Below are positions 1 through 56,548 of a DNA stretch of 56,548 nucleotides, piece after piece. The position numbers and the translations under genes were made by a program. Origin of the DNA: a virus; IMG/VR virus record IMGVR_UViG_3300042154_001807, positions 1 through 56,548 of that record; one strand, 5' to 3'. The notes below the pieces were generated by a model, which was not told where the DNA came from, ran no database searches, and saw only the letters and a list, made by a program, of their open reading frames with translations. Every line of letters begins with the position of its first letter. Within the stretch, counting starts at the first letter, position 1.

Positions 1-829
1 CTAAATCTGGAATGATTAAGTCACCTGTGAAATTGCAGTCAAAGAATGCGTTGTCACTAATACTTGTAACCGATGTGCCAATGGTGAGCGTTCCTGCAAA
101 GCTAGTGCAACTGTAGAACGCCGAGTTTGCGATAGTTGTAACTGTGTTAGGAATGATTAGGTCGCCTGATATGTTAGTGCAGTATGCAAACGCACCATCG
201 CCAATGCTAGTAACCGATGTGCCGAGGTCGAGTGAAGTTAAGCCAATGCATTGCTGAAATGCGTTAATCCCAATGCTTAATACTGTATTCGGAATGACAA
301 GACCGCCAGTCAAGCCTTGGCAATCATAAAATGCTGTCGAATCAATGTTCGTAACTGTGTTTCCAAAGTGCAAATTAGTAATGAGCATATTGCTGGATTT
401 CCAAGAAGTAGGAATCGTTGCAGCAAAAGTTATGTCAAACTCTCCACCTCCACTTACGATAGTTGGGTCAGGAATGGATGTTGAAATAATACTCCATACG
501 GCTGCACTTGTAGTAGCGTCAGAGCATTGATACATATCGCCGTTCTCCAGCACCCACCAACTACCAGCAAAGAAGCCTTGTGTTTCGTCATTGTAATTCG
601 ATGGAGCGACAAACTGCATGTCCGTAAGCCTAATGGCTTCAGAAGTTGATTGACCACGATAGTAGTTCGATCCTAGCGACCAATCTTTTTTATAGTCAGC
701 AGTGCACACTTGGCGAATGCCACCGATAGGTGCTTCTTGGATTTTACTTTCATTAAAAAAGTCAAGAATACCACCTGTAATATTTTTCAGGAGCTTGCTA
801 ATGTTTTCTGTTAGGTTAATATCACTCAT
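1..829 (-). CDS. LRR (BspA-like, LRR_5) tail fibre/receptor-binding candidate, N-terminal part
   Basis: The frame opens at an ATG (829-827) and runs off the left edge; the rest of the gene is at the right end of the window. Joined at the 127-base overlap it gives 533 codons (532 residues). Residues 1 to about 160 are a non-repetitive virion-anchor-like head, including a tryptophan-rich stretch (GSWWVLENGDMYQC). Leucine-rich repeats of 23 residues then begin, with the pattern V-T-x-I-x-x-x-A-F-x-x-C-x-x-x-x-G-x-L-x-I. LRR_5/BspA-like repeats are a known surface-binding fold, and the position at the end of the virion operon next to a fibre-assembly-like gene supports receptor binding (inference). 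The start overlaps the preceding 47-residue gene by 8 bases. No Shine-Dalgarno is present. Confidence 0.8.
   Translation of the reverse strand, partial: MSDINLTENISKLLKNITGGILDFFNESKIQEAPIGGIRQVCTADYKKDWSLGSNYYRGQSTSEAIRLTDMQFVAPSNYNDETQGFFAGSWWVLENGDMYQCSDATTSAAVWSIISTSIPDPTIVSGGGEFDITFAATIPTSWKSSNMLITNLHFGNTVTNIDSTAFYDCQGLTGGLVIPNTVLSIGINAFQQCIGLTSLDLGTSVTSIGDGAFAYCTNISGDLIIPNTVTTIANSAFYSCTSFAGTLTIGTSVTSISDNAFFDCNFTGDLIIPDL
147..273. repeat. Left copy of the 127-base terminal overlap
   Basis: This segment is identical to the last 127 bases of the window (56422-56548). The 146 bases to its left align to 56276-56421 with nine substitutions. A 127-base exact match is what a de Bruijn assembler run at k=127 leaves at a closed or branching path, so this is read as an assembly junction inside the LRR gene rather than a biological terminal repeat. 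Confidence 0.85.
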
Positions 830-965
830 AAAGTTTAAATCTGTTTCCGTTTTCGTCGCATAGATGGTTTCCTAGATCGTCAAGCATGTGACCGAAGTGG
901 ACTTCGATATTTGCCAGTGTTTGCAGCCATCCATACTGCAAACCTATACCAATTCCAATTCTCAT
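822..965 (-). CDS. Small virion-operon protein, 47 aa
   Basis: I read this frame directly: 48 codons from an ATG that shares its A with the TAA stop of the upstream gene (TAATG). Its own TGA lies 8 bases inside the LRR gene. Coupling at both ends makes it a credible gene despite its size. It begins MRIGIGIGLQYGWLQTLANI and ends in a polar, acidic stretch. No family was recognised. By position it may be a small tail or fibre-junction protein (inference). Confidence 0.6.
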   Translation of the reverse strand: MRIGIGIGLQYGWLQTLANIEVHFGHMLDDLGNHLCDENGNRFKLYE

Positions 966-1228
966 TAGTAGGTAGCGATAAGGTTGGATGCGGTGAGACC
1001 TGATGCCGACACGTTTACGACGCTGAAAGGATATTCAAGCCCAGCGATTAGTCCGACAAAGGTTTCAGTTTGACCATTAGCAAAGGTGATGGTAGCAGTG
1101 CCTCCGACACCAACATAGAGACCCCGTGACGGAGTTCCGAGAGCGGTTCCTGCTGTAATTGCTTTAGCACCGACTGCACAGTCGGACGTTTTTAGGTATG
1201 CTTGTTTGATAAATCCTGCGATAGTCAT
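965..1228 (-). CDS. Small virion protein, beta-rich, 87 aa
   Basis: The protein contains the segment GLYVGVGGTATITFANGQTE followed by a short beta-rich tail ending in TASNLIATY. Proteins with this 'LYVG.GG.v.V...G....F..v..G...P' layout are common small components next to tail and fibre genes in podovirus-like and siphovirus genomes; their function is unknown. It sits between the fibre-like beta protein and the LRR fibre and is translationally coupled to the next small gene through TAATG. The virion role is inferred from context and resemblance. Confidence 0.65.
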   Translation of the reverse strand: MTIAGFIKQAYLKTSDCAVGAKAITAGTALGTPSRGLYVGVGGTATITFANGQTETFVGLIAGLEYPFSVVNVSASGLTASNLIATY

Positions 1229-1246
1229 GGTGTTGTGTGGTTGTGG

Positions 1247-1957
1247 TTAAGAGATTAAAATCCAGCTTCTCAGCCCAAAAGAGCCATCAACGGAAAGGTA
1301 AATATGACGACTATACAGAACAGCCATTTGCATGTTTACCCCGCTAGTAGCAGTAACTGTTCCGCTACCTCCCCCGCTCAGTGTTGCCCCGCTCAGTGTC
1401 AAGTTTCCCGCTGTTGTGGTTAGTGTGATTGCATTGCCTTCTTCTCGTAAGGATAAAGCGTAAAGCGTGACGACTGATCCAGATTTGGTAGAGACAACAT
1501 TTTTGTCTTTGCTATTGATAGTTGAACTGATTGCTGTCGCTATGCTTGTGGTAAAAGCTGGCGATGCGATCAGTATCTCGAATGGATTTGTTGCCGTGTC
1601 AGAAAAAGTATAAACGACACCATTTATTGTAATGGTTTGACCCGCTGTCGGAATGCCAGCAACTGTAATTGTCGCCGTGGCTTTCACCTCGTTTGATGAC
1701 ACTGGAGGTGTTGTCATTACCAATGTTGTAAACTGGTCATGCGTATGCGTCGCAGGAGTGAACGTCGCAGGTTTCCCAGTAACATCATCCCATGCCGTCG
1801 CCGCACCATTGAGAGTGTTCCCGCTCATCGATAGACGAGTGCCAAGAGTTATCTCCTCCCCGTCTCCAGCTCCAGCCGTGCCGCGCCCATACAATCGAGG
1901 CGAGGCGGAAAACCGTATCGTTTTTATAACTTCTCTGACCCTGTTGAATAATCCCAT
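1247..1957 (-). CDS. Tail fibre-like beta-structured protein, 236 aa
   Basis: The frame is open further upstream, but the ATG at 1957 is chosen because it lies 2 bases after the preceding stop; longer versions overlap the upstream gene by over 60 bases. The N-terminus (MGLFNRVREVIKTIRFS) is basic. A linker with TPATHTHDQF, typical of fibre proteins, precedes a central repeat-like beta domain built on 'TVAGIPTAGQTITINGVVYTF ... ATAISSTIN ... ITLTTTAGNLTLSGATLSGG', a module seen in many phage tail proteins. The C-terminus ends with VDGSFGLRSWILIS. It probably contributes to the tail or fibre complex together with the LRR protein. Confidence 0.65.
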   Translation of the reverse strand: MGLFNRVREVIKTIRFSASPRLYGRGTAGAGDGEEITLGTRLSMSGNTLNGAATAWDDVTGKPATFTPATHTHDQFTTLVMTTPPVSSNEVKATATITVAGIPTAGQTITINGVVYTFSDTATNPFEILIASPAFTTSIATAISSTINSKDKNVVSTKSGSVVTLYALSLREEGNAITLTTTAGNLTLSGATLSGGGSGTVTATSGVNMQMAVLYSRHIYLSVDGSFGLRSWILIS

Positions 1958-1959
1958 AA

Positions 1960-2178
1960 TTAGCAATTCGATGGTAATGAAGGAAACCCTCCTCTGATTT
2001 TCACACTGAACGCGATCTTGCAACCCACGTTCACAAACTCTTTCTGCTCACCGACCTGAGAACTACTCTTCACACCGTTCTGCCGACTGACATCGGTAGA
2101 CGTAGTCGACTGGTTACCAATCTGATCGTAGTAACTTTTCCGTGTCGTGTCTTCTGTGATTTCGTAAGTGTCTGCCAT
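1960..2178 (-). CDS. Hypothetical virion-operon protein, 72 aa
   Basis: This is a small, polar, Ser/Thr/Gln-rich protein (residues 1-45) with a short hydrophobic beta-like tail (KIAFSVKIRGGFP) near the C-terminus. No family was recognised. It lies 11 bases after the Trypco2-like gene and 2 bases before the fibre-like gene, so it is almost certainly co-transcribed with tail components. Confidence 0.55.
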   Translation of the reverse strand: MADTYEITEDTTRKSYYDQIGNQSTTSTDVSRQNGVKSSSQVGEQKEFVNVGCKIAFSVKIRGGFPSLPSNC

Positions 2179-2189
2179 ATTCGTAATTG

Positions 2190-2504
2190 TTATGCGTCAG
2201 CGCCTTGATTCTTCTTCTGTATCCCTTTGGTAATATCCGTCTGAACATGCTTGGTGCTTTGATCCTGAGTCCCAGTCCCTTCTCTGGTCGTGTCCCCAGT
2301 CTCTGTAGCAGCGTCGTTTGCAGCAGTGGTGCGACGAACCTCAAGCGACTGGAAGTCAAAAATAACTTCGCACTGGAACGTCACTTCTTCTGGCATGTCC
2401 ACGATCAGACCAGAGTCACGCTGAGCAGCGACACCAAAACGAATTTCCTCCAGCACCTGTGAGATGTGGTTTCGAAGTTCAGCGATTGGGACGATGCTTT
2501 CCAT
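2190..2504 (-). CDS. Trypco2-like small protein, 104 aa
   Basis: Residues 4-60 (PIAELRNHISQVLEEIRFG followed by an alternating beta segment ending FDFQSLEVRRTT) resemble the Trypco2 layout of one amphipathic helix followed by beta strands, which recurs in small phage proteins near tail genes. The last 45 residues are Thr/Asp/Gln-rich and probably disordered. It sits between the second head-tail adaptor and a small unknown protein. The family call rests on pattern resemblance only, and the role is unknown. Confidence 0.5.
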   Translation of the reverse strand: MESIVPIAELRNHISQVLEEIRFGVAAQRDSGLIVDMPEEVTFQCEVIFDFQSLEVRRTTAANDAATETGDTTREGTGTQDQSTKHVQTDITKGIQKKNQGADA

Positions 2505-2508
2505 AAAA

Positions 2509-3372
2509 TTAATATCCGCTCGGAGACCCTACCGAGTTGCTAGGAGTTGTTAGTGTTTGCGGGATCATAGTCGAGTATCTAACCTCAGCTGCGTTGCCCC
2601 TTGCAACAGCTGCTGATCGAAGAGACTCACTTCTCCATAGGTCGGTCTCTGCCAGCAACCCCCTGACCATAGGTAAAAGATATGACTCCACATGTTCATA
2701 CCGAATAGGAAGGTCTCTAGTAGCCGTGATAGTATCCAAGAAAGTAATGCGCGGAGGAGCTAGACGCGCGGTAGCCTTGAACCTGATCGCTGATATAGGC
2801 AACCTATCGACTCGGAACACTGCTCTGTAGTCGTCATGCTGCCCGTTTGGCTCGACAGACCAGCACTCTGGGTTCCCGACAGCGAAACGATACAAAAGCC
2901 TGTCACGGGCAGGATAGGCACCTTGCAGAAGCTGTGTGTCGGTGTCAGCGTAGCGAGGGTTCGAAGAGATGCTTGAATACTGAGCAGGAAGAGCAACGGC
3001 ATCGTAGTAAATCGTGGCGCTTACAGTTCCAGTAGCTCCAGAGTATGGAAGCAACATCTTGTCATTCCCGATGATCTGGTTGTCGATCTCGTCACCAGTA
3101 ATTTTAATGGTGCAATACATGTCCTCGTCCGTTGCCGAGTAAGAGGTAAAGTCGGTGCTTCCTTGAACGACTCCTATAGTAATTGCTTTCGGAGCAGCAA
3201 GGTTGATCGATATTGTCGTGACCTTGCTATGGTCGGGTGCATGGTCGTGCATTATTTGCAGAGACGCATTTACGCAGTCGAGAATTGTTTGCCGTTCCTC
3301 AGCGGTCAGGTTGCTTGGATTTGTCTGAGTCAGGTCTCGAGTAAGACGCTGGATGAACGCTAAAGTTTTCAT
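2509..3372 (-). CDS. Head-tail adaptor / tail tube-A-like protein 2, 287 aa
   Basis: The N-terminal helix (FIQRLTRDLTQTNPSNLT and ERQTILDCVNASLQIM) and the C-terminal helix (YEHVESYLLPMVRGLLAETD) match the build of podovirus gp4/gp11-type adaptors, which sit below the portal and start the short tail. The C-terminal signature (H-x-Y-V-E-S-x-L-x-P-x-x-R) is shared with the gene just upstream, so the two look like diverged paralogues. The start overlaps the upstream stop by 4 bases (ATGA). Confidence 0.65.
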   Translation of the reverse strand: MKTLAFIQRLTRDLTQTNPSNLTAEERQTILDCVNASLQIMHDHAPDHSKVTTISINLAAPKAITIGVVQGSTDFTSYSATDEDMYCTIKITGDEIDNQIIGNDKMLLPYSGATGTVSATIYYDAVALPAQYSSISSNPRYADTDTQLLQGAYPARDRLLYRFAVGNPECWSVEPNGQHDDYRAVFRVDRLPISAIRFKATARLAPPRITFLDTITATRDLPIRYEHVESYLLPMVRGLLAETDLWRSESLRSAAVARGNAAEVRYSTMIPQTLTTPSNSVGSPSGY

Positions 3373-4340
3373 TTCGCCTTCGCTCCTTTCCTGTAGCCGA
3401 GGTTGTCTCCAGACTGACCAGCGAGCGGATCAGCTACGTCGAGTAGGAGTCGTGCCTGAGCATACCCGTTGACGATCGCTTCCTGACGATCTCGAGCAAT
3501 AAATAAATGGCTGCTCATCGCCATGTGTCGGCACACTGGCATGAGTAATGACTCAACGTATTTGTGAGGGATGGGGCACAGTGGGCAGCTATCGAAGTCG
3601 AGGAGAGAATATCGAGGAGCCTCTGTGACTACCTCCATCTTCACAGTGATATTCCCAGAAGGAGCAGGCACAATGTTCAGAGTGCATTTGGCAGGGTCAG
3701 CTCCAGCTTGATTCTCTCGCTCGAGATAGTAAGCTACTGGAACCGAGGCTGAGTCACCGTCAAGGAATGAGTCGGCGAAATTTTCAAGTTCCGAGACATT
3801 TGCAAGAGGGACTAACAATTCTCCAGTGGTTAGTCTAACAGGACCTGTGACGTTTTGAATGTCATTGGCAAGGACGCTTGTGGTGTTTCCAGAGGTGATC
3901 GCTACCGATAGATTGGAGGTTGTCCAGTAGCTTCGGTCGATCGCTTGGTTCCATACAACCTGCATCGATTGGTTAATGACATTCAGTGCAGCAATCTTTG
4001 CCATCTGTGGCGCTGAGCATGGACTCTCCATTCCCCAGCTCATTAGAATATCACGCAGAACGTCGCACACCGTTAGACCGTTCCTGATGACTGTGATAGA
4101 AGCTGAAGCATCAGACGTAGCTATGACCGATGCTGAAAATTTCTTTGTCAGTCCTGCGTTAACAGAAGCCACCGCAGATCCGTAGACAGCGGATGAGGAA
4201 ACAGACTTATTTGTAGTAGCTGCGGTCGCAACCGAAACCCCGATAACAGCAGCAGCCATTTTGCGCACAACTCGACGGTTAGCCGTGGCAGATACCACCA
4301 CGGTCCCAGTCATAGTTTTGTACACGATTGTAACTGGCAT
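3369..4340 (-). CDS. Head-tail adaptor-like protein 1, 323 aa
   Basis: The first 90 residues are an Ala/Ser/Val-rich beta segment absent from the downstream paralogue. The remaining part has the adaptor pattern: VCDVLRDILMSWGM and NVINQSMQVVWNQA near residue 110, a beta core, and the terminal helix HKYVESLLMPVCRHMAMSSH. It is probably one of two stacked connector rings between portal and tail (family knowledge plus inference). The added N-terminal domain could face the capsid exterior or mediate stacking. Confidence 0.6.
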   Translation of the reverse strand: MPVTIVYKTMTGTVVVSATANRRVVRKMAAAVIGVSVATAATTNKSVSSSAVYGSAVASVNAGLTKKFSASVIATSDASASITVIRNGLTVCDVLRDILMSWGMESPCSAPQMAKIAALNVINQSMQVVWNQAIDRSYWTTSNLSVAITSGNTTSVLANDIQNVTGPVRLTTGELLVPLANVSELENFADSFLDGDSASVPVAYYLERENQAGADPAKCTLNIVPAPSGNITVKMEVVTEAPRYSLLDFDSCPLCPIPHKYVESLLMPVCRHMAMSSHLFIARDRQEAIVNGYAQARLLLDVADPLAGQSGDNLGYRKGAKAK

Positions 4341-4344
4341 GATT

Positions 4345-4746
4345 TTATTCGAAAGTAATGTCGAGATCTCCTGATGGAATTATCAGATGATCGTCATGAT
4401 TGATTAAAGTGACTGGCGCAAGTGCCCCGTAGAACAGCAGATTTCCTCCGCTAAGCTCGTCGAACATTCCCCAGCTAGTAACGGTCCCCCACGAAGCTCC
4501 GCTCACGGGGAAGGTGATAGCAATACCGTTTGATTTAACCCCAGCAATTGCGTCTGGGAAATTCGAAACAGTATTTGTCACTGATGCCCTAGCGTAACCT
4601 GTGCCGCTTACCTCTGTTCCGCCACCATCCTCAGACGGAGCAGCGGTGTAGAGAGCTAAATACACCGTGGTAGGAGCCGTGTAAGCGACCCTGCCAAGAA
4701 TGTAATTGGCTACTTTGCCTTGAAGGTATGCGCTGAGAGCTGCCAT
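4345..4746 (-). CDS. Gp80-like virion protein, copy 2 (133 aa)
   Basis: This protein shares its whole length with the upstream gene: LYLALYT-APSEDGGGTEV-G-GYARASV, then a central 'F...G..SNG....FP...A.WGTV..W' segment and a terminal beta strand. This layout is found in small phage structural proteins annotated as Gp80 or tail fibre-like. It is a tandem duplicate, 1 base from its paralogue, and lies between capsid and adaptor genes, so it is probably a capsid decoration or neck component (inference). Confidence 0.6.
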   Translation of the reverse strand: MAALSAYLQGKVANYILGRVAYTAPTTVYLALYTAAPSEDGGGTEVSGTGYARASVTNTVSNFPDAIAGVKSNGIAITFPVSGASWGTVTSWGMFDELSGGNLLFYGALAPVTLINHDDHLIIPSGDLDITFE

Positions 4747-4747
4747 A

Positions 4748-5152
4748 TTAGTCGAGGGTGATCGTTAGTTGGTTGATCGGAATTGTTAGGGAGTCGGTAT
4801 CGGCAATCGTTTTCGCGGCGTTAAAAGCACCAAAGAAAAGCATGTCTCCAGAAGACGATGCCGACATGAGTGCCCAGTGACTAACGGTGCCCCATGAGCC
4901 TCCGCTTGCAGCTGGGAATGTAAACGCTGTTCCGTTAGACTTCTGACCACTGCTCGCAGCAGGAAAGTTCGTTGGGTTATTTGTAATGGACAGTCGAGTG
5001 TATCCGTAACCAGCAACTTCGGTGCCACCACCATTCTCGGTAGGGGCAACGGTGAAGAGCGCGAGATAGAGCGTAGTGACAGGGGTGTAAGTTCCTGCAC
5101 CAAGAATATGGTTCATCACTTTGTTTTCGAGATCTGATGAGAATGCGGACAT
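4748..5152 (-). CDS. Gp80-like virion protein, copy 1 (134 aa)
   Basis: This is the paralogue of the next gene downstream, with the same signature (LYLALFT-APTENGGGTEV-GYGYTRLSI and SWGTVSHWALM). The two proteins are similar throughout but differ at most surface-type positions, so the duplication is old. The gene follows an 85-residue protein and the capsid gene. The start at 5152 is preceded by an A/T-rich segment without Shine-Dalgarno. Confidence 0.6.
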   Translation of the reverse strand: MSAFSSDLENKVMNHILGAGTYTPVTTLYLALFTVAPTENGGGTEVAGYGYTRLSITNNPTNFPAASSGQKSNGTAFTFPAASGGSWGTVSHWALMSASSSGDMLFFGAFNAAKTIADTDSLTIPINQLTITLD

Positions 5153-5161
5153 AATGGTAAA

Positions 5162-5419
5162 TTATTTAGTTGTTGATTTTTTAGCTTTCGGAGAAGGCGC
5201 TGCTTCCTCCTCGACTGGTTGGTTGACGGCAAACCCAGCGACTTGCTGATTGGCGAGCCTTTGCATTGCCCAGTTCTTTGCCATGAGAGTATTGAACTCT
5301 TCAAGCTCAAGCTCGCGACCCTGATAGATAAATTTTTGGTGCTTGTCCGAGAACAAAAACTCCCCACTCTTAACTCCAGAAGAACGACGCAAGCCGACGA
5401 TGTAAATTAGAAATTTCAT
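5162..5419 (-). CDS. Hypothetical capsid-adjacent protein, 85 aa
   Basis: The protein begins MKFLIYIVGLRRSSGVKSGE, has a short charged middle (ELELEEFNTLMAKNWAMQRL) and a Lys/Pro/Ala-rich tail. Small proteins of this build often follow N4gp56-type capsid genes. No function is known. It is the first gene after the capsid-proximal hairpin, so its expression may be reduced relative to capsid by that attenuator. Confidence 0.5.
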   Translation of the reverse strand: MKFLIYIVGLRRSSGVKSGEFLFSDKHQKFIYQGRELELEEFNTLMAKNWAMQRLANQQVAGFAVNQPVEEEAAPSPKAKKSTTK

Positions 5420-5437
5420 AATAAAAAAAGGAAGGAT

Positions 5438-5466
5438 GATGGGGGCACCAATATGATGCCCCCATC
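5438..5466 (-). terminator. Hairpin attenuator/terminator after the capsid gene
   Basis: A perfect 10-bp stem (GATGGGGGCA / TGCCCCCATC) with a 9-base loop lies 14 bases past the capsid stop. On the minus strand it is followed, after 8 bases, by seven T residues. It probably lowers read-through from the highly expressed capsid gene into the tail genes. Confidence 0.7.
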
Positions 5467-5480
5467 GATCGTTGATTTGG

Positions 5481-6953
5481 TTAGCTGTTAACCACTGGGA
5501 GGTTCAGGTCTGGGTAGGACACAGCATGGTCAAGTCGGATGCACGACGGCACACGACCAGCACGGTCTGTATACAACTTCTGACCGAACACCGAGACGAT
5601 GTAACGCTCGGTGATGAATCCACCTTCTTGCTTTTGCGTCATGTTCTCACCACGGAACATACCGTAACCACGAAGGGCTGCGGACGCACCAATCATTAGG
5701 CTTGAACCGATTGGCACACCTTTCGAGTTAGCTTGGATGATGATCGACCCAGTTGGGTGATTAAGCGTGTTGAGGGCAGCATTCCATGTAACTCCTCCAA
5801 GTGGTGTTCCATTGACAAGACGAGCAGTAACATTGATCAACTGACCGTTGTTGCCAGTAGTGTAGCTGTAAAAGCCCCACTTACCAGCGTCGCCACCAGC
5901 TGCCGAATCTGTCTTATTGTAGATGATCAAGTAGCGAGTAATTGACGCAGGAGTAAACGCCGAGCCACCAACGTTCTCAAGGAACGGATACGCGAAGCCA
6001 TCGAAGTATTGGAAGAAGTCGATGTCTGTGCGGGTGTTGGTCAAGTTATCAGCTCCACCACCAATTACGTTAAAAGCAGCAGCGGCTCCGCCAGCTACAA
6101 TTGGAGTAGCTAGGAACGCGCGAGGGTTCAGGAAAGAACCAACGGCACCCACACCATCGTGGTCAAGTGGATTGTATTCCTTGATGACGTGACCATCGAC
6201 GTTGGCATATCCTCCTTTGAAGATGGTGTTCTCGGCACCACGGGTTTCGGCTTGAGCGCGAAGCGTTAGGTAAGCGCTGTCGATCTTCAAACTGGACAAC
6301 GCAGGGACAGTGCCGATGACGATGTTGCTGAAGATTGGAGCAGACTTAGCACCACTGCGGACGATGTTCGCAGGCTTTCCACCAAGCGGTTGAAGAGTAG
6401 TGCCCATGCGAACGATCTCGTTCCAGTCAAGCGTGTCGGCACTTAAAAGAGTGTCGCGCGTCTTTGAACCAGCGTAGAGGATGTTGTTCGAAGGAAGCAA
6501 TAGTTGGAACGTAGCGAACAGCTGATCGGATTTTTTACGACCAAGCCACTTGCCGAGTTCGACGTTGTCCTGAGAAGAAATCTCATCGCGCATCCCCATC
6601 ACTTCTTCAGCACGCATGTTGATGCTGGTAGCGTGGCGAAGCCAATCTACTTTCAACTGGAACGAACTGATCTGACGTTTTTCATAGTCAGTGAGTGTTG
6701 TGAACATCGCGTCACCTTGCTTGCCCCGACCGTAGTAGCCAGAACCAGTGGTGAAAGTGATGGTTTGTCCCGCACCTTTGCTGGTGTCGGTGATAGTGCG
6801 AATGGGTGAGTCCTTGCGATCTCCCTCAAGCTGAGCGAAAAAGTCTTCGGTTTGTTCACCTACGAGAACTCCTTTTTGCCACAGTTTGCGGACGGAATCA
6901 GGAGCCATTGCGGACAGGGAAGTCCCTGTGTTTGTTGCTGTAAAGTCAGGCAT
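5481..6953 (-). CDS. Major capsid protein, N4 gp56-like, 490 aa
   Basis: The N-terminal segment (LVGEQTEDFFAQLEGDRKDS, then an 'I.tit..skg.G.titf' strand) matches the N4gp56-type capsid family. Length, position directly after an acidic scaffold gene, and a hairpin attenuator downstream all fit. The family has an HK97-like fold and builds the icosahedral shell. A small glycine-rich insertion near residues 285-300 (VAGGAAAAFNVIGGG) is likely a surface loop. The start has only A/T-rich sequence upstream and no Shine-Dalgarno. Confidence 0.8.
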   Translation of the reverse strand: MPDFTATNTGTSLSAMAPDSVRKLWQKGVLVGEQTEDFFAQLEGDRKDSPIRTITDTSKGAGQTITFTTGSGYYGRGKQGDAMFTTLTDYEKRQISSFQLKVDWLRHATSINMRAEEVMGMRDEISSQDNVELGKWLGRKKSDQLFATFQLLLPSNNILYAGSKTRDTLLSADTLDWNEIVRMGTTLQPLGGKPANIVRSGAKSAPIFSNIVIGTVPALSSLKIDSAYLTLRAQAETRGAENTIFKGGYANVDGHVIKEYNPLDHDGVGAVGSFLNPRAFLATPIVAGGAAAAFNVIGGGADNLTNTRTDIDFFQYFDGFAYPFLENVGGSAFTPASITRYLIIYNKTDSAAGGDAGKWGFYSYTTGNNGQLINVTARLVNGTPLGGVTWNAALNTLNHPTGSIIIQANSKGVPIGSSLMIGASAALRGYGMFRGENMTQKQEGGFITERYIVSVFGQKLYTDRAGRVPSCIRLDHAVSYPDLNLPVVNS

Positions 6954-7013
6954 AATAATAGTTAGTTAAGTTTTGATTTTGAAAAAACCGCTTCATTCTA
7001 ACCCAAGAGAAAT

Positions 7014-7997
7014 TTATCGTAACCCGTTAGTGATCTCTTCGTATTCAGTCAGAGATAAGTTAGGGTCGTCCAAACGGTCTAAGGCAACAGAAGTTGCGGC
7101 GGAGCGGGTTGATCCACTCGACGGTTGAAGTGCTGGACGTGTTGTGACTTTTTTGACAGTCGCGTTTTTTGACTGCGTCGAACGTGGCGCGATTGCCAAG
7201 TTGTTAGCCGCCATCTGCGCGATTCGCAAAGCCTTCTTTGGATCGTATAGCAAGGGATTGTCAGTCGCGATCATATCACGGTCGATGCGTGCCATTTCCT
7301 TCGCCAATGCTGATTGCGGATTTGCCGCATCAGGGTAAAGTTGCACGGCATCATTTGTTGCCTGATCTGCGTCTGCGTAGAAGCGCTGTTCCTCAGTAGC
7401 GGCACGGGCAGTTCTCTCATAAGAGAGCTTAGCCTTTTTGTCACGCAGCACCTCAAGTTGGTCTTCAAGTTCGATTTGCAGTTCGGCATCAAATTCCTTG
7501 ATAGCTTCTTTGCGCTTCTGTTTGAGATCGTCAATCTGAGACTGCACGACTTCTGGACTTTCGTCCTCGGTGTCGTCATGAGTTGTCGACTCTGTTGCTT
7601 GCTCTGGGTGAATCTTTTTAGCCTCGCCAATTGCCTGCTCCATCGTCCACGAAGGGTTCGCCTTGTGAAGGGCAAACGCAGTGCGTTCAACGTCATTTCT
7701 TGCTTTGATCCTGTAACGGTTAGCGGATGTGTCAGGTCTCTCCTCTTCTTCCTCTTCCTCAGTTTCCTCGAATTGCTCCTCGGTCTCGGTCTCGGACTCT
7801 TCGGTCTCCTGTGTTTCCTCCTCAAAAGTTTCTTCGCCACGGGATTGCTCCTCTTGACTATCACCTTCGAGAAGTGCTGCCACTTCTGCTGCGTAGTTAC
7901 TCACGTCATCGAGACCGTTGTCGATCTCTACTGACCCTTTCGAGTCAGCCAATTCAGTCGTATTGCCAGCGGATTTCTCCTGTTGTTGTTCGGACAT
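7014..7997 (-). CDS. Capsid assembly scaffold protein, 327 aa
   Basis: The protein is highly acidic (poly-Glu and Thr-Glu stretch around residues 55-95) with long predicted helices (residues 150-240) and a basic, Ser/Thr-rich C-terminus. This is the usual composition of phage scaffold proteins, which nucleate capsid assembly and leave or are degraded. It lies immediately upstream of the capsid gene. I chose the ATG at 7997 (MSEQQQEKS) over in-frame alternatives further upstream because those extend into the divergent promoter. Confidence 0.75.
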   Translation of the reverse strand: MSEQQQEKSAGNTTELADSKGSVEIDNGLDDVSNYAAEVAALLEGDSQEEQSRGEETFEEETQETEESETETEEQFEETEEEEEEERPDTSANRYRIKARNDVERTAFALHKANPSWTMEQAIGEAKKIHPEQATESTTHDDTEDESPEVVQSQIDDLKQKRKEAIKEFDAELQIELEDQLEVLRDKKAKLSYERTARAATEEQRFYADADQATNDAVQLYPDAANPQSALAKEMARIDRDMIATDNPLLYDPKKALRIAQMAANNLAIAPRSTQSKNATVKKVTTRPALQPSSGSTRSAATSVALDRLDDPNLSLTEYEEITNGLR

Positions 7998-8018
7998 GTG
8001 AAAGTGATTAACGCAATT

Positions 8019-8033
8019 AAATTGCAGTTGCAA
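8019..8033 (-). promoter_or_regulatory. TTGCAACT box upstream of the scaffold gene
   Basis: On the minus strand these 15 bases read TTGCAACTGCAATTT, 21 bases upstream of the scaffold start. The identical 15-mer occurs at 54579-54593 on the minus strand, and shorter TTGCAACT/TGCAACT copies lie at 28177-28184 and near 28240, each upstream of late genes. It is a candidate late operator or -35 element; no matching -10 is clear here. Confidence 0.4.
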
Positions 8034-8043
8034 ACAAATTACG

Positions 8044-8071
8044 TTGCTTTGTCAAAAAATTTCATTAACTT
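8044..8071 (+). promoter_or_regulatory. Promoter of the opposed two-gene cassette; leaderless start
   Basis: A -35 TTGCTT and a -10 TAACTT are separated by 16 bases. The -10 ends 6 bases before the ATG at 8078, so the predicted transcription start falls on the start codon itself. Confidence 0.5.
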
Positions 8072-8077
8072 ATCCGC

Positions 8078-8842
8078 ATGGCACTAAACATGGATCCAAT
8101 GGGAGGAGGCAATGATTCTAGCAGGCTTCGCCAGCTTGAATACATACTTGGAAATATCCAACGAGAAGTCGATGGGATGAGGAGAGAAAGGATAACTGGT
8201 CTCGACGGGCAGCAATACGAAGTGCTTGGTCGAAGGGGAATCATTGTCGAGCCAGATACTGTTGACCTACCATTCGGAGTAAACCTAACAAAAAGAGGTG
8301 ACCAGTATTTCGTCACAGTCAACGACGGCAGGGTTGTCGAGAGAGCAATGGCAGTAGCCAGCGAAGCTGACGCTCTTTACTACTACGAATGTAGTAACAG
8401 GGCTGACGGCAACGGGACTCCAATCGAATTCCGAATATCAGTAAACGAAGCTGTATACGTCCGAGTGAAGGAAGACAGCTCAGGAAGAGTAAACAGTGAA
8501 GAGGAAATAATCATAGTGATCGGAGACAACTATCTCAGATCGAGAAACTACGTGCCTGATGGGCAAGAGGGGATTTACTATTACAAGCTCGCGACTCTGA
8601 TCCAAGAAGGGACTGTGGCAAAGCTTGATCCAGTCTGCGCTGGTAGTCACATCTATCACAAGACTGGTCTGACATGTGACGTTCGTATTCTTCAATGCCC
8701 TGACCCAATGAGTTCATCAGAAGGTGCCCAACTACTACGAGTATCGTTTATCTCTGGGACAGTAGCATTTCTCAATAAGAGCAAAGAAGAAAGACCTCTT
8801 GCCCCAAACAAAGCAGAAACAAACGTGGAACACTGCACATGA
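8078..8842 (+). CDS. Putative virion appendage protein (moron), 254 aa
   Basis: Residues 1-45 contain a Met/Gly-rich start and a short coiled coil (SSRLRQLEYILGNIQREVDGM). The remainder is beta-rich with repeated strand-like segments and a C-terminal part containing AKLDPVCAGSHIYHKTG, a layout seen in short fibre or appendage proteins. No family was recognised with certainty. The gene lies between scaffold and portal on the opposite strand, has its own promoter, and overlaps the next gene by 4 bases (ATGA), so the two form one cassette acquired or retained as a moron (inference). Confidence 0.5.
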   Translation: MALNMDPMGGGNDSSRLRQLEYILGNIQREVDGMRRERITGLDGQQYEVLGRRGIIVEPDTVDLPFGVNLTKRGDQYFVTVNDGRVVERAMAVASEADALYYYECSNRADGNGTPIEFRISVNEAVYVRVKEDSSGRVNSEEEIIIVIGDNYLRSRNYVPDGQEGIYYYKLATLIQEGTVAKLDPVCAGSHIYHKTGLTCDVRILQCPDPMSSSEGAQLLRVSFISGTVAFLNKSKEERPLAPNKAETNVEHCT

Positions 8843-9477
8843 ACCGAGTATTTATTCTTTGTCGACCATCAGATTATTCACTGGCAATTCTTTGCAAGGA
8901 AAGGATGACTGACCTTGGGTGGGTCTCGGCTATAATGATTGACCCATCGGAGTGGGATGCTGTCCCAGAGAATGCATTGCATGCAAGCTACGGCACTCAA
9001 GGCAGGGGCATGTTCGGACGGATTTGTGCGCTCGGAATATCAGATGGAATCCTAAGTCATTCTAGTCCAAACGATGTAGTGATGAAGATGGACTGCGACG
9101 TTAGACTGTCTCCAGAGATGTCCGAATGGTTCAAGAGCGGAGAGAAAGCAAGGTGCCTGAAAATAAATCGACGAACCTGCATCGCTTGGGGCGGAGTGTG
9201 GTCTGCCACCAGAGAGCATCTTGTCGAGGCATACAAGCACATCAGCGACAGCGAGGAATGCAGGTGCCCAGAATCAGTTCTTCACATACGAGGTCTGAAC
9301 CTAACAAGAGGGGTCGAGTTACACGAAACCGAAATGGCACAGGAGTGGCTACCAGAAAACAATACTGAGTTCGCTCATGTGACCACCCTGCCTATTGCCC
9401 GAGGCATTGATAGGCAGGGTGCTGGCAAAGCCCTGTTCGGTCACCACCTCTCTGTAGACTGTGGCTTAGCGCTCTGA
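8839..9477 (+). CDS. Glycosyltransferase-like protein (GT-A type candidate), 212 aa
   Basis: The segment GMFGRICALGISDGI followed by DVVMKMDCDVRLSPE has a helix, then a strand ending in an Asp-Cys-Asp (DxD) motif, as in metal-dependent GT-A glycosyltransferases. A later WGGVWSATREHLVEAY segment resembles the acceptor-side helix of such enzymes. The protein is compact, like small phage GT-like proteins. Coupled to an appendage-like gene, it could decorate that protein or another virion or host target (inference). Its end overlaps the convergent minus-strand gene by 37 bases and contains an 11-bp perfect inverted repeat. Confidence 0.5.
   Translation: MNRVFILCRPSDYSLAILCKERMTDLGWVSAIMIDPSEWDAVPENALHASYGTQGRGMFGRICALGISDGILSHSSPNDVVMKMDCDVRLSPEMSEWFKSGEKARCLKINRRTCIAWGGVWSATREHLVEAYKHISDSEECRCPESVLHIRGLNLTRGVELHETEMAQEWLPENNTEFAHVTTLPIARGIDRQGAGKALFGHHLSVDCGLAL
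9385..9420. repeat. 11-bp inverted repeat at the end of the cassette
   Basis: ACCCTGCCTAT and its exact complement are separated by 14 bases inside the last 100 bases of the glycosyltransferase-like gene. There is no T-tract on either strand, so a classical terminator is not supported; it may still stop or stabilise convergent transcripts. Confidence 0.5.
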
Positions 9478-9734
9478 ACAAAGCTCTCGATGTTTTTCTG
9501 GTGAGATAACTTTTCATGCTCTGGCATAGCAAGAACCTCTAACCATATCCCTCTGGTCATCTTTAACTTTGCAGTGATGTCTGGAGGAGTGCCCTCGTCG
9601 AGAATCTCTTCTTCGATCTTAGACAAACGCTCACGAAGCATTGGGAAAAACCATTCAATGACACCAGCGCATTTGCTGAACTCATTGATCAGCGAGATGA
9701 TTGCGTTAGATTCTTTCGGATTAAAGTTAGACAT
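9441..9734 (-). CDS. Hypothetical helical protein after portal, 97 aa
   Basis: The ATG at 9734 (MSNFNPKESNAI) is chosen because it overlaps the end of the portal gene by 8 bases; a longer version would lie deep inside the portal gene. The product looks mainly helical, with heptad-like patterns around KLKMTRGIWLEVLAMPEHEK. No family was recognised. Its place between portal and scaffold is typical for a small head-morphogenesis protein. Confidence 0.55.
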   Translation of the reverse strand: MSNFNPKESNAIISLINEFSKCAGVIEWFFPMLRERLSKIEEEILDEGTPPDITAKLKMTRGIWLEVLAMPEHEKLSHQKNIESFVQSAKPQSTERW

Positions 9735-11922
9735 TTGGTTGAACTTGTTTTGGTTTCGAAGCGCCAGTCGAAGGATTGATGTTAGGACCTTGAGCTGAAG
9801 GAACAGACACAGTAGTAGGAACGATTCTACGGTCGTAGTCAATCACCTTCAGCGCCTTCAGGATCTCTTGGAACGCAGGTGCCGTGATCGCTTGGATCTC
9901 TGGTGCCTGAGCATAGAACGCATTGATAGTCTCGATGACAGCGTTGCTGTTAGCGATGACCTGCTCGCCTTTGTAGCGAGATAGCAAAATCGTTACGTCG
10001 AGATCCATGTCTCCAATTTCGTTAGGGTCAATCTCGATAAGGGTTCCAGCACCCTCTCCTCCAGCCTCGTTCTGTTCGAAGTATCTGTAGATCTCAAGCT
10101 CATCTAGGTGAGCAAACAAGGTAGAAATTTCTTTTCGAGCGAGACCCTGAATACCAATCTCTAACTGATGGATGTAGCTGCCGAAAACCTCCTGTCCACT
10201 AGCCTCGATATTTCGAATGCCAGTAGCCAGCTTGGTTGAGTCAAGCCCAGCTATGTTGCTGTCGTTTGTGTTAGACACGCCACTCTCCTGCATAGCCATC
10301 TGCACTTGCAAATTCAGAAGCTCTCTCAGACCGTCCATTTTATTGTCTTTGAGATAGATAGATTGCAAGCAGTCCTCTGCAGTCTTTCCGTTCTTGAGGG
10401 TGTATGTGCCGCCCCAGTTCAGCTTCAGGTTAGTGTCTGCCGCACCTTCGATAGTATTGAACGGTTGCCAGAAATCGACACGACCCTCTTTACTTGCTGC
10501 ATGGTTCATGCGGTTCATTGTTAGGTCGCAATACTCCTGAGCTTTGTCGAAGATTTCGAACGTGCCGATTCCATACCAGCGGTTCGGAACCTCGAGCGCA
10601 CGCACGACCGTGAACGGACGCTTGCCGTCAGCGGTGACGTTCTGGATGTAATCGTAGAAGATAGGAGTTCCAGTAGCCTTGTCCATCACAAGCATGATGT
10701 CTTCGAGGATGCCGTCACCGTTGGTATCGTATTGGAGATAGCACTCAGCGATTCTGACTGAGCTGATCATACTGGTGCGACTCGAGACCTGATCAATACT
10801 TGACAGGGTAGGGTCTACATTCTTCTGATAGTTCTCAGACGACCCAGTGTTCGATACTCCAGAGATAAGCTTGATCGCTTCCTTGGTCGCATTAATCTTT
10901 TCCTCGGTAGCAGACGCAGCCTCGTCAGCTTTACGCCATTGGTCCACGATCTCCATCATTGGCTTGTCGTATTGATGAGCGATGAAGTCTGCCTTCTCGA
11001 TACTCTGAGCCTCTAACGGGCAGATGAAGTCGAGGAAGTGAACCTGTGTGCTTTCAGGACCAACGTAGTATTTCTTTTTCCGCCATATCAGTTTTTCAGT
11101 CCAAACGATATTGATCGGTTTCATTACCGACGGATCTTTTTTCAAGACGTAGTTGCCAGTGTCGAACTCTTCTCCAGTCTCTTCGTTCTTACCGATCTGA
11201 GGCATCCAAATATCTGACTCAAGCACTACGTCACCGTTGCTTGTTAAAATGTCGTTGCCAACTTCGTCGGTAAGGACAGAAGCCCATGTCTGGTAAGGTC
11301 TCTCGTCTCGAGTATGGATAGTCTTTGTCACACACTCACCGATGGCAAACGCGCGATCGATGACACTGTGACCAACAGCAGCGAGACCGCTTCGGTCAAG
11401 CTTCCATTGCGCGTATCGGTTCACTCTATCAGCTTTTGCCCTGTCTAACAAACCGACTGGTTCAGCAGAGAAGAATGGCTGAGTCGAAAAGAAGTAGCTA
11501 TTCCCCCGAGCAGCCATCTGCCTCCAGACCCTGCGCGACAATGGCAGGACAAGGTTAGACTTCGAGAAAATCCCTTGCTCAAGAAACGCACGATACTCCA
11601 CCTCGTTACGAGACATAAGGTCGAACTTGATCCGCTTCCCTAGCCATGTTCTCTGAGACAGTCTGAGGTTCTCTGGGTTCGGTTGCTCAGCGAGTCCTCC
11701 CATCAATCCTCCCCAAGTATTGTCTGAGACATACTCTTTGCCCATCTCAGCCTCGATCGCTTTCATGCGACGAAGTGCATACTGGCACAGTTCATCCTCT
11801 TGCGCTCGGCTCAGGATATATGCCGTCGGGAATGGCATGATCGCTACCGAAGGGTCAATCGACGGTTGGGTTGCGGTTTCTTCTATCGCTTTATCTGTTA
11901 CACGTTTTTCTTGGTCTGACAT
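9727..11922 (-). CDS. Portal protein, 731 aa
   Basis: Size, position between the ejection protein and scaffold/capsid, and segments such as the wing-like region (KAIEAEMGKEY ... SQRTWLGKRIKF), a central beta domain, and long C-terminal helices (LTMNRMNHAASK; GIRNIEASGQEVFGSYIHQL) fit podovirus portals of the P22/N4 group. The portal forms the dodecameric DNA channel at one capsid vertex and docks the terminase. The last 25 residues are Pro/Ser-rich and probably disordered. The start lies 2 bases after the giant gene's stop. Confidence 0.75.
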   Translation of the reverse strand: MSDQEKRVTDKAIEETATQPSIDPSVAIMPFPTAYILSRAQEDELCQYALRRMKAIEAEMGKEYVSDNTWGGLMGGLAEQPNPENLRLSQRTWLGKRIKFDLMSRNEVEYRAFLEQGIFSKSNLVLPLSRRVWRQMAARGNSYFFSTQPFFSAEPVGLLDRAKADRVNRYAQWKLDRSGLAAVGHSVIDRAFAIGECVTKTIHTRDERPYQTWASVLTDEVGNDILTSNGDVVLESDIWMPQIGKNEETGEEFDTGNYVLKKDPSVMKPINIVWTEKLIWRKKKYYVGPESTQVHFLDFICPLEAQSIEKADFIAHQYDKPMMEIVDQWRKADEAASATEEKINATKEAIKLISGVSNTGSSENYQKNVDPTLSSIDQVSSRTSMISSVRIAECYLQYDTNGDGILEDIMLVMDKATGTPIFYDYIQNVTADGKRPFTVVRALEVPNRWYGIGTFEIFDKAQEYCDLTMNRMNHAASKEGRVDFWQPFNTIEGAADTNLKLNWGGTYTLKNGKTAEDCLQSIYLKDNKMDGLRELLNLQVQMAMQESGVSNTNDSNIAGLDSTKLATGIRNIEASGQEVFGSYIHQLEIGIQGLARKEISTLFAHLDELEIYRYFEQNEAGGEGAGTLIEIDPNEIGDMDLDVTILLSRYKGEQVIANSNAVIETINAFYAQAPEIQAITAPAFQEILKALKVIDYDRRIVPTTVSVPSAQGPNINPSTGASKPKQVQPNV

Positions 11923-11924
11923 AA

Positions 11925-14900
11925 TTATTTCCAGTTAGGATCTCTTTTCAGTGAGGTCAGAGCAGAAGCCCTAGACACCTCGATTATTTTTTGTAAGTTC
12001 TTAATATCTTCGTCTGTTGGGTCAGCGTAATTAAACGAGCGACCACGGACGATGTTTGTGAAGTTTGTTCCTGCACGCTCTCGGTAAATACGAGCCTGCG
12101 TGTCGGTCATTGCAACCTGCCCTTTACCTTTGACAGGGGTATAGCTTCCTCCAGCTTCTGATGGCAGGGTTTCTCCGTCAGGATTTTTCTGTTGATAGCG
12201 CCACAACATCTCATCAACCTTGTTCACCTCTACAGATCCAGAGTCAGTGAAGTCAAACAACCTTGTGATGGGAGTTCCTAGCTTCTCTGATTTTTCCCCA
12301 TAGATATCTACTTTAGCTTGTCTGATACCGTATGGGAAAACAGCTGCAAGAATTTCTTCATCGATAGTATCTGCTTTTGCTCGGTAGTAAGGATCAAGTT
12401 CACGAAGAGGTTGTTTTATCAGGTTCGGAACAAGCATCGCGATCTTGTCAGCGACAAATTTAGACATGCTTTGCTCTCCCATGATCGTCTTGTAGAAATT
12501 GCCAAGACCAGACAAGAAAGTTTTGTCAGACAGCTGATCAGCAAATGCTCGAGTAGATGCGCTCACGGCATCACCATAAGTTTGTCGACCCTTGCCTGCT
12601 TGCTTGAATTGTTTGAGCGTGTCAACGGTCGAAGAAATGATAGTTGCTACTGGTTCGTAGCGACCGTAATGGAACACTCCTCGTTTTCCGTTAGGAAGTT
12701 TCCATGAGATAGAGTAAGCGTCAAGCCCAAGTCTCTGAGCAGCTTCGCGGACACCCTTCTTTGTATTTGCGTAAGAACGGGAACCAGTGACAAGTATTGG
12801 CTTGTCGAGGTCGTCGTCGTCACCCTCTCCAATGCCTAACAAAAGAGAAGTGATGACTCCGCCGATCATGACTCGAGACATTCTCTCAATCACCTCCGCC
12901 TTTGCCTGCATCTTCTTCTCTGGAGTCTTGATGCCCATGCTCTGAACATACAGAGTGGCTACATCAATCAAGCTCAGAGGAGTGTATGTCAGTGCCAGTG
13001 CGGTGATGTTGTATGGGATCTTAACGAACGGGAAAAACATCATTCGGAAAAGCGTTTTGTTTAGCTTAACCAGCATGTTCTCATTGTTGCTGGGAGCTAT
13101 TGCGCTTTGAACTTTTGCCACGACCGAGCCGATTGCTTCCCCGCTAGTTCTGACTGGTCTTACCTCGCCAGTTGCTTGGTCTTTCTGACTCGGCATCGCT
13201 CCAGTGAAAGTCCGAGTATAAGCCTTCTGAGCAGCGAGCTGCCAAGCAAGCGACCCAGTGACGTTGACAAGCTCTTTCATTTTGTCGTCAAATGCTTTCG
13301 AGTCTGGCTTTAATCCACCAGCACGACAGATGCGATATGCCATCGCTCCGACCTCGGTCATAGCGTTGATCACTTTCACATACTCGTCGGTCGCTAGAAG
13401 CAGTCGTGTAGGAATCCGAAGGAACCTTCCCTTCTTGCCGCTGATTGCCGTGCGGTGATACATCCCGTGCCCCTCAAGGATACTTTCGAGGTCAGGAGGG
13501 ACTCCGAGTATGTCTTGCTCGAAGAACGCTGCCTCAGCGCCGTATGACGCGATGAAATTGGACTTCGCGCGAGAGAGCATAGGACCCATCGCCTTAAGCA
13601 TGTATTTGGTCTCTCCGAGAGTAGCGTTCATCGGGTTGTTGATAAATGCGTTGAGCATTATTTCGAACCCTCTTCCGATGGTGGCATCGAATGCCCCGTG
13701 AACAACACTGCTGGCGTTTACCATCATCGTTTGAAGTCCAGACAGTAGCGAGAAGTAACCATACTCCGTAGCCTTATCAATCCAGTCGGCATCAACAGAT
13801 CTGATTGCGTTAGAGATTAGGTGGACGTGCATGCGGTCGGTGATGTCGAATCGGTATGACTCAAGTGGCTTGCCAGAAGCTACCACGGTCGAAATATCGG
13901 TTCCATATTTCTTGAGGATTGCCTCGATACTCGCAAGCATCTTTTCAGCGTTTGCTCTTTTCACTGGATCCTCGATCGACTCGACTTTTGCCTTTGCTGC
14001 TGTAGCGTCGACAAGTGCCTGAACATTTTGCTTGATGTCTACAAGGTCTTTGGAATCGAACGTGTAGTTGAGTAGACCGCTGGTGAATTCTGGACGTGCC
14101 CAGTTCACTTTCTGCGGAGCAGTCGGAGCAGGTTTAACTTTGCGAGCGAGCGCCTTGGTCGAAGGACTGTGTGCCCGAGGAGAAATTCCAAGACCGACCT
14201 CAACCATTCTGCGAGCCTCTGCCTCGATCTCTGCCTCGGACATAACCGAAGCGGCACCAAGCCCAGAGTTTTCTAGCGTCGCTCCTCCGCGCACTTTTTC
14301 TTTCATGCGCTCGAGAGCTTCATTGTAGACTTTCTGAATTAGCTTCTCAACCTCAGACACTGTCATACGAGTAGCCTTAGCGATCTGTTCAGCACTGGAG
14401 TGCTGAGCATGCATTCGCATTGCCAAGGCTTCGTTTTTGCTAGAGTCCTTCATGATGTCTCTAACAATTCCGCTCTTGTCTAACGACATGTATACCTGTT
14501 TGCCGAGGACTTCGTTGATTGTGACCCCATACTCTTTCAGAGCTTTCTCGATTTCTGTTAGACGATCCTGAAGCTTCTTGCGGATCTCAGCCTTTGCCTG
14601 TGCTGGACTGAGGTATTTGCGATCGATCGAAGCAGCGACTTTCGCAGGAAGCGTTAGAATAGCGTTGGATAGGAACCTTCTGTTGCGCTCATCTGGTTTC
14701 ATCAATCGATCCCAGCCAGAGGCAAGAACCCGAGCGACATCGCTGCGCATCTTGCGATAGGACTGGATAACAACCCCAGCCTCTAACAGTTTATCGTAGT
14801 CGTTGCCTGCTTCCTGAACCATCTGCTCAATGACGATCTGAGTTCCGACAATGTCCTCTGGTCTCAGGGGCACGGCACCCACGGCACCAGTTGCGTTTGC

Positions 14901-17900
14901 GATAGCATTTTCAATAAGACCTTTGCGGTCGGAGTTGGCAAGCTTTTTGCCCCGCTTAACCCATTGCTCTCGGGTCTCTGTCTCGCGACGTTCTTCGTAT
15001 TCAATGTCGAATGCGTCTACTACTCTGCGAGTATTTTCATTGCCCATCGAAGCACGGTTTGGTGGCTTGACTGCGTTGCCGAACTCCGCTTGTTGATCTA
15101 ACAGATCTTTCGCGCGATCTTCGTCCATCAGGTTGGCAGCGAACAATGCCTGCCCTTTGCCTTTTACCGTTGCACGCATCTCGGGGGTGATGTCCACGCG
15201 CCAGATGGGGGTTGAGTTGGCATCCGATTCGCGTTTTGATGTCTCAGTAAGAACCTGACGTAGTTCGCTGTCATTCAGTTCGGAAGCTGGACGACCAAAC
15301 ATTTCTTGAGCAACCTGCTTGTATTGAACGGTAGCACGCTTGTCTGGATTCCGCAGACTCGCCTTCTCTACCTTCCCACCCCACTGCTTCACATACTTGC
15401 CAATATCTTTGACGAGCATGTTGTCGTAGAAGCCCTTCATGCCGCTGCCGCCGACTCGAAGATCATCGCCAGTGAAAACCTTTACGCCTTCTTCGAGCTT
15501 GCCTGTGCGCCGATTCAAATACCTGCTTTGGTAATCTTGCCCGTCACCACCTTCATCGTTGACGATCTTCTGGGCGAGTTCCTTGCCGACCATAGATTCC
15601 AGCGCATTGGCATCTTTGGCATACTCTTGGTCCATCACTGCGTCTCCGTTCAAGTCAAGAGCGCCGATTCCCCATCCATCGTCTTCTTTCCAATAAGCGA
15701 TTTCGCTAATGCTCTTGCTCAGGTCAAACCGATCATTCTGAGTCTCTCCAGTGGTCCAGCCGATCCAAGTCTTGCCACTTGCCACGGCATCACGCAGCGC
15801 ACGCTTGAATAAGGCAAGGTGCCAAGTGCTGCGGAAGGGAGCGTCGGCAACGCTCGCTGTTAGTCCAGATTTTCGCAACACTTCGATTTTGATAGCTCCT
15901 TCGGCAACGACAACCCCATCCGAGTCCCGCACCAACTGGTGAGTTACTGAGCTAGATTTAGGTTTGATTGTTTTCGCCCAAGAATACCCGTCAGGAGTGT
16001 AAGCCTCTACCTTGCCTCCGAACATGAGGAGCTCGCCTCTATACCCCTTCTTCCGTCCTTCTTGATGACGGTCCGACTGGATTTCCTCAATGAACAACCC
16101 GTTATCACGCTCATTCAAGCGCATGTGCGCGACGTAGTCTGGAATGTCTGGGAAGTGGCTAGACCGATAAGTTGAACCTCCTTTATCGGTAGTTTTCCCG
16201 TAATCATATCCGCTATCAAGTCTTGAAGCTTCAGCTTTTGCCTCTGCCTCTGTATCAAATGATGCGACGGCTACCCCATCTACTGGATTAAAAACCTCCC
16301 ACGGTTTTCCAATTGGCATCGCCAGCACGACCTCGCGGTAGTTCTTTCCGCCTTCGAGGACGTATTGAGAGTATCTCGGTGATGGTGGATCAAGCTTGTC
16401 AGACCGCCCAATAAGACGAGCCAGCTCTGTAAATCTTTTCAACTTTTCAGCCTCCTCTGGATACTTCTTGGAAAGGAGATTTAAGTAATCATCGACAACA
16501 CCTTCCCCTTCTTGCGCCTCAGCAGACAAGACATCAAGCTGTCTTTGACCGAGGCTTCTTGACCACAGATCTGTTCTCAAGTCGGCAATCTCAACCCGTG
16601 CCGATCGGGTGTCTTCTTTTCTTTTTTCCTCCGCTTGATCATAGCCACGATTCGACTCTTCAAACCTAACAACCCCCTCGTTGTTCAGGTATCTCAGCAC
16701 GGCTTCTTTCGTCACCTTACCCTTGTCATCCTGCATCGTCGTGAGTGCCTGCTGGAGACCGCTCCACTTCACTTCCTCAGCCTTTGCGTTTTGCATTGCA
16801 ATCTGCATGACCTGACCGATGTTTGACATGCTAGGCATCTTCTGGTCGATCACTTGAGACAGCTGCGAATAAAACGGAGCGACTTCAGTGTCGAGGCTTG
16901 CTGCGTTATTGATGTTGTCGGTTTTAGGATTGAATCGCTGCGAGAGCGGAATGACGTTGCCGTTGTCGTCATAAGTTACGGGGTCGGCGGATTTGATTTG
17001 GTTGGGGTTTATGACAATTATATCGTCTAAGTCGCCCCAATTACTCCCTACCGTAACTGCGTCGAGGTTGTTATCCTGTGCGAACTGCAAAACAGCCACT
17101 TTATCATCAGCCAAGTTACCTGAGATTTCTCCGACTCTCTCGGCGCGAATGAAAACACGCATGGAGTTCTCCTTGGGGTAGGTATCTTTGAGGCGTTGCA
17201 TTCCAGCTTCGTCGGTGAACTCGGACGGGGTTCTGAATTGAGTAAAAGTATATGGTGTGATGTGATACCGCTCAACGTCGTACCCAGCCTCCCGTGCTGC
17301 CTCATCCACCATCCGTTGCGCCGTCTCCATGTCTCCACCTGCGACTGCTGCTAAATAGTCGGTGTCTAGAGAAGCAGCAAAGTTAAAATTTCTCGCCTTG
17401 CCGTATTCGGGAACTCTAACGAAAACAGTGTTTCCTATCTGGAAAGCTTCCTCCCCTTTGATCACTGGTTTGTTAGTACCACGCTCGTAGTAGTAGCTGT
17501 GTCGGTCAGGATTGAATCCGACCTGAGTCCAGTTCTTGAGATCAGCAGGCATTGATTGGTCTGCCATCCACGCTCCTTTAATGACGATATGAGGACCCTT
17601 TTCACCTCCTAACGCAATCTTAAGTGTTGGCTTTTCGCGAACCTGAAAATCTGGGTTAAGAATTCGAACTGCGGGAAGGTAAAGGTTTCCATTTTTTGAT
17701 GTTGTGGTCACAACCCCTACTCCATTTTCAGTCATAGCAGGAACGTCTTGCCTAACAGTAACAATTTCACCAGCTGTCGGCATGCCAAGATCCACCGTCG
17801 CTTCGTGTGCTTTTCTTTTATCCTTGGTGACCGCAGCAAGAACCTTGTTTTGCGATGGCAAGTCTTTCATCGACTTTGGAACTGGAACCTTGTAGGACGG

Positions 17901-20900
17901 GAAGTGTTTATCGATAGCTCGAGCAATAACTTCTTTGGAGATATTTTCTCCGTCTTCACGACGTTGCAATAGGTCTCTAACGATCGGTGAGTAAACTCTT
18001 TTCTTTGGAGTGACAGTAGTGCTAGGGAACTTAGGGTTGCCCTCATACTTCGCCATCACTTCATCGTATTCGGAGTAGAGTGATGCTGCGGAGTTTTTGT
18101 TAGTCTTAGAAACTTTTGACGCAGCAAGCCTTTGAATATTGCCAGCATTCTCAGCATCTTTAGCCTTCTTCCCATCTTTACGAGAATACCATCCATTGTA
18201 GTTTGGATCGTAAACCATAAACACAACGTCAGGTCTTCCGTTATTGTAATCCTTAAAAACTTCGTAGTCCCAGTCCTCTGGCTTGAATTCTTCAGAGAAT
18301 GGAATCCTTGACGCTACAACGAAGCCATGATTGGCATTGAATTGCGGGAGGATTGTGTCAAAAGCGTCAAGCTTTCTTCCCCCAGCAGTTATGGCAAGTG
18401 CCAGCGCTGCGCTACCAGAAGTGGATCCTTTTCTCGAGAACAAAGAAACAATGTCCCCATCATTTTTGATTGCCATTCCAGCTGACCCGTCTTTCGACAG
18501 GAACAGTCTCATGCCAGCATACTCTTCAGCAGAATATGCATGGACTGCGGCACCGTATTTCGATTCTTTCTTGGCAATAGTGATCAGGTCTTTAAACTTC
18601 GTGGCATTAGTAGAGTCCCCAGCCTGAAGCTCAACGAACTGCGCTGGTGTCATCCCAGATGTTCGGTAAACATGGCTAAACTTTGCGCTAGGTTTCCATT
18701 CTGTTTCATAGCTAACCCCAAGGTTCTTCAGAACCCGAACTCGCTTGCCATCTGCTCCGCTGATTCCCGAGTAAGCTGGGGATTTTCCGCCATCGCGCGA
18801 GATATCGGATCGCGCTCTTCTAACCGCGAGAGATTGGATAAACCTCCGCTTTTCGATTGAAGTAAGCTCTCCAGTTTTTCTCTGCTCCCCTTGAAGTTCA
18901 GTTCCAACTTCTCCATCGCTTTGTTGTGCTGCTGTTGAGCGTCCATATTTTTTTAGTGTGTAATTAATTTTTCTTTGTGTGACACCCTTCTCAAGCACCA
19001 GTTTTACTGCTGCGTTTGCGTAGTCTGGCGCTTCGGTGTCATCATAGCCTCCAGCCTCTTTCACTTCAAGGTTTTTATCTTTGGCATTTTCATAAAGGCG
19101 CTTTTCAGCATACCATAGAACTGCCTGTAAATCCGCCATTTCAAGGTTTTCGAAACCTTCTATTTTACGCATTTCTGTTAGAATATTGCCAAAGATTTCG
19201 CGAATGTAATTTCGCTCATTAGGACCGCTCGGCGCTTCTTTCTGACCATCCAAATACTTCGTGTAATTGTTTGCTGTTTTGCGAAGTTTATTTCGAACTG
19301 GCGAAGACATCATCATCTTCCTCTTTTCTTTTTTGGTTGACAATTTAGTCAACTTAGCTGAAAGATCCTCAAGAGAAAGATTGGACAAGGTTGACTCGGT
19401 ATCCGCCGCAAGTGCATTGAGACCATCCTCTCCAATAGCGTCCAGAGCTTTCAAAAGATTCTGGCGCGAATCCTCGACCTTATCAGGGACATCGTCAATA
19501 AGTGTTCCAGTCCACCTTCCCCATGTGCGAACCAACCAACGATCCATTGTTAATGCGTCGAAGTATCCATACAGGTTAGAAAAGAAACCATTGCCTACTT
19601 TAGGACCAATAATAGCAGATCCTCTAACAATTGTCGCAGAATGTTCACCCGTTGGAGTTAGAGACTTCTGAATACCTCCGATCTCACCCACGGAGAATTT
19701 TGTCTGCATGAACGCTCTAAGGTTTGAAATGCCCCACTCTTTTTTTAGAGAGTTGAACAACTCAAGCGACTTATTAATTGAGTCCTGTGAATTACCAGCA
19801 AGCAGATTGCTCGGCATGAGACCAGTGCTTTTGTATTCAGAATACACTTTCTCTGCGAGTTCAAAATTCTTGTTAACTTTTTGACCATTAGACGTGCAGG
19901 CTAGTGCCCAGATAAACGCAAACTTAGAGTCTTCGTCAGTATTTAGCTCAGGGTGCAGTAGCCCCATTACTCCGATAGCTTGCTTCGTTTTTTCGTCATA
20001 CCATCCAACCGCATTAGGATTTTGCTTGATAGCAAAGAGAGCGTCATTGAGTCCCACTCTCGATAGATATTCTGTCAGCTGGGGAGAGACTAACGAAAGG
20101 TTTACTCCAGCAGCTTTGGCAGCATCAAGAACAGCTTTCTGCATGGATATTTTCATATCACGACCCCGTGCCCAAGCCTTGCTTCCAGCGAGAGCAATAT
20201 TCGATTGAATGCTTGAAGCTTCGTCCACTGACATTGGGATGTCTTTTTGAACCCCTGCCTTCAAATCCTCTCCATTGGTCTCAGCCTCTTCGTCGCTCTC
20301 AGAGTCTAGCGAAGCTGCATTATTCTTGGCTCCTTCAAGCTCAGCCTGAAGAGCAATCATCGGAGCATCAACATCAGGGTCGCCAGTCATAGCAAATTCG
20401 ATAGGCAGCAACGTCGCTTTCTGAACCGCAAAATCACGTTTTTTAGGACTTAGGTAACCTTCGTCACCAGCGACCTTCAGAGACCCGTCTGCGTTGCGCA
20501 TTTGAGGACCTTCGTTGACCCATGAGTTCTGACCACGGGTCTCAGTGGTAAGTGCCCACCGTGCCCAAGGATTATCGATCGTGCGAGAGTGAATAGCCCA
20601 AGCAGCTTCCTCTCCAATAGCTCCGAACTGGTCAGAAAACAAACCGTGCGCGAGAGTGTCATGCACTGCTCGGAACATGTCATTGTAGAGGATTGGCTGA
20701 GTCTTGCCGTCTGCGTCAACGTAGGTGAGACCAGTGTCCTGTAGCAATGGGTGCGAGCTAAAATCGGATCCTTCAGGACCGAACGCTGATGGATCAGTTT
20801 TAAGGACACGTAGTCGGTTGCCACGTATATCCGCAACCGCTTCTCTCGATGAACCGTAAAGATCTCCCATGATCTCTTCACCAGTCTGAGGATTTTTTCT

Positions 20901-23900
20901 AACGTAATTCTCGTATTGATACCGAATCCCGTCCTCACCTTTAGTCATCGCGACATACTGATTGTAGATCTCCTTCTGAAGCTCTTCATATGCCTTGCGC
21001 ACATTTGGGTTTGCAAGGTCATCAGTCTTAGCGGACTCGTAAGCATCCGCAATCTTCATCTTGTAAAGTTGGAACGTCGGAGTGTAGTCCTTACTGGTGA
21101 CGTAGCTGCGCTTAGCAGCAGGAGCCTTGAACATCTTGCCCACCATTTCAGGCAAGCGCTTGGTGAGCCGACTGATTAAGTGCGCGGCACCGTCACGAAC
21201 CTTATTGTCTTGGTAGTTGGTGATTCCGTTGGCTCCGTCGGTGTTGGCTTTTGACCAGACTCGGATTTTCCGCCTGCGTGTGCTAAGATTTGCTGCTCCG
21301 CCTGCGCCCACGTTAATTTGGTCGTAGAAGGATTTGACTTGCCTTGTGAATTTTTCAGGGTCTGTTCCATGATGTTTTAGTGTGTAAAGTTCGATTGATC
21401 CGTCTGCGTTAACCGTGAGACCTTGGATGCCTGCACTCTTACGTGCTTTTTCGATTTCGTCAATTGAAACCTTCGGTGCGCGGATCACAGATACCAATTG
21501 GTTCTGCGTCCCATCATCGTTGACTTCTCCAAGCTGATCATCAGAAATGTTAGAGTCATCGCTAATTTCGTGCATCTCATACTGTTCGAATAGTTCAGCG
21601 AGATCCGCCATTCTTGCTCGGATCATTGGAAGGTCGGAGTCGTTTTTATAAGCGATAGAAATCTGACTGCTTGGCTCAGAGTAAGCAGCTTCGCTCGGAC
21701 TGTTGGCAAACCATCCAGTGGAGTCCTTGAACCTAGCGCTAACACCTTTCAAGTCAGACAATGCATGAGTGACTGCGATCTTCGTCAGCTCCGCAACCTC
21801 ATTAAACTTTCCATCTAACATTTTCTGTTTGATCGACGGAATAGCTTCGGTAGCCACCGTGAAGTTGAAACTTGTCTTTTTGGAAGGCTTAGTGTCAGCG
21901 TCGAGACCTGCGGCGTTGTTCTTGTATGATCCTCGAGCCTTCGCTTGTTCTGGACTTATCGTTGGCAGAGATGTCATTCCCAGTTGGTCAGCAAGGAACG
22001 CGCGGTGATGACCATCGTCGAGAGAAATAGTCCCGTCAGGCAGTGATGAGGTAACGATAGGAGTGGTCTCAAGAAACGACTTCAGAGCTTCAACTTGCGC
22101 TGGGTTTCCTTTTACTGATTCGAGAACTGCTTTAAGATTCGTGTCGGAGTAATTTTCTCCCGTTGCGTAGTTGATAATTGCCACGGCACTTTCAGCCGTG
22201 AAACCTTGGTTCCCAATCTGACCACGACTGTTTTTCAAGTCTGAAATATTCACTCTCTCTGATGAAGCGTCAAGCGAAGCAGCAGCATTCGGAGAGGACT
22301 GAGCAACAGCTCCAGCGATGGCGATACTTGTGGTTTTGTTCCCAACCTTGATCAGCATGTTAACGTCACCAATGCGAATGATTTCGCCAGTAACTTCTTC
22401 ACCGCTACCAACTCTTGACACGACCTTTCCAGTAACGACCTGACCGATTTGGAAATTGTTAGGGGTAGACTGCTGAGCGTTTGGATCCATCGCCTCAAGA
22501 TCCTTGAGAGCTTTCTGCAACAAAGTAATCTCGTTTTTCATCTCGTCGGACAAAGCGTTATCGCTCGCCATCGACTTCAGAACCTTGAGCATCGCGCGTA
22601 AGTTCTTGATCACCTCTTCCTTTGCCTTTGTCCAAAGCTTAGCGATCTCGGTCGGTGAAGCGTCAGCGTTCTGCTGCCACATCATCCTGATACCTTCGAC
22701 AGCTTTCTGCCAGTCTTCCAAGCTATCGAATCCTTTGCCATACAGGTTGCTGACTACCGAGTCATTTCCAGTGTCGACGAACTCTTTTTTCCATACTTCT
22801 TTGTAGTATGATTCGCGCCACTCCTTGAATGGTCTTGTGTCTCCAGACTTTTTGTAAATCTCTTGAGCGGCACGATACTGCGCGACGTGACGAAGCTCTT
22901 CGTCGATAACTTTCTCGATCCACTTCAGTGCCTGAGCCTCGGTCATACCAGACTTCAGTGCATCTTCCATTAGACGATCAGGGTTGATCGTTATCAGTCC
23001 TTCGTCTTCATATGCTCGGTCATTAGGGTCATTTGAAATTGTTAGGACAGATGCCAGTCCCTTGCGTTTTTTGCGGATCTTCCTAACAGCTTTATTCGCG
23101 GGAGAAAGATTGGCTCGAATAGCTTCAACGATGTCCGCAGGGGTCATGTCGTCGGTCACGGTGACTCCGTTCTCCGCAGCCACACGTTTTAAATCGTCGA
23201 CCGTCCCAGTGAGTGCCCCGTTGTCGTCGATGCTATCCAGCAGCTTGTTAGCTTCGCTGTTAAGCCCGACCTGAGCTTGTTGGTTGTCCACAGGTGTCGC
23301 AGAATTTGCATCTCCCGCAGGGTTGCCTGCGTTCGGAGGATTAGCGGTCCCACCCTGACTATTCGCTCCCGCACCTGTGGACACCAAGGGGGTTACTGAG
23401 GCGACTTTATCGCCCATCGCAAATTGTTTGGCAGCGATCACCTGAGCATCGGCTTCGTCCTTCGCCTCCACTTCAACACTCGCACCGCTCTCGCTGGTTA
23501 CGGTGAACTTCTGCTTCGAGAACTTCGCCCGAGCCTCGCCTTCGGTCATCGTAGCGATGCCTTTGGCTGACGGTGCCACGTCTTCCATTTCTACCAGAGC
23601 AGCGTCAAGCAGGACTGGTTTGCCGTTGACCATTTCGACCATCGGTGGGTTTGGTGAGCCTTCCAGCGGTGTTCCGTCGCGATTGATTCCAAGCGCAGCA
23701 ATTTCTACTGCGGTCAGTTCGTCAAGACTCTTGCCCTGAGCCAGCTTTACGGCACCAGAGACGCGATCAGCGACTTCGGGGGCAGCAGCCCTCACGCTCT
23801 CGATCTCGCGCAGGACGGCAGCATTCTGTGCAAGTTTGTCTGGGTCTTCCAGATCAGCACCCATCTCCGCAGCTTTGCGCTCTTCTTCAGCCGTGAGCGG

Positions 23901-26381
23901 CTTGCCACCGTTCTCGACAAGCTTGGCACTTGCTTGGTCACGGACGGAGAACCGAACTTGTGGCAACACACCACCAACGAGTCCGCCAAGCATTGCGGCT
24001 TTGAACGACTCTTCAAGCAAATCACCTAGCTTCATGTCTTTACCAAGCGCTGCCGTGGAAATAATGCCGTCGAGCATTTGGTTGATTCCCTCTTCCAGTG
24101 CTTCATCAGTAGCATCAGCAAACATGGTTTTACCAATCTGCTTTAACTCTGCTTTCAAACCAGCGTCTTTGATTGCCTTGCGACCGCCTTTGCTTAAGAA
24201 ATCCAACACGGTCATCGTTCTGGCGGCTCCACCAGTGACAATCCGTTCAGGACCACTAGGAAGCATGCGATTCAGCAATGCCGTTTGTGCGCCATTACTG
24301 AACGCTGCAATGCGGGTTTCTTTGCGACCAAGCACTTCCGCAATTTCGTCGTTAGTAAGCCCACGACCAAATTTCTCTTCCTCAAGATTTACTGCATCTT
24401 GATACTTTGATCCTGCTCCTTGTAAAAACGATGTTCCTTCTACTGCTGCGACACGGGTAATCGCTGCGGCTAGTGGCTTTAATCCTCGTGCCACGGCACC
24501 ACCAGCTAACATCGGAACCATCTGCGTAGCGGTGTTTGCTACATCGCCAAATACGCCGTAAGCACCAGTCAGTCCTCTGTTTACTTGAGTCATTTGACGA
24601 CCTTCAACGTATTTACTCAATTCATTTGCCGATTGCCCAACGCTGCCTGCAATCTCATCAGCGCCTACGAGCGACGCAAAGCCAGCAGCCACATTTTTCC
24701 CTGTGCCGATGATTCCATACGCACCGTTCGCAATCTCATTGAGAACAACGTCCGCAAATTTCACGATCGGATTACGATCTGTCATGCTTTTGCGCCATTC
24801 GTCTAGCAAGGCAACGTCATCAGTGCCTTTACGCTCATCAGCAAACGCCTTGAAATCATAGTCAGCAGAATAGAGTTTGCCCTTCAATTCTTTCGCCATG
24901 CCTTTACGCATCGCATCAAGTCGCTCTAACGCTTCACCTTGCTTCTCGGCATTGTTTCCAGTTGTTTGGATCTTCTTTTTCAGCGCTTCATTGTCGCCAA
25001 AAATCAAAGCTGGATTGAACGCCATGCTTCCAGTTGAAAGCTCTCGCACGCTGTCCGTGGTGTCTGCCGTCCATGCGTATTCTTTTGAGGCATCTGAAAT
25101 AATGCGGTCCGCGTCATCGCCAAGTGATTCTTGCAGTTGCTTTAGTTTTGGCAGGTTCTTTTGCGCCATTTCTTTCCGCTCCAATGCTGCTTGCTCACCT
25201 CCGCCCATGTCAGCACCAAGTCCACCGCTATAAACGGCATCAGCGGTCATATCGCTCTCCGCACTGGAAATGGCTTCTTTTAATGTTTTATTGCGCAACA
25301 ATGCACCGATTGAAGCGCTGTCTTTGCTATTACCAAAAATTTCATTAAAGAAATCTTTACCTTTCTGATAAATCCCCTCTTCTTTTCCTGCAATGGCTTT
25401 CGACTGTGAGCTTACGCCAAGAATCTTAATTGCGGACTGTCTTTTTTTTGCCTCTTCGTTATCTTTACGAAACGTCGCAATGTTTTTTCTTTGTGCTGAG
25501 ATCTCTGCTTTCGCTGCCGCTATTTTTTGAGGATCAGCATTGCCAATTTTTTCAGCTTCTAAGACACGCTGATCCGCTGCGTTCAAATCATTGTCGTAAT
25601 CGTCAAGCGTCTTTGGCTTGTTCGGATTAGCCTCTTGAAACACTCCGTTCGTCGTAGTGCCATATCCTTCGGTCGGGTTCAGAACCCCAGCAGTCACGCT
25701 GGATCTGCGCTGTTCTACAAGCTTCCGCTCTTCTGCTACCTGAGCCTTCTCGGCAGCGTGTGCGGCAAGGTCTTTTCCAACAATGCCAGAAGCCTCGCGC
25801 TCAGCGATCGCGGTCTCGCGCTCTTTCAGTTTTTCATCGACAGTCGCCACAGAGTTGAGACGCGCCCTCGCACGCTCTTCACGGTATCCGTTGACACCCA
25901 TCGACCCAAGTTCTTGGAGGCGCTTTTTAGATTCCCATTGTTCCTTTTCTTTTGCTGCCAACTCATCGTCCTTGATGAGCTTAGCCTTCAGCTCTGCATG
26001 AACTGGATCGATTTCTTGAAGACCAGAACCAGTAGTAAGAATTTCTTCGCGTTCTTTCGCTGTAAGTCTTTGACCCTTTTTTTCAGGGTCTGACAAATCG
26101 ATCTCAAGCTGATCCATCTTGTCGCGCAATGACTTCGCGTCACGCTTAAATAATGCTTCAGTAGCAATTCCTCCATAAACTGGATCGTCCTCTAATCCTT
26201 CAGCGTCACGATCTTCCCACAACCCTCCTCCTAAAGAGAACTTCACAGTCCCGAAACCAGCCTTTGCCGTCGGTGTTGCCATTTCATCGGCAATTATTTT
26301 TTCCTCGCTCCTGATCGCTTCTTTGTTGCGTTCAGCAAAACCTGAGACATTGACGTTTCGTTTCCAGATAGGTGGTTGCAT
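11925..26381 (-). CDS. Giant polyvalent ejection protein, 4818 aa
   Basis: This single frame takes up about a quarter of the genome. In order: a charged coiled-coil N-terminus (1-300); a Gly/Ala-rich membrane-active region (about 540-810) as in phage internal virion proteins; a possible degenerate zincin with E-E-x-x-H (about 1160); a small beta domain; a ParB/Srx-like domain with DDGHHRAF (about 1370-1485); a polyvalent domain with FRAVHDTLAHG and GEEAAWAIHSR (about 1895-1925); a domain with GPKVGNGFFSNLYGYFDALT (about 2257-2290); a GNAT-like domain (about 2620-2720); a domain with NPDRHSYYYERG (about 2960); an ADP-ribosyltransferase-like domain (3000-3150); a large LPD domain with FIEEIQSDRHQEGRKKGY (3160-3745); and a C-terminal helical LPD38-like region with PYNITALALTYTPL (about 4450). 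Such proteins are packaged and injected with the DNA. Peptides of the type NNAASLD separate the domains. Confidence 0.85.
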   Translation of the reverse strand: MQPPIWKRNVNVSGFAERNKEAIRSEEKIIADEMATPTAKAGFGTVKFSLGGGLWEDRDAEGLEDDPVYGGIATEALFKRDAKSLRDKMDQLEIDLSDPEKKGQRLTAKEREEILTTGSGLQEIDPVHAELKAKLIKDDELAAKEKEQWESKKRLQELGSMGVNGYREERARARLNSVATVDEKLKERETAIAEREASGIVGKDLAAHAAEKAQVAEERKLVEQRRSSVTAGVLNPTEGYGTTTNGVFQEANPNKPKTLDDYDNDLNAADQRVLEAEKIGNADPQKIAAAKAEISAQRKNIATFRKDNEEAKKRQSAIKILGVSSQSKAIAGKEEGIYQKGKDFFNEIFGNSKDSASIGALLRNKTLKEAISSAESDMTADAVYSGGLGADMGGGEQAALERKEMAQKNLPKLKQLQESLGDDADRIISDASKEYAWTADTTDSVRELSTGSMAFNPALIFGDNEALKKKIQTTGNNAEKQGEALERLDAMRKGMAKELKGKLYSADYDFKAFADERKGTDDVALLDEWRKSMTDRNPIVKFADVVLNEIANGAYGIIGTGKNVAAGFASLVGADEIAGSVGQSANELSKYVEGRQMTQVNRGLTGAYGVFGDVANTATQMVPMLAGGAVARGLKPLAAAITRVAAVEGTSFLQGAGSKYQDAVNLEEEKFGRGLTNDEIAEVLGRKETRIAAFSNGAQTALLNRMLPSGPERIVTGGAARTMTVLDFLSKGGRKAIKDAGLKAELKQIGKTMFADATDEALEEGINQMLDGIISTAALGKDMKLGDLLEESFKAAMLGGLVGGVLPQVRFSVRDQASAKLVENGGKPLTAEEERKAAEMGADLEDPDKLAQNAAVLREIESVRAAAPEVADRVSGAVKLAQGKSLDELTAVEIAALGINRDGTPLEGSPNPPMVEMVNGKPVLLDAALVEMEDVAPSAKGIATMTEGEARAKFSKQKFTVTSESGASVEVEAKDEADAQVIAAKQFAMGDKVASVTPLVSTGAGANSQGGTANPPNAGNPAGDANSATPVDNQQAQVGLNSEANKLLDSIDDNGALTGTVDDLKRVAAENGVTVTDDMTPADIVEAIRANLSPANKAVRKIRKKRKGLASVLTISNDPNDRAYEDEGLITINPDRLMEDALKSGMTEAQALKWIEKVIDEELRHVAQYRAAQEIYKKSGDTRPFKEWRESYYKEVWKKEFVDTGNDSVVSNLYGKGFDSLEDWQKAVEGIRMMWQQNADASPTEIAKLWTKAKEEVIKNLRAMLKVLKSMASDNALSDEMKNEITLLQKALKDLEAMDPNAQQSTPNNFQIGQVVTGKVVSRVGSGEEVTGEIIRIGDVNMLIKVGNKTTSIAIAGAVAQSSPNAAASLDASSERVNISDLKNSRGQIGNQGFTAESAVAIINYATGENYSDTNLKAVLESVKGNPAQVEALKSFLETTPIVTSSLPDGTISLDDGHHRAFLADQLGMTSLPTISPEQAKARGSYKNNAAGLDADTKPSKKTSFNFTVATEAIPSIKQKMLDGKFNEVAELTKIAVTHALSDLKGVSARFKDSTGWFANSPSEAAYSEPSSQISIAYKNDSDLPMIRARMADLAELFEQYEMHEISDDSNISDDQLGEVNDDGTQNQLVSVIRAPKVSIDEIEKARKSAGIQGLTVNADGSIELYTLKHHGTDPEKFTRQVKSFYDQINVGAGGAANLSTRRRKIRVWSKANTDGANGITNYQDNKVRDGAAHLISRLTKRLPEMVGKMFKAPAAKRSYVTSKDYTPTFQLYKMKIADAYESAKTDDLANPNVRKAYEELQKEIYNQYVAMTKGEDGIRYQYENYVRKNPQTGEEIMGDLYGSSREAVADIRGNRLRVLKTDPSAFGPEGSDFSSHPLLQDTGLTYVDADGKTQPILYNDMFRAVHDTLAHGLFSDQFGAIGEEAAWAIHSRTIDNPWARWALTTETRGQNSWVNEGPQMRNADGSLKVAGDEGYLSPKKRDFAVQKATLLPIEFAMTGDPDVDAPMIALQAELEGAKNNAASLDSESDEEAETNGEDLKAGVQKDIPMSVDEASSIQSNIALAGSKAWARGRDMKISMQKAVLDAAKAAGVNLSLVSPQLTEYLSRVGLNDALFAIKQNPNAVGWYDEKTKQAIGVMGLLHPELNTDEDSKFAFIWALACTSNGQKVNKNFELAEKVYSEYKSTGLMPSNLLAGNSQDSINKSLELFNSLKKEWGISNLRAFMQTKFSVGEIGGIQKSLTPTGEHSATIVRGSAIIGPKVGNGFFSNLYGYFDALTMDRWLVRTWGRWTGTLIDDVPDKVEDSRQNLLKALDAIGEDGLNALAADTESTLSNLSLEDLSAKLTKLSTKKEKRKMMMSSPVRNKLRKTANNYTKYLDGQKEAPSGPNERNYIREIFGNILTEMRKIEGFENLEMADLQAVLWYAEKRLYENAKDKNLEVKEAGGYDDTEAPDYANAAVKLVLEKGVTQRKINYTLKKYGRSTAAQQSDGEVGTELQGEQRKTGELTSIEKRRFIQSLAVRRARSDISRDGGKSPAYSGISGADGKRVRVLKNLGVSYETEWKPSAKFSHVYRTSGMTPAQFVELQAGDSTNATKFKDLITIAKKESKYGAAVHAYSAEEYAGMRLFLSKDGSAGMAIKNDGDIVSLFSRKGSTSGSAALALAITAGGRKLDAFDTILPQFNANHGFVVASRIPFSEEFKPEDWDYEVFKDYNNGRPDVVFMVYDPNYNGWYSRKDGKKAKDAENAGNIQRLAASKVSKTNKNSAASLYSEYDEVMAKYEGNPKFPSTTVTPKKRVYSPIVRDLLQRREDGENISKEVIARAIDKHFPSYKVPVPKSMKDLPSQNKVLAAVTKDKRKAHEATVDLGMPTAGEIVTVRQDVPAMTENGVGVVTTTSKNGNLYLPAVRILNPDFQVREKPTLKIALGGEKGPHIVIKGAWMADQSMPADLKNWTQVGFNPDRHSYYYERGTNKPVIKGEEAFQIGNTVFVRVPEYGKARNFNFAASLDTDYLAAVAGGDMETAQRMVDEAAREAGYDVERYHITPYTFTQFRTPSEFTDEAGMQRLKDTYPKENSMRVFIRAERVGEISGNLADDKVAVLQFAQDNNLDAVTVGSNWGDLDDIIVINPNQIKSADPVTYDDNGNVIPLSQRFNPKTDNINNAASLDTEVAPFYSQLSQVIDQKMPSMSNIGQVMQIAMQNAKAEEVKWSGLQQALTTMQDDKGKVTKEAVLRYLNNEGVVRFEESNRGYDQAEEKRKEDTRSARVEIADLRTDLWSRSLGQRQLDVLSAEAQEGEGVVDDYLNLLSKKYPEEAEKLKRFTELARLIGRSDKLDPPSPRYSQYVLEGGKNYREVVLAMPIGKPWEVFNPVDGVAVASFDTEAEAKAEASRLDSGYDYGKTTDKGGSTYRSSHFPDIPDYVAHMRLNERDNGLFIEEIQSDRHQEGRKKGYRGELLMFGGKVEAYTPDGYSWAKTIKPKSSSVTHQLVRDSDGVVVAEGAIKIEVLRKSGLTASVADAPFRSTWHLALFKRALRDAVASGKTWIGWTTGETQNDRFDLSKSISEIAYWKEDDGWGIGALDLNGDAVMDQEYAKDANALESMVGKELAQKIVNDEGGDGQDYQSRYLNRRTGKLEEGVKVFTGDDLRVGGSGMKGFYDNMLVKDIGKYVKQWGGKVEKASLRNPDKRATVQYKQVAQEMFGRPASELNDSELRQVLTETSKRESDANSTPIWRVDITPEMRATVKGKGQALFAANLMDEDRAKDLLDQQAEFGNAVKPPNRASMGNENTRRVVDAFDIEYEERRETETREQWVKRGKKLANSDRKGLIENAIANATGAVGAVPLRPEDIVGTQIVIEQMVQEAGNDYDKLLEAGVVIQSYRKMRSDVARVLASGWDRLMKPDERNRRFLSNAILTLPAKVAASIDRKYLSPAQAKAEIRKKLQDRLTEIEKALKEYGVTINEVLGKQVYMSLDKSGIVRDIMKDSSKNEALAMRMHAQHSSAEQIAKATRMTVSEVEKLIQKVYNEALERMKEKVRGGATLENSGLGAASVMSEAEIEAEARRMVEVGLGISPRAHSPSTKALARKVKPAPTAPQKVNWARPEFTSGLLNYTFDSKDLVDIKQNVQALVDATAAKAKVESIEDPVKRANAEKMLASIEAILKKYGTDISTVVASGKPLESYRFDITDRMHVHLISNAIRSVDADWIDKATEYGYFSLLSGLQTMMVNASSVVHGAFDATIGRGFEIMLNAFINNPMNATLGETKYMLKAMGPMLSRAKSNFIASYGAEAAFFEQDILGVPPDLESILEGHGMYHRTAISGKKGRFLRIPTRLLLATDEYVKVINAMTEVGAMAYRICRAGGLKPDSKAFDDKMKELVNVTGSLAWQLAAQKAYTRTFTGAMPSQKDQATGEVRPVRTSGEAIGSVVAKVQSAIAPSNNENMLVKLNKTLFRMMFFPFVKIPYNITALALTYTPLSLIDVATLYVQSMGIKTPEKKMQAKAEVIERMSRVMIGGVITSLLLGIGEGDDDDLDKPILVTGSRSYANTKKGVREAAQRLGLDAYSISWKLPNGKRGVFHYGRYEPVATIISSTVDTLKQFKQAGKGRQTYGDAVSASTRAFADQLSDKTFLSGLGNFYKTIMGEQSMSKFVADKIAMLVPNLIKQPLRELDPYYRAKADTIDEEILAAVFPYGIRQAKVDIYGEKSEKLGTPITRLFDFTDSGSVEVNKVDEMLWRYQQKNPDGETLPSEAGGSYTPVKGKGQVAMTDTQARIYRERAGTNFTNIVRGRSFNYADPTDEDIKNLQKIIEVSRASALTSLKRDPNWK

Positions 26382-26465
26382 AGAAATAAATTTAAAGTTG
26401 CGCGACTGGGCAATTTAACGGGGTCGCATCTCCGCAATGAACGTGGTCTGCCCTAACCAAAATGT

Positions 26466-27434
26466 TTACTCAGTCGGGAATTTGTAAGTCCCTGTTTTTT
26501 GAGCCTTTGCAACATTCGCAGCGACCTTTGCAGCGAATCGCGCTTTCTCTTGCTGAGCCTCGTAATCTTTTTTGTTCCTGTCGATGTTTCTCTCAGGACC
26601 GACGTAACGTCCAGCCTGATACAGACCTTTTTTCTCGTCTTCTCGAACACGATCGATCTCATACTGAGTCCGACCTAACACATCTTTAGTAGCGTAAGAA
26701 CTAACAAGGTCTTTCTCTTCTTTGGTAGCATTCCCAGCCTGTGCGTTTTTCTGTGCCTTGTCATAATTGATGAAATCTTTGTCGGGTGTCCCGCCAGTAG
26801 CAACGACACGACCTTTATCCATGTCATACTTCGTAGTGAATGGTCGAGGAGCGTCTGGACGATCGCGAAGCATAGGAGAAGTTACTACGTTTTTAGTAGT
26901 TTGCTCAGCCGCAGCTTTACCAGAATCCGATTCATCCGCGACAACGGTTGCCTTTGGAGGACTCGATACTGAATTTGCAACGACAGAAGCTCGAGTCGGA
27001 GAAGATTGCTTTTGCTCCATTCCTTTAACTTCTTCAGACACAGCTTTCTTCTGCACAGGAGGGGTGACGGTGGTAGGCGCTGGCTGACCCATTACTGGAA
27101 CTGAACTGCTAGGCTTAGCTGTAGTGGCGCTACTGGGTGCTGGAGAACCAACCGTGGCAGGGATCGAAGTCGCTTTTTTAAGGGAATCTGCCCGTTTAGC
27201 AGGTGACGACCCAGAAGGTTTAAAACCTTTCTCTCTAGCCGCCATTCGATCCGTATACAGATCAGAAACCTGCTCAGCATTTTTCACCACTTCGTCCATT
27301 GTATAAAATTTACCTCCTTGCAAATTATTTTTTGGGTTCCATGCTGGTGAAGGAGTTGGATTAGTAGCCTTTCCACTCTTCGCAGGAGTGACGGTTGGGG
27401 TAGTGTATGTCTGAGGTGGGTAATATCCTGCCAT
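26466..27434 (-). CDS. Low-complexity Pro/Ala/Ser/Thr-rich protein, 322 aa
   Basis: The protein is rich in Pro, Ala, Ser, Thr and Lys over residues 1-180 and mostly helical and charged after that (KEEKDLVSSYATKDVLGR ... RFAAKVAANVAKAQK). It is probably largely disordered. It is placed just before the giant ejection protein together with another disordered protein, which suggests a role in the ejection apparatus or inner core (inference). No family was recognised. Confidence 0.55.
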   Translation of the reverse strand: MAGYYPPQTYTTPTVTPAKSGKATNPTPSPAWNPKNNLQGGKFYTMDEVVKNAEQVSDLYTDRMAAREKGFKPSGSSPAKRADSLKKATSIPATVGSPAPSSATTAKPSSSVPVMGQPAPTTVTPPVQKKAVSEEVKGMEQKQSSPTRASVVANSVSSPPKATVVADESDSGKAAAEQTTKNVVTSPMLRDRPDAPRPFTTKYDMDKGRVVATGGTPDKDFINYDKAQKNAQAGNATKEEKDLVSSYATKDVLGRTQYEIDRVREDEKKGLYQAGRYVGPERNIDRNKKDYEAQQEKARFAAKVAANVAKAQKTGTYKFPTE

Positions 27435-27456
27435 AATAGTTTTTCGTTAGATTTAG

Positions 27457-28149
27457 TTAAGCCATTGCTCGATTGTAGCGCTTGAAAGCACCAGTCTTAC
27501 TGGCACCCTCGTCCTTGCGATTCCCAAATGTAGACTGGGTCATAGAATTTCCTCCAGCCTTGATCATTGGAGGAGAAATTGAAGAAACCATAGGCTCAGC
27601 TGGAGAGAACCCGTCAGTCGATGGAGCAGACGAATCAGCTTCCTCAATAGATCCTGTCCCAATTCCGCCGATCTTAGGGGTTCTTGCGGGACTAGCGACC
27701 GAAGTTCCAGTTGCTGGCTCAGCGCCAGACGAAGAAACACCAGTCGAAACAGGGGTAGGTGGTCCTTGCATGATCGATCCTTTCTGCCCAGCCTGCGCTG
27801 GGGTCGAAGAAACACCAGTCGAAACAGGGGTAGGTGGTCCTTGCATGATCGATCCTTTCTGCCCAGCCTGCGCTGGGGTCGGGGGGGTCACAGAAGTTGT
27901 TGCCTGAGCAGCTTTCTCGCTCGGTGACAACATGTCGGTCGTCGCACGCTTCGCATACTCGTCCTTCCACTCGGGTGCAGCATTCCTCCAAACCTCGTTC
28001 TGAAACTTCATCGCAGCTTGGTCTCGGGTCATCCCCTTCATTGGTCCTTTCAAATATTTGAACACACCTTTGTCGTCATTATTCAGTCCTCCGCCTTGGG
28101 AAATCCATGTAGAATAAGCATGTGCATAACCATTCGCTGTCGCAGTCAT
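27457..28149 (-). CDS. First gene of the structural block, disordered with a 25-aa tandem repeat, 230 aa
   Basis: Residues 1-80 are folded-looking (AHAYSTWISQGGGLNNDDKG; MTRDQAAMKFQNEVWRNAAP). The rest is low complexity and contains two exact copies of a 25-residue unit beginning TPAQAGQKGSIMQGPP. The gene follows a terminator and a candidate leaderless promoter, so it leads the structural transcript. Function is unknown; position suggests an inner-capsid or ejection accessory protein. Confidence 0.6.
   Translation of the reverse strand: MTATANGYAHAYSTWISQGGGLNNDDKGVFKYLKGPMKGMTRDQAAMKFQNEVWRNAAPEWKDEYAKRATTDMLSPSEKAAQATTSVTPPTPAQAGQKGSIMQGPPTPVSTGVSSTPAQAGQKGSIMQGPPTPVSTGVSSSGAEPATGTSVASPARTPKIGGIGTGSIEEADSSAPSTDGFSPAEPMVSSISPPMIKAGGNSMTQSTFGNRKDEGASKTGAFKRYNRAMA
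27730..27880. repeat. Exact 75-bp tandem duplication
   Basis: Two copies with a period of 75 bases and no mismatch lie in frame inside the preceding gene. Exact identity points to a recent duplication or slippage event. Confidence 0.9.
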
Positions 28150-28156
28150 GCGACGA

Positions 28157-28184
28157 CAAATACATTAACGCATAAAAGTTGCAA
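28157..28184 (-). promoter_or_regulatory. Candidate structural-block promoter, leaderless
   Basis: On the minus strand TTGCAA (28184-28179), a 16-base spacer and TATTTG (28162-28157) precede the ATG at 28149 by 7 bases. It lies just downstream of a terminator, as expected for a second late promoter. The -10 match is modest. Confidence 0.4.
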
Positions 28185-28242
28185 CAACCATTTCCTGCTC
28201 CACCAAAAAATTCCTTAGAATCATTAATGCATAAAAGTTGCA
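28163..28242. repeat. Pair of 21-bp direct repeats (operator candidates)
   Basis: Two 21-base copies (28163-28183 and 28222-28242), differing at one base, share the core GCATAAAAGTTGCA and are 59 bases apart. The second copy contains a perfect inverted repeat TAATGCA-N7-TGCATTA. They overlap the candidate promoter, so they may bind a regulator. Confidence 0.6.
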
Positions 28243-28316
28243 TTAGTGGTCAGGGGGTCAGGGGTTCACGTCAGGGGTTAACCTCTTTTGACCCCCTGCT
28301 ATCGGGAAAACAAAAA

Positions 28317-28346
28317 CCCCGCTCGGCGCTATGATTCCGAGCGGGG
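28317..28346 (-). terminator. Intrinsic terminator ending the packaging transcript
   Basis: A perfect 10-bp GC-rich stem (CCCCGCTCGG / CCGAGCGGGG) with a 10-base loop is followed on the minus strand by TTTTTGTTTT. It separates the TerS-TerL-tRNA block from the structural block. Confidence 0.85.
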
Positions 28347-28415
28347 TAGTTCTCCTGCCGTCATCACGGAGTGCGAACACTTATTTCCGTCGGCTGGCTT
28401 CGTTTTTGTGGAGAT

Positions 28416-28493
28416 TGGTTGTAGGGGTGGAATTTGAATCCACATACTCTACGTCATGAGCGTAGCGTCTTACCAGTCGACATTCACCCTGCT
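28416..28493 (-). tRNA. tRNA-like, Met anticodon CAU (imperfect)
   Basis: On the minus strand the anticodon arm is perfect (CTACG-CTCATGA-CGTAG), the T arm is perfect (GTGGA-TTCAAAT-TCCAC), and an encoded CCA ends the molecule. The acceptor stem (AGCAGGG / CCCTACA) has two mismatches, and the D arm can form only 3-4 pairs with extra bases between it and the acceptor. CAU could be Met or lysidine-modified Ile2. It may be degenerate or rely on an unusual fold. The 157 bases on its right (28494-28650) hold nothing else I could identify. Confidence 0.6.
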
Positions 28494-28650
28494 TTTGGTG
28501 AGAGTTACACTGCTACTCACAAGCGTTCCCTATTCTTCAGAGACCAATACACTGCGGATTATCCTCCTCAATGCGCGGAGCTGATCTTAACCTCACAATG
28601 GCTAATCACGTGTGACGAGGCAACAATCTCAAATCAACGGGGTTTGTCAA

Positions 28651-28824
28651 TCAGAAATAACGTCCATTTTCATCTTCGCGCATGTAAGAACGAATCAGTC
28701 GAGAATGGAAATGCAATTCGTTGGGTGATAGCTTATTCCCAATCATCGCAACGCCGAAATAATGCCAGTTCAAAGCATTCGCAATTCTCCGCAAAACGCG
28801 CTTTTTGTTAGGGTGCTTTTTCAT
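28651..28824 (-). CDS. Small basic protein, 57 aa
   Basis: The ATG at 28824 (MKKHPNKKRVLRRIANALNW) is preferred, overlapping the upstream gene's end by 17 bases; an in-frame ATG 14 codons earlier would overlap it more. The N-terminal 20 residues are strongly basic. No family was recognised. It is the last protein gene before the tRNA and terminator. Confidence 0.45.
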   Translation of the reverse strand: MKKHPNKKRVLRRIANALNWHYFGVAMIGNKLSPNELHFHSRLIRSYMREDENGRYF

Positions 28825-29017
28825 CTTGTTTTGATTTTGCGTAAATCGCCTCACAATGCGCCACAAGCTCGCTTTGCATCAATCGCGCGCTGCCATCGCC
28901 AACAGCGCGGCGAATGTCGGCAATCAGGAAAAGCGCGGCAACAAGTGACCCGTTAGCGTCTGACAGTCTTTTCTCAAGATCGGCGTTTTCTATTTTCAGT
29001 TTTTCAATGTCGTTCAT
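28808..29017 (-). CDS. Small coiled-coil protein, 69 aa
   Basis: The N-terminal half is a clear coiled coil (DIEKLKIENADLEKRLSDAN) followed by an Ala/Leu-rich helix. It overlaps the upstream gene by 4 bases (ATGA). Function is unknown. Confidence 0.55.
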   Translation of the reverse strand: MNDIEKLKIENADLEKRLSDANGSLVAALFLIADIRRAVGDGSARLMQSELVAHCEAIYAKSKQDEKAP

Positions 29018-29205
29018 TTTGTTTTCAGTGTTTCAGCTTGTATTGAAGTGATTTCCAGCATGACGGCATCCATTATGTCGCGCACGATTTGACTTACTGT
29101 GCCAGAAGAATATCCATCTGGAATCTTAAACATCGTTTCTAGGTTTTTAATTGCTGACTCTCTTTTGCGATCAGCCATTGATTGTATTTCTTCTGGTGTG
29201 TTCAT
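29014..29205 (-). CDS. Small helical protein, 63 aa
   Basis: The product contains EIQSMADRKRESAIKNLETM and a second helix ending in TSIQAETLKTK. It lies 27 bases after the large terminase gene, with an A-rich leader and no Shine-Dalgarno. No family was recognised. Confidence 0.5.
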   Translation of the reverse strand: MNTPEEIQSMADRKRESAIKNLETMFKIPDGYSSGTVSQIVRDIMDAVMLEITSIQAETLKTK

Positions 29206-29232
29206 TTTGTTTCTTTCGTTGTTCCATAATCA

Positions 29233-31008
29233 TCAAACACTATGCGTCCCGTCACCTCGACCGACACCTCTCAATCCTCTCTGCCATTCACGGATCTCGG
29301 GAGGAATAAACATCGCTCGCATAGGGGTGTAATACGGTGTCGAATGGTCGAGCAAATGATACCCGATGCACAGACCCATCACCTGATCGTCGTGCTTTCC
29401 CGATGCAGCTGCCGCACGACCGCTGGCTCCTATCACGAACGATCGCATCTCCTTCACCGTCCACGGGCACCTCACGTCAAACCCTACACCAATGTCACCA
29501 CTCCCACTCTCGCGAATCGCAGCAGCAAATTTATCGATGATCATTCCTCGGTTCGTCTGGTCTGTCTTCCATCCGTAGTATTTCGTCTTCTCATCGGTCC
29601 GACGATTGATCTCGGTCCGCTGGTAAATATTCGCACTTTTCAGCTTCAGTAGCTCGACCAGTCCGTTGTCTTTGTTCATCTCTGGCACGATCACGCAATC
29701 ACCATAATACTCGGATGCCATCGATAACTGCTCAGCCAAGATGTCGGTGTCCCACCTGCATGCCATCGTGTCCCGATCCTTGTGCAAAGAACACCTACAC
29801 GCAATCGTCGGCTCGACCCATGCCCCGTCCAAGCCACGATACCCAGCACGCAAAACAAATGCACCGTGACTGTCTGGATCAAGACCTGATGTCTGCGAGT
29901 CACCAGTCGCTGGGTCGCACGCTACCAAGTATCCAAGACCGTCGCGCGGTGACTCCTGCATCGTCCACATCGATTGGTCATACGGTAGGTCAGTCCACAC
30001 CACCGCACCGTCAGAACGCCTAACAAATTCACCATGCTTCCACCCAGCCAGATCAGCTCTCTTCTGCTGGCGCTTCAGCGCTGCATTCGAAAATTTCCCT
30101 CTACCAGACTTCAGGAAAGCAGTCACCTCATCGAACGGATAGTCTTCCTGAAACTTCTCAAAGTCCCTGTTACATTCCTCGCGAATTGCCCAGCGCATCC
30201 ACGCTACCTGCCACAGGTCAAGAGACCACTCAGCTGCCAAATCACGCTCCTCGGTCGTCAGGTCGCTATCGTCCACGATCCCTTCCCGAACTGGGTCACG
30301 TCGTGAGTCGGCAAACTCAAACCACGCAGCAAACACTCGTATCGTCCCTGCCTTTCCTGCCTTCGCTTCCTCAAAAGTCACGGCTCCATCATACTTCGCA
30401 TAGAAGTATCCAGTCGCACCGTGCGCTGTCGATTCCTCGATCACGATCGTGTCTGGCTCATCAGGAACGCACTTCAGCAAACCTGCCACCACGTCGTCTG
30501 CGTTCGCTACACCCTCGTCAGAGAGGTAGGCGACCTCGGTCAGGATCAAAACCTGATACGTGCCCGATCGTCCCGCCTGAGCGTTCCTGAGCGTAATGCG
30601 CTCCAACGTAGACCCGTTGTAAAACTTCGCCTCGGTCGAATTGATGTCGCATCTCCCCTTGTCACCTTCGTCGTAGTCGACATACGTCTTGAAAATCTTC
30701 CACATGTTCGACGCTTGGAAGTGCGAACCACCAGCGAACAAACCACGACCGATCTTCGCCATCAACCGACGATACGCGACCGCTACACTGAAAGTCGTGC
30801 TTCCTTTCTGACGTGGTTTCAAAGCAATGATCCGACACGGAACACCGTTCTCATGGCACCACTCAACGATGTCACTGATCCGCTTCTGATACTCGTTAGG
30901 CTCGGCATCTGCGATCGCTCCTGACTTCGTTCGGATCTTCCCAAACGCTGCCAACCATCCTGCGACGTTCCACAGAACCCCGTCGCGTATCGCTCGTATC
31001 ATGCTCAT
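29233..31008 (-). CDS. terL: Terminase large subunit, 591 aa
   Basis: This is the packaging motor ATPase and nuclease. The ATPase part has a Walker A-like KPRQKGST (residues 64-71) and a Walker B ending in LILTE with catalytic Glu158. The nuclease part has an Asp in VACDPATG (about 363), an acidic residue in VIVPEMNKDNG (about 440) and KHDDQ (about 538-542), the usual RNase H-like triad. It overlaps the preceding 33-residue gene by 4 bases. Full length for the family. Confidence 0.9.
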   Translation of the reverse strand: MSMIRAIRDGVLWNVAGWLAAFGKIRTKSGAIADAEPNEYQKRISDIVEWCHENGVPCRIIALKPRQKGSTTFSVAVAYRRLMAKIGRGLFAGGSHFQASNMWKIFKTYVDYDEGDKGRCDINSTEAKFYNGSTLERITLRNAQAGRSGTYQVLILTEVAYLSDEGVANADDVVAGLLKCVPDEPDTIVIEESTAHGATGYFYAKYDGAVTFEEAKAGKAGTIRVFAAWFEFADSRRDPVREGIVDDSDLTTEERDLAAEWSLDLWQVAWMRWAIREECNRDFEKFQEDYPFDEVTAFLKSGRGKFSNAALKRQQKRADLAGWKHGEFVRRSDGAVVWTDLPYDQSMWTMQESPRDGLGYLVACDPATGDSQTSGLDPDSHGAFVLRAGYRGLDGAWVEPTIACRCSLHKDRDTMACRWDTDILAEQLSMASEYYGDCVIVPEMNKDNGLVELLKLKSANIYQRTEINRRTDEKTKYYGWKTDQTNRGMIIDKFAAAIRESGSGDIGVGFDVRCPWTVKEMRSFVIGASGRAAAASGKHDDQVMGLCIGYHLLDHSTPYYTPMRAMFIPPEIREWQRGLRGVGRGDGTHSV

Positions 31009-31106
31009 TCGCTCACCTCCAGTAATGGCATCGATCTAGCCATCTGTTCGTAAGACCTGAGACCTATCTCCCACAACGACACCTTTACTGTTCCTGTATC
31101 AATCAT
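31005..31106 (-). CDS. Tiny coupled protein, 33 aa
   Basis: This 34-codon frame overlaps the upstream stop by ATGA and the terL start by ATGA, so it fits the operon exactly. The product begins MIDTGTVKVSLWEIGLRSYE. Precise four-base coupling on both sides argues for translation. Function is unknown; it may also serve to pass ribosomes to terL. Confidence 0.6.
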   Translation of the reverse strand: MIDTGTVKVSLWEIGLRSYEQMARSMPLLEVSE

Positions 31107-31348
31107 GGCAGGAACCTCGCTCTCTTTAACTTGCTCCTCTTGCCCTTCAGCAAATGCAGGTAACCGTTAGAACATCCGTCCTTGTGGCACCCTACTGGGT
31201 GGTCGCTGCGGTGCAGCTGGACCGCTGTCCCACACGTCGGGCAATGCCACCACAACCGATCTTTAGACCTAATAAATCGGCAATAGACCTGACCAATGAT
31301 CAAGCCTAATCCGATCGCTACCGCATACTTCACCAATTCCTCGTTCAT
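31103..31348 (-). CDS. Membrane-anchored zinc-ribbon-like protein, 81 aa
   Basis: An N-terminal hydrophobic segment (YAVAIGLGLIIGQVYC, residues 8-23) is followed by a metal-binding pattern C-P-T-C ... H ... C-H-K-D-G-C and a strongly basic tail. This suggests a membrane-tethered zinc finger, with no known function. It is linked by ATGA overlaps on both sides. Confidence 0.6.
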   Translation of the reverse strand: MNEELVKYAVAIGLGLIIGQVYCRFIRSKDRLWWHCPTCGTAVQLHRSDHPVGCHKDGCSNGYLHLLKGKRSKLKRARFLP

Positions 31349-31638
31349 GCTTCAGCTGGTTCCGTTCCTAGCACCCTCGCACGCAGCTCATCATCGGTCG
31401 ATGCAGCATACGACTCAGACCCTGCACGCATGGCGAAGAACACCCACTTCTCCACCGCTTTCAGATCATCCTTCAACGAGTCTAACGGGTTTGGCAACCG
31501 TCGGATGAAGTCGTCGAGGGATACGTAAAGCACCAACACCGAGTCGGCATTGTGCTTGGTTAATTCAAGCGCACCAGCGTGGATGGCTTCGATCAGTAGT
31601 GTCTGCACTGCGTTCATAGTTCGCAAACCATCGCTCAT
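31345..31638 (-). CDS. Hypothetical helical protein, 97 aa
   Basis: The product is helical and acidic (NAVQTLLIEAIHAGALELTK; LDSLKDDLKAVEKWVFFAMR). No family was recognised. It is coupled to the zinc-ribbon gene and lies 25 bases after the sigma region 4 gene. Confidence 0.5.
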   Translation of the reverse strand: MSDGLRTMNAVQTLLIEAIHAGALELTKHNADSVLVLYVSLDDFIRRLPNPLDSLKDDLKAVEKWVFFAMRAGSESYAASTDDELRARVLGTEPAEA

Positions 31639-31663
31639 TCAGCCGACTCTGCAAGCATTAAAT

Positions 31664-32188
31664 TCACTCGTCCGAATGCACCCATGGGCAGCACTGTCTC
31701 AGCCGTCTGGCTGGGTGCCTGAGCTTCCTCAGTGCCCGTGCCTCCACCTGACGGATGCGCTCACGGGTGACGCGCAGCTGACGACCTATCTCCTCGAGGG
31801 TCCGAGAGTATCCGTCACCGAGACCGAACCGAAGGACTAGCACCTCGCGCTCACGGGGCAGCAGAACCGACATCTGATCCCAGATGAATCTGGTATCGAT
31901 TTCAGAGACGCTGTCACCACAGTAATGGCGCTCCTCAGCAACCTGCTGAGCCTCGTCGCAGGACAGGTCTACGACCAGTATCGAAGCGTCGACAATGACG
32001 TGCCTGAGACCTAACGCCTTCACTATCTTTCGTGCTTGAAGCACCGTCGCTGGGATCCTCCCGTGCATGATGTTGTCCATCACCGTCACCGCTATCCTCG
32101 ACTGTCTGGAGAAATCCTCCCAGCTCAGTCCCGTCTGATGGATCGCAGCCTTCAGCGCTGCGTTCTCGCTCTTTGTTATTGTGTTCAT
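31664..32188 (-). CDS. XRE-type HTH fused to sigma-70 region 4, 174 aa
   Basis: Residues 12-60 look like a Cro/CI-type helix-turn-helix ([20 protein letters not shown]). Residues 109-164 closely match region 4 of primary sigma factors: [15 protein letters not shown], then [20 protein letters not shown] and ALRKLRHP. No region 2 or region 1 is present, so it cannot be a complete sigma factor. It may contact the RNA polymerase beta flap and re-target it, acting as a late activator or anti-sigma-like factor (inference). It overlaps the recombinase gene by 4 bases and so shares its promoter. Confidence 0.8.
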
Positions 32189-32859
32189 CTTGTTAGAATT
32201 GTTTTCACGCTGCTCATTCCCCAGTCGCCACCTTGACGTGTTGGGATTGCCCGAGCGTTCAACTCGGCTGCGATCTTCGCGTAGCTCATGCGCTTGTCCT
32301 GACCTACTGGTTTGCGACGAAGCGAGCGCATCAGGTCAATGATGTCCTGCTCTCCTGCGTTGAACCCATACGGCTTCTGACCCTCGCACTTGCCTGTCTC
32401 TTCACGCTTGCGCTGCCGTGCCGCGCGGAGCTTGCGGACCAGACTGTTTTTCTCCAGCTCAGAGAACACCGCTTGCATCTGGATGATTGCCTTCTTCATC
32501 GGATCTCCCTGAATCGCAGCGGTGATGTCTTCACCAGTGTCGGCAGAGATCAACGTGATGCCTTTCGATGCGAGGAACACCAAGATAGCGTCCTGCACGA
32601 CGTAGGCTCGAGACAGACGTGTCAGGTTCTCAACGATGATCGTGCGAACCCCGTTGTCGAGGATCGCTGAGATCATGTCTTGAAACGCTGGACGGTCACT
32701 CCACGTTGAGTCTCCAGTAACACCCTCCTCGACATACTCGGTCGAGATGGTGGCTCCCATCAACTTCGCCTGACGATCGATAGCTGCACGCTGACGGGGG
32801 AACCCGTCGCCTTCGATCTGACTTTTCCCGCTAACTCTGAGGTATGAAAATGCTTTCAT
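32185..32859 (-). CDS. Serine recombinase/resolvase, 224 aa
   Basis: The N-terminus has the resolvase signature YLRVSGKSQ with catalytic Ser10, followed by [12 protein letters not shown], a central [13 protein letters not shown] and an E-helix region with [11 protein letters not shown]. The C-terminal part is short and contains GQKPYGFN and a recombinase-type HTH ([19 protein letters not shown]). This is shorter than large serine integrases and closer to resolvase/invertase size. It could resolve dimers, invert DNA or support integration; no partner site was found. A strong promoter directly precedes the start codon. Confidence 0.85.
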
Positions 32860-32865
32860 GCGTTG

Positions 32866-32893
32866 ATAATAATAGAACCAGCGAACAAGTCAA
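32866..32893 (-). promoter_or_regulatory. Leaderless promoter of the recombinase operon
   Basis: On the minus strand TTGACT, a 16-base spacer and TATTAT (5 of 6 consensus positions) end 6 bases before the ATG at 32859. The predicted start of transcription is therefore the start codon. Confidence 0.7.
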
Positions 32894-32916
32894 GCATTTT
32901 TCTGAAAATAAATGCT
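32893..32916. promoter_or_regulatory. Inverted repeat upstream of the recombinase promoter
   Basis: AGCATTT and AAATGCT, 10 bases apart, abut the -35 box. This is a plausible operator or recombinase-binding site. Confidence 0.45.
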
Positions 32917-32939
32917 CATAATTTGTTCCACAGGACATT

Positions 32940-33359
32940 TTAGCCATCGATCGTGACCTTGTCGTCCGCCGCATCGAGCGCCTTCCGAAGTGCGGCACGA
33001 AGTGCTGGTGACTTCGCAAGACGATCCATCATCCCATTCTCGCTGTCAGCGTCCACGTTGACCGTGACGACCTCTTGGCGCTGGACGGGTAGACCGATGG
33101 TGTATGCGAGGTAGAGCTTGGCACCTGCCTCCTGCGCTCGGTAGTCAGGGATCTCTCCCTCACCCTTACTGAATCGAGTAGCGGTCAGCAGCGACGAGAT
33201 ACTCTCGGCGACCCGCTCGGGACTGATGCAGTGATTGATCGCATTGATGAATGATTTACTGATGGCACTCGGTGACACATCTTCGAGAGTTTTCCCCTCG
33301 AGACGACGTTGAGCATACTGTTCTTTTTTTACGGCTTCGATTCTGGCAAGTTCTGACAT
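32940..33359 (-). CDS. Terminase small subunit candidate, 139 aa
   Basis: A basic N-terminus is followed by a helical middle and a region DYRAQEAGAKLYLAYTIGLP with VQRQEVVTVNVD, a layout common in phage genes annotated as small terminase-like. The first position of the packaging block, four genes and 2 kb upstream of terL, is compatible. No DNA-binding HTH was obvious, so TerS is a probable but unproven call. The start codon coincides with the predicted transcription start. Confidence 0.5.
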   Translation of the reverse strand: MSELARIEAVKKEQYAQRRLEGKTLEDVSPSAISKSFINAINHCISPERVAESISSLLTATRFSKGEGEIPDYRAQEAGAKLYLAYTIGLPVQRQEVVTVNVDADSENGMMDRLAKSPALRAALRKALDAADDKVTIDG

Positions 33360-33365
33360 GAGGCG

Positions 33366-33394
33366 CTTTTACGATTTCTCGGTGGACGTGTCAA
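33366..33394 (-). promoter_or_regulatory. Main leftward promoter, leaderless
   Basis: On the minus strand a consensus TTGACA (33394-33389), a 17-base spacer and TAAAAG (33371-33366) end 6 bases before the ATG at 33359. Confidence 0.65.
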
Positions 33395-33406
33395 ATAAAA
33401 AAGCTA

Positions 33407-33423
33407 CGTGCGCGTCACGCACG
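33407..33423 (-). terminator. Insulating hairpin upstream of the leftward promoter
   Basis: A 6-bp stem CGTGCG / CGCACG with a 5-base loop is followed on the minus strand, after 4 bases, by six T residues. It probably blocks transcripts entering the late arm. The rest of 33424-33642 shows no gene and no other clear signal. Confidence 0.45.
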
Positions 33424-33642
33424 CGCGAGGGCTGGACATAAGTTTTTAGCCGACCCCTCACCCGATCGCGCAACAACTGTTCAGTTGATCAGTATTAAAA
33501 CGAATGTTTAAATCAAATGATTAAGAGTTCGCCAATTGCGTCAGGATCCAATTTAAGGCATGGTTGACCCGTCTTGGGTGTGTCGAGATGGTTATCCCCC
33601 TGATACGGTCGTGGCGACCCCGTGGCGCTAAACTGGCGAGCT

Positions 33643-33752
33643 ACTGATTTGAGATTGGTGATTGCTGATTGGTGTTGTTGGCTGATGATTGATTGGTTGA
33701 TTGGTTGGTTGATTAATTGTTGATTGATTGATGATTGATTGATGATTGATTA
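33643..33752. repeat. TGATT-type short tandem repeats; possible replication origin
   Basis: About 110 bases are built from degenerate units of TGATT and TGGTTGATT, many in 4- or 8-base register, with a strong purine/pyrimidine bias. The region lies in the divergent control region beside the early operon, where phage origins are often found. The origin function is inference; the repeats are directly visible. Confidence 0.5.
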
Positions 33753-33753
33753 C

Positions 33754-33782
33754 TTTATCTACTCTATACTTATCATTATAGT
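33754..33782 (+). promoter_or_regulatory. Weak candidate promoter of the rightward arm
   Basis: TTTATC and TATAGT are spaced by 17 bases; an alternative -10 TATACT lies at 33765. A-T richness makes several readings possible. A start near 33789 would place the following hairpin close to the 5' end of the message. Confidence 0.35.
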
Positions 33783-33800
33783 ATTACATGTATTTGTTAG

Positions 33801-33820
33801 TGCCCCCCTACAAGGGGGCA
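33801..33820 (+). promoter_or_regulatory. 5' leader hairpin of the first early gene
   Basis: TGCCCCC and GGGGGCA pair perfectly (7 bp) around a 6-base loop in the leader of the first rightward gene. There is no T-tract after it, so it is likely a 5' stabilising or regulatory structure. Confidence 0.55.
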
Positions 33821-33888
33821 CACAATACAAATACATTAAATAGACAATAGTAAATAGAGAATAAGAATAATAGAGAGGATGAATATTT

Positions 33889-34806
33889 ATGATTGACGTT
33901 GGGGAAAAAATAGATAATTGGATGGGCATGTCGGACATGAACAAGAGAGTGAAATTAACGGACGAAGAGAAAAGATTGAAGAGGAATGAGTTGTCGAAAT
34001 TGTATCGGCAGAAGCACCCAGAGAAAGCTGCCGAGTATACTCGGAAATGGATGGAGAAGAACCCTGAGAAACTGAAAGAAAATGCCGAGAGGTGGAGGAA
34101 GAACAATCCAGAGAAGGCAGCTCAGAACCAGAAGGTCGCGCAGAAAAAAACGCGATTAAAAAAAATGAATACTGGTGATTGGGTGAAGAATGAACTGATC
34201 AAGTTGGCATGGCTGAAGGAGAATGAAGAGGAGCCGAGATACCCGAGGAGGATCGCGAACTGGGCAGGTGGTGCTATCGATCGGATAGACTGTGACGAGC
34301 TGTCTCGGTGTCTGGTCGATCGTCAGTTGGTGATGAGATCCAGACGTGACCGAGTGGAATTATTTTCGGTAACGAAGTGCGGACGTGGTGACAAACCAGT
34401 CGACGTGGTGATTGTTGGATGGAATGGATGGATGACGAATCCTCGGGGTCTGGATAAATTGCTCACCGAGTTCGGGATGGGTAAGGTCGATTGGGATGGG
34501 CTGGACTGGACGGTTCCTGATTACTGGTTAGCGAAGCCACTGAGGAATGTGTTAGGTCATGACCTGACTCGGATTCGGTTAGGTGATAAGTGGAAGGGAT
34601 GGAGAATCAATCAGAAAGAATTGCACTACTGGCTGATCGAGAAGAAGTGCCGACTTGAGACGTTTGTCGACGATGCATCTTGGGGATTCGAGCTGGTGTC
34701 CGAGGATGTTTCTGTTAGACGGTTTTCTGTCATCTGGAGTGGGATTGAGGTGTCTCGGGACGATCTGAACGGTGTTGTTGAGTGGGTTCGGACATTGATG
34801 GAATAA
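33889..34806 (+). CDS. First early protein with KNPEK-type helical repeats, 305 aa
   Basis: Residues 40-85 contain three repeats around 'HPEKAAEYTRKW', 'NPEKLKENAERW' and 'NPEKAAQNQ', as found in the linker of HNH and other phage nucleic-acid-binding proteins. The rest (about 100-305) is Trp-rich and unrecognised; no HNH motif is visible. Its place at the head of the early arm suggests an early takeover or DNA-binding role (inference). A weak Shine-Dalgarno-like GAGAGG lies 10 bases before the ATG, which is unusual in this genome. Confidence 0.6.
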   Translation: MIDVGEKIDNWMGMSDMNKRVKLTDEEKRLKRNELSKLYRQKHPEKAAEYTRKWMEKNPEKLKENAERWRKNNPEKAAQNQKVAQKKTRLKKMNTGDWVKNELIKLAWLKENEEEPRYPRRIANWAGGAIDRIDCDELSRCLVDRQLVMRSRRDRVELFSVTKCGRGDKPVDVVIVGWNGWMTNPRGLDKLLTEFGMGKVDWDGLDWTVPDYWLAKPLRNVLGHDLTRIRLGDKWKGWRINQKELHYWLIEKKCRLETFVDDASWGFELVSEDVSVRRFSVIWSGIEVSRDDLNGVVEWVRTLME

Positions 34807-34844
34807 TGGCTGGCAGACTATTTTCAGTTTTCTGTAAATAAATA

Positions 34845-34872
34845 TTGATAACGTAAGTATTTCCGCTATGGT
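34845..34872 (+). promoter_or_regulatory. Early/middle promoter copy 1
   Basis: TTGATA, a 16-base spacer and TATGGT. The spacer resembles those of two other promoters in this arm (near 39.85 and 41.8 kb) almost throughout. The predicted start, 7 bases past the -10, is the first base of a hairpin. Confidence 0.7.
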
Positions 34873-34878
34873 TCACCT

Positions 34879-34893
34879 GTCACCGCGAGTGAC
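34879..34893 (+). ncRNA. 5'-end hairpin, copy 1
   Basis: GTCAC and GTGAC pair around the loop CGCGA. The copy at 39875 has the same loop but a changed, still complementary, fourth base pair (A-T here, G-C there). It lies exactly 7 bases after the -10 in both cases. Confidence 0.7.
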
Positions 34894-34902
34894 CACAATA
34901 TT

Positions 34903-35112
34903 ATGAACACTACTACCGACACATTGACGACAGCATCGAAAGTTAAAAAAGGCGAATACGTTCGCTTCTCCAACACTGACACAGCACCTGTCTGGGTCAA
35001 AGGTGATTATGACCGCTCTTCGAAGAAGCACAGCTTCTCAAAAGCAGATGACATGAACCGTGAGGTGTTCCTGAAATCAACAGCGAAAGTTTTCGTTGGT
35101 TTTGAATATTAA
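34903..35112 (+). CDS. Small early protein, 69 aa
   Basis: After a Thr-rich start the protein has KKGEYVRFSNTDTAPVWVKG followed by YDRSSKKHSFS, a compact beta-type fold resembling small phage proteins of unknown function. It is expressed from its own promoter with a 5' hairpin, which suggests strong transcription. Confidence 0.6.
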   Translation: MNTTTDTLTTASKVKKGEYVRFSNTDTAPVWVKGDYDRSSKKHSFSKADDMNREVFLKSTAKVFVGFEY

Positions 35113-35154
35113 TCCCTAACACAGACCGAACTACTAACACTAACGAAACACAAT

Positions 35155-35346
35155 ATGAAAAGAACACGGATGCTAACATACTGCGAAAATTTACGTGACG
35201 TTATCACGATTCACGAACTAGTCGATAATTCAATTATCGCCACAACTTTTGACAAAGTCACTGGCAATTGCACATTTATCACCGACATGGATAGTGAGTG
35301 CCGCAAGATTCTTGACAATCACGCAGATACAGTGGTTTGCAGATAA
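35155..35346 (+). CDS. Small hypothetical protein, 63 aa
   Basis: The product begins MKRTRMLTYCENLRDVITIH and contains three Cys residues. No family was recognised. An A-rich leader precedes it, with no Shine-Dalgarno. Confidence 0.5.
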   Translation: MKRTRMLTYCENLRDVITIHELVDNSIIATTFDKVTGNCTFITDMDSECRKILDNHADTVVCR

Positions 35347-35412
35347 ACAACAAACAGACTGTAACGCGCTAATTTTAACACAACCAAACCGAACCAAACC
35401 AAACAACACAAT

Positions 35413-35832
35413 ATGAGCAACAACAACATCGAACTCGAAGCCATCACAACAGTAGCAAACGCAGTTTACATCGCCTTTTATGCGGCGATAATGAACGCAC
35501 CAAACACCCCAGAATTCAATCGCCTTCGCGAGGTCAATGATGATCTCCGCAAGGCGATTGTTCGTGCAAAGAATCACTCCGAACCTGTTAAGTCAGTCAC
35601 TCAATCAGTCGCAGACACCGTCTGCAATATTATGCTCGGTGAGCGCTTGCCAGTCGACCTGACCATTCGGCACTCAGAGCATGTGCAAACCATTCCAGCA
35701 GGTCGGATGTTTACACGCACGCTATGCCGCGATGTAGGGGTCGCGTTGTTCGAGGGTCGCACCGTTTACGGAGACGGATGCGAGAAGTTTCTATCCCCAT
35801 TGGCTAAGTTGGTTCAAGCACTGCGTGCGTAA
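35413..35832 (+). CDS. Hypothetical early protein, 139 aa
   Basis: The protein is helical throughout, with LREVNDDLRKAIVRAKNHSE and ESVTQSVADTV-like helices, and ends in LSPLAKLVQALRA. No recognised family. It lies in the run of small genes downstream of the first early promoter. Confidence 0.5.
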   Translation: MSNNNIELEAITTVANAVYIAFYAAIMNAPNTPEFNRLREVNDDLRKAIVRAKNHSEPVKSVTQSVADTVCNIMLGERLPVDLTIRHSEHVQTIPAGRMFTRTLCRDVGVALFEGRTVYGDGCEKFLSPLAKLVQALRA

Positions 35833-35851
35833 TCTCTAACCACCAACTACT

Positions 35852-36088
35852 ATGAACACCGTATCCGATATCCGAGACCAGAAAGCACGCATGAGCGGAG
35901 ATCACGAAGCGTGGATTAAAGGAAAGCAAATCGCAGCATACGAAGCAGCGCGTAAAGCATACCTGCAAGCCAACCCAGACGTGGGCACGCTGATCCGCGA
36001 CGGGGTAGAGATATTCTACCGCAACCTAACACCTTTGCACCTTGGTCAGACCAAGGAGTTTTACCCATCCACCGTGATAACACAATGA
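35852..36088 (+). CDS. Small hypothetical protein, 78 aa
   Basis: Charged and helical at first (DIRDQKARMSGDHEAWIKGK), then a beta-like end. It overlaps the next gene by 4 bases. Function unknown. Confidence 0.5.
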   Translation: MNTVSDIRDQKARMSGDHEAWIKGKQIAAYEAARKAYLQANPDVGTLIRDGVEIFYRNLTPLHLGQTKEFYPSTVITQ

Positions 36089-36351
36089 ACAGACACCTTA
36101 TGTATCTTCCTATGAACACCACCAGTGAGTTCCAGAACCAGTTCCAAAGCATGCTCAAGACAGCGATCTCCGACAAGGCACGCGAATTGGCTGCTGGAGG
36201 CACTACAGGGATCAGTATCGTCAACCTGAGCCAGATTGTCATGAACGACGGTCTGCGCTACGCTGACGGGGCACCTCGCGACCGCAGCGGGTATGTCAGA
36301 GAATTCGAGTCAGCAGTCCGCGCGGCAGATTTACCAATTGATATATTATGA
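36085..36351 (+). CDS. Small hypothetical protein, 88 aa
   Basis: The start overlapping the upstream stop (ATGA) is chosen; an in-frame ATG 9 codons later (MNTTSEFQNQF) is possible. The product has amphipathic helices (NQFQSMLKTAISDKARELAA). No family recognised. Confidence 0.5.
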   Translation: MNRHLMYLPMNTTSEFQNQFQSMLKTAISDKARELAAGGTTGISIVNLSQIVMNDGLRYADGAPRDRSGYVREFESAVRAADLPIDIL

Positions 36352-36530
36352 ACAAACACACACCGAAAAATTGGGTAGTAAACTACCGTGAACCGTCCTC
36401 CATTGGCAGGGCATTCTGGGAGATCACTGACGGCTTAGACAAGCCGATAGCATTTGTCACCGAACCGCAGCCAAGATCCCGCGAGGAGATGGCTGCTATA
36501 GCTAAAGCGAAAGGAGGGGCAGCGCTATGA
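36348..36530 (+). CDS. Small hypothetical protein, 60 aa
   Basis: ATGA-coupled on both sides. It contains NWVVNYREPSSIGRAFWEI and a basic, Ala-rich tail. No family recognised. Confidence 0.45.
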   Translation: MNKHTPKNWVVNYREPSSIGRAFWEITDGLDKPIAFVTEPQPRSREEMAAIAKAKGGAAL

Positions 36531-36724
36531 TCCTAGAACTAGCTATTTCAGGAGCCGCATTTGGGATTCTTGGAGCCTATTGTCTAGCAAAGGCAGCTTC
36601 GATGAAACCACCTAATCGAGGGATCCAAGTTGGCGGCGTTAAGCCGTTTGAATCGCGCAGTATTCAGAATAGGCTGGCACTTGGACTGCTGGCACAAAAA
36701 TCTAACAAAAACAAGAAAAAATAA
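36527..36724 (+). CDS. Small single-pass membrane protein, 65 aa
   Basis: Residues 1-25 (LELAISGAAFGILGAYCLAK) form a hydrophobic, Gly/Ala-rich membrane segment; the rest is basic. It is coupled to the upstream gene by ATGA. Function unknown; small membrane proteins in early arms sometimes act in superinfection exclusion (speculative). Confidence 0.5.
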   Translation: MILELAISGAAFGILGAYCLAKAASMKPPNRGIQVGGVKPFESRSIQNRLALGLLAQKSNKNKKK

Positions 36725-36725
36725 T

Positions 36726-37001
36726 ATGAGTGAAAAAGAAATAACAACAGACAACGGTGGGTCGGCGTTTCCAACAACTGGCTTCGATAGCCCAAATCAT
36801 GGGTGGCAACACGGGCAAGAAGGTATGACACTACGCGACTACTTCGCGGCGGCGGCTTTGACTGGAGAGGTTGGCGGCGAAGATTTTGGTGGTGAGCTAG
36901 CACAACTAAGAAGCCATGAAAACGCAAGGTTGATGGCGAGGAGAGCATATATGCTAGCGGACGCAATGCTGGCAGCAAGAAAGGAGGGCAACCAGTCATG
37001 A
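36726..37001 (+). CDS. Conserved small phage protein (MTLRDYFAA type), 91 aa
   Basis: It contains the signature GMTLRDYFAAAAL and ends with a RAYMLADAMLAAR helix, a pattern shared by many phage proteins of unknown function. The ATG at 36726 follows an A/T-rich leader. It overlaps the next gene by 4 bases. Confidence 0.65.
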   Translation: MSEKEITTDNGGSAFPTTGFDSPNHGWQHGQEGMTLRDYFAAAALTGEVGGEDFGGELAQLRSHENARLMARRAYMLADAMLAARKEGNQS

Positions 37002-37630
37002 GAAACGTAAACTGTCCGAAGACAAAAATCTACGTTCGCTGCGATGCGTTTGGTGGGTCTCCTGAAGAGTTTGAACCAGCGTGGTTGGTGTCCGTAAGAG
37101 CGATGCGTAACCGACCACTATGCTTCCAAGCATGGATTGAAAAGTATGCAGCGTGCTACGACAAGATTCCACCTCAGTGTATCTACTGGTATAAGCCTGA
37201 CGCAGACCACAAAGCGCTACCACTTCACAAGATACAGATGTGGGAGTGCCTCTCTGGATCTATCGAAATTTGGCGAAAGGATCAACTCAACGATGTTCCG
37301 ATGCTAGTGAACCTCGGAAAGGGTATGGATCCAATCGGAGGTCATTATTGGTTTACTATCGACTTCCTGCCCGAAGGACAGGCTCAAGGATTGTTTGACG
37401 TGGGCGACTCCGAGCTGCTCGAAGAACACAAAGAAGGTAATGTGATCAAACTGGACAACGGGCAGATTGCAATCTACCCAAACAACCGACTCAAATGGCT
37501 TCCAGTATCTCTGACAGGAAAAGAAGCACCGAGCGCAATTCCTCCGTGGGATGTGGCAACCAACGCCCAATGGGACGAGTGGTGGGCAGACTCAGACGAA
37601 ATCTTGGGGGACGCAAAATGGGCATATTAA
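36998..37630 (+). CDS. Hypothetical protein, Trp-rich C-terminus, 210 aa
   Basis: The first 60 residues form a compact region, the middle has GGHYWFTIDFLPEGQAQGLF, and the last 40 residues are rich in Trp (PPWDVATNAQWDEWWADSD). The segment GQIAIYPNNRLKWLP looks like a beta hairpin. No family recognised. It is ATGA-coupled to the upstream gene. Confidence 0.5.
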   Translation: MRNVNCPKTKIYVRCDAFGGSPEEFEPAWLVSVRAMRNRPLCFQAWIEKYAACYDKIPPQCIYWYKPDADHKALPLHKIQMWECLSGSIEIWRKDQLNDVPMLVNLGKGMDPIGGHYWFTIDFLPEGQAQGLFDVGDSELLEEHKEGNVIKLDNGQIAIYPNNRLKWLPVSLTGKEAPSAIPPWDVATNAQWDEWWADSDEILGDAKWAY

Positions 37631-37635
37631 AAATT

Positions 37636-38388
37636 ATGAACGCAACATACGGACTAGAATTATTCGAACTCGCACTCCGCAAAGAGACCGAGTCAATGAC
37701 CGAGGCAGAGAGAGCGGTATACGCTCAGCTGTCCGAACACCCAGTCACTCAGAAGCAGATAGCTGAGAGTGAGCGCTGGATAGGCACACACCCTTGGCAT
37801 GATGGATACGAGTCGGACACGACTACCAGAGCTGTTAGGCAGATAGTTCAGGATCTCAGGACCAAGCACAAGGTGCCTGTGCTGTCAGACCGTCGTGGCT
37901 ACTTTTTCAGTAACGACGAAGAGCAGCGTAAGGCATTTCTCGAGAGGCATGTCCGCAGTGCGACAGCGTCGATGAAGACATCGATCGAGACATACAATTC
38001 GATGAAGCACATCGTCGGAGAGCATGCATTTTTTGAATCGATGTTAGAACTCATAAACCGTGAAGACAACAGCCAAGCACAGGAAAGCCCAGCGTTGCCT
38101 GATGCGGGATGTTCGGACACACCGAGAACAGATGCTAAAATGTTTCCCGCATGGGCATGGGACACGCACACAATGGAATACGTGCCTCACGGCATCGGAT
38201 TTCCTGCCGAGGATGCCCGTAAATTAGAGCGCGAACTAGCAGCAGTCACCGAGCAGCGGGACACGCTGGCAGAGGCACTCCGAAAACTAGCTGATTGCGA
38301 TTGGGTAATTACACTGCCAGATCGGATGGACGCAGTAAGAACTATCGCCAACGAAGCCCTCCAATCCATAACCCCGAACGAACTATGA
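37636..38388 (+). CDS. Winged-helix-like protein with TEQRD coiled-coil tail, 250 aa
   Basis: The ATG at 37636 lies 5 bases after the upstream stop in the usual AAATTATG context; an alternative at 37618 would overlap. Residues 35-90 (SEHPVTQKQIAESERWIG ... TTRAVRQIVQDLRTKHKVP) resemble a winged helix. A linker with TPRTDA leads to a coiled coil with ARKLERELAAVTEQRD, a module reused in the following genes. It may be a DNA-binding regulator (inference). Confidence 0.55.
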   Translation: MNATYGLELFELALRKETESMTEAERAVYAQLSEHPVTQKQIAESERWIGTHPWHDGYESDTTTRAVRQIVQDLRTKHKVPVLSDRRGYFFSNDEEQRKAFLERHVRSATASMKTSIETYNSMKHIVGEHAFFESMLELINREDNSQAQESPALPDAGCSDTPRTDAKMFPAWAWDTHTMEYVPHGIGFPAEDARKLERELAAVTEQRDTLAEALRKLADCDWVITLPDRMDAVRTIANEALQSITPNEL

Positions 38389-38795
38389 ACACAGACACAC
38401 CGAAAATAATACAATTACTAATGTCACCGAATGACTCCGTATGGCAAGGCGTGTTGCTTGGTCTTGGAGATGATGGAGTTACATATCATTGCCAAGGGGA
38501 TACATGGCAACCTTACATACCTCCGTTGAATCCACAAGATAAAGCAGCCGAGCTTGCCTCCTTCACCGAGCAGCGGGACGAAGCGCGAATTGAATTAGAG
38601 AAATACACAACTGACAGCGAAGACGATGCGCTTTATAACGTGCGAAGATTGCGTAAAGAACTAACCGCCGTCACCGAGCAGCGGGACGAAGCGCGTCGCC
38701 TTGCCGAGAAATACCGCCACTTATCATGCGACAGCCTAGAGGAAGCCGATGAAACGCTGCTGCCTTGGGAAATAACAACCCCGAACGAACTATGA
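38385..38795 (+). CDS. Hypothetical protein with two TEQRDEAR coiled-coil units, 136 aa
   Basis: Residues 1-60 are a compact region with two Trp (GLGDDGVTYHCQGDTWQPYI). Two copies of the TEQRDEAR module follow; at DNA level they share an exact 25-base stretch (38563-38587 and 38671-38695). The start overlaps the upstream stop (ATGA). Confidence 0.5.
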   Translation: MNTDTPKIIQLLMSPNDSVWQGVLLGLGDDGVTYHCQGDTWQPYIPPLNPQDKAAELASFTEQRDEARIELEKYTTDSEDDALYNVRRLRKELTAVTEQRDEARRLAEKYRHLSCDSLEEADETLLPWEITTPNEL

Positions 38796-38974
38796 ACACA
38801 CCAACCGACTCCGAGGCGTTGCCTCTCACGACTTGTTCGTCTTGTTTGAATTGGGAGCCACGCCAGAACAGCGGCATTGGTGACGGATACTGCCAGATCT
38901 TCGATAAATTCACCGATCCTGACCACGGCAAACGCTGCACCGCATTTGAGCCGAACGCACAAGCAAAGCCATGA
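38792..38974 (+). CDS. Small Cys-rich (zinc-knuckle-like) protein, 60 aa
   Basis: The Cys pattern C-S-S-C ... C ... C with GDGYCQIFDKFTDPDHG and a terminal CTAFEP suggests a small metal-binding fold like those in phage 'nin' region proteins. Its first 50 bases are repeated at 47499-47548 (45 of 50 identical). Confidence 0.5.
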   Translation: MNTPTDSEALPLTTCSSCLNWEPRQNSGIGDGYCQIFDKFTDPDHGKRCTAFEPNAQAKP

Positions 38975-39333
38975 GCCATTGTGAAAACATCGACGGAAAG
39001 TGCGGAGCGTCGTGGTGTGACTGCGACTATCAGCGGCGTAAAAAGTCAGTTGGATCATTGGCTTCTGCGCCTTGTTCGCGGTTGCGGATACCTCGCCACC
39101 TGCTCGAACTGCGCATTCGCAACGCCATAGCCGACAAGGAAATGGTAACGGCGATGGCAAACCGTGACCTGCAATGCGGGGACGGGTGGCGGTGCGACTA
39201 TGCCGAGTGGCATCGTGAAGTCTCAAAGGAGATCGAGGAACTATTCATTCTTTCCGCGAACAGCCAAGCACAGGCACGCCCAGCGTTGCCTGATGCGGAA
39301 TGTTCGGAACAACCAACAAACGAAACAAAATGA
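38971..39333 (+). CDS. Hypothetical Cys-rich protein, 120 aa
   Basis: The N-terminus carries four Cys residues (C-E-N-I-D-G-K-C-G-A-S-W-C-D-C) and the middle has a basic stretch. The C-terminus (SQAQARPALPDAECSE) duplicates a stretch of the gene near 38.07 kb. ATGA-coupled on both sides. Confidence 0.45.
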   Translation: MSHCENIDGKCGASWCDCDYQRRKKSVGSLASAPCSRLRIPRHLLELRIRNAIADKEMVTAMANRDLQCGDGWRCDYAEWHREVSKEIEELFILSANSQAQARPALPDAECSEQPTNETK

Positions 39334-39689
39334 ACGACACACCGACACCGAGGACGGATGCTGAACACGCTCAATTTCCGATGGGAGGATTTACGTTAGA
39401 CTTTGCCAGAAAACTTGAACGCGAGCTTGCCGCCGCACGGGAGGAATTAGCCGAACTAAAGGCGGAATACGGAACGTGGTGGGCGCAGAAACGCATCGCA
39501 ATTGATGAGCTAAAGGAAGTCACCGAGCAGCGAGACAGGCTGGCTGAGGAGTTGAAAAATATCAAATGTGCTTTTTGCGGGGAAACGCAACAAACAGAAA
39601 ATGAAAAAGCATATTGCCAAGAGTTTAGCAATACACTAGGTGAGTTACCAACTATGGCTATGTGGCTACTAACTAAAAGGAAGCCATGA
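39330..39689 (+). CDS. Coiled-coil protein with TPRTDA/TEQRD modules, 119 aa
   Basis: It opens with TPTPRTDAEHAQFPMGG and continues as a coiled coil (ARKLERELAAAREELAELKA; EVTEQRDRLAEELKN), then a CAFC pair. These modules are shared with the genes at 37.6 and 38.4 kb, so it looks assembled from duplicated pieces. Function unknown. Confidence 0.5.
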   Translation: MNDTPTPRTDAEHAQFPMGGFTLDFARKLERELAAAREELAELKAEYGTWWAQKRIAIDELKEVTEQRDRLAEELKNIKCAFCGETQQTENEKAYCQEFSNTLGELPTMAMWLLTKRKP

Positions 39690-39730
39690 ACCTAGAACTC
39701 TGGCAAATCGTCGGCAATCAAGGAGGTGAT
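39686..39730 (+). CDS. Possible 14-aa leader ORF
   Basis: An ATGA-coupled frame of 14 codons (MNLELWQIVGNQRR) ends with its TGA inside the perfect Shine-Dalgarno element that follows. It may only deliver ribosomes. Translation is uncertain. Confidence 0.3.
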
Positions 39731-39732
39731 CG
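39721..39732 (+). promoter_or_regulatory. Perfect 12-base Shine-Dalgarno
   Basis: AAGGAGGTGATC is exactly complementary to the conserved 3' end of 16S rRNA and lies one base before an ATG, with the GGAGG core 6 bases from it. It is the only strong Shine-Dalgarno I found. Confidence 0.8.
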
Positions 39733-39733
39733 A

Positions 39734-39799
39734 TGAGCGACCAAAGCATAAAACTGTTAGAAAAGATCCTCGACAAGGCAAAATCTCTAACGAAATAGA
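39734..39799 (+). CDS. 21-aa microprotein with perfect Shine-Dalgarno
   Basis: The product is MSDQSIKLLEKILDKAKSLT plus Lys: a single amphipathic, Lys/Leu-rich helix. The extreme Shine-Dalgarno suggests either very high translation or that the site itself binds ribosomes. No family recognised. Confidence 0.45.
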
Positions 39800-39840
39800 A
39801 CTTTCTTTCGTTGTAGAATATAGGATTTTGAAAATACTTG

Positions 39841-39868
39841 TTTACAACGGAAGCGTTTTTGTTATGTT
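39841..39868 (+). promoter_or_regulatory. Early/middle promoter copy 2
   Basis: TTTACA, a 16-base spacer and TATGTT. The spacer matches copies near 34.85 and 41.8 kb around a GGAAG block, and the upstream TAGAATATAG is shared with the third copy. Confidence 0.7.
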
Positions 39869-39874
39869 TCGTTT

Positions 39875-39889
39875 GTCGCCGCGAGCGAC
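39875..39889 (+). ncRNA. 5'-end hairpin, copy 2
   Basis: GTCGC and GCGAC pair around the loop CGCGA, the same loop and spacing (7 bases after the -10) as the copy at 34879, with a compensatory change in one pair. Confidence 0.7.
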
Positions 39890-39915
39890 ACCAACAACAC
39901 TAATCAAAACACATT

Positions 39916-40164
39916 ATGAAAACTACAATCATCCACGTCGATCACCGCAAAGTTGAAGTCGAAATCAGAAACGCTCCAAACGGTCGCAAGCTTGTAATCG
40001 CTATTCGCGATGCGGGTGCATCGGAAATGTGGGATCAAAAACCTAATCCGATTGGCGCATATATACGCCAGCAGTGGAATAAAACTTACATCTACAAGCG
40101 TTGCGCGGGATGGGTATCCCTAAGCGCATCGCAAATTGGATTTCTTGACGAAATTACAGTCTAA
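39916..40164 (+). CDS. Small early protein, 82 aa
   Basis: It begins MKTTIIHVDHRKVEVEIRNA, a beta-hairpin-like start, and ends GWVSLSASQIGFLDEITV. No family recognised. It is the first gene after promoter copy 2. Confidence 0.55.
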   Translation: MKTTIIHVDHRKVEVEIRNAPNGRKLVIAIRDAGASEMWDQKPNPIGAYIRQQWNKTYIYKRCAGWVSLSASQIGFLDEITV

Positions 40165-40216
40165 CTAATTCAAAAACAGGGGCGCGGCTGAATACGCGCA
40201 ACCGAAACACAAAATT

Positions 40217-40462
40217 ATGACAATCACAAACGCAATTAAAAAAGTTACCAAGGCAGGTTTCAAAGTCACACAAAATGGGAAACGCTATTCAGCAAAAAAA
40301 GATGGCATAAATTATCTTGTTGAGTTTTCACAAAACGGCAGTGAAGACATAATCACCTGCATCGGAGTGCGTCACAAAAACGATAATAGCGATAGTCAAT
40401 GCGACTATTGCGCCACGATTTTTACTGATAACCTATCGCAAGCAATCAGACTTGCTCACTAA
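40217..40462 (+). CDS. Small hypothetical protein, 81 aa
   Basis: The N-terminus (NAIKKVTKAGFKVTQNGKRY) forms a helix-strand unit seen in small phage proteins; a C-D-Y-C pair follows. Function unknown. Confidence 0.5.
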   Translation: MTITNAIKKVTKAGFKVTQNGKRYSAKKDGINYLVEFSQNGSEDIITCIGVRHKNDNSDSQCDYCATIFTDNLSQAIRLAH

Positions 40463-40470
40463 CTAAAAAT

Positions 40471-40683
40471 ATGGAACCAGAAGCCGCCGCCGCGAGAATA
40501 TGCTGCGAGTATAATCTCCTAGCAGAAGACTCGGATATTAAGACTATCTGCATGAGCGCTGACGACCTGCACAGTCTAGCGCTTGACTGGCAGCGCAAGA
40601 CCAAAATCCTTCAGGATCTGTTAGACCACGTAGCTGGAATTCAATCTAACGTAAACGACTTAGCCAAGATTTTAAAATCATGA
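40471..40683 (+). CDS. Small helical protein, 70 aa
   Basis: The C-terminal half is a coiled coil (LALDWQRKTKILQDLLDHVA). It overlaps the next gene by 4 bases. No family recognised. Confidence 0.45.
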   Translation: MEPEAAAARICCEYNLLAEDSDIKTICMSADDLHSLALDWQRKTKILQDLLDHVAGIQSNVNDLAKILKS

Positions 40684-41279
40684 ACGACACCAAGACAAAC
40701 GAGGAAATGATCAGGCTCCTTCTCACACCGATCAGCGAACTGAGCAAAGACGAAGTGTCATTCTTCGTCGGGAACAGGGAGCTTCTAAGAAATCTGAGGA
40801 ATTCTCCAGAGTATTATCGGGGTCTTGCTGCGGATCTCAGGACGAAGTCGGTAATCCCTAACGGGATGCGTCTCACTGGTCTCACAGAACACGTCACGCA
40901 TGCCAGTGGTAAACGCAAGACAGTATGCACGTCGGCTGCTCTGGCATTCTTCAACGTGCCACCAAGCGCATACCACTACAGTGGTCATGCAGAGCAAGAC
41001 AACGCAGTCCTGCGCAGGCACGGCTGGAGTGCCCGTAGCCGTAAATCAGCGTTCAAGGTGAAGGGTGGCAAGGCATCGCTCGCCAGCGTCATCAGGGGCA
41101 TCAAGGATCGAGGAGAAGACGGGCACTACAAGCTCAGCATCAGACTGACCAAGGGTCAGGGATACCACTGCATCGTGATCGACTCCAAAGGCAAGATCGT
41201 AGTCGACACTGCGAGCAGCGCCACCACACCTCGCGCCACCGTGCGTGACATTTACATCATTCAACGAATAAAAAAATAA
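40680..41279 (+). CDS. Putative papain-like cysteine peptidase, 199 aa
   Basis: A Cys at the start of a helix (KTVCTSAALAFFN, Cys83), a His in a strand (GYHCIVID, His163) and an Asp in the next strand (KIVVDTAS, Asp176) are arranged as in papain-like/NlpC-type enzymes. An Asn or Asp after the His strand is the usual third residue. A substrate cannot be predicted; a role in cleaving a host or phage protein is speculative. Confidence 0.45.
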   Translation: MNDTKTNEEMIRLLLTPISELSKDEVSFFVGNRELLRNLRNSPEYYRGLAADLRTKSVIPNGMRLTGLTEHVTHASGKRKTVCTSAALAFFNVPPSAYHYSGHAEQDNAVLRRHGWSARSRKSAFKVKGGKASLASVIRGIKDRGEDGHYKLSIRLTKGQGYHCIVIDSKGKIVVDTASSATTPRATVRDIYIIQRIKK

Positions 41280-41281
41280 TT

Positions 41282-41521
41282 ATGAACACACGACCAATAC
41301 ACGAAATAGCGTCCGAGATTTATCAGGACTGGGGAAGCAAAGTGAACTTCGCGGCGAAGCCATACCTGAAGGCGATGACCTTCTTGGACAAGCCGACGGA
41401 CAAATACATCCACGACAGCGGCAGAGACATCGTCCTGCGCTTCCTGTGCAATGCCACGACCTACCGTGGAGAAACCGCACGACGGGTGAAGGCAGAACTT
41501 AAAAAACTGTTAGGGATTTAA
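41282..41521 (+). CDS. Conserved small phage protein, 79 aa
   Basis: The pattern AKPYLKAMTFLD ... IVLRFLCNATTYRGETARRVKAELKKLL recurs in phages of several bacterial groups. Its function is not known to me. It follows the peptidase-like gene by 2 bases. Confidence 0.6.
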   Translation: MNTRPIHEIASEIYQDWGSKVNFAAKPYLKAMTFLDKPTDKYIHDSGRDIVLRFLCNATTYRGETARRVKAELKKLLGI

Positions 41522-41522
41522 C

Positions 41523-41753
41523 ATGAAAACCAAGCCGATGAGAATCAAAGCTTTCTGGTCACTTTACGGTGTCCGCATCCACCGTGCAGGTCGCAACCTA
41601 GACCTCGGTGGAGGCGATGGGGCTTATCACGTAGCAGCTTTTAATTTACTAAATCTGTTAGAGAGAGAGTGCTACACTGGCGAGATTGAATTTTACGGAA
41701 ATTGTTCAAAAGAAGTGGAAAAAGAATTCAACGAATACAAGTCAATCGGCTGA
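41523..41753 (+). CDS. Small hypothetical protein, 76 aa
   Basis: Contains RIKAFWSLYGVRIHRAGRNL and an acidic C-terminus. No family recognised. It ends about 40 bases before promoter copy 3. Confidence 0.45.
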   Translation: MKTKPMRIKAFWSLYGVRIHRAGRNLDLGGGDGAYHVAAFNLLNLLERECYTGEIEFYGNCSKEVEKEFNEYKSIG

Positions 41754-41793
41754 AACCATTTTAGAATATAGCGAAAATAAATGAAAATAATTA

Positions 41794-41821
41794 TTTACAT
41801 CGGAAGTATTTTCGCTATGAT
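41794..41821 (+). promoter_or_regulatory. Early/middle promoter copy 3
   Basis: TTTACA, a 16-base spacer with the conserved GGAAGTATTTTCGC block, and a near-consensus TATGAT. The predicted start begins GTC, like the other two copies, but no hairpin follows. Confidence 0.75.
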
Positions 41822-41843
41822 GAGCGCGTCAACCAACAACATT

Positions 41844-42239
41844 ATGAACACACCTACGAATCCAACAGCAGCACAAATTGCACAATACACAGCAACCGTC
41901 ACCCAAGTGGGCAAAAAATGGGTGCATACTTTGATTGACGAAAATGGACAAGTGATTGCAAAGCGTAGCACAGACAACTGCACACCATACCGTGCAGCGT
42001 GTGTTACAGTTGTCACTCTTAATTCTCGCATTCACTCCCTCAAAAGAGAGATTGTAAAATCTCGTTCAAAGTCATTCATTGAGTCCTGCAAACACGACAT
42101 TCAAGAAGCACAGGCAGATATTGCAGCAGGTGTTGATGGCAACCAGTATTTTGGTTTTATTGTTTCATGGACAAGAGGTCTTTCTGGGTCCGCCAGTTAT
42201 GGATCAATCATTGCCAGACTGGTGCCATGCAAAGCATAA
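41844..42239 (+). CDS. Hypothetical protein, 131 aa
   Basis: The ATG downstream of the predicted transcription start is chosen over in-frame codons upstream, which would lie inside the promoter. The product is Ala/Thr-rich at first, then a coiled coil (LNSRIHSLKREIVKSRSKSF). It sits between promoter copy 3 and a terminator, so it is probably transcribed as a single-gene unit. Confidence 0.6.
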   Translation: MNTPTNPTAAQIAQYTATVTQVGKKWVHTLIDENGQVIAKRSTDNCTPYRAACVTVVTLNSRIHSLKREIVKSRSKSFIESCKHDIQEAQADIAAGVDGNQYFGFIVSWTRGLSGSASYGSIIARLVPCKA

Positions 42240-42262
42240 ATCAACTAACATACCAGCACTCA

Positions 42263-42290
42263 CCTCACCGATTGAATTCGGTGGGGTTTT
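42263..42290 (+). terminator. Intrinsic terminator
   Basis: CCTCACCGA pairs with TCGGTGGGG (9 bp, one G-T) around a 6-base loop, followed by TTTT. Confidence 0.7.
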
Positions 42291-42301
42291 CTGGGCGTAA
42301 C

Positions 42302-42538
42302 ATGAAAATACTAATTGCCAACATCCCGATCGGTCTTCGCCTTGCTCTCAAGGCTGGAGAATTCGCAGCAATCAGACTCAGCTCTGGAGCAAACAACAGT
42401 GTCTTGATCAGAGACGGTCGAGCCTACCAGTTCGAGAACACGATGCGCAGCAAGATGCCGTCTTTGCCTGCGACATCGCTACCAGTAAAAGTAAAAAGAG
42501 TCTCAGAAAAATCTATCACATTCGACCTATTGCCATGA
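42302..42538 (+). CDS. Small hypothetical protein, 78 aa
   Basis: Compact, beta-rich product (ANIPIGLRLALKAGEFAAIR; SLPVKVKRVSEKSITF). The ATG at 42302, just after the terminator, fits the gene border. Function unknown. Confidence 0.5.
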   Translation: MKILIANIPIGLRLALKAGEFAAIRLSSGANNSVLIRDGRAYQFENTMRSKMPSLPATSLPVKVKRVSEKSITFDLLP

Positions 42539-42852
42539 ACATCCTATCATCAAAACGTCGTGGCGTAAATGCCGCCCTGAACGCATCTCCCAGCCTGTCT
42601 GGAAACATGCGTCACGGGTCAACCACCTCTGGGCTACAGGAGCTTACACGCATCCTTGCAGCGCACGGTTTCAGCCTTGACATTGTCCGAGGAGATACCA
42701 TCATCGGTGACCGAGGGATTGTCACCCTGCCATTCAGACCGACCTCGGACGACTCTGCCACGGAGCTGCCACAAGTCACTAATTCATTCGCGGTCTTTTC
42801 TTGGACGAAGCTCGACGAAGATCGCACTGAAGTCCTCGCATACCTCTCCTAA
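42535..42852 (+). CDS. Hypothetical protein, 105 aa
   Basis: Basic N-terminus (SSKRRGVNAALNAS), then a helix (LQELTRILAAHGFSLDI) and strands. ATGA-coupled to the upstream gene. No family recognised. Confidence 0.5.
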   Translation: MNILSSKRRGVNAALNASPSLSGNMRHGSTTSGLQELTRILAAHGFSLDIVRGDTIIGDRGIVTLPFRPTSDDSATELPQVTNSFAVFSWTKLDEDRTEVLAYLS

Positions 42853-42866
42853 CAACTAAAATTAAT

Positions 42867-43043
42867 ATGAAAATAACACAGCAATACGCAGACAGAACAG
42901 TCGGGATCATAGCCGCCCAGTCATACCTTGACGAGCGGTTCGCCCCGACCAATAGCAAGCTCGCCAGCGCCTTCATCACGGGTTTAGGCATTGGAATCAT
43001 CATCGCGACCATCATCGGTCTGCTCGTCATCCAACCCAGCTAA
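42867..43043 (+). CDS. Small membrane protein, 58 aa
   Basis: I read this short frame directly. Its C-terminal half contains a Gly/Ile-rich hydrophobic segment (FITGLGIGIIIATIIGLLVI) typical of a single transmembrane helix. Its TAA overlaps the next ATG (TAATG), so the two are coupled. Confidence 0.6.
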   Translation: MKITQQYADRTVGIIAAQSYLDERFAPTNSKLASAFITGLGIGIIIATIIGLLVIQPS

Positions 43044-43219
43044 TGAAACCTAACAAAAACGCACAGGCACTCGGCGCTCTTGGAAAAGGCATCAAGAAGA
43101 CCATGACCAAGGCAGCGCTTGAGCAGCGCAAGGCTGCTTCCAAGAAGCCAAGGACCACCACTCCAACTAAATCAACAATTGCTCGCAGAGCAAAACTCGG
43201 AATCAAAAACAAATTATGA
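43043..43219 (+). CDS. Small Lys/Arg-rich protein, 58 aa
   Basis: A directly read 59-codon frame coupled on both sides (TAATG, ATGA). It begins MKPNKNAQALGALGKGIKKT, then Lys/Arg/Thr-rich sequence; the composition suggests nucleic acid binding. No family recognised. Confidence 0.55.
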   Translation: MKPNKNAQALGALGKGIKKTMTKAALEQRKAASKKPRTTTPTKSTIARRAKLGIKNKL

Positions 43220-43440
43220 ACGACATCATCGAACACCACACCAAGCAGGAGTCTGCGGCTCAGTCAGAGCTTCAGCAATTGAAAGATCGCGAGTTCAGTT
43301 TAAAGCTGAAGCTGCGGTTTCAGAAAGCTCCAGTCCAGTATCATAGCCGCCACGGTCGAACCCGTGCAGCTATACAACTAAGAATCTCCCAGCACGGTGC
43401 GCTCGCCAGCTACTGGGCAAACAAAATGAAGCGAGCCTAA
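43216..43440 (+). CDS. Small helical protein, 74 aa
   Basis: The N-terminal half is a coiled coil (AAQSELQQLKDREFSLKLKL); the rest is basic. ATGA-coupled to the upstream gene; the structured RNA element follows directly. Confidence 0.5.
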   Translation: MNDIIEHHTKQESAAQSELQQLKDREFSLKLKLRFQKAPVQYHSRHGRTRAAIQLRISQHGALASYWANKMKRA

Positions 43441-43445
43441 AATTT

Positions 43446-43543
43446 TCTCTCGCCAGTGCTGAGGCGGCGACTCAGGATAAAGCCCTTGAATGGGACAGAG
43501 TGCCTGCCAGCGATGGCTTAAAAACATGACAACTGGCGAGAGA
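43446..43543 (+). ncRNA. Structured RNA element with 12-bp closing helix
   Basis: TCTCTCGCCAGT (43446-43457) pairs perfectly with ACTGGCGAGAGA (43532-43543). Inside are CTGAG-(7)-CTCAG, a short CCC/GGG helix, and GCCA-GCGA-TGGC with a GNRA tetraloop, giving a multibranch junction. It lies 17 bases before the ATG of the coiled-coil recombination gene and has no T-tract. I matched it to no known riboswitch or ribozyme. Confidence 0.7.
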
Positions 43544-43560
43544 TTCAAATCAAATAAATT

Positions 43561-44676
43561 ATGAACAAAACATTACCACCACAAGAGGTCGAGGTGCTAC
43601 CCACGCTCGAGATGTCGGAAGTCCCACAGGAGTTCCAAGTGAAGATTCGCGCCAGTTTCGGAGACCTGATGCACCAAGCTGATGTGCTTGTTACCAAGGC
43701 TCGAGAAATCGCAGCAATGGGAGAGTCTACCGATCAGGAGAAGCAGGCACGGGAGACCCGTCTGGCGCTCGTCAAGGTGCGGACTAGTGCCGAGAAAACG
43801 CATAAGGACATGAAGCAAGACATCCTTGTGCAAGGTCGTGCGATCGACGGGGCGAAGAACATCGTGATCGCTGCTACCCAGCCGTCCGAGAAGGACATGA
43901 AAGCGATCGAGGATCGTGCCGAGCTACGTGCCCAAGAAGAGCGCGACCGTCTGCACGCTGATCGATACGCTGAGCTGAACCAGTTCACGACCGCATACAA
44001 CACACTCAGCCTCGGTCGCCTGACCGCTGAGGAGTATGCAGCGATGCTTGACAACAGCAAGCTGGCACACGAAGCCAGAATTGCCCGTGAAGAGCGCGAG
44101 AAGGCAGAGCGCGAAGCCGCAGCCAAGGCTGAGGAGGAAGAGCGCCAGCGCATTGCTGCCGAGCGTGTAGAGGCTGAGAAGAAAGCAGCAGCAGAGCGTG
44201 CTGAGCTTGAGGCTAAGGCAAAGCGTGAGGAGGCTGCTCGCAAAGAAGCTGAAGCAGTGATCGCAAAGCAGCAAGCAGAGGCTGAAACCGCTCGCAAAGC
44301 TGCTGCTGCGGCACTAGCCAAGCAGCAGGCAGAGGCTGAGGCAAAGCTCGCAGCAGAGCGTAAGTCTGCGGCAGCGGCTCTTGAGGCTGCGGCAGCGGCG
44401 ATTGAGAAAGCAAAAGCTGAGGCAGCACGGCTTGCAAAGATCGAATCCGATCGATTGGCTGCTGCTCGCGCCGATTCCGAGGCTAAGGAACAGGCTGAGA
44501 AAAAAGCAGCCATTGCTCCTGACAAAGTCAAAATCGCTGAATACGCGAAAGAGATTTTAGGGGTCAGGTTGCCTACTGGCAGCACCGACGATGGGAAAGC
44601 AGCTTGCGCTAAAATCAGCAAGGTCATCGAAACAGCACTCGCTGAAATCCGAACCATTTACACAACACTAAAATGA
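43561..44676 (+). CDS. DUF1351-like coiled-coil recombination-associated protein, 371 aa
   Basis: Residues 65-125 (RLALVKVRTSAEKTHKDMKQ, then a helix with AATQPSEKDMKAIEDRAE) resemble DUF1351-type proteins found beside phage recombinases. Residues 150-320 form a long Ala/Glu/Lys coiled coil. The C-terminus has IAEYAKEILGVRLPTG. It is the first gene of the recombination module, preceded by the structured RNA and overlapping the ATPase gene by 4 bases. Confidence 0.6.
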   Translation: MNKTLPPQEVEVLPTLEMSEVPQEFQVKIRASFGDLMHQADVLVTKAREIAAMGESTDQEKQARETRLALVKVRTSAEKTHKDMKQDILVQGRAIDGAKNIVIAATQPSEKDMKAIEDRAELRAQEERDRLHADRYAELNQFTTAYNTLSLGRLTAEEYAAMLDNSKLAHEARIAREEREKAEREAAAKAEEEERQRIAAERVEAEKKAAAERAELEAKAKREEAARKEAEAVIAKQQAEAETARKAAAAALAKQQAEAEAKLAAERKSAAAALEAAAAAIEKAKAEAARLAKIESDRLAAARADSEAKEQAEKKAAIAPDKVKIAEYAKEILGVRLPTGSTDDGKAACAKISKVIETALAEIRTIYTTLK

Positions 44677-45554
44677 TACAAGAAGCACAAAGAAAAGGAG
44701 CCAAGGGAGTTTTCGGATTCGCTGGTCAATCGGGCACTGGGAAAACCTTTAGCGCACTCATGTTCGCGTATGGTCTCGCTGGCTGCGTCGGCAAGCGCAT
44801 GGGATTTCTTGACACCGAGAACCGTCGAGGAAGTCTCTACGCTGACATCCTTCCAGATGGCGACCGATTCATGGCAATGGACATGACCGCTCCGTTCCAT
44901 CCTCGCAAATATGTCGAGGCTATTGCGGAGTTCGAAAAAGCTGGAATCGACACCCTTGTCATCGACTCTATCTCTCACGAATGGGAGGGTCAAGGAGGCT
45001 GCTCCGACATCGCTCTCTACGGGGACTACACCGACGCTCAGTTCTCTGACGGCACATGGTGCGCGAAAGAAGCCAAGCGTGCCCAGTGGCAGGTTGCTAA
45101 GCGCGAGAACCAGAAGTTCGTGAACGCACTGCTACAGTCGAAGATGAACATCGTCGTCTGCCTCCGAGCCAAGGAGAAGTCCAAGGTCGAGCAAGACGGT
45201 GGTGTCAGCTCATTGGGTATCCAGCCGATCTGCGAGAAGAATTTCTCGTTCGAGGCTACCACTCTCTTGCTCATGCAGGACGAGGGTTCGTCTCAGAAGG
45301 TGCTGCGCTGCCCTTCGGCGCTCAGACCCTACCTCGGACGTGCCGATGACTACATCACGGTGCAGGACGGTCTTGCTGTGCGCGAGTGGCTACAGGGAGG
45401 CACTCCTATGACAGCACTCGACAGACTGCGTGCGCAGCTCCTCACCAGCGCTGGGGAAGCCAGAGAGGCACTGTGGAAGTCTCTGACCAAGGATCAGAAG
45501 AAAACTCTAACCGACGACGGCACAGTCGCTCGTTTGAAAGGTGAGACGGTATAA
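44673..45554 (+). CDS. RecA-like ATPase (AAA_24/Sak4-like), 293 aa
   Basis: A Walker A GQSGTGKT (18-25) and a Walker B DTLVIDSISHEW (about 92-103) mark a RecA-type ATPase. The layout matches phage Sak4-like single-strand annealing or recombination ATPases, usually next to an SSB-like partner and an exonuclease, as here. The C-terminal 60 residues are helical. It is ATGA-coupled to the DUF1351-like gene. Confidence 0.7.
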   Translation: MIQEAQRKGAKGVFGFAGQSGTGKTFSALMFAYGLAGCVGKRMGFLDTENRRGSLYADILPDGDRFMAMDMTAPFHPRKYVEAIAEFEKAGIDTLVIDSISHEWEGQGGCSDIALYGDYTDAQFSDGTWCAKEAKRAQWQVAKRENQKFVNALLQSKMNIVVCLRAKEKSKVEQDGGVSSLGIQPICEKNFSFEATTLLLMQDEGSSQKVLRCPSALRPYLGRADDYITVQDGLAVREWLQGGTPMTALDRLRAQLLTSAGEAREALWKSLTKDQKKTLTDDGTVARLKGETV

Positions 45555-45557
45555 TTT

Positions 45558-45785
45558 ATGACTGACGAAGAAATTGAATTCTTTCAGCGTGAGAGCGCTG
45601 AAAGAAAGCGGATCAAAAAAATGGTTGATGACCTAAACGAAAGCGAGAAAGAGCGCAAGTCGTGGAGCAAATCACAAGAGCATAAAGCACCGTCAATAAC
45701 ACGATCCTATGCTGGCGGCAAAACATCGAAGGTCAAAGGGACTGGAAACTTTGACAGAGAGCAAATCAGATACGAAGGAAAATAA
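45558..45785 (+). CDS. Small charged protein, 75 aa
   Basis: Strongly charged helix (IEFFQRESAERKRIKKMVDD) and a basic, Gly-rich tail. It sits between ATPase and exonuclease; function unknown. Confidence 0.5.
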   Translation: MTDEEIEFFQRESAERKRIKKMVDDLNESEKERKSWSKSQEHKAPSITRSYAGGKTSKVKGTGNFDREQIRYEGK

Positions 45786-45789
45786 TAAC

Positions 45790-46701
45790 ATGCAACCACA
45801 AATCATATACAACTACCCGAGAAAAAATTACTTCGCCCCTCATACTGGCGACCACAAGACACTGCGTGTCAGTAAGTCAATGCTTACCGACTTCGTGCCT
45901 AACCCAGCTGCGTGGCTGCTCATGCCTGTGCGCGAATACACAAAGGCGATGAAGTTCGGAAACCTCGTCGACTGCTTAGCACTGACCCCGACCGAGTTCG
46001 AGAACGAATACACAATCCTCCCATCGCACTACCCGTGCAAGCCGACCAAAATAGATCCTCGGGTAGAGAAACCGTGGAACGCTAATTCAAACTACTGCAA
46101 AGCTTTCGAAGCAGGTGTCGAGCTGGACGGCAAGCAAGCTGTGAAGCAAAGCGACTACCAGCAGGCACTCCAAGCGCTGACCATGCTCATGGCATTCAAG
46201 CCATACTCTGAGATGATGGAAGAGGCATCCACACAGGTTGCTATGTTCGGAGAGATTGTCGAAGAGGGATCTATGACCTTGGCTAAGGCGATGATTGACA
46301 TCGTGCCTAACAAAGGGAAGTGGAAGAGCTGCCTCGTTGACATGAAGACTACCGCTGAGATGTCGGAGCATCACTTTGCCAAGACAGTCGCGAAGTTTGG
46401 ATACCACCGTCAGGCTGCTCTGTATCTCGACCTGTGGAACGCATTGTCTGGTGAGAACCGAGACACGTTCTACATCGTATGGGTTCACAGTAAGGCACCT
46501 TACGAAGTGGCTATGAGACCGATCAGCGCCTCAGCAATTGCCGAGGGTCGTCGCTGGTATCGCAGCGCTCTTCGTCTCTGGAACGAATGCGTTACAACGG
46601 GAGTGTTCCCATCACCATGGGATGATATTGAGACCCCGATAGATTTGCCAGCGTTTGTCGAGTTGACATCGTTGGATGACGAAGAAGAAGAAGAAAACTA
46701 A
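45790..46701 (+). CDS. RecE-like PD-(D/E)xK exonuclease, 303 aa
   Basis: KFGNLVDCLALTP, then MIDIVPNKGKWKSCLVDMKT with catalytic Asp170, Asp184 and Lys186 and a downstream YHRQAALYLDLW helix match the RecE C-terminal/PDDEXK family. The enzyme resects double-stranded ends for annealing. I chose the ATG at 45790 over the longer frame because it fits the gap after the upstream gene. The acidic C-terminus (DEEEEEN) is unusual and may contact partner proteins. Confidence 0.75.
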   Translation: MQPQIIYNYPRKNYFAPHTGDHKTLRVSKSMLTDFVPNPAAWLLMPVREYTKAMKFGNLVDCLALTPTEFENEYTILPSHYPCKPTKIDPRVEKPWNANSNYCKAFEAGVELDGKQAVKQSDYQQALQALTMLMAFKPYSEMMEEASTQVAMFGEIVEEGSMTLAKAMIDIVPNKGKWKSCLVDMKTTAEMSEHHFAKTVAKFGYHRQAALYLDLWNALSGENRDTFYIVWVHSKAPYEVAMRPISASAIAEGRRWYRSALRLWNECVTTGVFPSPWDDIETPIDLPAFVELTSLDDEEEEEN

Positions 46702-46726
46702 TACCAATAATTAACTAAATAGAAAA

Positions 46727-47173
46727 ATGAGTAAAATATCACTAAACGATAAGTTAGCAGACCAAGAGGGTGGAGATTATATTCTCGTCCCTGTAGGCTA
46801 CCACGCATTCACAGTTGAAAGCGTAGGAGACGTAGAACTGTCATCCAACGGAAATGAGTTTCTAACCGTTGAGCTGACGTGCGGAGGAACCAAGGTGAAG
46901 GACAAAATTTTCTTAGGTGAGAAATCACTGTGGAGACTTGCCCGATTCTTGAAATCTTTGAAGGGAGGAGAGAGTCTTGGAGACATCGAGTTCGTGCCTG
47001 AAAAGTGCAGGTGGATTGTCGGCAAATCTGGGCAGCTTTTGATCGAGCATGAGAGTCCGACCGAAGGCAAGTATGCAGGCAAGAAATTTGCTCGCGTGAA
47101 GACATACGAGTGGGGGAAAGTGGTCGCTGATCTTGATGAGGATCCAGCAGATGACGACGACGTGCCGTTCTGA
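46727..47173 (+). CDS. DUF669-like / SSB-type protein, 148 aa
   Basis: The beta-rich body (residues 15-125) fits DUF669-type single-strand-binding proteins found in phage recombination operons. The C-terminus ends in an acidic stretch closing with DDDDVPF, almost identical to the SSB tail that recruits partner proteins. It follows the exonuclease by 25 bases. An SSB role is family knowledge plus the visible tip. Confidence 0.7.
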   Translation: MSKISLNDKLADQEGGDYILVPVGYHAFTVESVGDVELSSNGNEFLTVELTCGGTKVKDKIFLGEKSLWRLARFLKSLKGGESLGDIEFVPEKCRWIVGKSGQLLIEHESPTEGKYAGKKFARVKTYEWGKVVADLDEDPADDDDVPF

Positions 47174-47184
47174 TCAATAAACGC

Positions 47185-47286
47185 TGGCATACCGTTTGTA
47201 TGCCACCACACTCGCGCTCATTGCATTGAGGGCATCCTTAAACTAGATACTGGGTGAGCGACCTGAACAGTGGGTGCGAGTGTGGT
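47185..47286 (+). ncRNA. Second structured RNA element
   Basis: A perfect 8-bp hairpin (TGGCATAC-CGTTT-GTATGCCA) is followed directly by a long helix: ACCACACTCGC (47205-47215) with GCGAGTGTGGT (47276-47286); the first A is shared. Inside are CTCA-(6)-TGAG and GGT-(5)-ACC helices. Size and layout resemble the element at 43.45 kb, but the sequences differ. Confidence 0.65.
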
Positions 47287-47292
47287 AATAAA

Positions 47293-47365
47293 ACTATCAT
47301 AGCTCAGAGTAGAGCAGTGGGCTTATAACCCATTGGACAGTGAATTAACGACTCACTTGGTAGCT
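47293..47365 (+). tRNA. tRNA-like, Ile anticodon UAU (imperfect)
   Basis: The D arm (GCTCAGAGTAGAGC) and anticodon arm (GTGGG-CTTATAA-CCCAT) are tRNA-like, giving anticodon UAU. The acceptor pairs over 6 of 7 positions. The T stem AGTGA/TCACT encloses a 9-base loop without the usual TTC, and no CCA is encoded. It could be a real but unusual tRNA, a decayed one, or a tRNA mimic. The remaining 47366-47418 holds one small hairpin. Confidence 0.5.
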
Positions 47366-47418
47366 GTAATAAAATCCACACGCCTTGCCGACGTAATCGG
47401 CTAACAATTTACAAAATT

Positions 47419-47496
47419 ATGAACAAAGAAAAACAAGAAGATGCAATTGCGATTGCAACGGGATGGGAGAACGCCTCTGTGGAGGCACGCCAATAA
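47419..47496 (+). CDS. Possible 25-aa small protein
   Basis: The frame begins in the usual AAAATTATG context (MNKEKQEDAIAIATGWENAS) and stops 5 bases before the next ATG. Supporting evidence is the start context only. Confidence 0.35.
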   Translation: MNKEKQEDAIAIATGWENASVEARQ

Positions 47497-47501
47497 CGAC
47501 T

Positions 47502-47789
47502 ATGAATACACCAACCAACTCCGAGGCGTTGCCTCCCACAAATTGTTCTCGGCGTTGCTCGCCGCAGCTATCTAGTTCCGAAACTACGGCATACCGCGCG
47601 GTGGTCGTTGATGCCGATCAAGACGTAATCTGGACGCGAGACGCTCAAAACAACGTCATCGGCTACACGATTACTAACCCAAAGCCCGTCGCGGGTATGA
47701 GGCACATTCTGGACGATGGGAGTCTCTCTGCGCTAGATGTCCAAATTCATTGCGAGAACAGCCAAGATCAATCAGCACGCAGTGACTGA
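47502..47789 (+). CDS. Hypothetical protein with duplicated N-terminus, 95 aa
   Basis: The first 16 residues (MNTPTNSEALPPTNCS) duplicate the start of the Cys-rich gene at 38.79 kb, at 45 of 50 bases. The rest is unrelated (VVVDADQDVIWTRDAQNNVI), so a shared 5' segment has been joined to a new body. Function unknown. Confidence 0.5.
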   Translation: MNTPTNSEALPPTNCSRRCSPQLSSSETTAYRAVVVDADQDVIWTRDAQNNVIGYTITNPKPVAGMRHILDDGSLSALDVQIHCENSQDQSARSD

Positions 47790-47818
47790 TTGCATCGACA
47801 TGTTCGATAAAAATTATT

Positions 47819-49270
47819 ATGAAACCAAGACCATACCAACAGGAAGGCATCGACCATATACGACGAGCATATGGAAAGAAAATCCGCAAAGTCTTATACG
47901 TCCTCCCGACTGGAGGAGGCAAGACCGTCACGTTCTCATGCATCGCTGCTGGTGCAGCTGTGAAAGGAACTCGGACATGGATCGTTGCGCACCGTCGCGA
48001 ACTAGTGAACCAAGCGAGTAAGACTCTAACATCTTTCGGGATTAATCACGGGATCATGGTCCCTAAGTCAAAGCAGTGGACAGAATCACCAGTGCAGGTC
48101 TGTTCTCTCCAAACCCTTGTCGGTCGCATGTCGAAGGAGCAAGCTCCAAACTTTATCGTCTACGACGAAGCCCATCACGCTACGTCTGGAAGCTATGACA
48201 AGATCATGAAGCATTTCCCCGACGCTAAAATTCTAGGGGTAACAGCGACACCGTGCCGAACTGATGGCAAAGGTCTCGGTGATGTTTTTGAAGAACTGAT
48301 CATCGGTCCTTCTACTGGAGATCTAACAAATGATGGATACCTTTCTTCGGCTAGGTATTTCTGTAGCCCACGAATTGCCGATTTGTCTGGCATAGCGAAG
48401 CGTGGCGGAGACTACGAACGAGAAGCGCTTGCCGAAGCGATGGATCAGAAGCTCATCACTGGTGACGCTATCGAGCATTACAAGCGTCACTGCGACGGTG
48501 TTCCGATGATTGTGTTCTGCGTGTCTGTAGAGCATGCCAAGCACGTCGCTTCCGAGTATATCATTGCAGGATACCGAGCCACCTACGTCGACGGTCAACT
48601 ATCGGACGAAGAGCGTGCGTATCGACTCACGGGTCTCGGTGACGGAACCTTCCAAGTCGTCACCTCCTGCGACTTAATTGGTGAAGGGTTAGACATCCCC
48701 AACGTGGTCGCAGCACAACTCCTAAGACCGACGGAGTCGACAGGTTTGCACATGCAACAGATAGGAAGACCACTCAGACCAGTCTACGCAGCAGGCATGC
48801 CTCTGGACTCGGCGGAAGACAGGCTGGCAGCGATCGCGAACGGGGTGAAACCATACTCTGTGATTCTCGACCACGTAGGCAACTGCGGGTCAGTGGTCAA
48901 TGGTCAGTGGATGACCAAGCACGGGTTCGCGACAAGCCCGAGGGAGTGGTCTCTGGACGGCAAGAAAAAGAAGCCAAAGCTCGAGCCAGACGTTCTTATC
49001 AAGTCGTGCCCAGACTGCTTCAGTGTCCATGCCCCAGCCACCTGCTGTCCGTTCTGTGGGCACGTCTACCAAGTCGTCAAGTCACGCACCGTTGAAATAT
49101 CCAAGGGTGAATTGATAGAAGTCAAGGCACAGGAAGCACTGGCAAAAAAACAGGAAGAAAAAAAAGTTTTTACTCTGAAAGATCTCACAGAACTCGGTCG
49201 TAGCAGGGGATATAAAAATCCAGAGTTCTGGGCTAGAATGAAAATCAAAGGAAGAAAAAATATACGATGA
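47819..49270 (+). CDS. DEAD/DEAH-box superfamily 2 helicase with zinc ribbon, 483 aa
   Basis: Motif I PTGGGKT (30-36), motif II DEAH (116-119), motif III VTATP, motif V region CDLIGEGLDIPN and motif VI QQIGRPLRP (about 313-321) are all present. A C-P-D-C ... C-C-P-F-C zinc ribbon follows (about 397-420), then a basic tail. It probably unwinds or remodels DNA in phage replication or recombination. It overlaps the next gene by 4 bases. Confidence 0.85.
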   Translation: MKPRPYQQEGIDHIRRAYGKKIRKVLYVLPTGGGKTVTFSCIAAGAAVKGTRTWIVAHRRELVNQASKTLTSFGINHGIMVPKSKQWTESPVQVCSLQTLVGRMSKEQAPNFIVYDEAHHATSGSYDKIMKHFPDAKILGVTATPCRTDGKGLGDVFEELIIGPSTGDLTNDGYLSSARYFCSPRIADLSGIAKRGGDYEREALAEAMDQKLITGDAIEHYKRHCDGVPMIVFCVSVEHAKHVASEYIIAGYRATYVDGQLSDEERAYRLTGLGDGTFQVVTSCDLIGEGLDIPNVVAAQLLRPTESTGLHMQQIGRPLRPVYAAGMPLDSAEDRLAAIANGVKPYSVILDHVGNCGSVVNGQWMTKHGFATSPREWSLDGKKKKPKLEPDVLIKSCPDCFSVHAPATCCPFCGHVYQVVKSRTVEISKGELIEVKAQEALAKKQEEKKVFTLKDLTELGRSRGYKNPEFWARMKIKGRKNIR

Positions 49271-49653
49271 CACCATACATATCGACACATTGCAACAAGG
49301 GTAACCTCATAATCACAGACGACGAAGTTGTCTCACTGTGGACACCTTCGCCAGCTGAGCTTCAATGCTTAATAGCTGGAGGAAGCTTGGGAGTTAAAAT
49401 ATCAAAGGCAGAACAAGAGGTGTTTACTCTGATGCCAGACGATCAATCATACTATACTCAGGCTAAGTCGCCAGAGCATGCGATGGAGCTTCTGCCAATC
49501 TCAATGAGGCATTCATCCGATCTCACTAACATAATTAAAAAAGCGTTAGTTTTTCTAGCAGAGAAATTACCAAACGAAGAAAGAACCACTCTCATTTTAA
49601 ATGAGTTCTTGGATCTAACAGCTCAACCAAACATCATAACCACACATGAATAA
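49267..49653 (+). CDS. Hypothetical protein, 128 aa
   Basis: Mixed alpha/beta; the C-terminal half is helical (LTNIIKKALVFLAEKLPNEE). Coupled on both sides to replication genes. No family recognised. Confidence 0.5.
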   Translation: MTPYISTHCNKGNLIITDDEVVSLWTPSPAELQCLIAGGSLGVKISKAEQEVFTLMPDDQSYYTQAKSPEHAMELLPISMRHSSDLTNIIKKALVFLAEKLPNEERTTLILNEFLDLTAQPNIITTHE

Positions 49654-49936
49654 AATCGAATACACAATCAAGTTCTACCGCAACTCTCTCGCCGAGGGAA
49701 TGGTTCCGAGAGAAGCCGTAATGCTATGCGCTGTCGCGCAGTTAACATCAACAGTCAAAGAATGCACCAGTCATGAGGTGACTGAGATTACTGGCGACTC
49801 ACATCCATCGGTGACCTTGAGACGGATGACTTGGTGGCTGAATATCAGAGAGACGAAGAATGCGAAAAACAAAAAAGTATTCTACTACTCGCTCAAGGAA
49901 GACGGTGTGAAAAAACTTCGCAAGCTGATATTATGA
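49646..49936 (+). CDS. Winged-helix-like protein, 96 aa
   Basis: Residues 22-75 (REAVMLCAVAQLTSTVKECT ... SVTLRRMTWWLNIRETKNAK) suggest a helix-turn-helix with a wing, followed by a beta hairpin (KVFYYSLKEDG). It may be a small DNA-binding regulator. It overlaps both neighbours. Confidence 0.5.
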   Translation: MNKIEYTIKFYRNSLAEGMVPREAVMLCAVAQLTSTVKECTSHEVTEITGDSHPSVTLRRMTWWLNIRETKNAKNKKVFYYSLKEDGVKKLRKLIL

Positions 49937-50298
49937 GCCTAACAGAAAAAAATATACAGAACGAGATCCGACTGCACCTCAGTAAAGCAGGAGCTTTGTC
50001 ACTTCGGTATCAGGTCGGTCTGTTTTACTCTCCTGCTGGAGACCCAGTGAAGATAGGGGAGGTAGGAGCCAGCGACCTCATCTGCTGCGTGCCAATACTC
50101 ATTACTCAGGAAATGGTCGGGAAGACATTAGGAGTATTTGCAGCAATTGAGACGAAAAAGATAAACGACAAAACTGCAAAAGGCAGGAAAGAGTCGCAGG
50201 ATAAATTCATCAACCGAGTCCAAGCCCTCGGAGGAATTGCTGGGATAGCACGAAGCACTGAAGACGTAGAAAAATTAATATCAGAAAAGAAAAAATAA
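49933..50298 (+). CDS. VRR-NUC domain nuclease, 121 aa
   Basis: The PD-(D/E)xK core is visible: a G-x-S/A-D unit (GASDLI, Asp48), AAIETKK (Glu73, Lys75) and a downstream Gln in SQDKFI, with the characteristic 'VQALGGIAGIARSTEDV' ending. Stand-alone VRR-NUC proteins are common in phages and act as structure-specific or nicking nucleases near replication genes. The ATGA overlap with the upstream gene fixes the start. Confidence 0.8.
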   Translation: MSLTEKNIQNEIRLHLSKAGALSLRYQVGLFYSPAGDPVKIGEVGASDLICCVPILITQEMVGKTLGVFAAIETKKINDKTAKGRKESQDKFINRVQALGGIAGIARSTEDVEKLISEKKK

Positions 50299-50302
50299 CC
50301 AA

Positions 50303-52444
50303 ATGATACCAGAACAAGAAATTGAAAGAATCAGAGATCAATACGACATCGTGTCGGTTATAAAAAGATTCATTGAGCTAGATAAAAACAACACCGCTTG
50401 CTGCCCGTTTCACACAGAGAAGTCAGGATCGTTCAAGGTGAATGCCGAGCGCAAAACTTACAAGTGCTTTGGATGCGGTGACGGTGGAGATATTTTTGCG
50501 TTCGTCCAAAAATTAAAGATGGTGAATTTCAAGGAAGCTGCCGAAATTATCACTGGACACGTCATCGCCGACACATCTAACGGATTAAAAAATGGGCGGA
50601 TTATTCTTCTCAACGACTCTCATGCAGACAGTAACGGGACAGCTCCACCAGTGAAAAAGCCTGCTCAAAAAACAAAGACTGCTGCCACTAACAAATTCGC
50701 GGCATTGTGGGAATCAAGGGTGGACAATCTAACAGAAGAGCAGGTGGACGCAGTCGCTGCCGACAGAGGTGTCGACTCGAGAGTGTTCCACTGGTTAAAA
50801 TCTAAAAAGCTTATCGGCATCTTCAACGGTAACTACGCATTCCCAGTCTTTGACGACGGGGTCGTCGTGCGGTGCCACTACAAGGACAAGGCTAAGGGTA
50901 ATTGGTTCTATGACCCGCAGGCAGCGGAGGGAACGTCAGCGCTGGTGATCGGAGATCCGAAAGCAGCGAACACAACATTCATTCTAGAATCTCAGTGGGA
51001 TGCGTTCGCTGTCATGGCATCGCTGCGGCACTGGGAGCAAGAAAACTACTATGCCTACATTATCACGCGCGGAGCCTCTTCAAACACTGACGTGTCGGCG
51101 TTGATCGGGAAAACATCTAGGATCATCGCAATCTCTCAGAACGATCCAGAAACGAAAAAAGACAAGGAGGGAAAAACCCCCGCACAGAAATGGTTAGAGC
51201 GAGTTAAAGCATCGATACCACAGGAGTGTTCGTTCTCATACTCGCACGCTCCTGAAAAGTTCGAAGACCCGAACGACTGGATCGCGAAAGAGCAACCTAC
51301 CTTTGAGGATGTCACCAAACAGTTCGTCGAGAAAGCAACGTCTCCAGATGTCCTTCCATTCTTCCGTATTCCTGACCTAACAAATTTCCCCCTTAAGGAC
51401 GATCCAGACGCGATGATTGGAATCAAAAAACGCTACCTGTGCAGAGGTGGTTCGATGGTCATCATCGGTCCTTCTGGTGCTGGCAAATCAACCCTGATGA
51501 CTGGCATGGCAATGGCATGGGCTATGGGCAGATCATGGAACGGAATTGATTGCAGACGACCGCTGAGACAGATCATTATCCAAGCGGAGAACGACAAAGG
51601 AGACATCGCAGAGATGGCTGCTGGATCAGTGTTTGCGATCAATCGAAAAGGGAAGCTTCAGGAGGAAGAATACAAGTCGCTGGTATCTAACGTAATTTTC
51701 GTCCCTGTGTCTGGAGTGACTTCCGCAGACTTCGTCAAGGTCGTCGAGCGCCAGCTTTTATTCCACCGTGCTGATGTCGTATGGATCGACCCAGTATTAA
51801 GTTATATCGGCGGAGACATATCAAAGCAGGAAGTCAGCAGTAACTTTTTTAGAGTCCTGTTAGACCCGATGCTGAAGCGCACTGGAGCGATCGCAATCCT
51901 GATGCACCACACTGGGAAGCCAGAGAAAACAGATGGCAAACCAAAAGCAGAGCGATCGGTAAAAGAATTTGCCTACAGTGGTCTTGGAAGCTCTGACATG
52001 GTGAACTGGGTGCGGTCGGTAGCTGTCCTCATGCCGACGGCAGAGAAGGGGAAATACAAGTTTATGTTGTGCAAGCGTGAGTCGCGTGCTGGAGCTATAG
52101 ACTTCGATGGATCTCCTGACGTTGACACACTATATCTGCGGCAGGGAGGCAAGAACGAAGGTCTGTCATGGACTCTGTGCCCAGCGCCACAGGAAGAAGT
52201 CGAGCCACTTAAAAAAGGAGAGAGAGAGACCCTTAACTTTTTTGACTGCACCTTTCCCACCATGTTCGAAGAGTTGATAAATCAACTGATCAAGGTTCGC
52301 AAAATCACAGCTCCAAAGGCGAGGATGCTGCTGAAAAAAGCAATCGACTTCGATGTCATTCACTGTCCTCAGAGGAACGGGATGTGGGAGATAAAGGGAC
52401 CACCAACACCAGCATATTCAAACGATGAAAGACCAGCGTTTTAA
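50303..52444 (+). CDS. CHC2 primase / RepA-like helicase fusion, 713 aa
   Basis: A CHC2 zinc finger (Cys34, His37, Cys55, Cys58) starts the protein. A TOPRIM-like part follows (FILESQWDAFAV near 226; ISQNDPETKKD). The second half is a RecA-like helicase with Walker A GPSGAGKST (about 388-396), Walker B VVWIDPVLSYI (about 490) and ILMHHTGKPEK (about 531). It is the probable replicative primase-helicase; no DNA polymerase was found, so host polymerase is implied. Confidence 0.85.
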   Translation: MIPEQEIERIRDQYDIVSVIKRFIELDKNNTACCPFHTEKSGSFKVNAERKTYKCFGCGDGGDIFAFVQKLKMVNFKEAAEIITGHVIADTSNGLKNGRIILLNDSHADSNGTAPPVKKPAQKTKTAATNKFAALWESRVDNLTEEQVDAVAADRGVDSRVFHWLKSKKLIGIFNGNYAFPVFDDGVVVRCHYKDKAKGNWFYDPQAAEGTSALVIGDPKAANTTFILESQWDAFAVMASLRHWEQENYYAYIITRGASSNTDVSALIGKTSRIIAISQNDPETKKDKEGKTPAQKWLERVKASIPQECSFSYSHAPEKFEDPNDWIAKEQPTFEDVTKQFVEKATSPDVLPFFRIPDLTNFPLKDDPDAMIGIKKRYLCRGGSMVIIGPSGAGKSTLMTGMAMAWAMGRSWNGIDCRRPLRQIIIQAENDKGDIAEMAAGSVFAINRKGKLQEEEYKSLVSNVIFVPVSGVTSADFVKVVERQLLFHRADVVWIDPVLSYIGGDISKQEVSSNFFRVLLDPMLKRTGAIAILMHHTGKPEKTDGKPKAERSVKEFAYSGLGSSDMVNWVRSVAVLMPTAEKGKYKFMLCKRESRAGAIDFDGSPDVDTLYLRQGGKNEGLSWTLCPAPQEEVEPLKKGERETLNFFDCTFPTMFEELINQLIKVRKITAPKARMLLKKAIDFDVIHCPQRNGMWEIKGPPTPAYSNDERPAF

Positions 52445-52583
52445 AAAGAAGGCGAAACAAAAAATCGCCAGACAAATGAAGTATCACCACTTTTCGATCA
52501 TCAGATTGTGGCGAGCCGTCAACCGTGGCTGGATGCTACGGGTAGAATTTCCTAGCCTAGTGGCTAACGAATACCAAGACTAA
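52425..52583 (+). CDS. Small basic protein, 52 aa
   Basis: A directly read 53-codon frame overlapping the primase end by 20 bases. Lys/Arg-rich start (KDQRFKKKAKQKIARQMKYH) suggests nucleic acid binding. No family recognised. Confidence 0.5.
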   Translation: MKDQRFKKKAKQKIARQMKYHHFSIIRLWRAVNRGWMLRVEFPSLVANEYQD

Positions 52584-52602
52584 CAAAAATACAAATACAC
52601 AT

Positions 52603-52899
52603 ATGAGAATACCAGACATTGGATACGCAGTTGAAGCATTGAAACAAGGGAAGCGAGTTCGTCGAGCTGGCTGGAATGGTAAGGAGATGTTCCTCTTCCT
52701 GCTCCCCGCTTGCGATAGCATCCCCACGAAAGTGATACACGACCCCGCGCTTCGTGCGGTGATTGAGTCAGAAGTAGGAGGTGAAACTTTCGATGCCTTG
52801 GGAAGCATTCGAATGTTCACGGCAGACAAGAAAATCCTCACGGGTTGGCTTGCATCGCAAACCGATCTTCTGGCTGAAGATTGGGAAGTCATCGAGTAA
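52603..52899 (+). CDS. tad2: Tad2-like (DUF2829) anti-Thoeris protein, 98 aa
   Basis: The whole protein follows the DUF2829 pattern: ALKQGKRVRRAGWNGKEMFL at the N-terminus, FDALGSIRMFTADKK in the middle, and the C-terminal signature WLASQTDLLAEDWEV. DUF2829 proteins (Tad2) are known to bind and sequester the signalling molecule of the Thoeris system and so block abortive NADase activity. It is a free-standing early gene near the end of the early arm. The call is by pattern; binding activity is family knowledge. Confidence 0.85.
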   Translation: MRIPDIGYAVEALKQGKRVRRAGWNGKEMFLFLLPACDSIPTKVIHDPALRAVIESEVGGETFDALGSIRMFTADKKILTGWLASQTDLLAEDWEVIE

Positions 52900-52944
52900 C
52901 AACCCATCCACCCTGCCCCCACGGGGTGGCACACCAACAATCGA
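52900..52944 (+). other. Hairpin between tad2 and the next gene
   Basis: CCACCC and GGGTGG (52908-52930) can pair around a C-rich loop. There is no T-tract, so it is at best a weak or processing structure. Confidence 0.35.
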
Positions 52945-53142
52945 ATGAACCAACACCTCAAGAAAATAATCACCAAGATACGTCGTCAGCGAAGAGACGG
53001 AAGGTCTAACAAGAAAAGCATTCAAAAAGGACACGTCCACAAATGGAATCTCGGATGCACAATCATTAGCGGGAAAAGAATCCCCATGAGGTATCATTGG
53101 TGCTATTGCGGAGACCATCGAACAACCGAAATAAACTCATGA
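52945..53142 (+). CDS. Small basic Cys/His protein, 65 aa
   Basis: Residues 1-30 are strongly basic (KKIITKIRRQRRDGRSNKKS); the second half has Cys and His residues (HVHKWNLGCT ... YHWCYCGDH) that could bind metal. ATGA-coupled to the next gene. Confidence 0.5.
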   Translation: MNQHLKKIITKIRRQRRDGRSNKKSIQKGHVHKWNLGCTIISGKRIPMRYHWCYCGDHRTTEINS

Positions 53143-53345
53143 CTGGTCTCGAAGAAATGACAGACAAAAACAGAGAAGAGAAAATAGCAAGGCTGCGAGT
53201 TCTCTGGAAGTATGCCCCTAAAGAGGAACGGCATGCGATCAACGTCACAGGAATGGCTATGGTCGACGGCAGGGATCCACAGACGGTCTCACGAAGAGCA
53301 GCGGCACATGAGCGACGGTTCAGTAAAAATCGTTACGACGTATAG
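53139..53345 (+). CDS. Last early gene, small helical protein, 68 aa
   Basis: A helix-rich product with REEKIARLRVLWKYAPKEER and VSRRAAAHERRFS. The start overlaps the upstream stop; its end overlaps the convergent lysis gene by 13 bases. No family recognised. Confidence 0.5.
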   Translation: MTGLEEMTDKNREEKIARLRVLWKYAPKEERHAINVTGMAMVDGRDPQTVSRRAAAHERRFSKNRYDV

Positions 53346-53962
53346 CGGTGCGGGGCAATAATATTCCCCTTCCGTCTCTCGGTTTCTTCGATGAGACAAT
53401 ATTCAAAAGTGCGAACTTTTTCGCCCCAGTCGTTTTTGCCGAATGGGTTAAGCGAGGCTGCGAGCCATGAAACAAACATAGACTGCAGTGGCACGAACAT
53501 TGTAGTCGGAGCTGTCTGGCATCCCTCGGAAGAAGTGCTGGCACCTTTAGCGTCGTGAATATCGATCGCGTGCTGACCCCAGTGGTCGTAAGTGCCTCCG
53601 CCAACCTTGTCTCTCTTGACTAATACGTCAGCGCATTGGCGGAACGCTGGTCTTCCTTTGTGTTTTCCTGCACCGTATAGCCAAACTCCCGTAGCGAGGC
53701 TTGCGCGACCCTTATTGGAGCCTGTGCCAGACCCAGCACGATACCCAGTTGGGTCGGTGTTAGCTTGGTAAGTCACTACACCGTGTTGAGGTGAGTAGAG
53801 ACACCACGCATCGTCCCATTTGTTGCGATCATTTTTACCCTCGACTCCAATACTATCAAGATAGTAGCCGCGAATCGCGAGCCAACAACATTTTGTTATG
53901 TCGCAACCGTTAGCAAGGAGAATCGACTTTACTTCGTCGTGGGTAATGCGTGGGGTGGACAT
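53333..53962 (-). CDS. L,D-transpeptidase-like (YkuD-type) candidate endolysin, 209 aa
   Basis: The segment HAIDIHDAKGASTSSEGCQT has the YkuD-type arrangement of a His (136), a spacer, then S-x-G-C (Ser145, Cys148). Related proteins occur in phage lysis regions and are thought to act on peptidoglycan cross-links. It closes the lysis cassette and shares no fold signs of lysozyme or amidase. The enzymatic assignment is by motif and context. Confidence 0.6.
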   Translation of the reverse strand: MSTPRITHDEVKSILLANGCDITKCCWLAIRGYYLDSIGVEGKNDRNKWDDAWCLYSPQHGVVTYQANTDPTGYRAGSGTGSNKGRASLATGVWLYGAGKHKGRPAFRQCADVLVKRDKVGGGTYDHWGQHAIDIHDAKGASTSSEGCQTAPTTMFVPLQSMFVSWLAASLNPFGKNDWGEKVRTFEYCLIEETERRKGNIIAPHRYTS

Positions 53963-53964
53963 AA

Positions 53965-54093
53965 TTATTTTGCGTCAAGGATTGCGACTACGACTTCTGG
54001 ATCGGCACCATAAGTGCGCGAACCGTCTGGGTTAACCGTTAATGTGCAGCTTGAGTAAGCAAGTGCTAAAATGATTGTAATTAGTAGTTTCAT
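53965..54093 (-). CDS. Small lipoprotein, 42 aa
   Basis: Read directly: MKLLITIILALAYSSCTLTV has a short signal peptide and a lipobox-like end with Cys16. The mature part is about 27 residues, as in Rz1-like outer-membrane spanins. It overlaps the preceding gene by ATGA and lies 2 bases before the lytic enzyme gene. Confidence 0.65.
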   Translation of the reverse strand: MKLLITIILALAYSSCTLTVNPDGSRTYGADPEVVVAILDAK

Positions 54094-54530
54094 TTGTATA
54101 TGATTTTCACGTTTGATTTCTTACCATAAAATTTCCAGCCGAAGGCACACACTCCAGCGTAAATGATTCGTGCGTCCCAAGGTGCGCGGGGCGCAATTAA
54201 ATCGCGTATCCAACAATCAATCTCTTTACGAGTGAACGGCGTATTGGGGCAGCCACCTAGCTGATAACCAAGATCATGCACCAAGCCGCCGATCATGTTC
54301 GCGGGAGTATCGTTGTAGCACGTTAAGCCATCCCATTCATAGCCTTCAAAGATAGTCAGTCTGCCGTCGCGGAAGGATGCGATATGGTATAGCCCATCAT
54401 TCGTCCAAACATCAAACGGCTCGATTATGCGTCCAACCAGATAGGTTTTGTCTGACTCAAGGCGATAAGCCCAGTCGTCGGATAGTCTGCCGTCGTCGGA
54501 GTAAACTAATTTATTAGTGCTGGTAATCAT
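54090..54530 (-). CDS. DUF1353-like lysis-region protein, 146 aa
   Basis: Contains GYEWDGLTC, then MIGGLVHDLGYQLGG (His85-Asp86) and FTRKEIDCWIRDL, the DUF1353 pattern of WDG, an HD dyad and an R...D helix. This family is common in phage lysis regions but its activity is not established to my knowledge. The ATG at 54530 is chosen; longer frames run into the upstream gene. Confidence 0.65.
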   Translation of the reverse strand: MITSTNKLVYSDDGRLSDDWAYRLESDKTYLVGRIIEPFDVWTNDGLYHIASFRDGRLTIFEGYEWDGLTCYNDTPANMIGGLVHDLGYQLGGCPNTPFTRKEIDCWIRDLIAPRAPWDARIIYAGVCAFGWKFYGKKSNVKIIYK

Positions 54531-54624
54531 CGTCGTCAAAAAAGTTTGAGCAAACCATACAAACCATGACAACAACAAAAATTGCAGTTGCAATAATTTT
54601 TACATACAGATGTGAGTCACTCAT
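54514..54624 (-). CDS. Small membrane protein, 36 aa
   Basis: Read directly; TAATG coupling to the holin-like gene. Residues 7-27 are hydrophobic (IIATAIFVVVMVCMVC), followed by an acidic FFDDDDY tail. The composition suggests a lysis-accessory membrane peptide or antiholin. It overlaps the next gene by 17 bases. Confidence 0.6.
   Translation of the reverse strand: MSDSHLYVKIIATAIFVVVMVCMVCSNFFDDDDYQH
54579..54593 (-). promoter_or_regulatory. TTGCAACT box in the lysis cassette
   Basis: This 15-mer is identical to the box upstream of the scaffold gene (8019-8033). It lies inside the small membrane gene, 49 bases upstream of the DUF1353-like start. An internal late promoter or operator is possible. 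Confidence 0.35.
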
Positions 54625-55001
54625 TAGTCAGTTGCACATTTATGCTTATCCAGTGCTTTGGAAGTTTTAGCTAAGATCATATTATTCTGCGCTACGACAC
54701 TTTTGGTTGACTCAAGTGCCTCAGTCATAATCCGCATCGACTCAATGCGAGACACAAGATGCGCCTCGTCTTTCACCTCTTGGGTTTTGCGAATCTCCTC
54801 AGTCTTAATGTCCTGCTTGGCGTTTCTTTGTGCCATGTAGTAAATACCGATGCACATGCTAACAAATGCACCTAGCGGACCAGTAAGTTTATCGAACCAG
54901 TCAGCGGGTGGCATTGCTTGAGCTAGTGTCATAGATATTTTCCCAGATAGTATCATCAAGGAAATAACGCAGATGTCGGTAAATGATTGGTGTGGTGTCA
55001 T
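54624..55001 (-). CDS. Holin-like membrane protein, 125 aa
   Basis: One clear membrane segment (GPLGAFVSMCIGIYYMAQR, about residues 41-59) is preceded by a moderately hydrophobic stretch near residues 10-28 and followed by a long coiled coil (RKTQEVKDEAHLVSRIESM). This build, and its place at the head of the lysis genes, fit a holin or pinholin. A spanin-like i component cannot be excluded. Confidence 0.5.
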   Translation of the reverse strand: MTPHQSFTDICVISLMILSGKISMTLAQAMPPADWFDKLTGPLGAFVSMCIGIYYMAQRNAKQDIKTEEIRKTQEVKDEAHLVSRIESMRIMTEALESTKSVVAQNNMILAKTSKALDKHKCATD

Positions 55002-55008
55002 AGAAGTA

Positions 55009-55509
55009 TCAGATAAAGATGCTATCGAACTGCTCTCCAGTGATACCGAGTGCGGTGAGAATCATTGCTCGACCATCAACCAAGAATGGATACTCTGGAT
55101 GGATTGTCGGTGACGCTTCCCAACGTAGTTTTTCCTCAAGCGGTAACTTACCAAGTAGGGCGTTGAACTCAGTAGCTACTCCGAGATCAATGAGCTTATC
55201 CACAAGTTCACGCTTGGTTATTGCGCGTGGCTTCGGTGTTTTAGAAGCAAGAAACTTTAAGTGCATAGCACGTTTCTCTGGTGACATTGCAGCAAGTCGC
55301 TTGGCTTCTTGTTCAACACGATGTGCCGCAATCTCACGATCAATGAATTGACGCTGTGTAAGCAATTCACCTCCCACAATGAAGTGAGGAATTTTCTGGT
55401 TAGCATTAACAACTGCGGATTGCTCGTCAGTTATTGATGTTGTTTTGTCTGTTGGCGCATCAAGGATGCGTAAGACTCTACCTTTGCTATCTGTGTGTGC
55501 ATATTTCAT
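55009..55509 (-). CDS. Fibre-assembly-like protein, 166 aa
   Basis: The start overlaps the LRR fibre stop by ATGA. The N-terminal part (YAHTDSKGRVLRILDAPTDK) and a C-terminus ending in LGITGEQFDSIF resemble small proteins encoded after tail fibres, some of which act as fibre chaperones. A central coiled coil spans residues 55-95. Confidence 0.55.
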   Translation of the reverse strand: MKYAHTDSKGRVLRILDAPTDKTTSITDEQSAVVNANQKIPHFIVGGELLTQRQFIDREIAAHRVEQEAKRLAAMSPEKRAMHLKFLASKTPKPRAITKRELVDKLIDLGVATEFNALLGKLPLEEKLRWEASPTIHPEYPFLVDGRAMILTALGITGEQFDSIFI

Positions 55510-56548
55510 AAAATTAAATCGTCGAATACTTCTAGTCCACCATAAAAAGCACCGTAACCAGTAGCCCCTATTGGTACATGTATTTCCGTGACTGTTACCC
55601 CACTGAAGGCAGATAATGTTCCTAAGAGTGTTGGTGCTGTATCAGCGAGGCAGTTAATGACAGTGAATCCAGTGCAGTATTCAAACGCATAATCGCCAAT
55701 GGTCGTAACTGAATCTGGAATCGTTAGAGCACCTGTAAATCCAGTGCAGTTTTCAAACGCATACTCGCCAATGGTCGTAACTCCGTTACCAATCGTTAGA
55801 TCACCTGTGAATTGATAGCAGTAATAGAATGCATAATCGCCAATGGTCGTAACTGAATCTGGAATCGTTAGATTACCTGTAAATCCAGTGCAGTTTTCAA
55901 ACGCATGAACACCAATGCTAGTAACTCCGTTACCAATCGTTAGATCACCTGTAAATCCATAGCAGTCGAAGAATGCATAATCGCCAATGGTCGTAACTGA
56001 ATCTGGAATAGTTAAATCTCCAGTGAATTCAGTGCAGTTTTCAAATGCGTTGTTACCAATATCTGTAACTAAATTTCCAATAGTCAAATCTCCATCAAAT
56101 CCGCAACCATAAAATGCTGAGGCACCAATACTTGTAACTGAGTCTGGAATAATTAGGTCGCCTGTAAATGCAAACCCATAAAATGCACTAGAGGAAATAG
56201 TGGCAACATTGGCTCCAATAGTTAAGGTTCCATTAAAGTTGCATCCATAAAATGAATCAACACCAATATACGTAACTGAGTCTGGAATGATTAAGTTACC
56301 TGTGAAATTGCAGTCATAGAATGCGTTGTCACTAATAGCTGTCACCGATGTGCCAATGGTGAGCGTTCCTGCAAAGCTAGTGCAACCGTAGAACGCCGAG
56401 TTTGCGATAGTTGTAACTGTATTAGGAATGATTAGGTCGCCTGATATGTTAGTGCAGTATGCAAACGCACCATCGCCAATGCTAGTAACCGATGTGCCGA
56501 GGTCGAGTGAAGTTAAGCCAATGCATTGCTGAAATGCGTTAATCCCAA
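55506..56548 (-). CDS. LRR (BspA-like) tail fibre/receptor-binding candidate, C-terminal part
   Basis: This is the continuation of the gene at the left end of the window. Here 10 repeats of 23-24 residues alternate strictly between a type ending in IPDSV and one ending in IGNGV or a variant. A non-repeat cap follows (residues with VINCLADTAPTLLG) and the protein ends with EVFDDLIL. BspA-like repeats commonly mediate surface binding. The stop overlaps the fibre-assembly-like gene by 4 bases. Confidence 0.8.
   Translation of the reverse strand, partial: GINAFQQCIGLTSLDLGTSVTSIGDGAFAYCTNISGDLIIPNTVTTIANSAFYGCTSFAGTLTIGTSVTAISDNAFYDCNFTGNLIIPDSVTYIGVDSFYGCNFNGTLTIGANVATISSSAFYGFAFTGDLIIPDSVTSIGASAFYGCGFDGDLTIGNLVTDIGNNAFENCTEFTGDLTIPDSVTTIGDYAFFDCYGFTGDLTIGNGVTSIGVHAFENCTGFTGNLTIPDSVTTIGDYAFYYCYQFTGDLTIGNGVTTIGEYAFENCTGFTGALTIPDSVTTIGDYAFEYCTGFTVINCLADTAPTLLGTLSAFSGVTVTEIHVPIGATGYGAFYGGLEVFDDLIL
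56422..56548. repeat. Right copy of the 127-base terminal overlap
   Basis: Identical to 147-273. Joining here gives an in-frame LRR gene and a circle of about 56,275 bp. Confidence 0.85.

Follow-up and report, generated by a model that had tools for sequence, protein, structure and literature searches.

Recurring, lineage-specific peptides at the module borders of giant phage proteins suggest a private border code

Introduction

Polyvalent proteins of phages and conjugative elements are large, multi-module and strongly mosaic polypeptides that are predicted to be injected into the host. As described by Iyer et al. 2017 (PMC5512222), they carry GNAT-like, ART-like and ParB-like modules, together with metallopeptidase domains proposed to release the modules by autoproteolysis. 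Some of the injected antirestriction proteins of phage P1 (DarA, DdrB and DarB; PMC12810830, PMC9024508, PMC5512222) are described as proteolytically processed: DarA is a substrate of the prohead protease (PMC12810830), and DdrB is also processed (PMC5512222). In T4, phiKZ and SPN3US, a phage protease cuts head and ejection proteins at short motifs (PMC5694885). The virion RNA polymerase of N4, an ejected giant with several domains and flexible linkers (PMC12633501), is on the other hand reported to be packaged uncut (PMC5512222).

Here we analyze a 4818-residue protein encoded in a 56,548-nucleotide stretch of viral DNA (IMG/VR record IMGVR_UViG_3300042154_001807; hereafter, the window). A first-pass annotation of its sequence had noticed a short peptide recurring between the modules of this protein, and had proposed that the copies were either processing sites or recombination joints. 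We compared the protein with other giant proteins from phages and bacterial contigs, and describe how its border peptides resemble, and depart from, the systems above.

Results

A giant protein with two backbones and several cargo modules

The ORF (11925-26381; all features of this protein lie on the minus strand) belongs to a phage whose portal is of the SU10 type and which also encodes a head protein of PHROG 334. Its N-terminal backbone (residues 1-1364; 22290-26381) matches orthologues (L270-L274) over residues 3-205, 423-951 and 1109-1296, and we found no relatives of this region among phage records. The C-terminal backbone (residues 3161-4818; 11928-16901) is 33-39% identical in another orthologue, L075, and ends like an internal virion protein: residues ~4313-4726 match internal virion protein D of pelagiphages (~21% identity, E 2e-6 to 8e-4), and the region also matches PHROG 6651 (E 3e-5). 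The protein therefore has the similarity that characterizes the ejection-type C-terminal region of T7 gp16-like proteins, and from this similarity we predict its injection into the host along with the DNA.

Like the polyvalent proteins, it joins disparate modules in one polypeptide. These include a module running from FRAVHD to TETRGQN (residues ~1697-2015; 20337-21293), with about 70 homologues whose similarity ends at 1993-2016; a GNAT-like module (residues ~2553-2750; 18132-18725), with matches to phage acetyltransferases and an AlphaFold pLDDT of ~90; an ART-like module (residues 3005-3157; 16911-17369), delimited by the edges of tblastn homology across lineages; and the 'EEIQSD' module (residues ~3404-3740; 15162-16172), which, like the FRAVHD module, is shared with other giant proteins. 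A Pfam scan of the whole protein gave no matches, and a scan of its pieces only weak, sub-threshold ones. Elsewhere in the window, also on the minus strand, two adjacent genes (4348-4746 and 4751-5152) belong to one head-protein family (PHROG 240), and at 31667-32859 a sigma-factor-like gene adjoins an integrase/invertase-like gene (PHROG 351; PHROG 95/125).

Six copies of a short peptide

The motif N[NFSA]AA[SG]L[DY] occurs in this ORF exactly six times, as first annotated: NAAASLD at residues 1365-1371 (22269-22289), NNAAGLD at 1488-1494, after the ParB-like module (21900-21920), NNAASLD at 2020-2026 (20304-20324), NSAASLY at 2763-2769, where a coil is predicted to give way to the start of a helix (18075-18095), NFAASLD at 3000-3006, immediately N-terminal to the ART-like module (17364-17384), and NNAASLD at 3158-3164 (16890-16910). 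The copy at 1488 has G for S. Position 7 is D in all copies but that at 2763, which has Y; in two copies of the close relative L001 this position is E or L. The N-terminal backbone contains no copy, and the motif is absent from all remaining ORFs of the window. Its expected count is 0.0008 by composition and 0.003 per shuffle (2000 shuffles, never more than one copy). An unbiased scan for spaced words that repeat ranked N.AASLD first in this protein (3.8e-14), a value lower than that of any of the 261 local shuffles made from the giant proteins tested. These statistics rule out a chance origin of the six copies.

Two looser sequences resemble the motif. FAANL, which had been listed as a related peptide, is indeed present at residues 3747-3751 (15129-15143), at a border shared with homologues, but is at best a degenerate copy: in the self-match test described below, its own protein ranked only 101st of 132. 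GAANL, at residues 1695-1699 (21285-21299), is a weak, degenerate candidate.

The copies lie at module borders

Several comparisons place the copies at module borders, as the first-pass annotation had claimed. In tblastn searches across dozens of lineages, homology to the ART-like module begins at 3003-3006 and ends at 3157, so that it fills exactly the interval from the copy at 3000-3006 to that at 3158-3164. L001 is 92% identical to the window protein over the C-terminal 1200 residues. Its homology stops just past the 2020 copy and restarts at 2510; there L001 has instead an unrelated module of ~670 residues, flanked by NNAASLE and RRNAASLL, and the similarity of the two DNAs likewise stops just beyond the 2020 copy. 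The orthologue L075 retains the domain at 1109-1296 and everything from 3161 onward, with an entirely different cargo: a methylase-helicase-like array replaces the segment that holds all six window copies, the last of which falls at the junction where orthology resumes, at 3161. L075, like L273, shows no strong border repeat of its own.

The same tendency can be seen in bulk. Ends of homology segments fall within 15 residues of a window copy in 46 of 162 cases (14 expected). Across 31 motif-bearing proteins, blastp segment ends lie this close to a border peptide in 974 of 2950 cases, against 262 (sd 38) when peptide positions were rotated (1000 permutations, maximum 417), with enrichment in 30 of the 31 proteins. 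Within the window protein the same short site is thus found at each module border except that at ~2505, which has no copy.

We also considered whether the copies could be part of folded domains, an outcome that would have spoken against the original proposal. AlphaFold models of residues 1085-1510 and 2500-3345 cover five copies, all of which fall in low-confidence stretches (mean pLDDT of ten-residue blocks ~23, 27, 55, 40 and 30 for the copies at 1365, 1488, 2763, 3000 and 3158), in models where only the GNAT-like domain and the domain at 1109-1296 are confidently predicted. The models thus do not contradict a linker position of the copies, and lend it weak support.

The peptide, rather than the DNA, is kept

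The six window copies share identical codons no more often than codon usage predicts (0.30 vs 0.31 expected), and their serines are encoded by TCG, TCA, TCT and AGC. A DNA repeat or a recent duplication as the source of these copies is ruled out by this random level of codon identity. At the fixed positions of the four copies shared with L001, we counted six silent and no replacement codon changes, against 9 silent and 54 replacement changes in the flanks (core versus flank, p=4e-5), the latter replacement figure being inflated because part of the flanking sequence has been swapped. The exclusively silent changes in the core indicate that the peptide, and not the DNA, is kept in the window. 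In other lineages the copies are more alike as DNA, with a mean of 0.61 identical codons vs 0.38 expected and values of up to 0.94. We read these patterns as copies that probably spread by copying or exchange and were then maintained for the peptide. The earlier proposal of recombination joints fits in part, as history, given the swap breakpoints at borders and the near-identical DNA copies elsewhere, but not as a present role in the window, where the DNA of the copies is saturated and is not maintained.

Other giant proteins have peptides of their own

Homologues have other peptides in place of NxAASLD at the same borders. After the EEIQSD module, where the window has FAANL, we found QFMPAE, RFMPEG, FMAGP, FSIG, FSPADE and FMPSD. 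After the ART-like module, where the window has NNAASLD, we found, among others, RFMPAE, RFMAGP, YSPADD, RFALDV, TSFGDV, LFQDTE, YLPAKK, VRSRG, FSIGPAQ and RFQPD. In each case the peptide tends to be found again at unrelated borders elsewhere in its protein: L199 has five copies of GYSI, L047 four of QAMAAP and L056 four or five of SFSIG. The strongest border code that we saw is that of L194 (ORF from base 2486, 5870 residues), where RFALDV occurs nine times, three of them directly after ART-like modules.

The spaced-word search detected a repeat below all 261 local shuffles in 20 of 87 non-redundant giants. Three of these repeats were left out: KSAI in L026, which reflects an array of repeated ART modules, HGxSxGD in the tail protein L022, and the sevenfold PGPL of L020, which failed the border test (0/24). 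The remaining 17 of 20 are of the border type. As judged from these sequences, border peptides are a widespread pattern of many giant phage proteins, each with its own private peptide. Giants selected by their FRAVHD module mostly lack a strong repeat, which shows that the border code is common but not universal. The cultured Pseudomonas phages F116 and USP_25 have FSR at module ends without a significant repeat; in the latter (vB_PaeM_USP_25, L277), modules of a 4899-residue protein end in DIRFSRSG and LFSRDA.

Two further observations concern individual giants. The L059 ORF that starts at base 2075 contains GKGMKEQGN four times, with 94% identical codons, as well as FSARKQ/YSARKQ, and possibly holds two border peptides in one protein, one of them copied very recently. 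Giants with repeats of their own are also found in contigs of bacterial MAGs (L308, L310 and L301; S.A.RQGG four times, DGLLFR three times and FSMK four times).

Border peptides match their own protein

We assayed the co-variation of borders within a protein by scoring each border peptide against its own protein, with the homologous border masked, and against ~130 other giants, taking a random rank of the own protein as the null. For the ART border, the own protein was in the top 5% in 32 of 62 cases (3.1 expected, p 2e-25), and for the EEIQSD border in 16 of 29 (p 6e-14; 15 of 29 with a wider mask). The result was replicated with an independent set of contigs from bacteria (14 of 28, p 1e-11), for which the controls departed little or not at all from chance; most of these contigs are MAGs, many of them of gut or rumen origin and several from Verrucomicrobia. 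Ten-residue segments taken upstream or downstream of the borders as controls stayed at chance level in 8 of 10 cases, with mild exceptions of 10/62 (p 0.001) and 5/29 (p 0.014).

Candidate proteases within the giants

HExxH, the signature of the peptidases proposed to release polyvalent modules, is present in 13 of ~20 motif-bearing lineages, and in 12 of these 13 the domain lies N-terminal to the first peptide (6.6 expected, p=0.0016). The window protein has no HExxH, nor do six or seven other lineages. Self-processing of the metallopeptidase type, by an HExxH zincin in the same chain, is therefore not the arrangement found here. The slot that the HExxH domain occupies in other giants, just upstream of the cargo, is taken in the window protein by a domain at residues 1109-1296 (22494-23057) with the pattern [IV]DEE[ILV]RHxA. 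Three lineages conserve this domain, namely those of the window, of L075/L270-L274 and of L275. This EExRH domain is modelled with fair confidence (pLDDT ~85) as strands followed by helices. Fold searches gave no significant match (the best Foldseek hit had E 0.59, and VIA-align reached at most Z 7.0, with helical chains that are unrelated), and hhalign against zincins gave E 0.012 at a probability of 3.6%; the domain is a possible zincin variant. A capsid-type protease that cuts after Glu was also considered and is unsupported, as NxAASL[DY] has no conserved Glu and the motif is absent from the capsid protein of the window.

Discussion

The borders of the window protein carry peptides that are alike within the protein and different, at the same border, between lineages. 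The explanation that we favour, to which we give about an even chance, is that they form a lineage-specific border recognition site read by a co-evolving partner, most likely a protease, with exchange of cassettes as a by-product. Exchangeable cargo modules would be strung between two conserved backbones, one N-terminal and the other C-terminal and of the ejection type; the partner would cut the polyprotein at the peptides, and the released modules (ParB-like, GNAT-like, ART-like and others) would act separately. With the same peptide at every border, there would also be short in-frame coding homology through which cassettes could be exchanged, and this would explain why the DNA of the copies is still alike in lineages shuffled recently but has diverged to saturation in the window. 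A partner that reads the site is suggested by the constraint on the peptide together with its lineage specificity. We prefer proteolytic release for three reasons: the sites mark off the modules, these giants often contain metallopeptidases, which nearly always precede the peptides, and DarA and DdrB of P1 are processed. Against cleavage, the window protein and six or seven further lineages lack HExxH, one window border is without a copy, the N4 polymerase is packaged uncut, and the peptides of different lineages have no residue in common that could be a shared cut site. Processing sites, as originally suggested, are thus compatible with the data and are what we predict, and the border peptides have proved far more general than first described.

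Lineage specificity and constraint on the peptide would fit equally well a docking or threading signal, by which each peptide binds the portal, a core protein, a chaperone or an unfoldase for the packaging or unfolding of modules, with no cutting involved. Partial unfolding during passage through the tail is indeed assumed for giant cargo proteins (PMC10136315, PMC12633501). However, a single copy at each module border is no less consistent with cutting, some modules have no copy of their own (the border at ~2505 in the window), and we identified no candidate partner for docking; we consider this explanation unlikely.

An ordinary structural cap or linker, in which module ends need a final strand and a turn and composition alone yields the repeats, would explain a loose theme that ends ART-like and EEIQSD modules in many lineages ([FY][SMAQ]), and the PGPL repeat of L020 does look like a linker. 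A cap should be set by its module, yet the peptide of a given module changes from protein to protein, and within one protein unrelated modules share a peptide. As the self-match was, moreover, replicated in the independent bacterial set, we regard this explanation as improbable. More doubtful still are joints that serve recombination only, with repeats acting as DNA microhomology and the peptide without a role: swap breakpoints coincide with the peptides, several lineages have near-identical DNA copies (0.80-0.94 identical codons) and the phage has genes for exonuclease VIII-like and Sak4-like annealing proteins, but this reading is already strained by the random codon identity of the window copies and by silent-only changes in their core, which DNA homology would not maintain.

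Returning to a protease-read site, we propose tentatively, and with somewhat less confidence than for the window protein itself, that the giants of many phages and prophages may be polyproteins with a private border code and a cognate partner, probably a protease, and that the code may determine between which phages effector cassettes can be exchanged in frame. Such a code is apparently undescribed: we found no earlier account of recurring border peptides in the open-licence literature, and a description elsewhere is possible. If the proposal is true, the longest proteins of many phages would be prokaryotic polyproteins, and the private peptide would suffice to mark out their effectors in the sequence. 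The module-release proposal of 2017 would gain exact predicted termini in many phages, candidate protease-site pairs would become available, and the in-frame movement of effector cassettes between phages would be explained.

Among known systems, T7 gp16-like internal virion protein D resembles the window protein in its C-terminal region, which matches the pelagiphage version. Judged by the length of T7 gp16, the window protein is about three times longer, and it differs in its inserted cargo modules and border peptides. The N4 virion RNA polymerase, unprocessed when packaged (PMC5512222), shares giant size, ejection and a multidomain architecture, and border repeats are not reported in the account cited (PMC12633501). 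The prohead protease sites of T4, phiKZ and SPN3US are likewise short motifs, but cutting there always follows Glu (A-X-E in SPN3US; PMC5694885), a residue that the window motif does not conserve. The Dar proteins of P1 are encoded by separate genes, DarA loses a single propeptide, and a repeated site is not reported in the sources cited above. The polyvalent proteins share the modules, the mosaicism and the predicted injection of the window protein; their release model is based on an HExxH peptidase, which the window protein lacks, and term searches of the 2017 survey (PMC5512222) found no recurring border peptide, the feature by which the giants described here are set apart.

Follow-up and report, generated by a model that had tools for sequence, protein, structure and literature searches.

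A perfect 12-bp helix in an early intergenic gap of an uncultured phage genome: a candidate intercistronic processing stem

Introduction

What might a 98-nt element closed by a perfect inverted repeat be doing just upstream of the recombination genes of an uncultured phage? The question is raised by positions 43446-43543 of the IMG/VR virus record IMGVR_UViG_3300042154_001807, whose 56,548 nucleotides are referred to here as the window. A preliminary description, made from the sequence alone, had called the element an unclassified multibranch RNA and had listed a riboswitch, a ribozyme, a processing site and a phage small RNA as possible functions.

The two ends of the window (1-273 and 56276-56548) are repeats of each other with 97% identity, and an array of 72-nt repeats encoding a repetitive protein (55591-56094) adjoins the right end. 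A single 4818-codon ORF on the minus strand (11925-26381, 14.5 kb) takes up a quarter of the window; its product is probably a giant multi-domain protein, presumably akin to the polyvalent-type proteins. The first rightward early gene is preceded by an AT-rich region with TGATTGATTGG repeats (33690-33888), possibly an origin or promoter region, which contains a strong hairpin at 33788-33836 (z about -6 in a 110-nt window).

The gap and its neighbouring genes

Many genes of the region nearly touch or overlap by ATGA. The element fills most of a 120-nt gap, 43441-43560, between genes on the same strand. That gap is real, as had been described, but to call the rest of the operon gap-free was too strong; the early arm contains several gaps, of up to about 247 nt. 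The element is placed at the border between a set of small early genes (42867-43440), which have no database matches, and the recombination module, where the gene run encodes a 371-aa coiled-coil-like protein, a Sak4-like ATPase, a short ORF, a DUF3799/exonuclease VIII-type nuclease and an SSB-like protein. The features in and around the gap are:

43216-43440 (+), upstream small gene, 74 aa, without a match in Pfam or PHROG; a copy of CTCGCCAG lies in its 3' part
43446-43457 (+), 5' arm of the outer helix, from inverted-repeat scan, fold and pair probabilities
43458-43531 (+), 74-nt interior, for which the centroid, the MFE structure and the three-hairpin model differ
43490-43564 (+), 24-codon ORF crossing the 3' half of the element and overlapping the next start by ATGA
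43532-43543 (+), 3' arm of the outer helix, from the same three analyses
43544-43560 (+), A/T-rich linker of 17 nt, predicted to be unpaired, reaching the ATG of the next gene
43561-44676 (+), downstream gene, 371 aa with Ala/Glu/Lys repeats, apparently coiled-coil, with no Pfam or PHROG match
44673-45554 (+), AAA_24/Sak4-like recombination ATPase (phrog_1366; weak phrog_124)
45790-46701 (+), PDDEXK exonuclease (DUF3799; phrog_412, exonuclease VIII)

No Shine-Dalgarno sequence was seen in the linker; read by eye, the start codons of the region are preceded by A-rich linkers without an evident one. The predicted fold leaves the downstream start codon outside the helix. The 24-codon ORF was rejected as a gene, its frame being shifted by a 1-nt deletion in the near relative described below, and is probably non-coding.

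Fold of the element

The arms of the outer helix, TCTCTCGCCAGT and ACTGGCGAGAGA, form a perfect 12-bp inverted repeat with 74 nt between them; inverted-repeat scan and fold both recover the helix as first described, and the pair probability is about 1.0 across nearly all of its pairs. The minimum free energy of the 98 nt is -40.0 kcal/mol, as against -26.8 +/- 3.18 for 200 dinucleotide shuffles (z -4.15), none of which folded as well. The opposite strand folds almost equally well (z -3.45), as an inverted repeat would lead one to expect. A fold scan of the whole window, in 110-nt windows at 50-nt steps, never had the full element inside one window; that the top rows of that scan lack it is therefore uninformative.

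The excess of structure sits in the outer helix, since the interior, folded by itself, does not stand out from its shuffles (z -0.65; 48 of the 200 do as well). The multibranch architecture with three smaller hairpins, proposed in the preliminary description, is not the favoured fold: it comes to -38.1 kcal/mol, 1.9 above the minimum, and the ensemble centroid is instead a bulged rod (43463-43508) inside the outer helix. The CCC/GGG hairpin has a pair probability of 0.79, CUGAG/CUCAG one of 0.21, and the hairpin with the supposed GNRA tetraloop one of about 0.06. With an interior that folds like its shuffles and a GNRA hairpin so improbable, the outer helix is the one robust structural statement that these models allow. 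An octamer of its 5' arm, CTCGCCAG (43449-43456), recurs 47 nt upstream, inside the preceding gene (43402-43409); this copy could compete for the 3' arm through an alternative 8-bp pairing.

Chance and placement

The window contains four perfect inverted repeats with arms of at least 12 bp and no more than 150 nt of loop, against a mean of 0.41 per shuffled window. At least one is present in 35 of 100 shuffled windows, so that a 12-bp helix by itself could be due to chance. That the element is no more than an inverted repeat arisen by chance in ordinary non-coding leader DNA, and functionless as RNA, is the most serious alternative, though an unlikely one; an unstructured interior is what it would lead one to expect. 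The weight of the case rests on placement in a gap and on the neighbouring cases, not on the helix alone. The element lies exactly in one of the few gaps, where a random 98-nt span would fall with a probability of about 0.016, and long helices are found in other gaps of the early arm, both of which argue against chance.

The early arm (33690-52600) has four perfect inverted repeats of at least 11 bp, three of them (41768-41818, 43446-43543 and 47205-47286) lying wholly in gaps, which make up 5.8% of the sequence, and the fourth (45579-45606) inside a gene. Under random placement P is about 7e-5 for three of four in gaps, an optimistic value because the gaps were drawn from the ORF lists after the data had been seen, with a later start picked for the ORF at 41781. 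Of the early-arm ORF starts examined, 43561 is alone in having a perfect arm of more than 8 bp that ends 5-30 nt upstream.

Conservation

The element is unchanged, 98 of 98 nt, in four IMG/VR contigs (L004-L007), counted here as one relative; three of the four, compared with one another, are 99.98-100% identical. The main aligned blocks of relative and window are 95.5-98.9% identical. Within the block that contains the element, substitutions amount to 1.1-1.9% in the closest genes, while the 120-nt gap has no substitution and a single deletion, which falls outside the element. At the local third-codon-position rate (21/565), zero changes in 98 nt has a P of about 0.024; 16% of the 98-nt stretches in the aligned block are likewise unchanged between the two genomes, which speaks for chance, as does the fact that the searches found no wider conservation.

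All homologues found belong to one near-identical lineage, in which both arms of the helix are unchanged. Searches through five neighbouring or conserved genes -- those for the coiled-coil-like protein, the Sak4-like ATPase, the primase, a portal-like protein and the exonuclease -- recovered the gene order in that lineage only, and no distant relative sharing it. At 69 other ATPase loci (at most 49% identical), some of which carry exonuclease or helicase relatives, nothing matched the coiled-coil-like gene or the small upstream genes; a match in L012 was confined to the low-complexity part of the coiled-coil-like protein. A covariance model of the element matched none of 70 non-self loci (positive control L008), and a nucleotide search of a phage collection with the element gave nothing relevant, the one match being a 19-nt chance hit. 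A loop-motif scan of viral contigs returned 70 stretches, four of them the relatives. The follow-up covered the window, L004 and 66 others, 68 matches in all (L005-L007 being left out as copies of L004): among the 20 listed, all hairpins were present only in the window and L004, and in the remaining 48 the closing helix was of at most 7 bp.

Other structures in the early gaps

The two other gap-borne repeats of the early arm are:

41768-41818 (+), 12-bp A/T-rich helix in an earlier gap, overlapping the promoter-like repeat 41794-41821
47205-47286 (+), 82-nt element with an 11-bp perfect helix and 19 pairs in the MFE structure (z -6.41), directly before a tRNA-like sequence

As modelled, the 82-nt element is structurally stronger than the one at 43446-43543. 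It is housed in the gap 47174-47420 and is unchanged in the near relative. Across the 254 nt of 47174-47427 there are 2 substitutions, compared with a rate of 4% in the preceding gene; the final 74 nt of that gene, too, are free of changes, and an identical block may therefore have been acquired by recombination. The tRNA-like sequence (47293-47365; Rfam 43.2 bits) has an odd T arm and a loop, CTTATAA, that suggests the anticodon UAU. A second tRNA-like sequence lies on the minus strand at 28422-28490 (Rfam 37.9 bits); ARAGORN reports neither of the two. The gap around the second also holds two strong hairpins, one at 28251-28298 and one, terminator-like by eye, at 28316-28347.

Early gaps house all three copies of a promoter-like repeat (34845-34872, 39841-39868 and 41794-41821), which has the form TTTACA or TTGATA, 16 nt, TATGNT, with spacers that resemble one another; there is no copy at 43446. 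A 5-bp hairpin with a CGNRA loop comes after two of the three. Hairpins of this kind, which are similar in size to lambda boxB, number only three in the window (34879-34893, 39875-39889 and 47387-47401), all intergenic and before an ATG; GTCAC/GTGAC versus GTCGC/GCGAC among them is a paired A-T/G-C change. Another leader hairpin, ACAGGGGCGCG..CGCGC, is found at 40176-40199 and in L007 from 30 and from 4384, preceding different genes; between window and relative its stem is constant, while the loop and the following gene vary.

In the relative, the blocks 41847-42230 and 47427-47756, each right after a structured gap, are replaced by unrelated sequence: the genes after 41845 and 47419 differ and the gaps before them are kept. 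By sequence comparison this is cassette-like gene exchange. After the first exchanged gene lies a GC-rich stem of 8-10 bp followed by TTTTCT (42263-42292), which looks like a terminator in its predicted fold and is unlisted by terminator pattern scans.

These leaders bear on a further alternative, that the element is a cis-regulatory leader controlling how the recombination module is translated or transcribed, by serving for example as a protein-binding (autoregulatory) or antitermination site. Its position 17 nt before an ATG that lacks a Shine-Dalgarno sequence would suit such a role, as would the pairing offered by the upstream octamer copy and the small CGNRA hairpins before the ATG in other early leaders (34879, 39875, 47387). 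The element itself, however, has no such hairpin, its predicted fold does not enclose the start codon, no alternative terminator was seen and homologous leaders were not found; we regard this role as rather improbable.

Known RNA and DNA classes

Rfam covariance models run over the element gave no match at the gathering score, so that "unclassified" stands; up to E 10 there was a single chance-level match, to a snoRNA, at 15.5 bits against the 39 required. An intrinsic terminator was rejected, as it had been from the start for want of a T-tract: the arms enclose a 74-nt interior and are followed by TTCAAATC, which contains none, and terminator scans did not call the site. Also rejected was a mobile or miniature inverted-repeat element, the sequence being single-copy with no flanking direct repeat, by eye, beyond TT. 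No second copy was found in the genome record or, with a covariance model, in the window, and the element therefore does not form one family with 47205-47286.

A discrete small RNA, or an antisense RNA, freed from the operon could account for compact ends shut by a strong helix, and a weak promoter-like match, TGGGCA-18-TAAAAT, lies just upstream (43414-43443). That match, however, is 9/12, of a kind common here (38 found against 20.0 +/- 4.9 in shuffles), and is unlike the three phage promoter-like repeats; there is no terminator, and no strong complementary target was found in the window, where the best inverted match listed for the interior reaches 72% over 29 nt, one of 623 pairs. Such an RNA is very unlikely. 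PMC2864571 names the c4 antisense RNA and further Rfam motifs associated with phages (RF01695 and others); they too are structured non-coding RNAs in phage operons, but the element matches no such covariance model. A riboswitch or self-cleaving ribozyme, for which only structure and a position upstream of a gene could be cited, is most improbable, given no Rfam match, an interior z of -0.65, no definable conserved core and recombination genes downstream.

A candidate processing stem

The explanation that we put first, while holding it tentatively, is that the element is an intercistronic stem that processes or stabilises mRNA, a candidate RNase III-like site by analogy with phage T7. Among the functions originally listed the processing site is thus retained, while riboswitch, ribozyme and discrete small RNA gained no positive support. 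A long rightward early mRNA would be transcribed through the element, and the 12-bp helix, perhaps extended inward by the bulged rod, would form in the message where the small upstream genes give way to the recombination module. The stem might then be cut by a double-strand-specific host RNase of the RNase III type, or be left uncut as a barrier to exonucleases; by either route the recombination cistrons would become a separate, stable mRNA, with the start codon in the unpaired A/T-rich leader 17 nt after the stem.

The processing reading is supported by a strong outer helix whose element fills most of a non-coding gap between two gene groups and has neither a T-tract nor a mobile-element or coding signature, by the gap positions of three of the four early-arm repeats, one of them immediately before a tRNA-like sequence, a place at which one would expect a processing cut, and by retention of all 98 nt in the relative. 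Against it stand the frequency of such helices in shuffled windows, the share of equally unchanged 98-nt stretches in the aligned block and the length of the helix. The lower limit for an RNase III substrate is about one helical turn; 12 perfect bp, with a possible bulged inner rod, are at that limit and short for a site of this kind.

In T7, RNase III sites split the early mRNA into units. RNase III is described as acting at several places in lambda, T7 and T3 RNA (PMC5371410). Like those sites, the element is a stem-loop in an intergenic gap of what would be a polycistronic phage message, which it would split; it differs in the length of its perfect helix, only 12 bp. In bacterial operons, intercistronic or 3'-end hairpins stabilise mRNA, and a GC-containing stem between cistrons can shield the upstream RNA and so give two gene groups different levels. 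The element is likewise a GC-containing stem between cistrons, though single-copy and not part of a repeated family.

The PeSL cassettes of T4-like phages are reportedly the subject of papers by Arbiol (2010) and Comeau (2014). These promoter-stem-loop cassettes, in which an early promoter is joined to a stem-loop, occur in T4-like phages (PMC4503421). Other early gaps here resemble them in joining a promoter-like repeat and a small hairpin beside genes swapped in the relative, whereas the element at 43446-43543 has no such repeat, only the weak 9/12 match, and its neighbouring genes are unswapped.

It seems distinctly unlikely that the element belongs to a new structured RNA class of this uncultured phage lineage, with stems before early gene cassettes that would set the cut or anchor points of the message, and that in some gaps stay fixed while the following gene is exchanged. 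Nothing yet marks it as a new kind of RNA, and its likeliest function is an ordinary one. If it is a processing or stability stem, this uncultured phage would be using a means known from T7 to give its recombination genes a level separate from that of the small early genes, which would be useful to annotation and no surprise. Stems at cassette borders, if they prove to be a wider pattern, would be of greater consequence, since they might parallel the promoter-stem-loop cassettes of T4.
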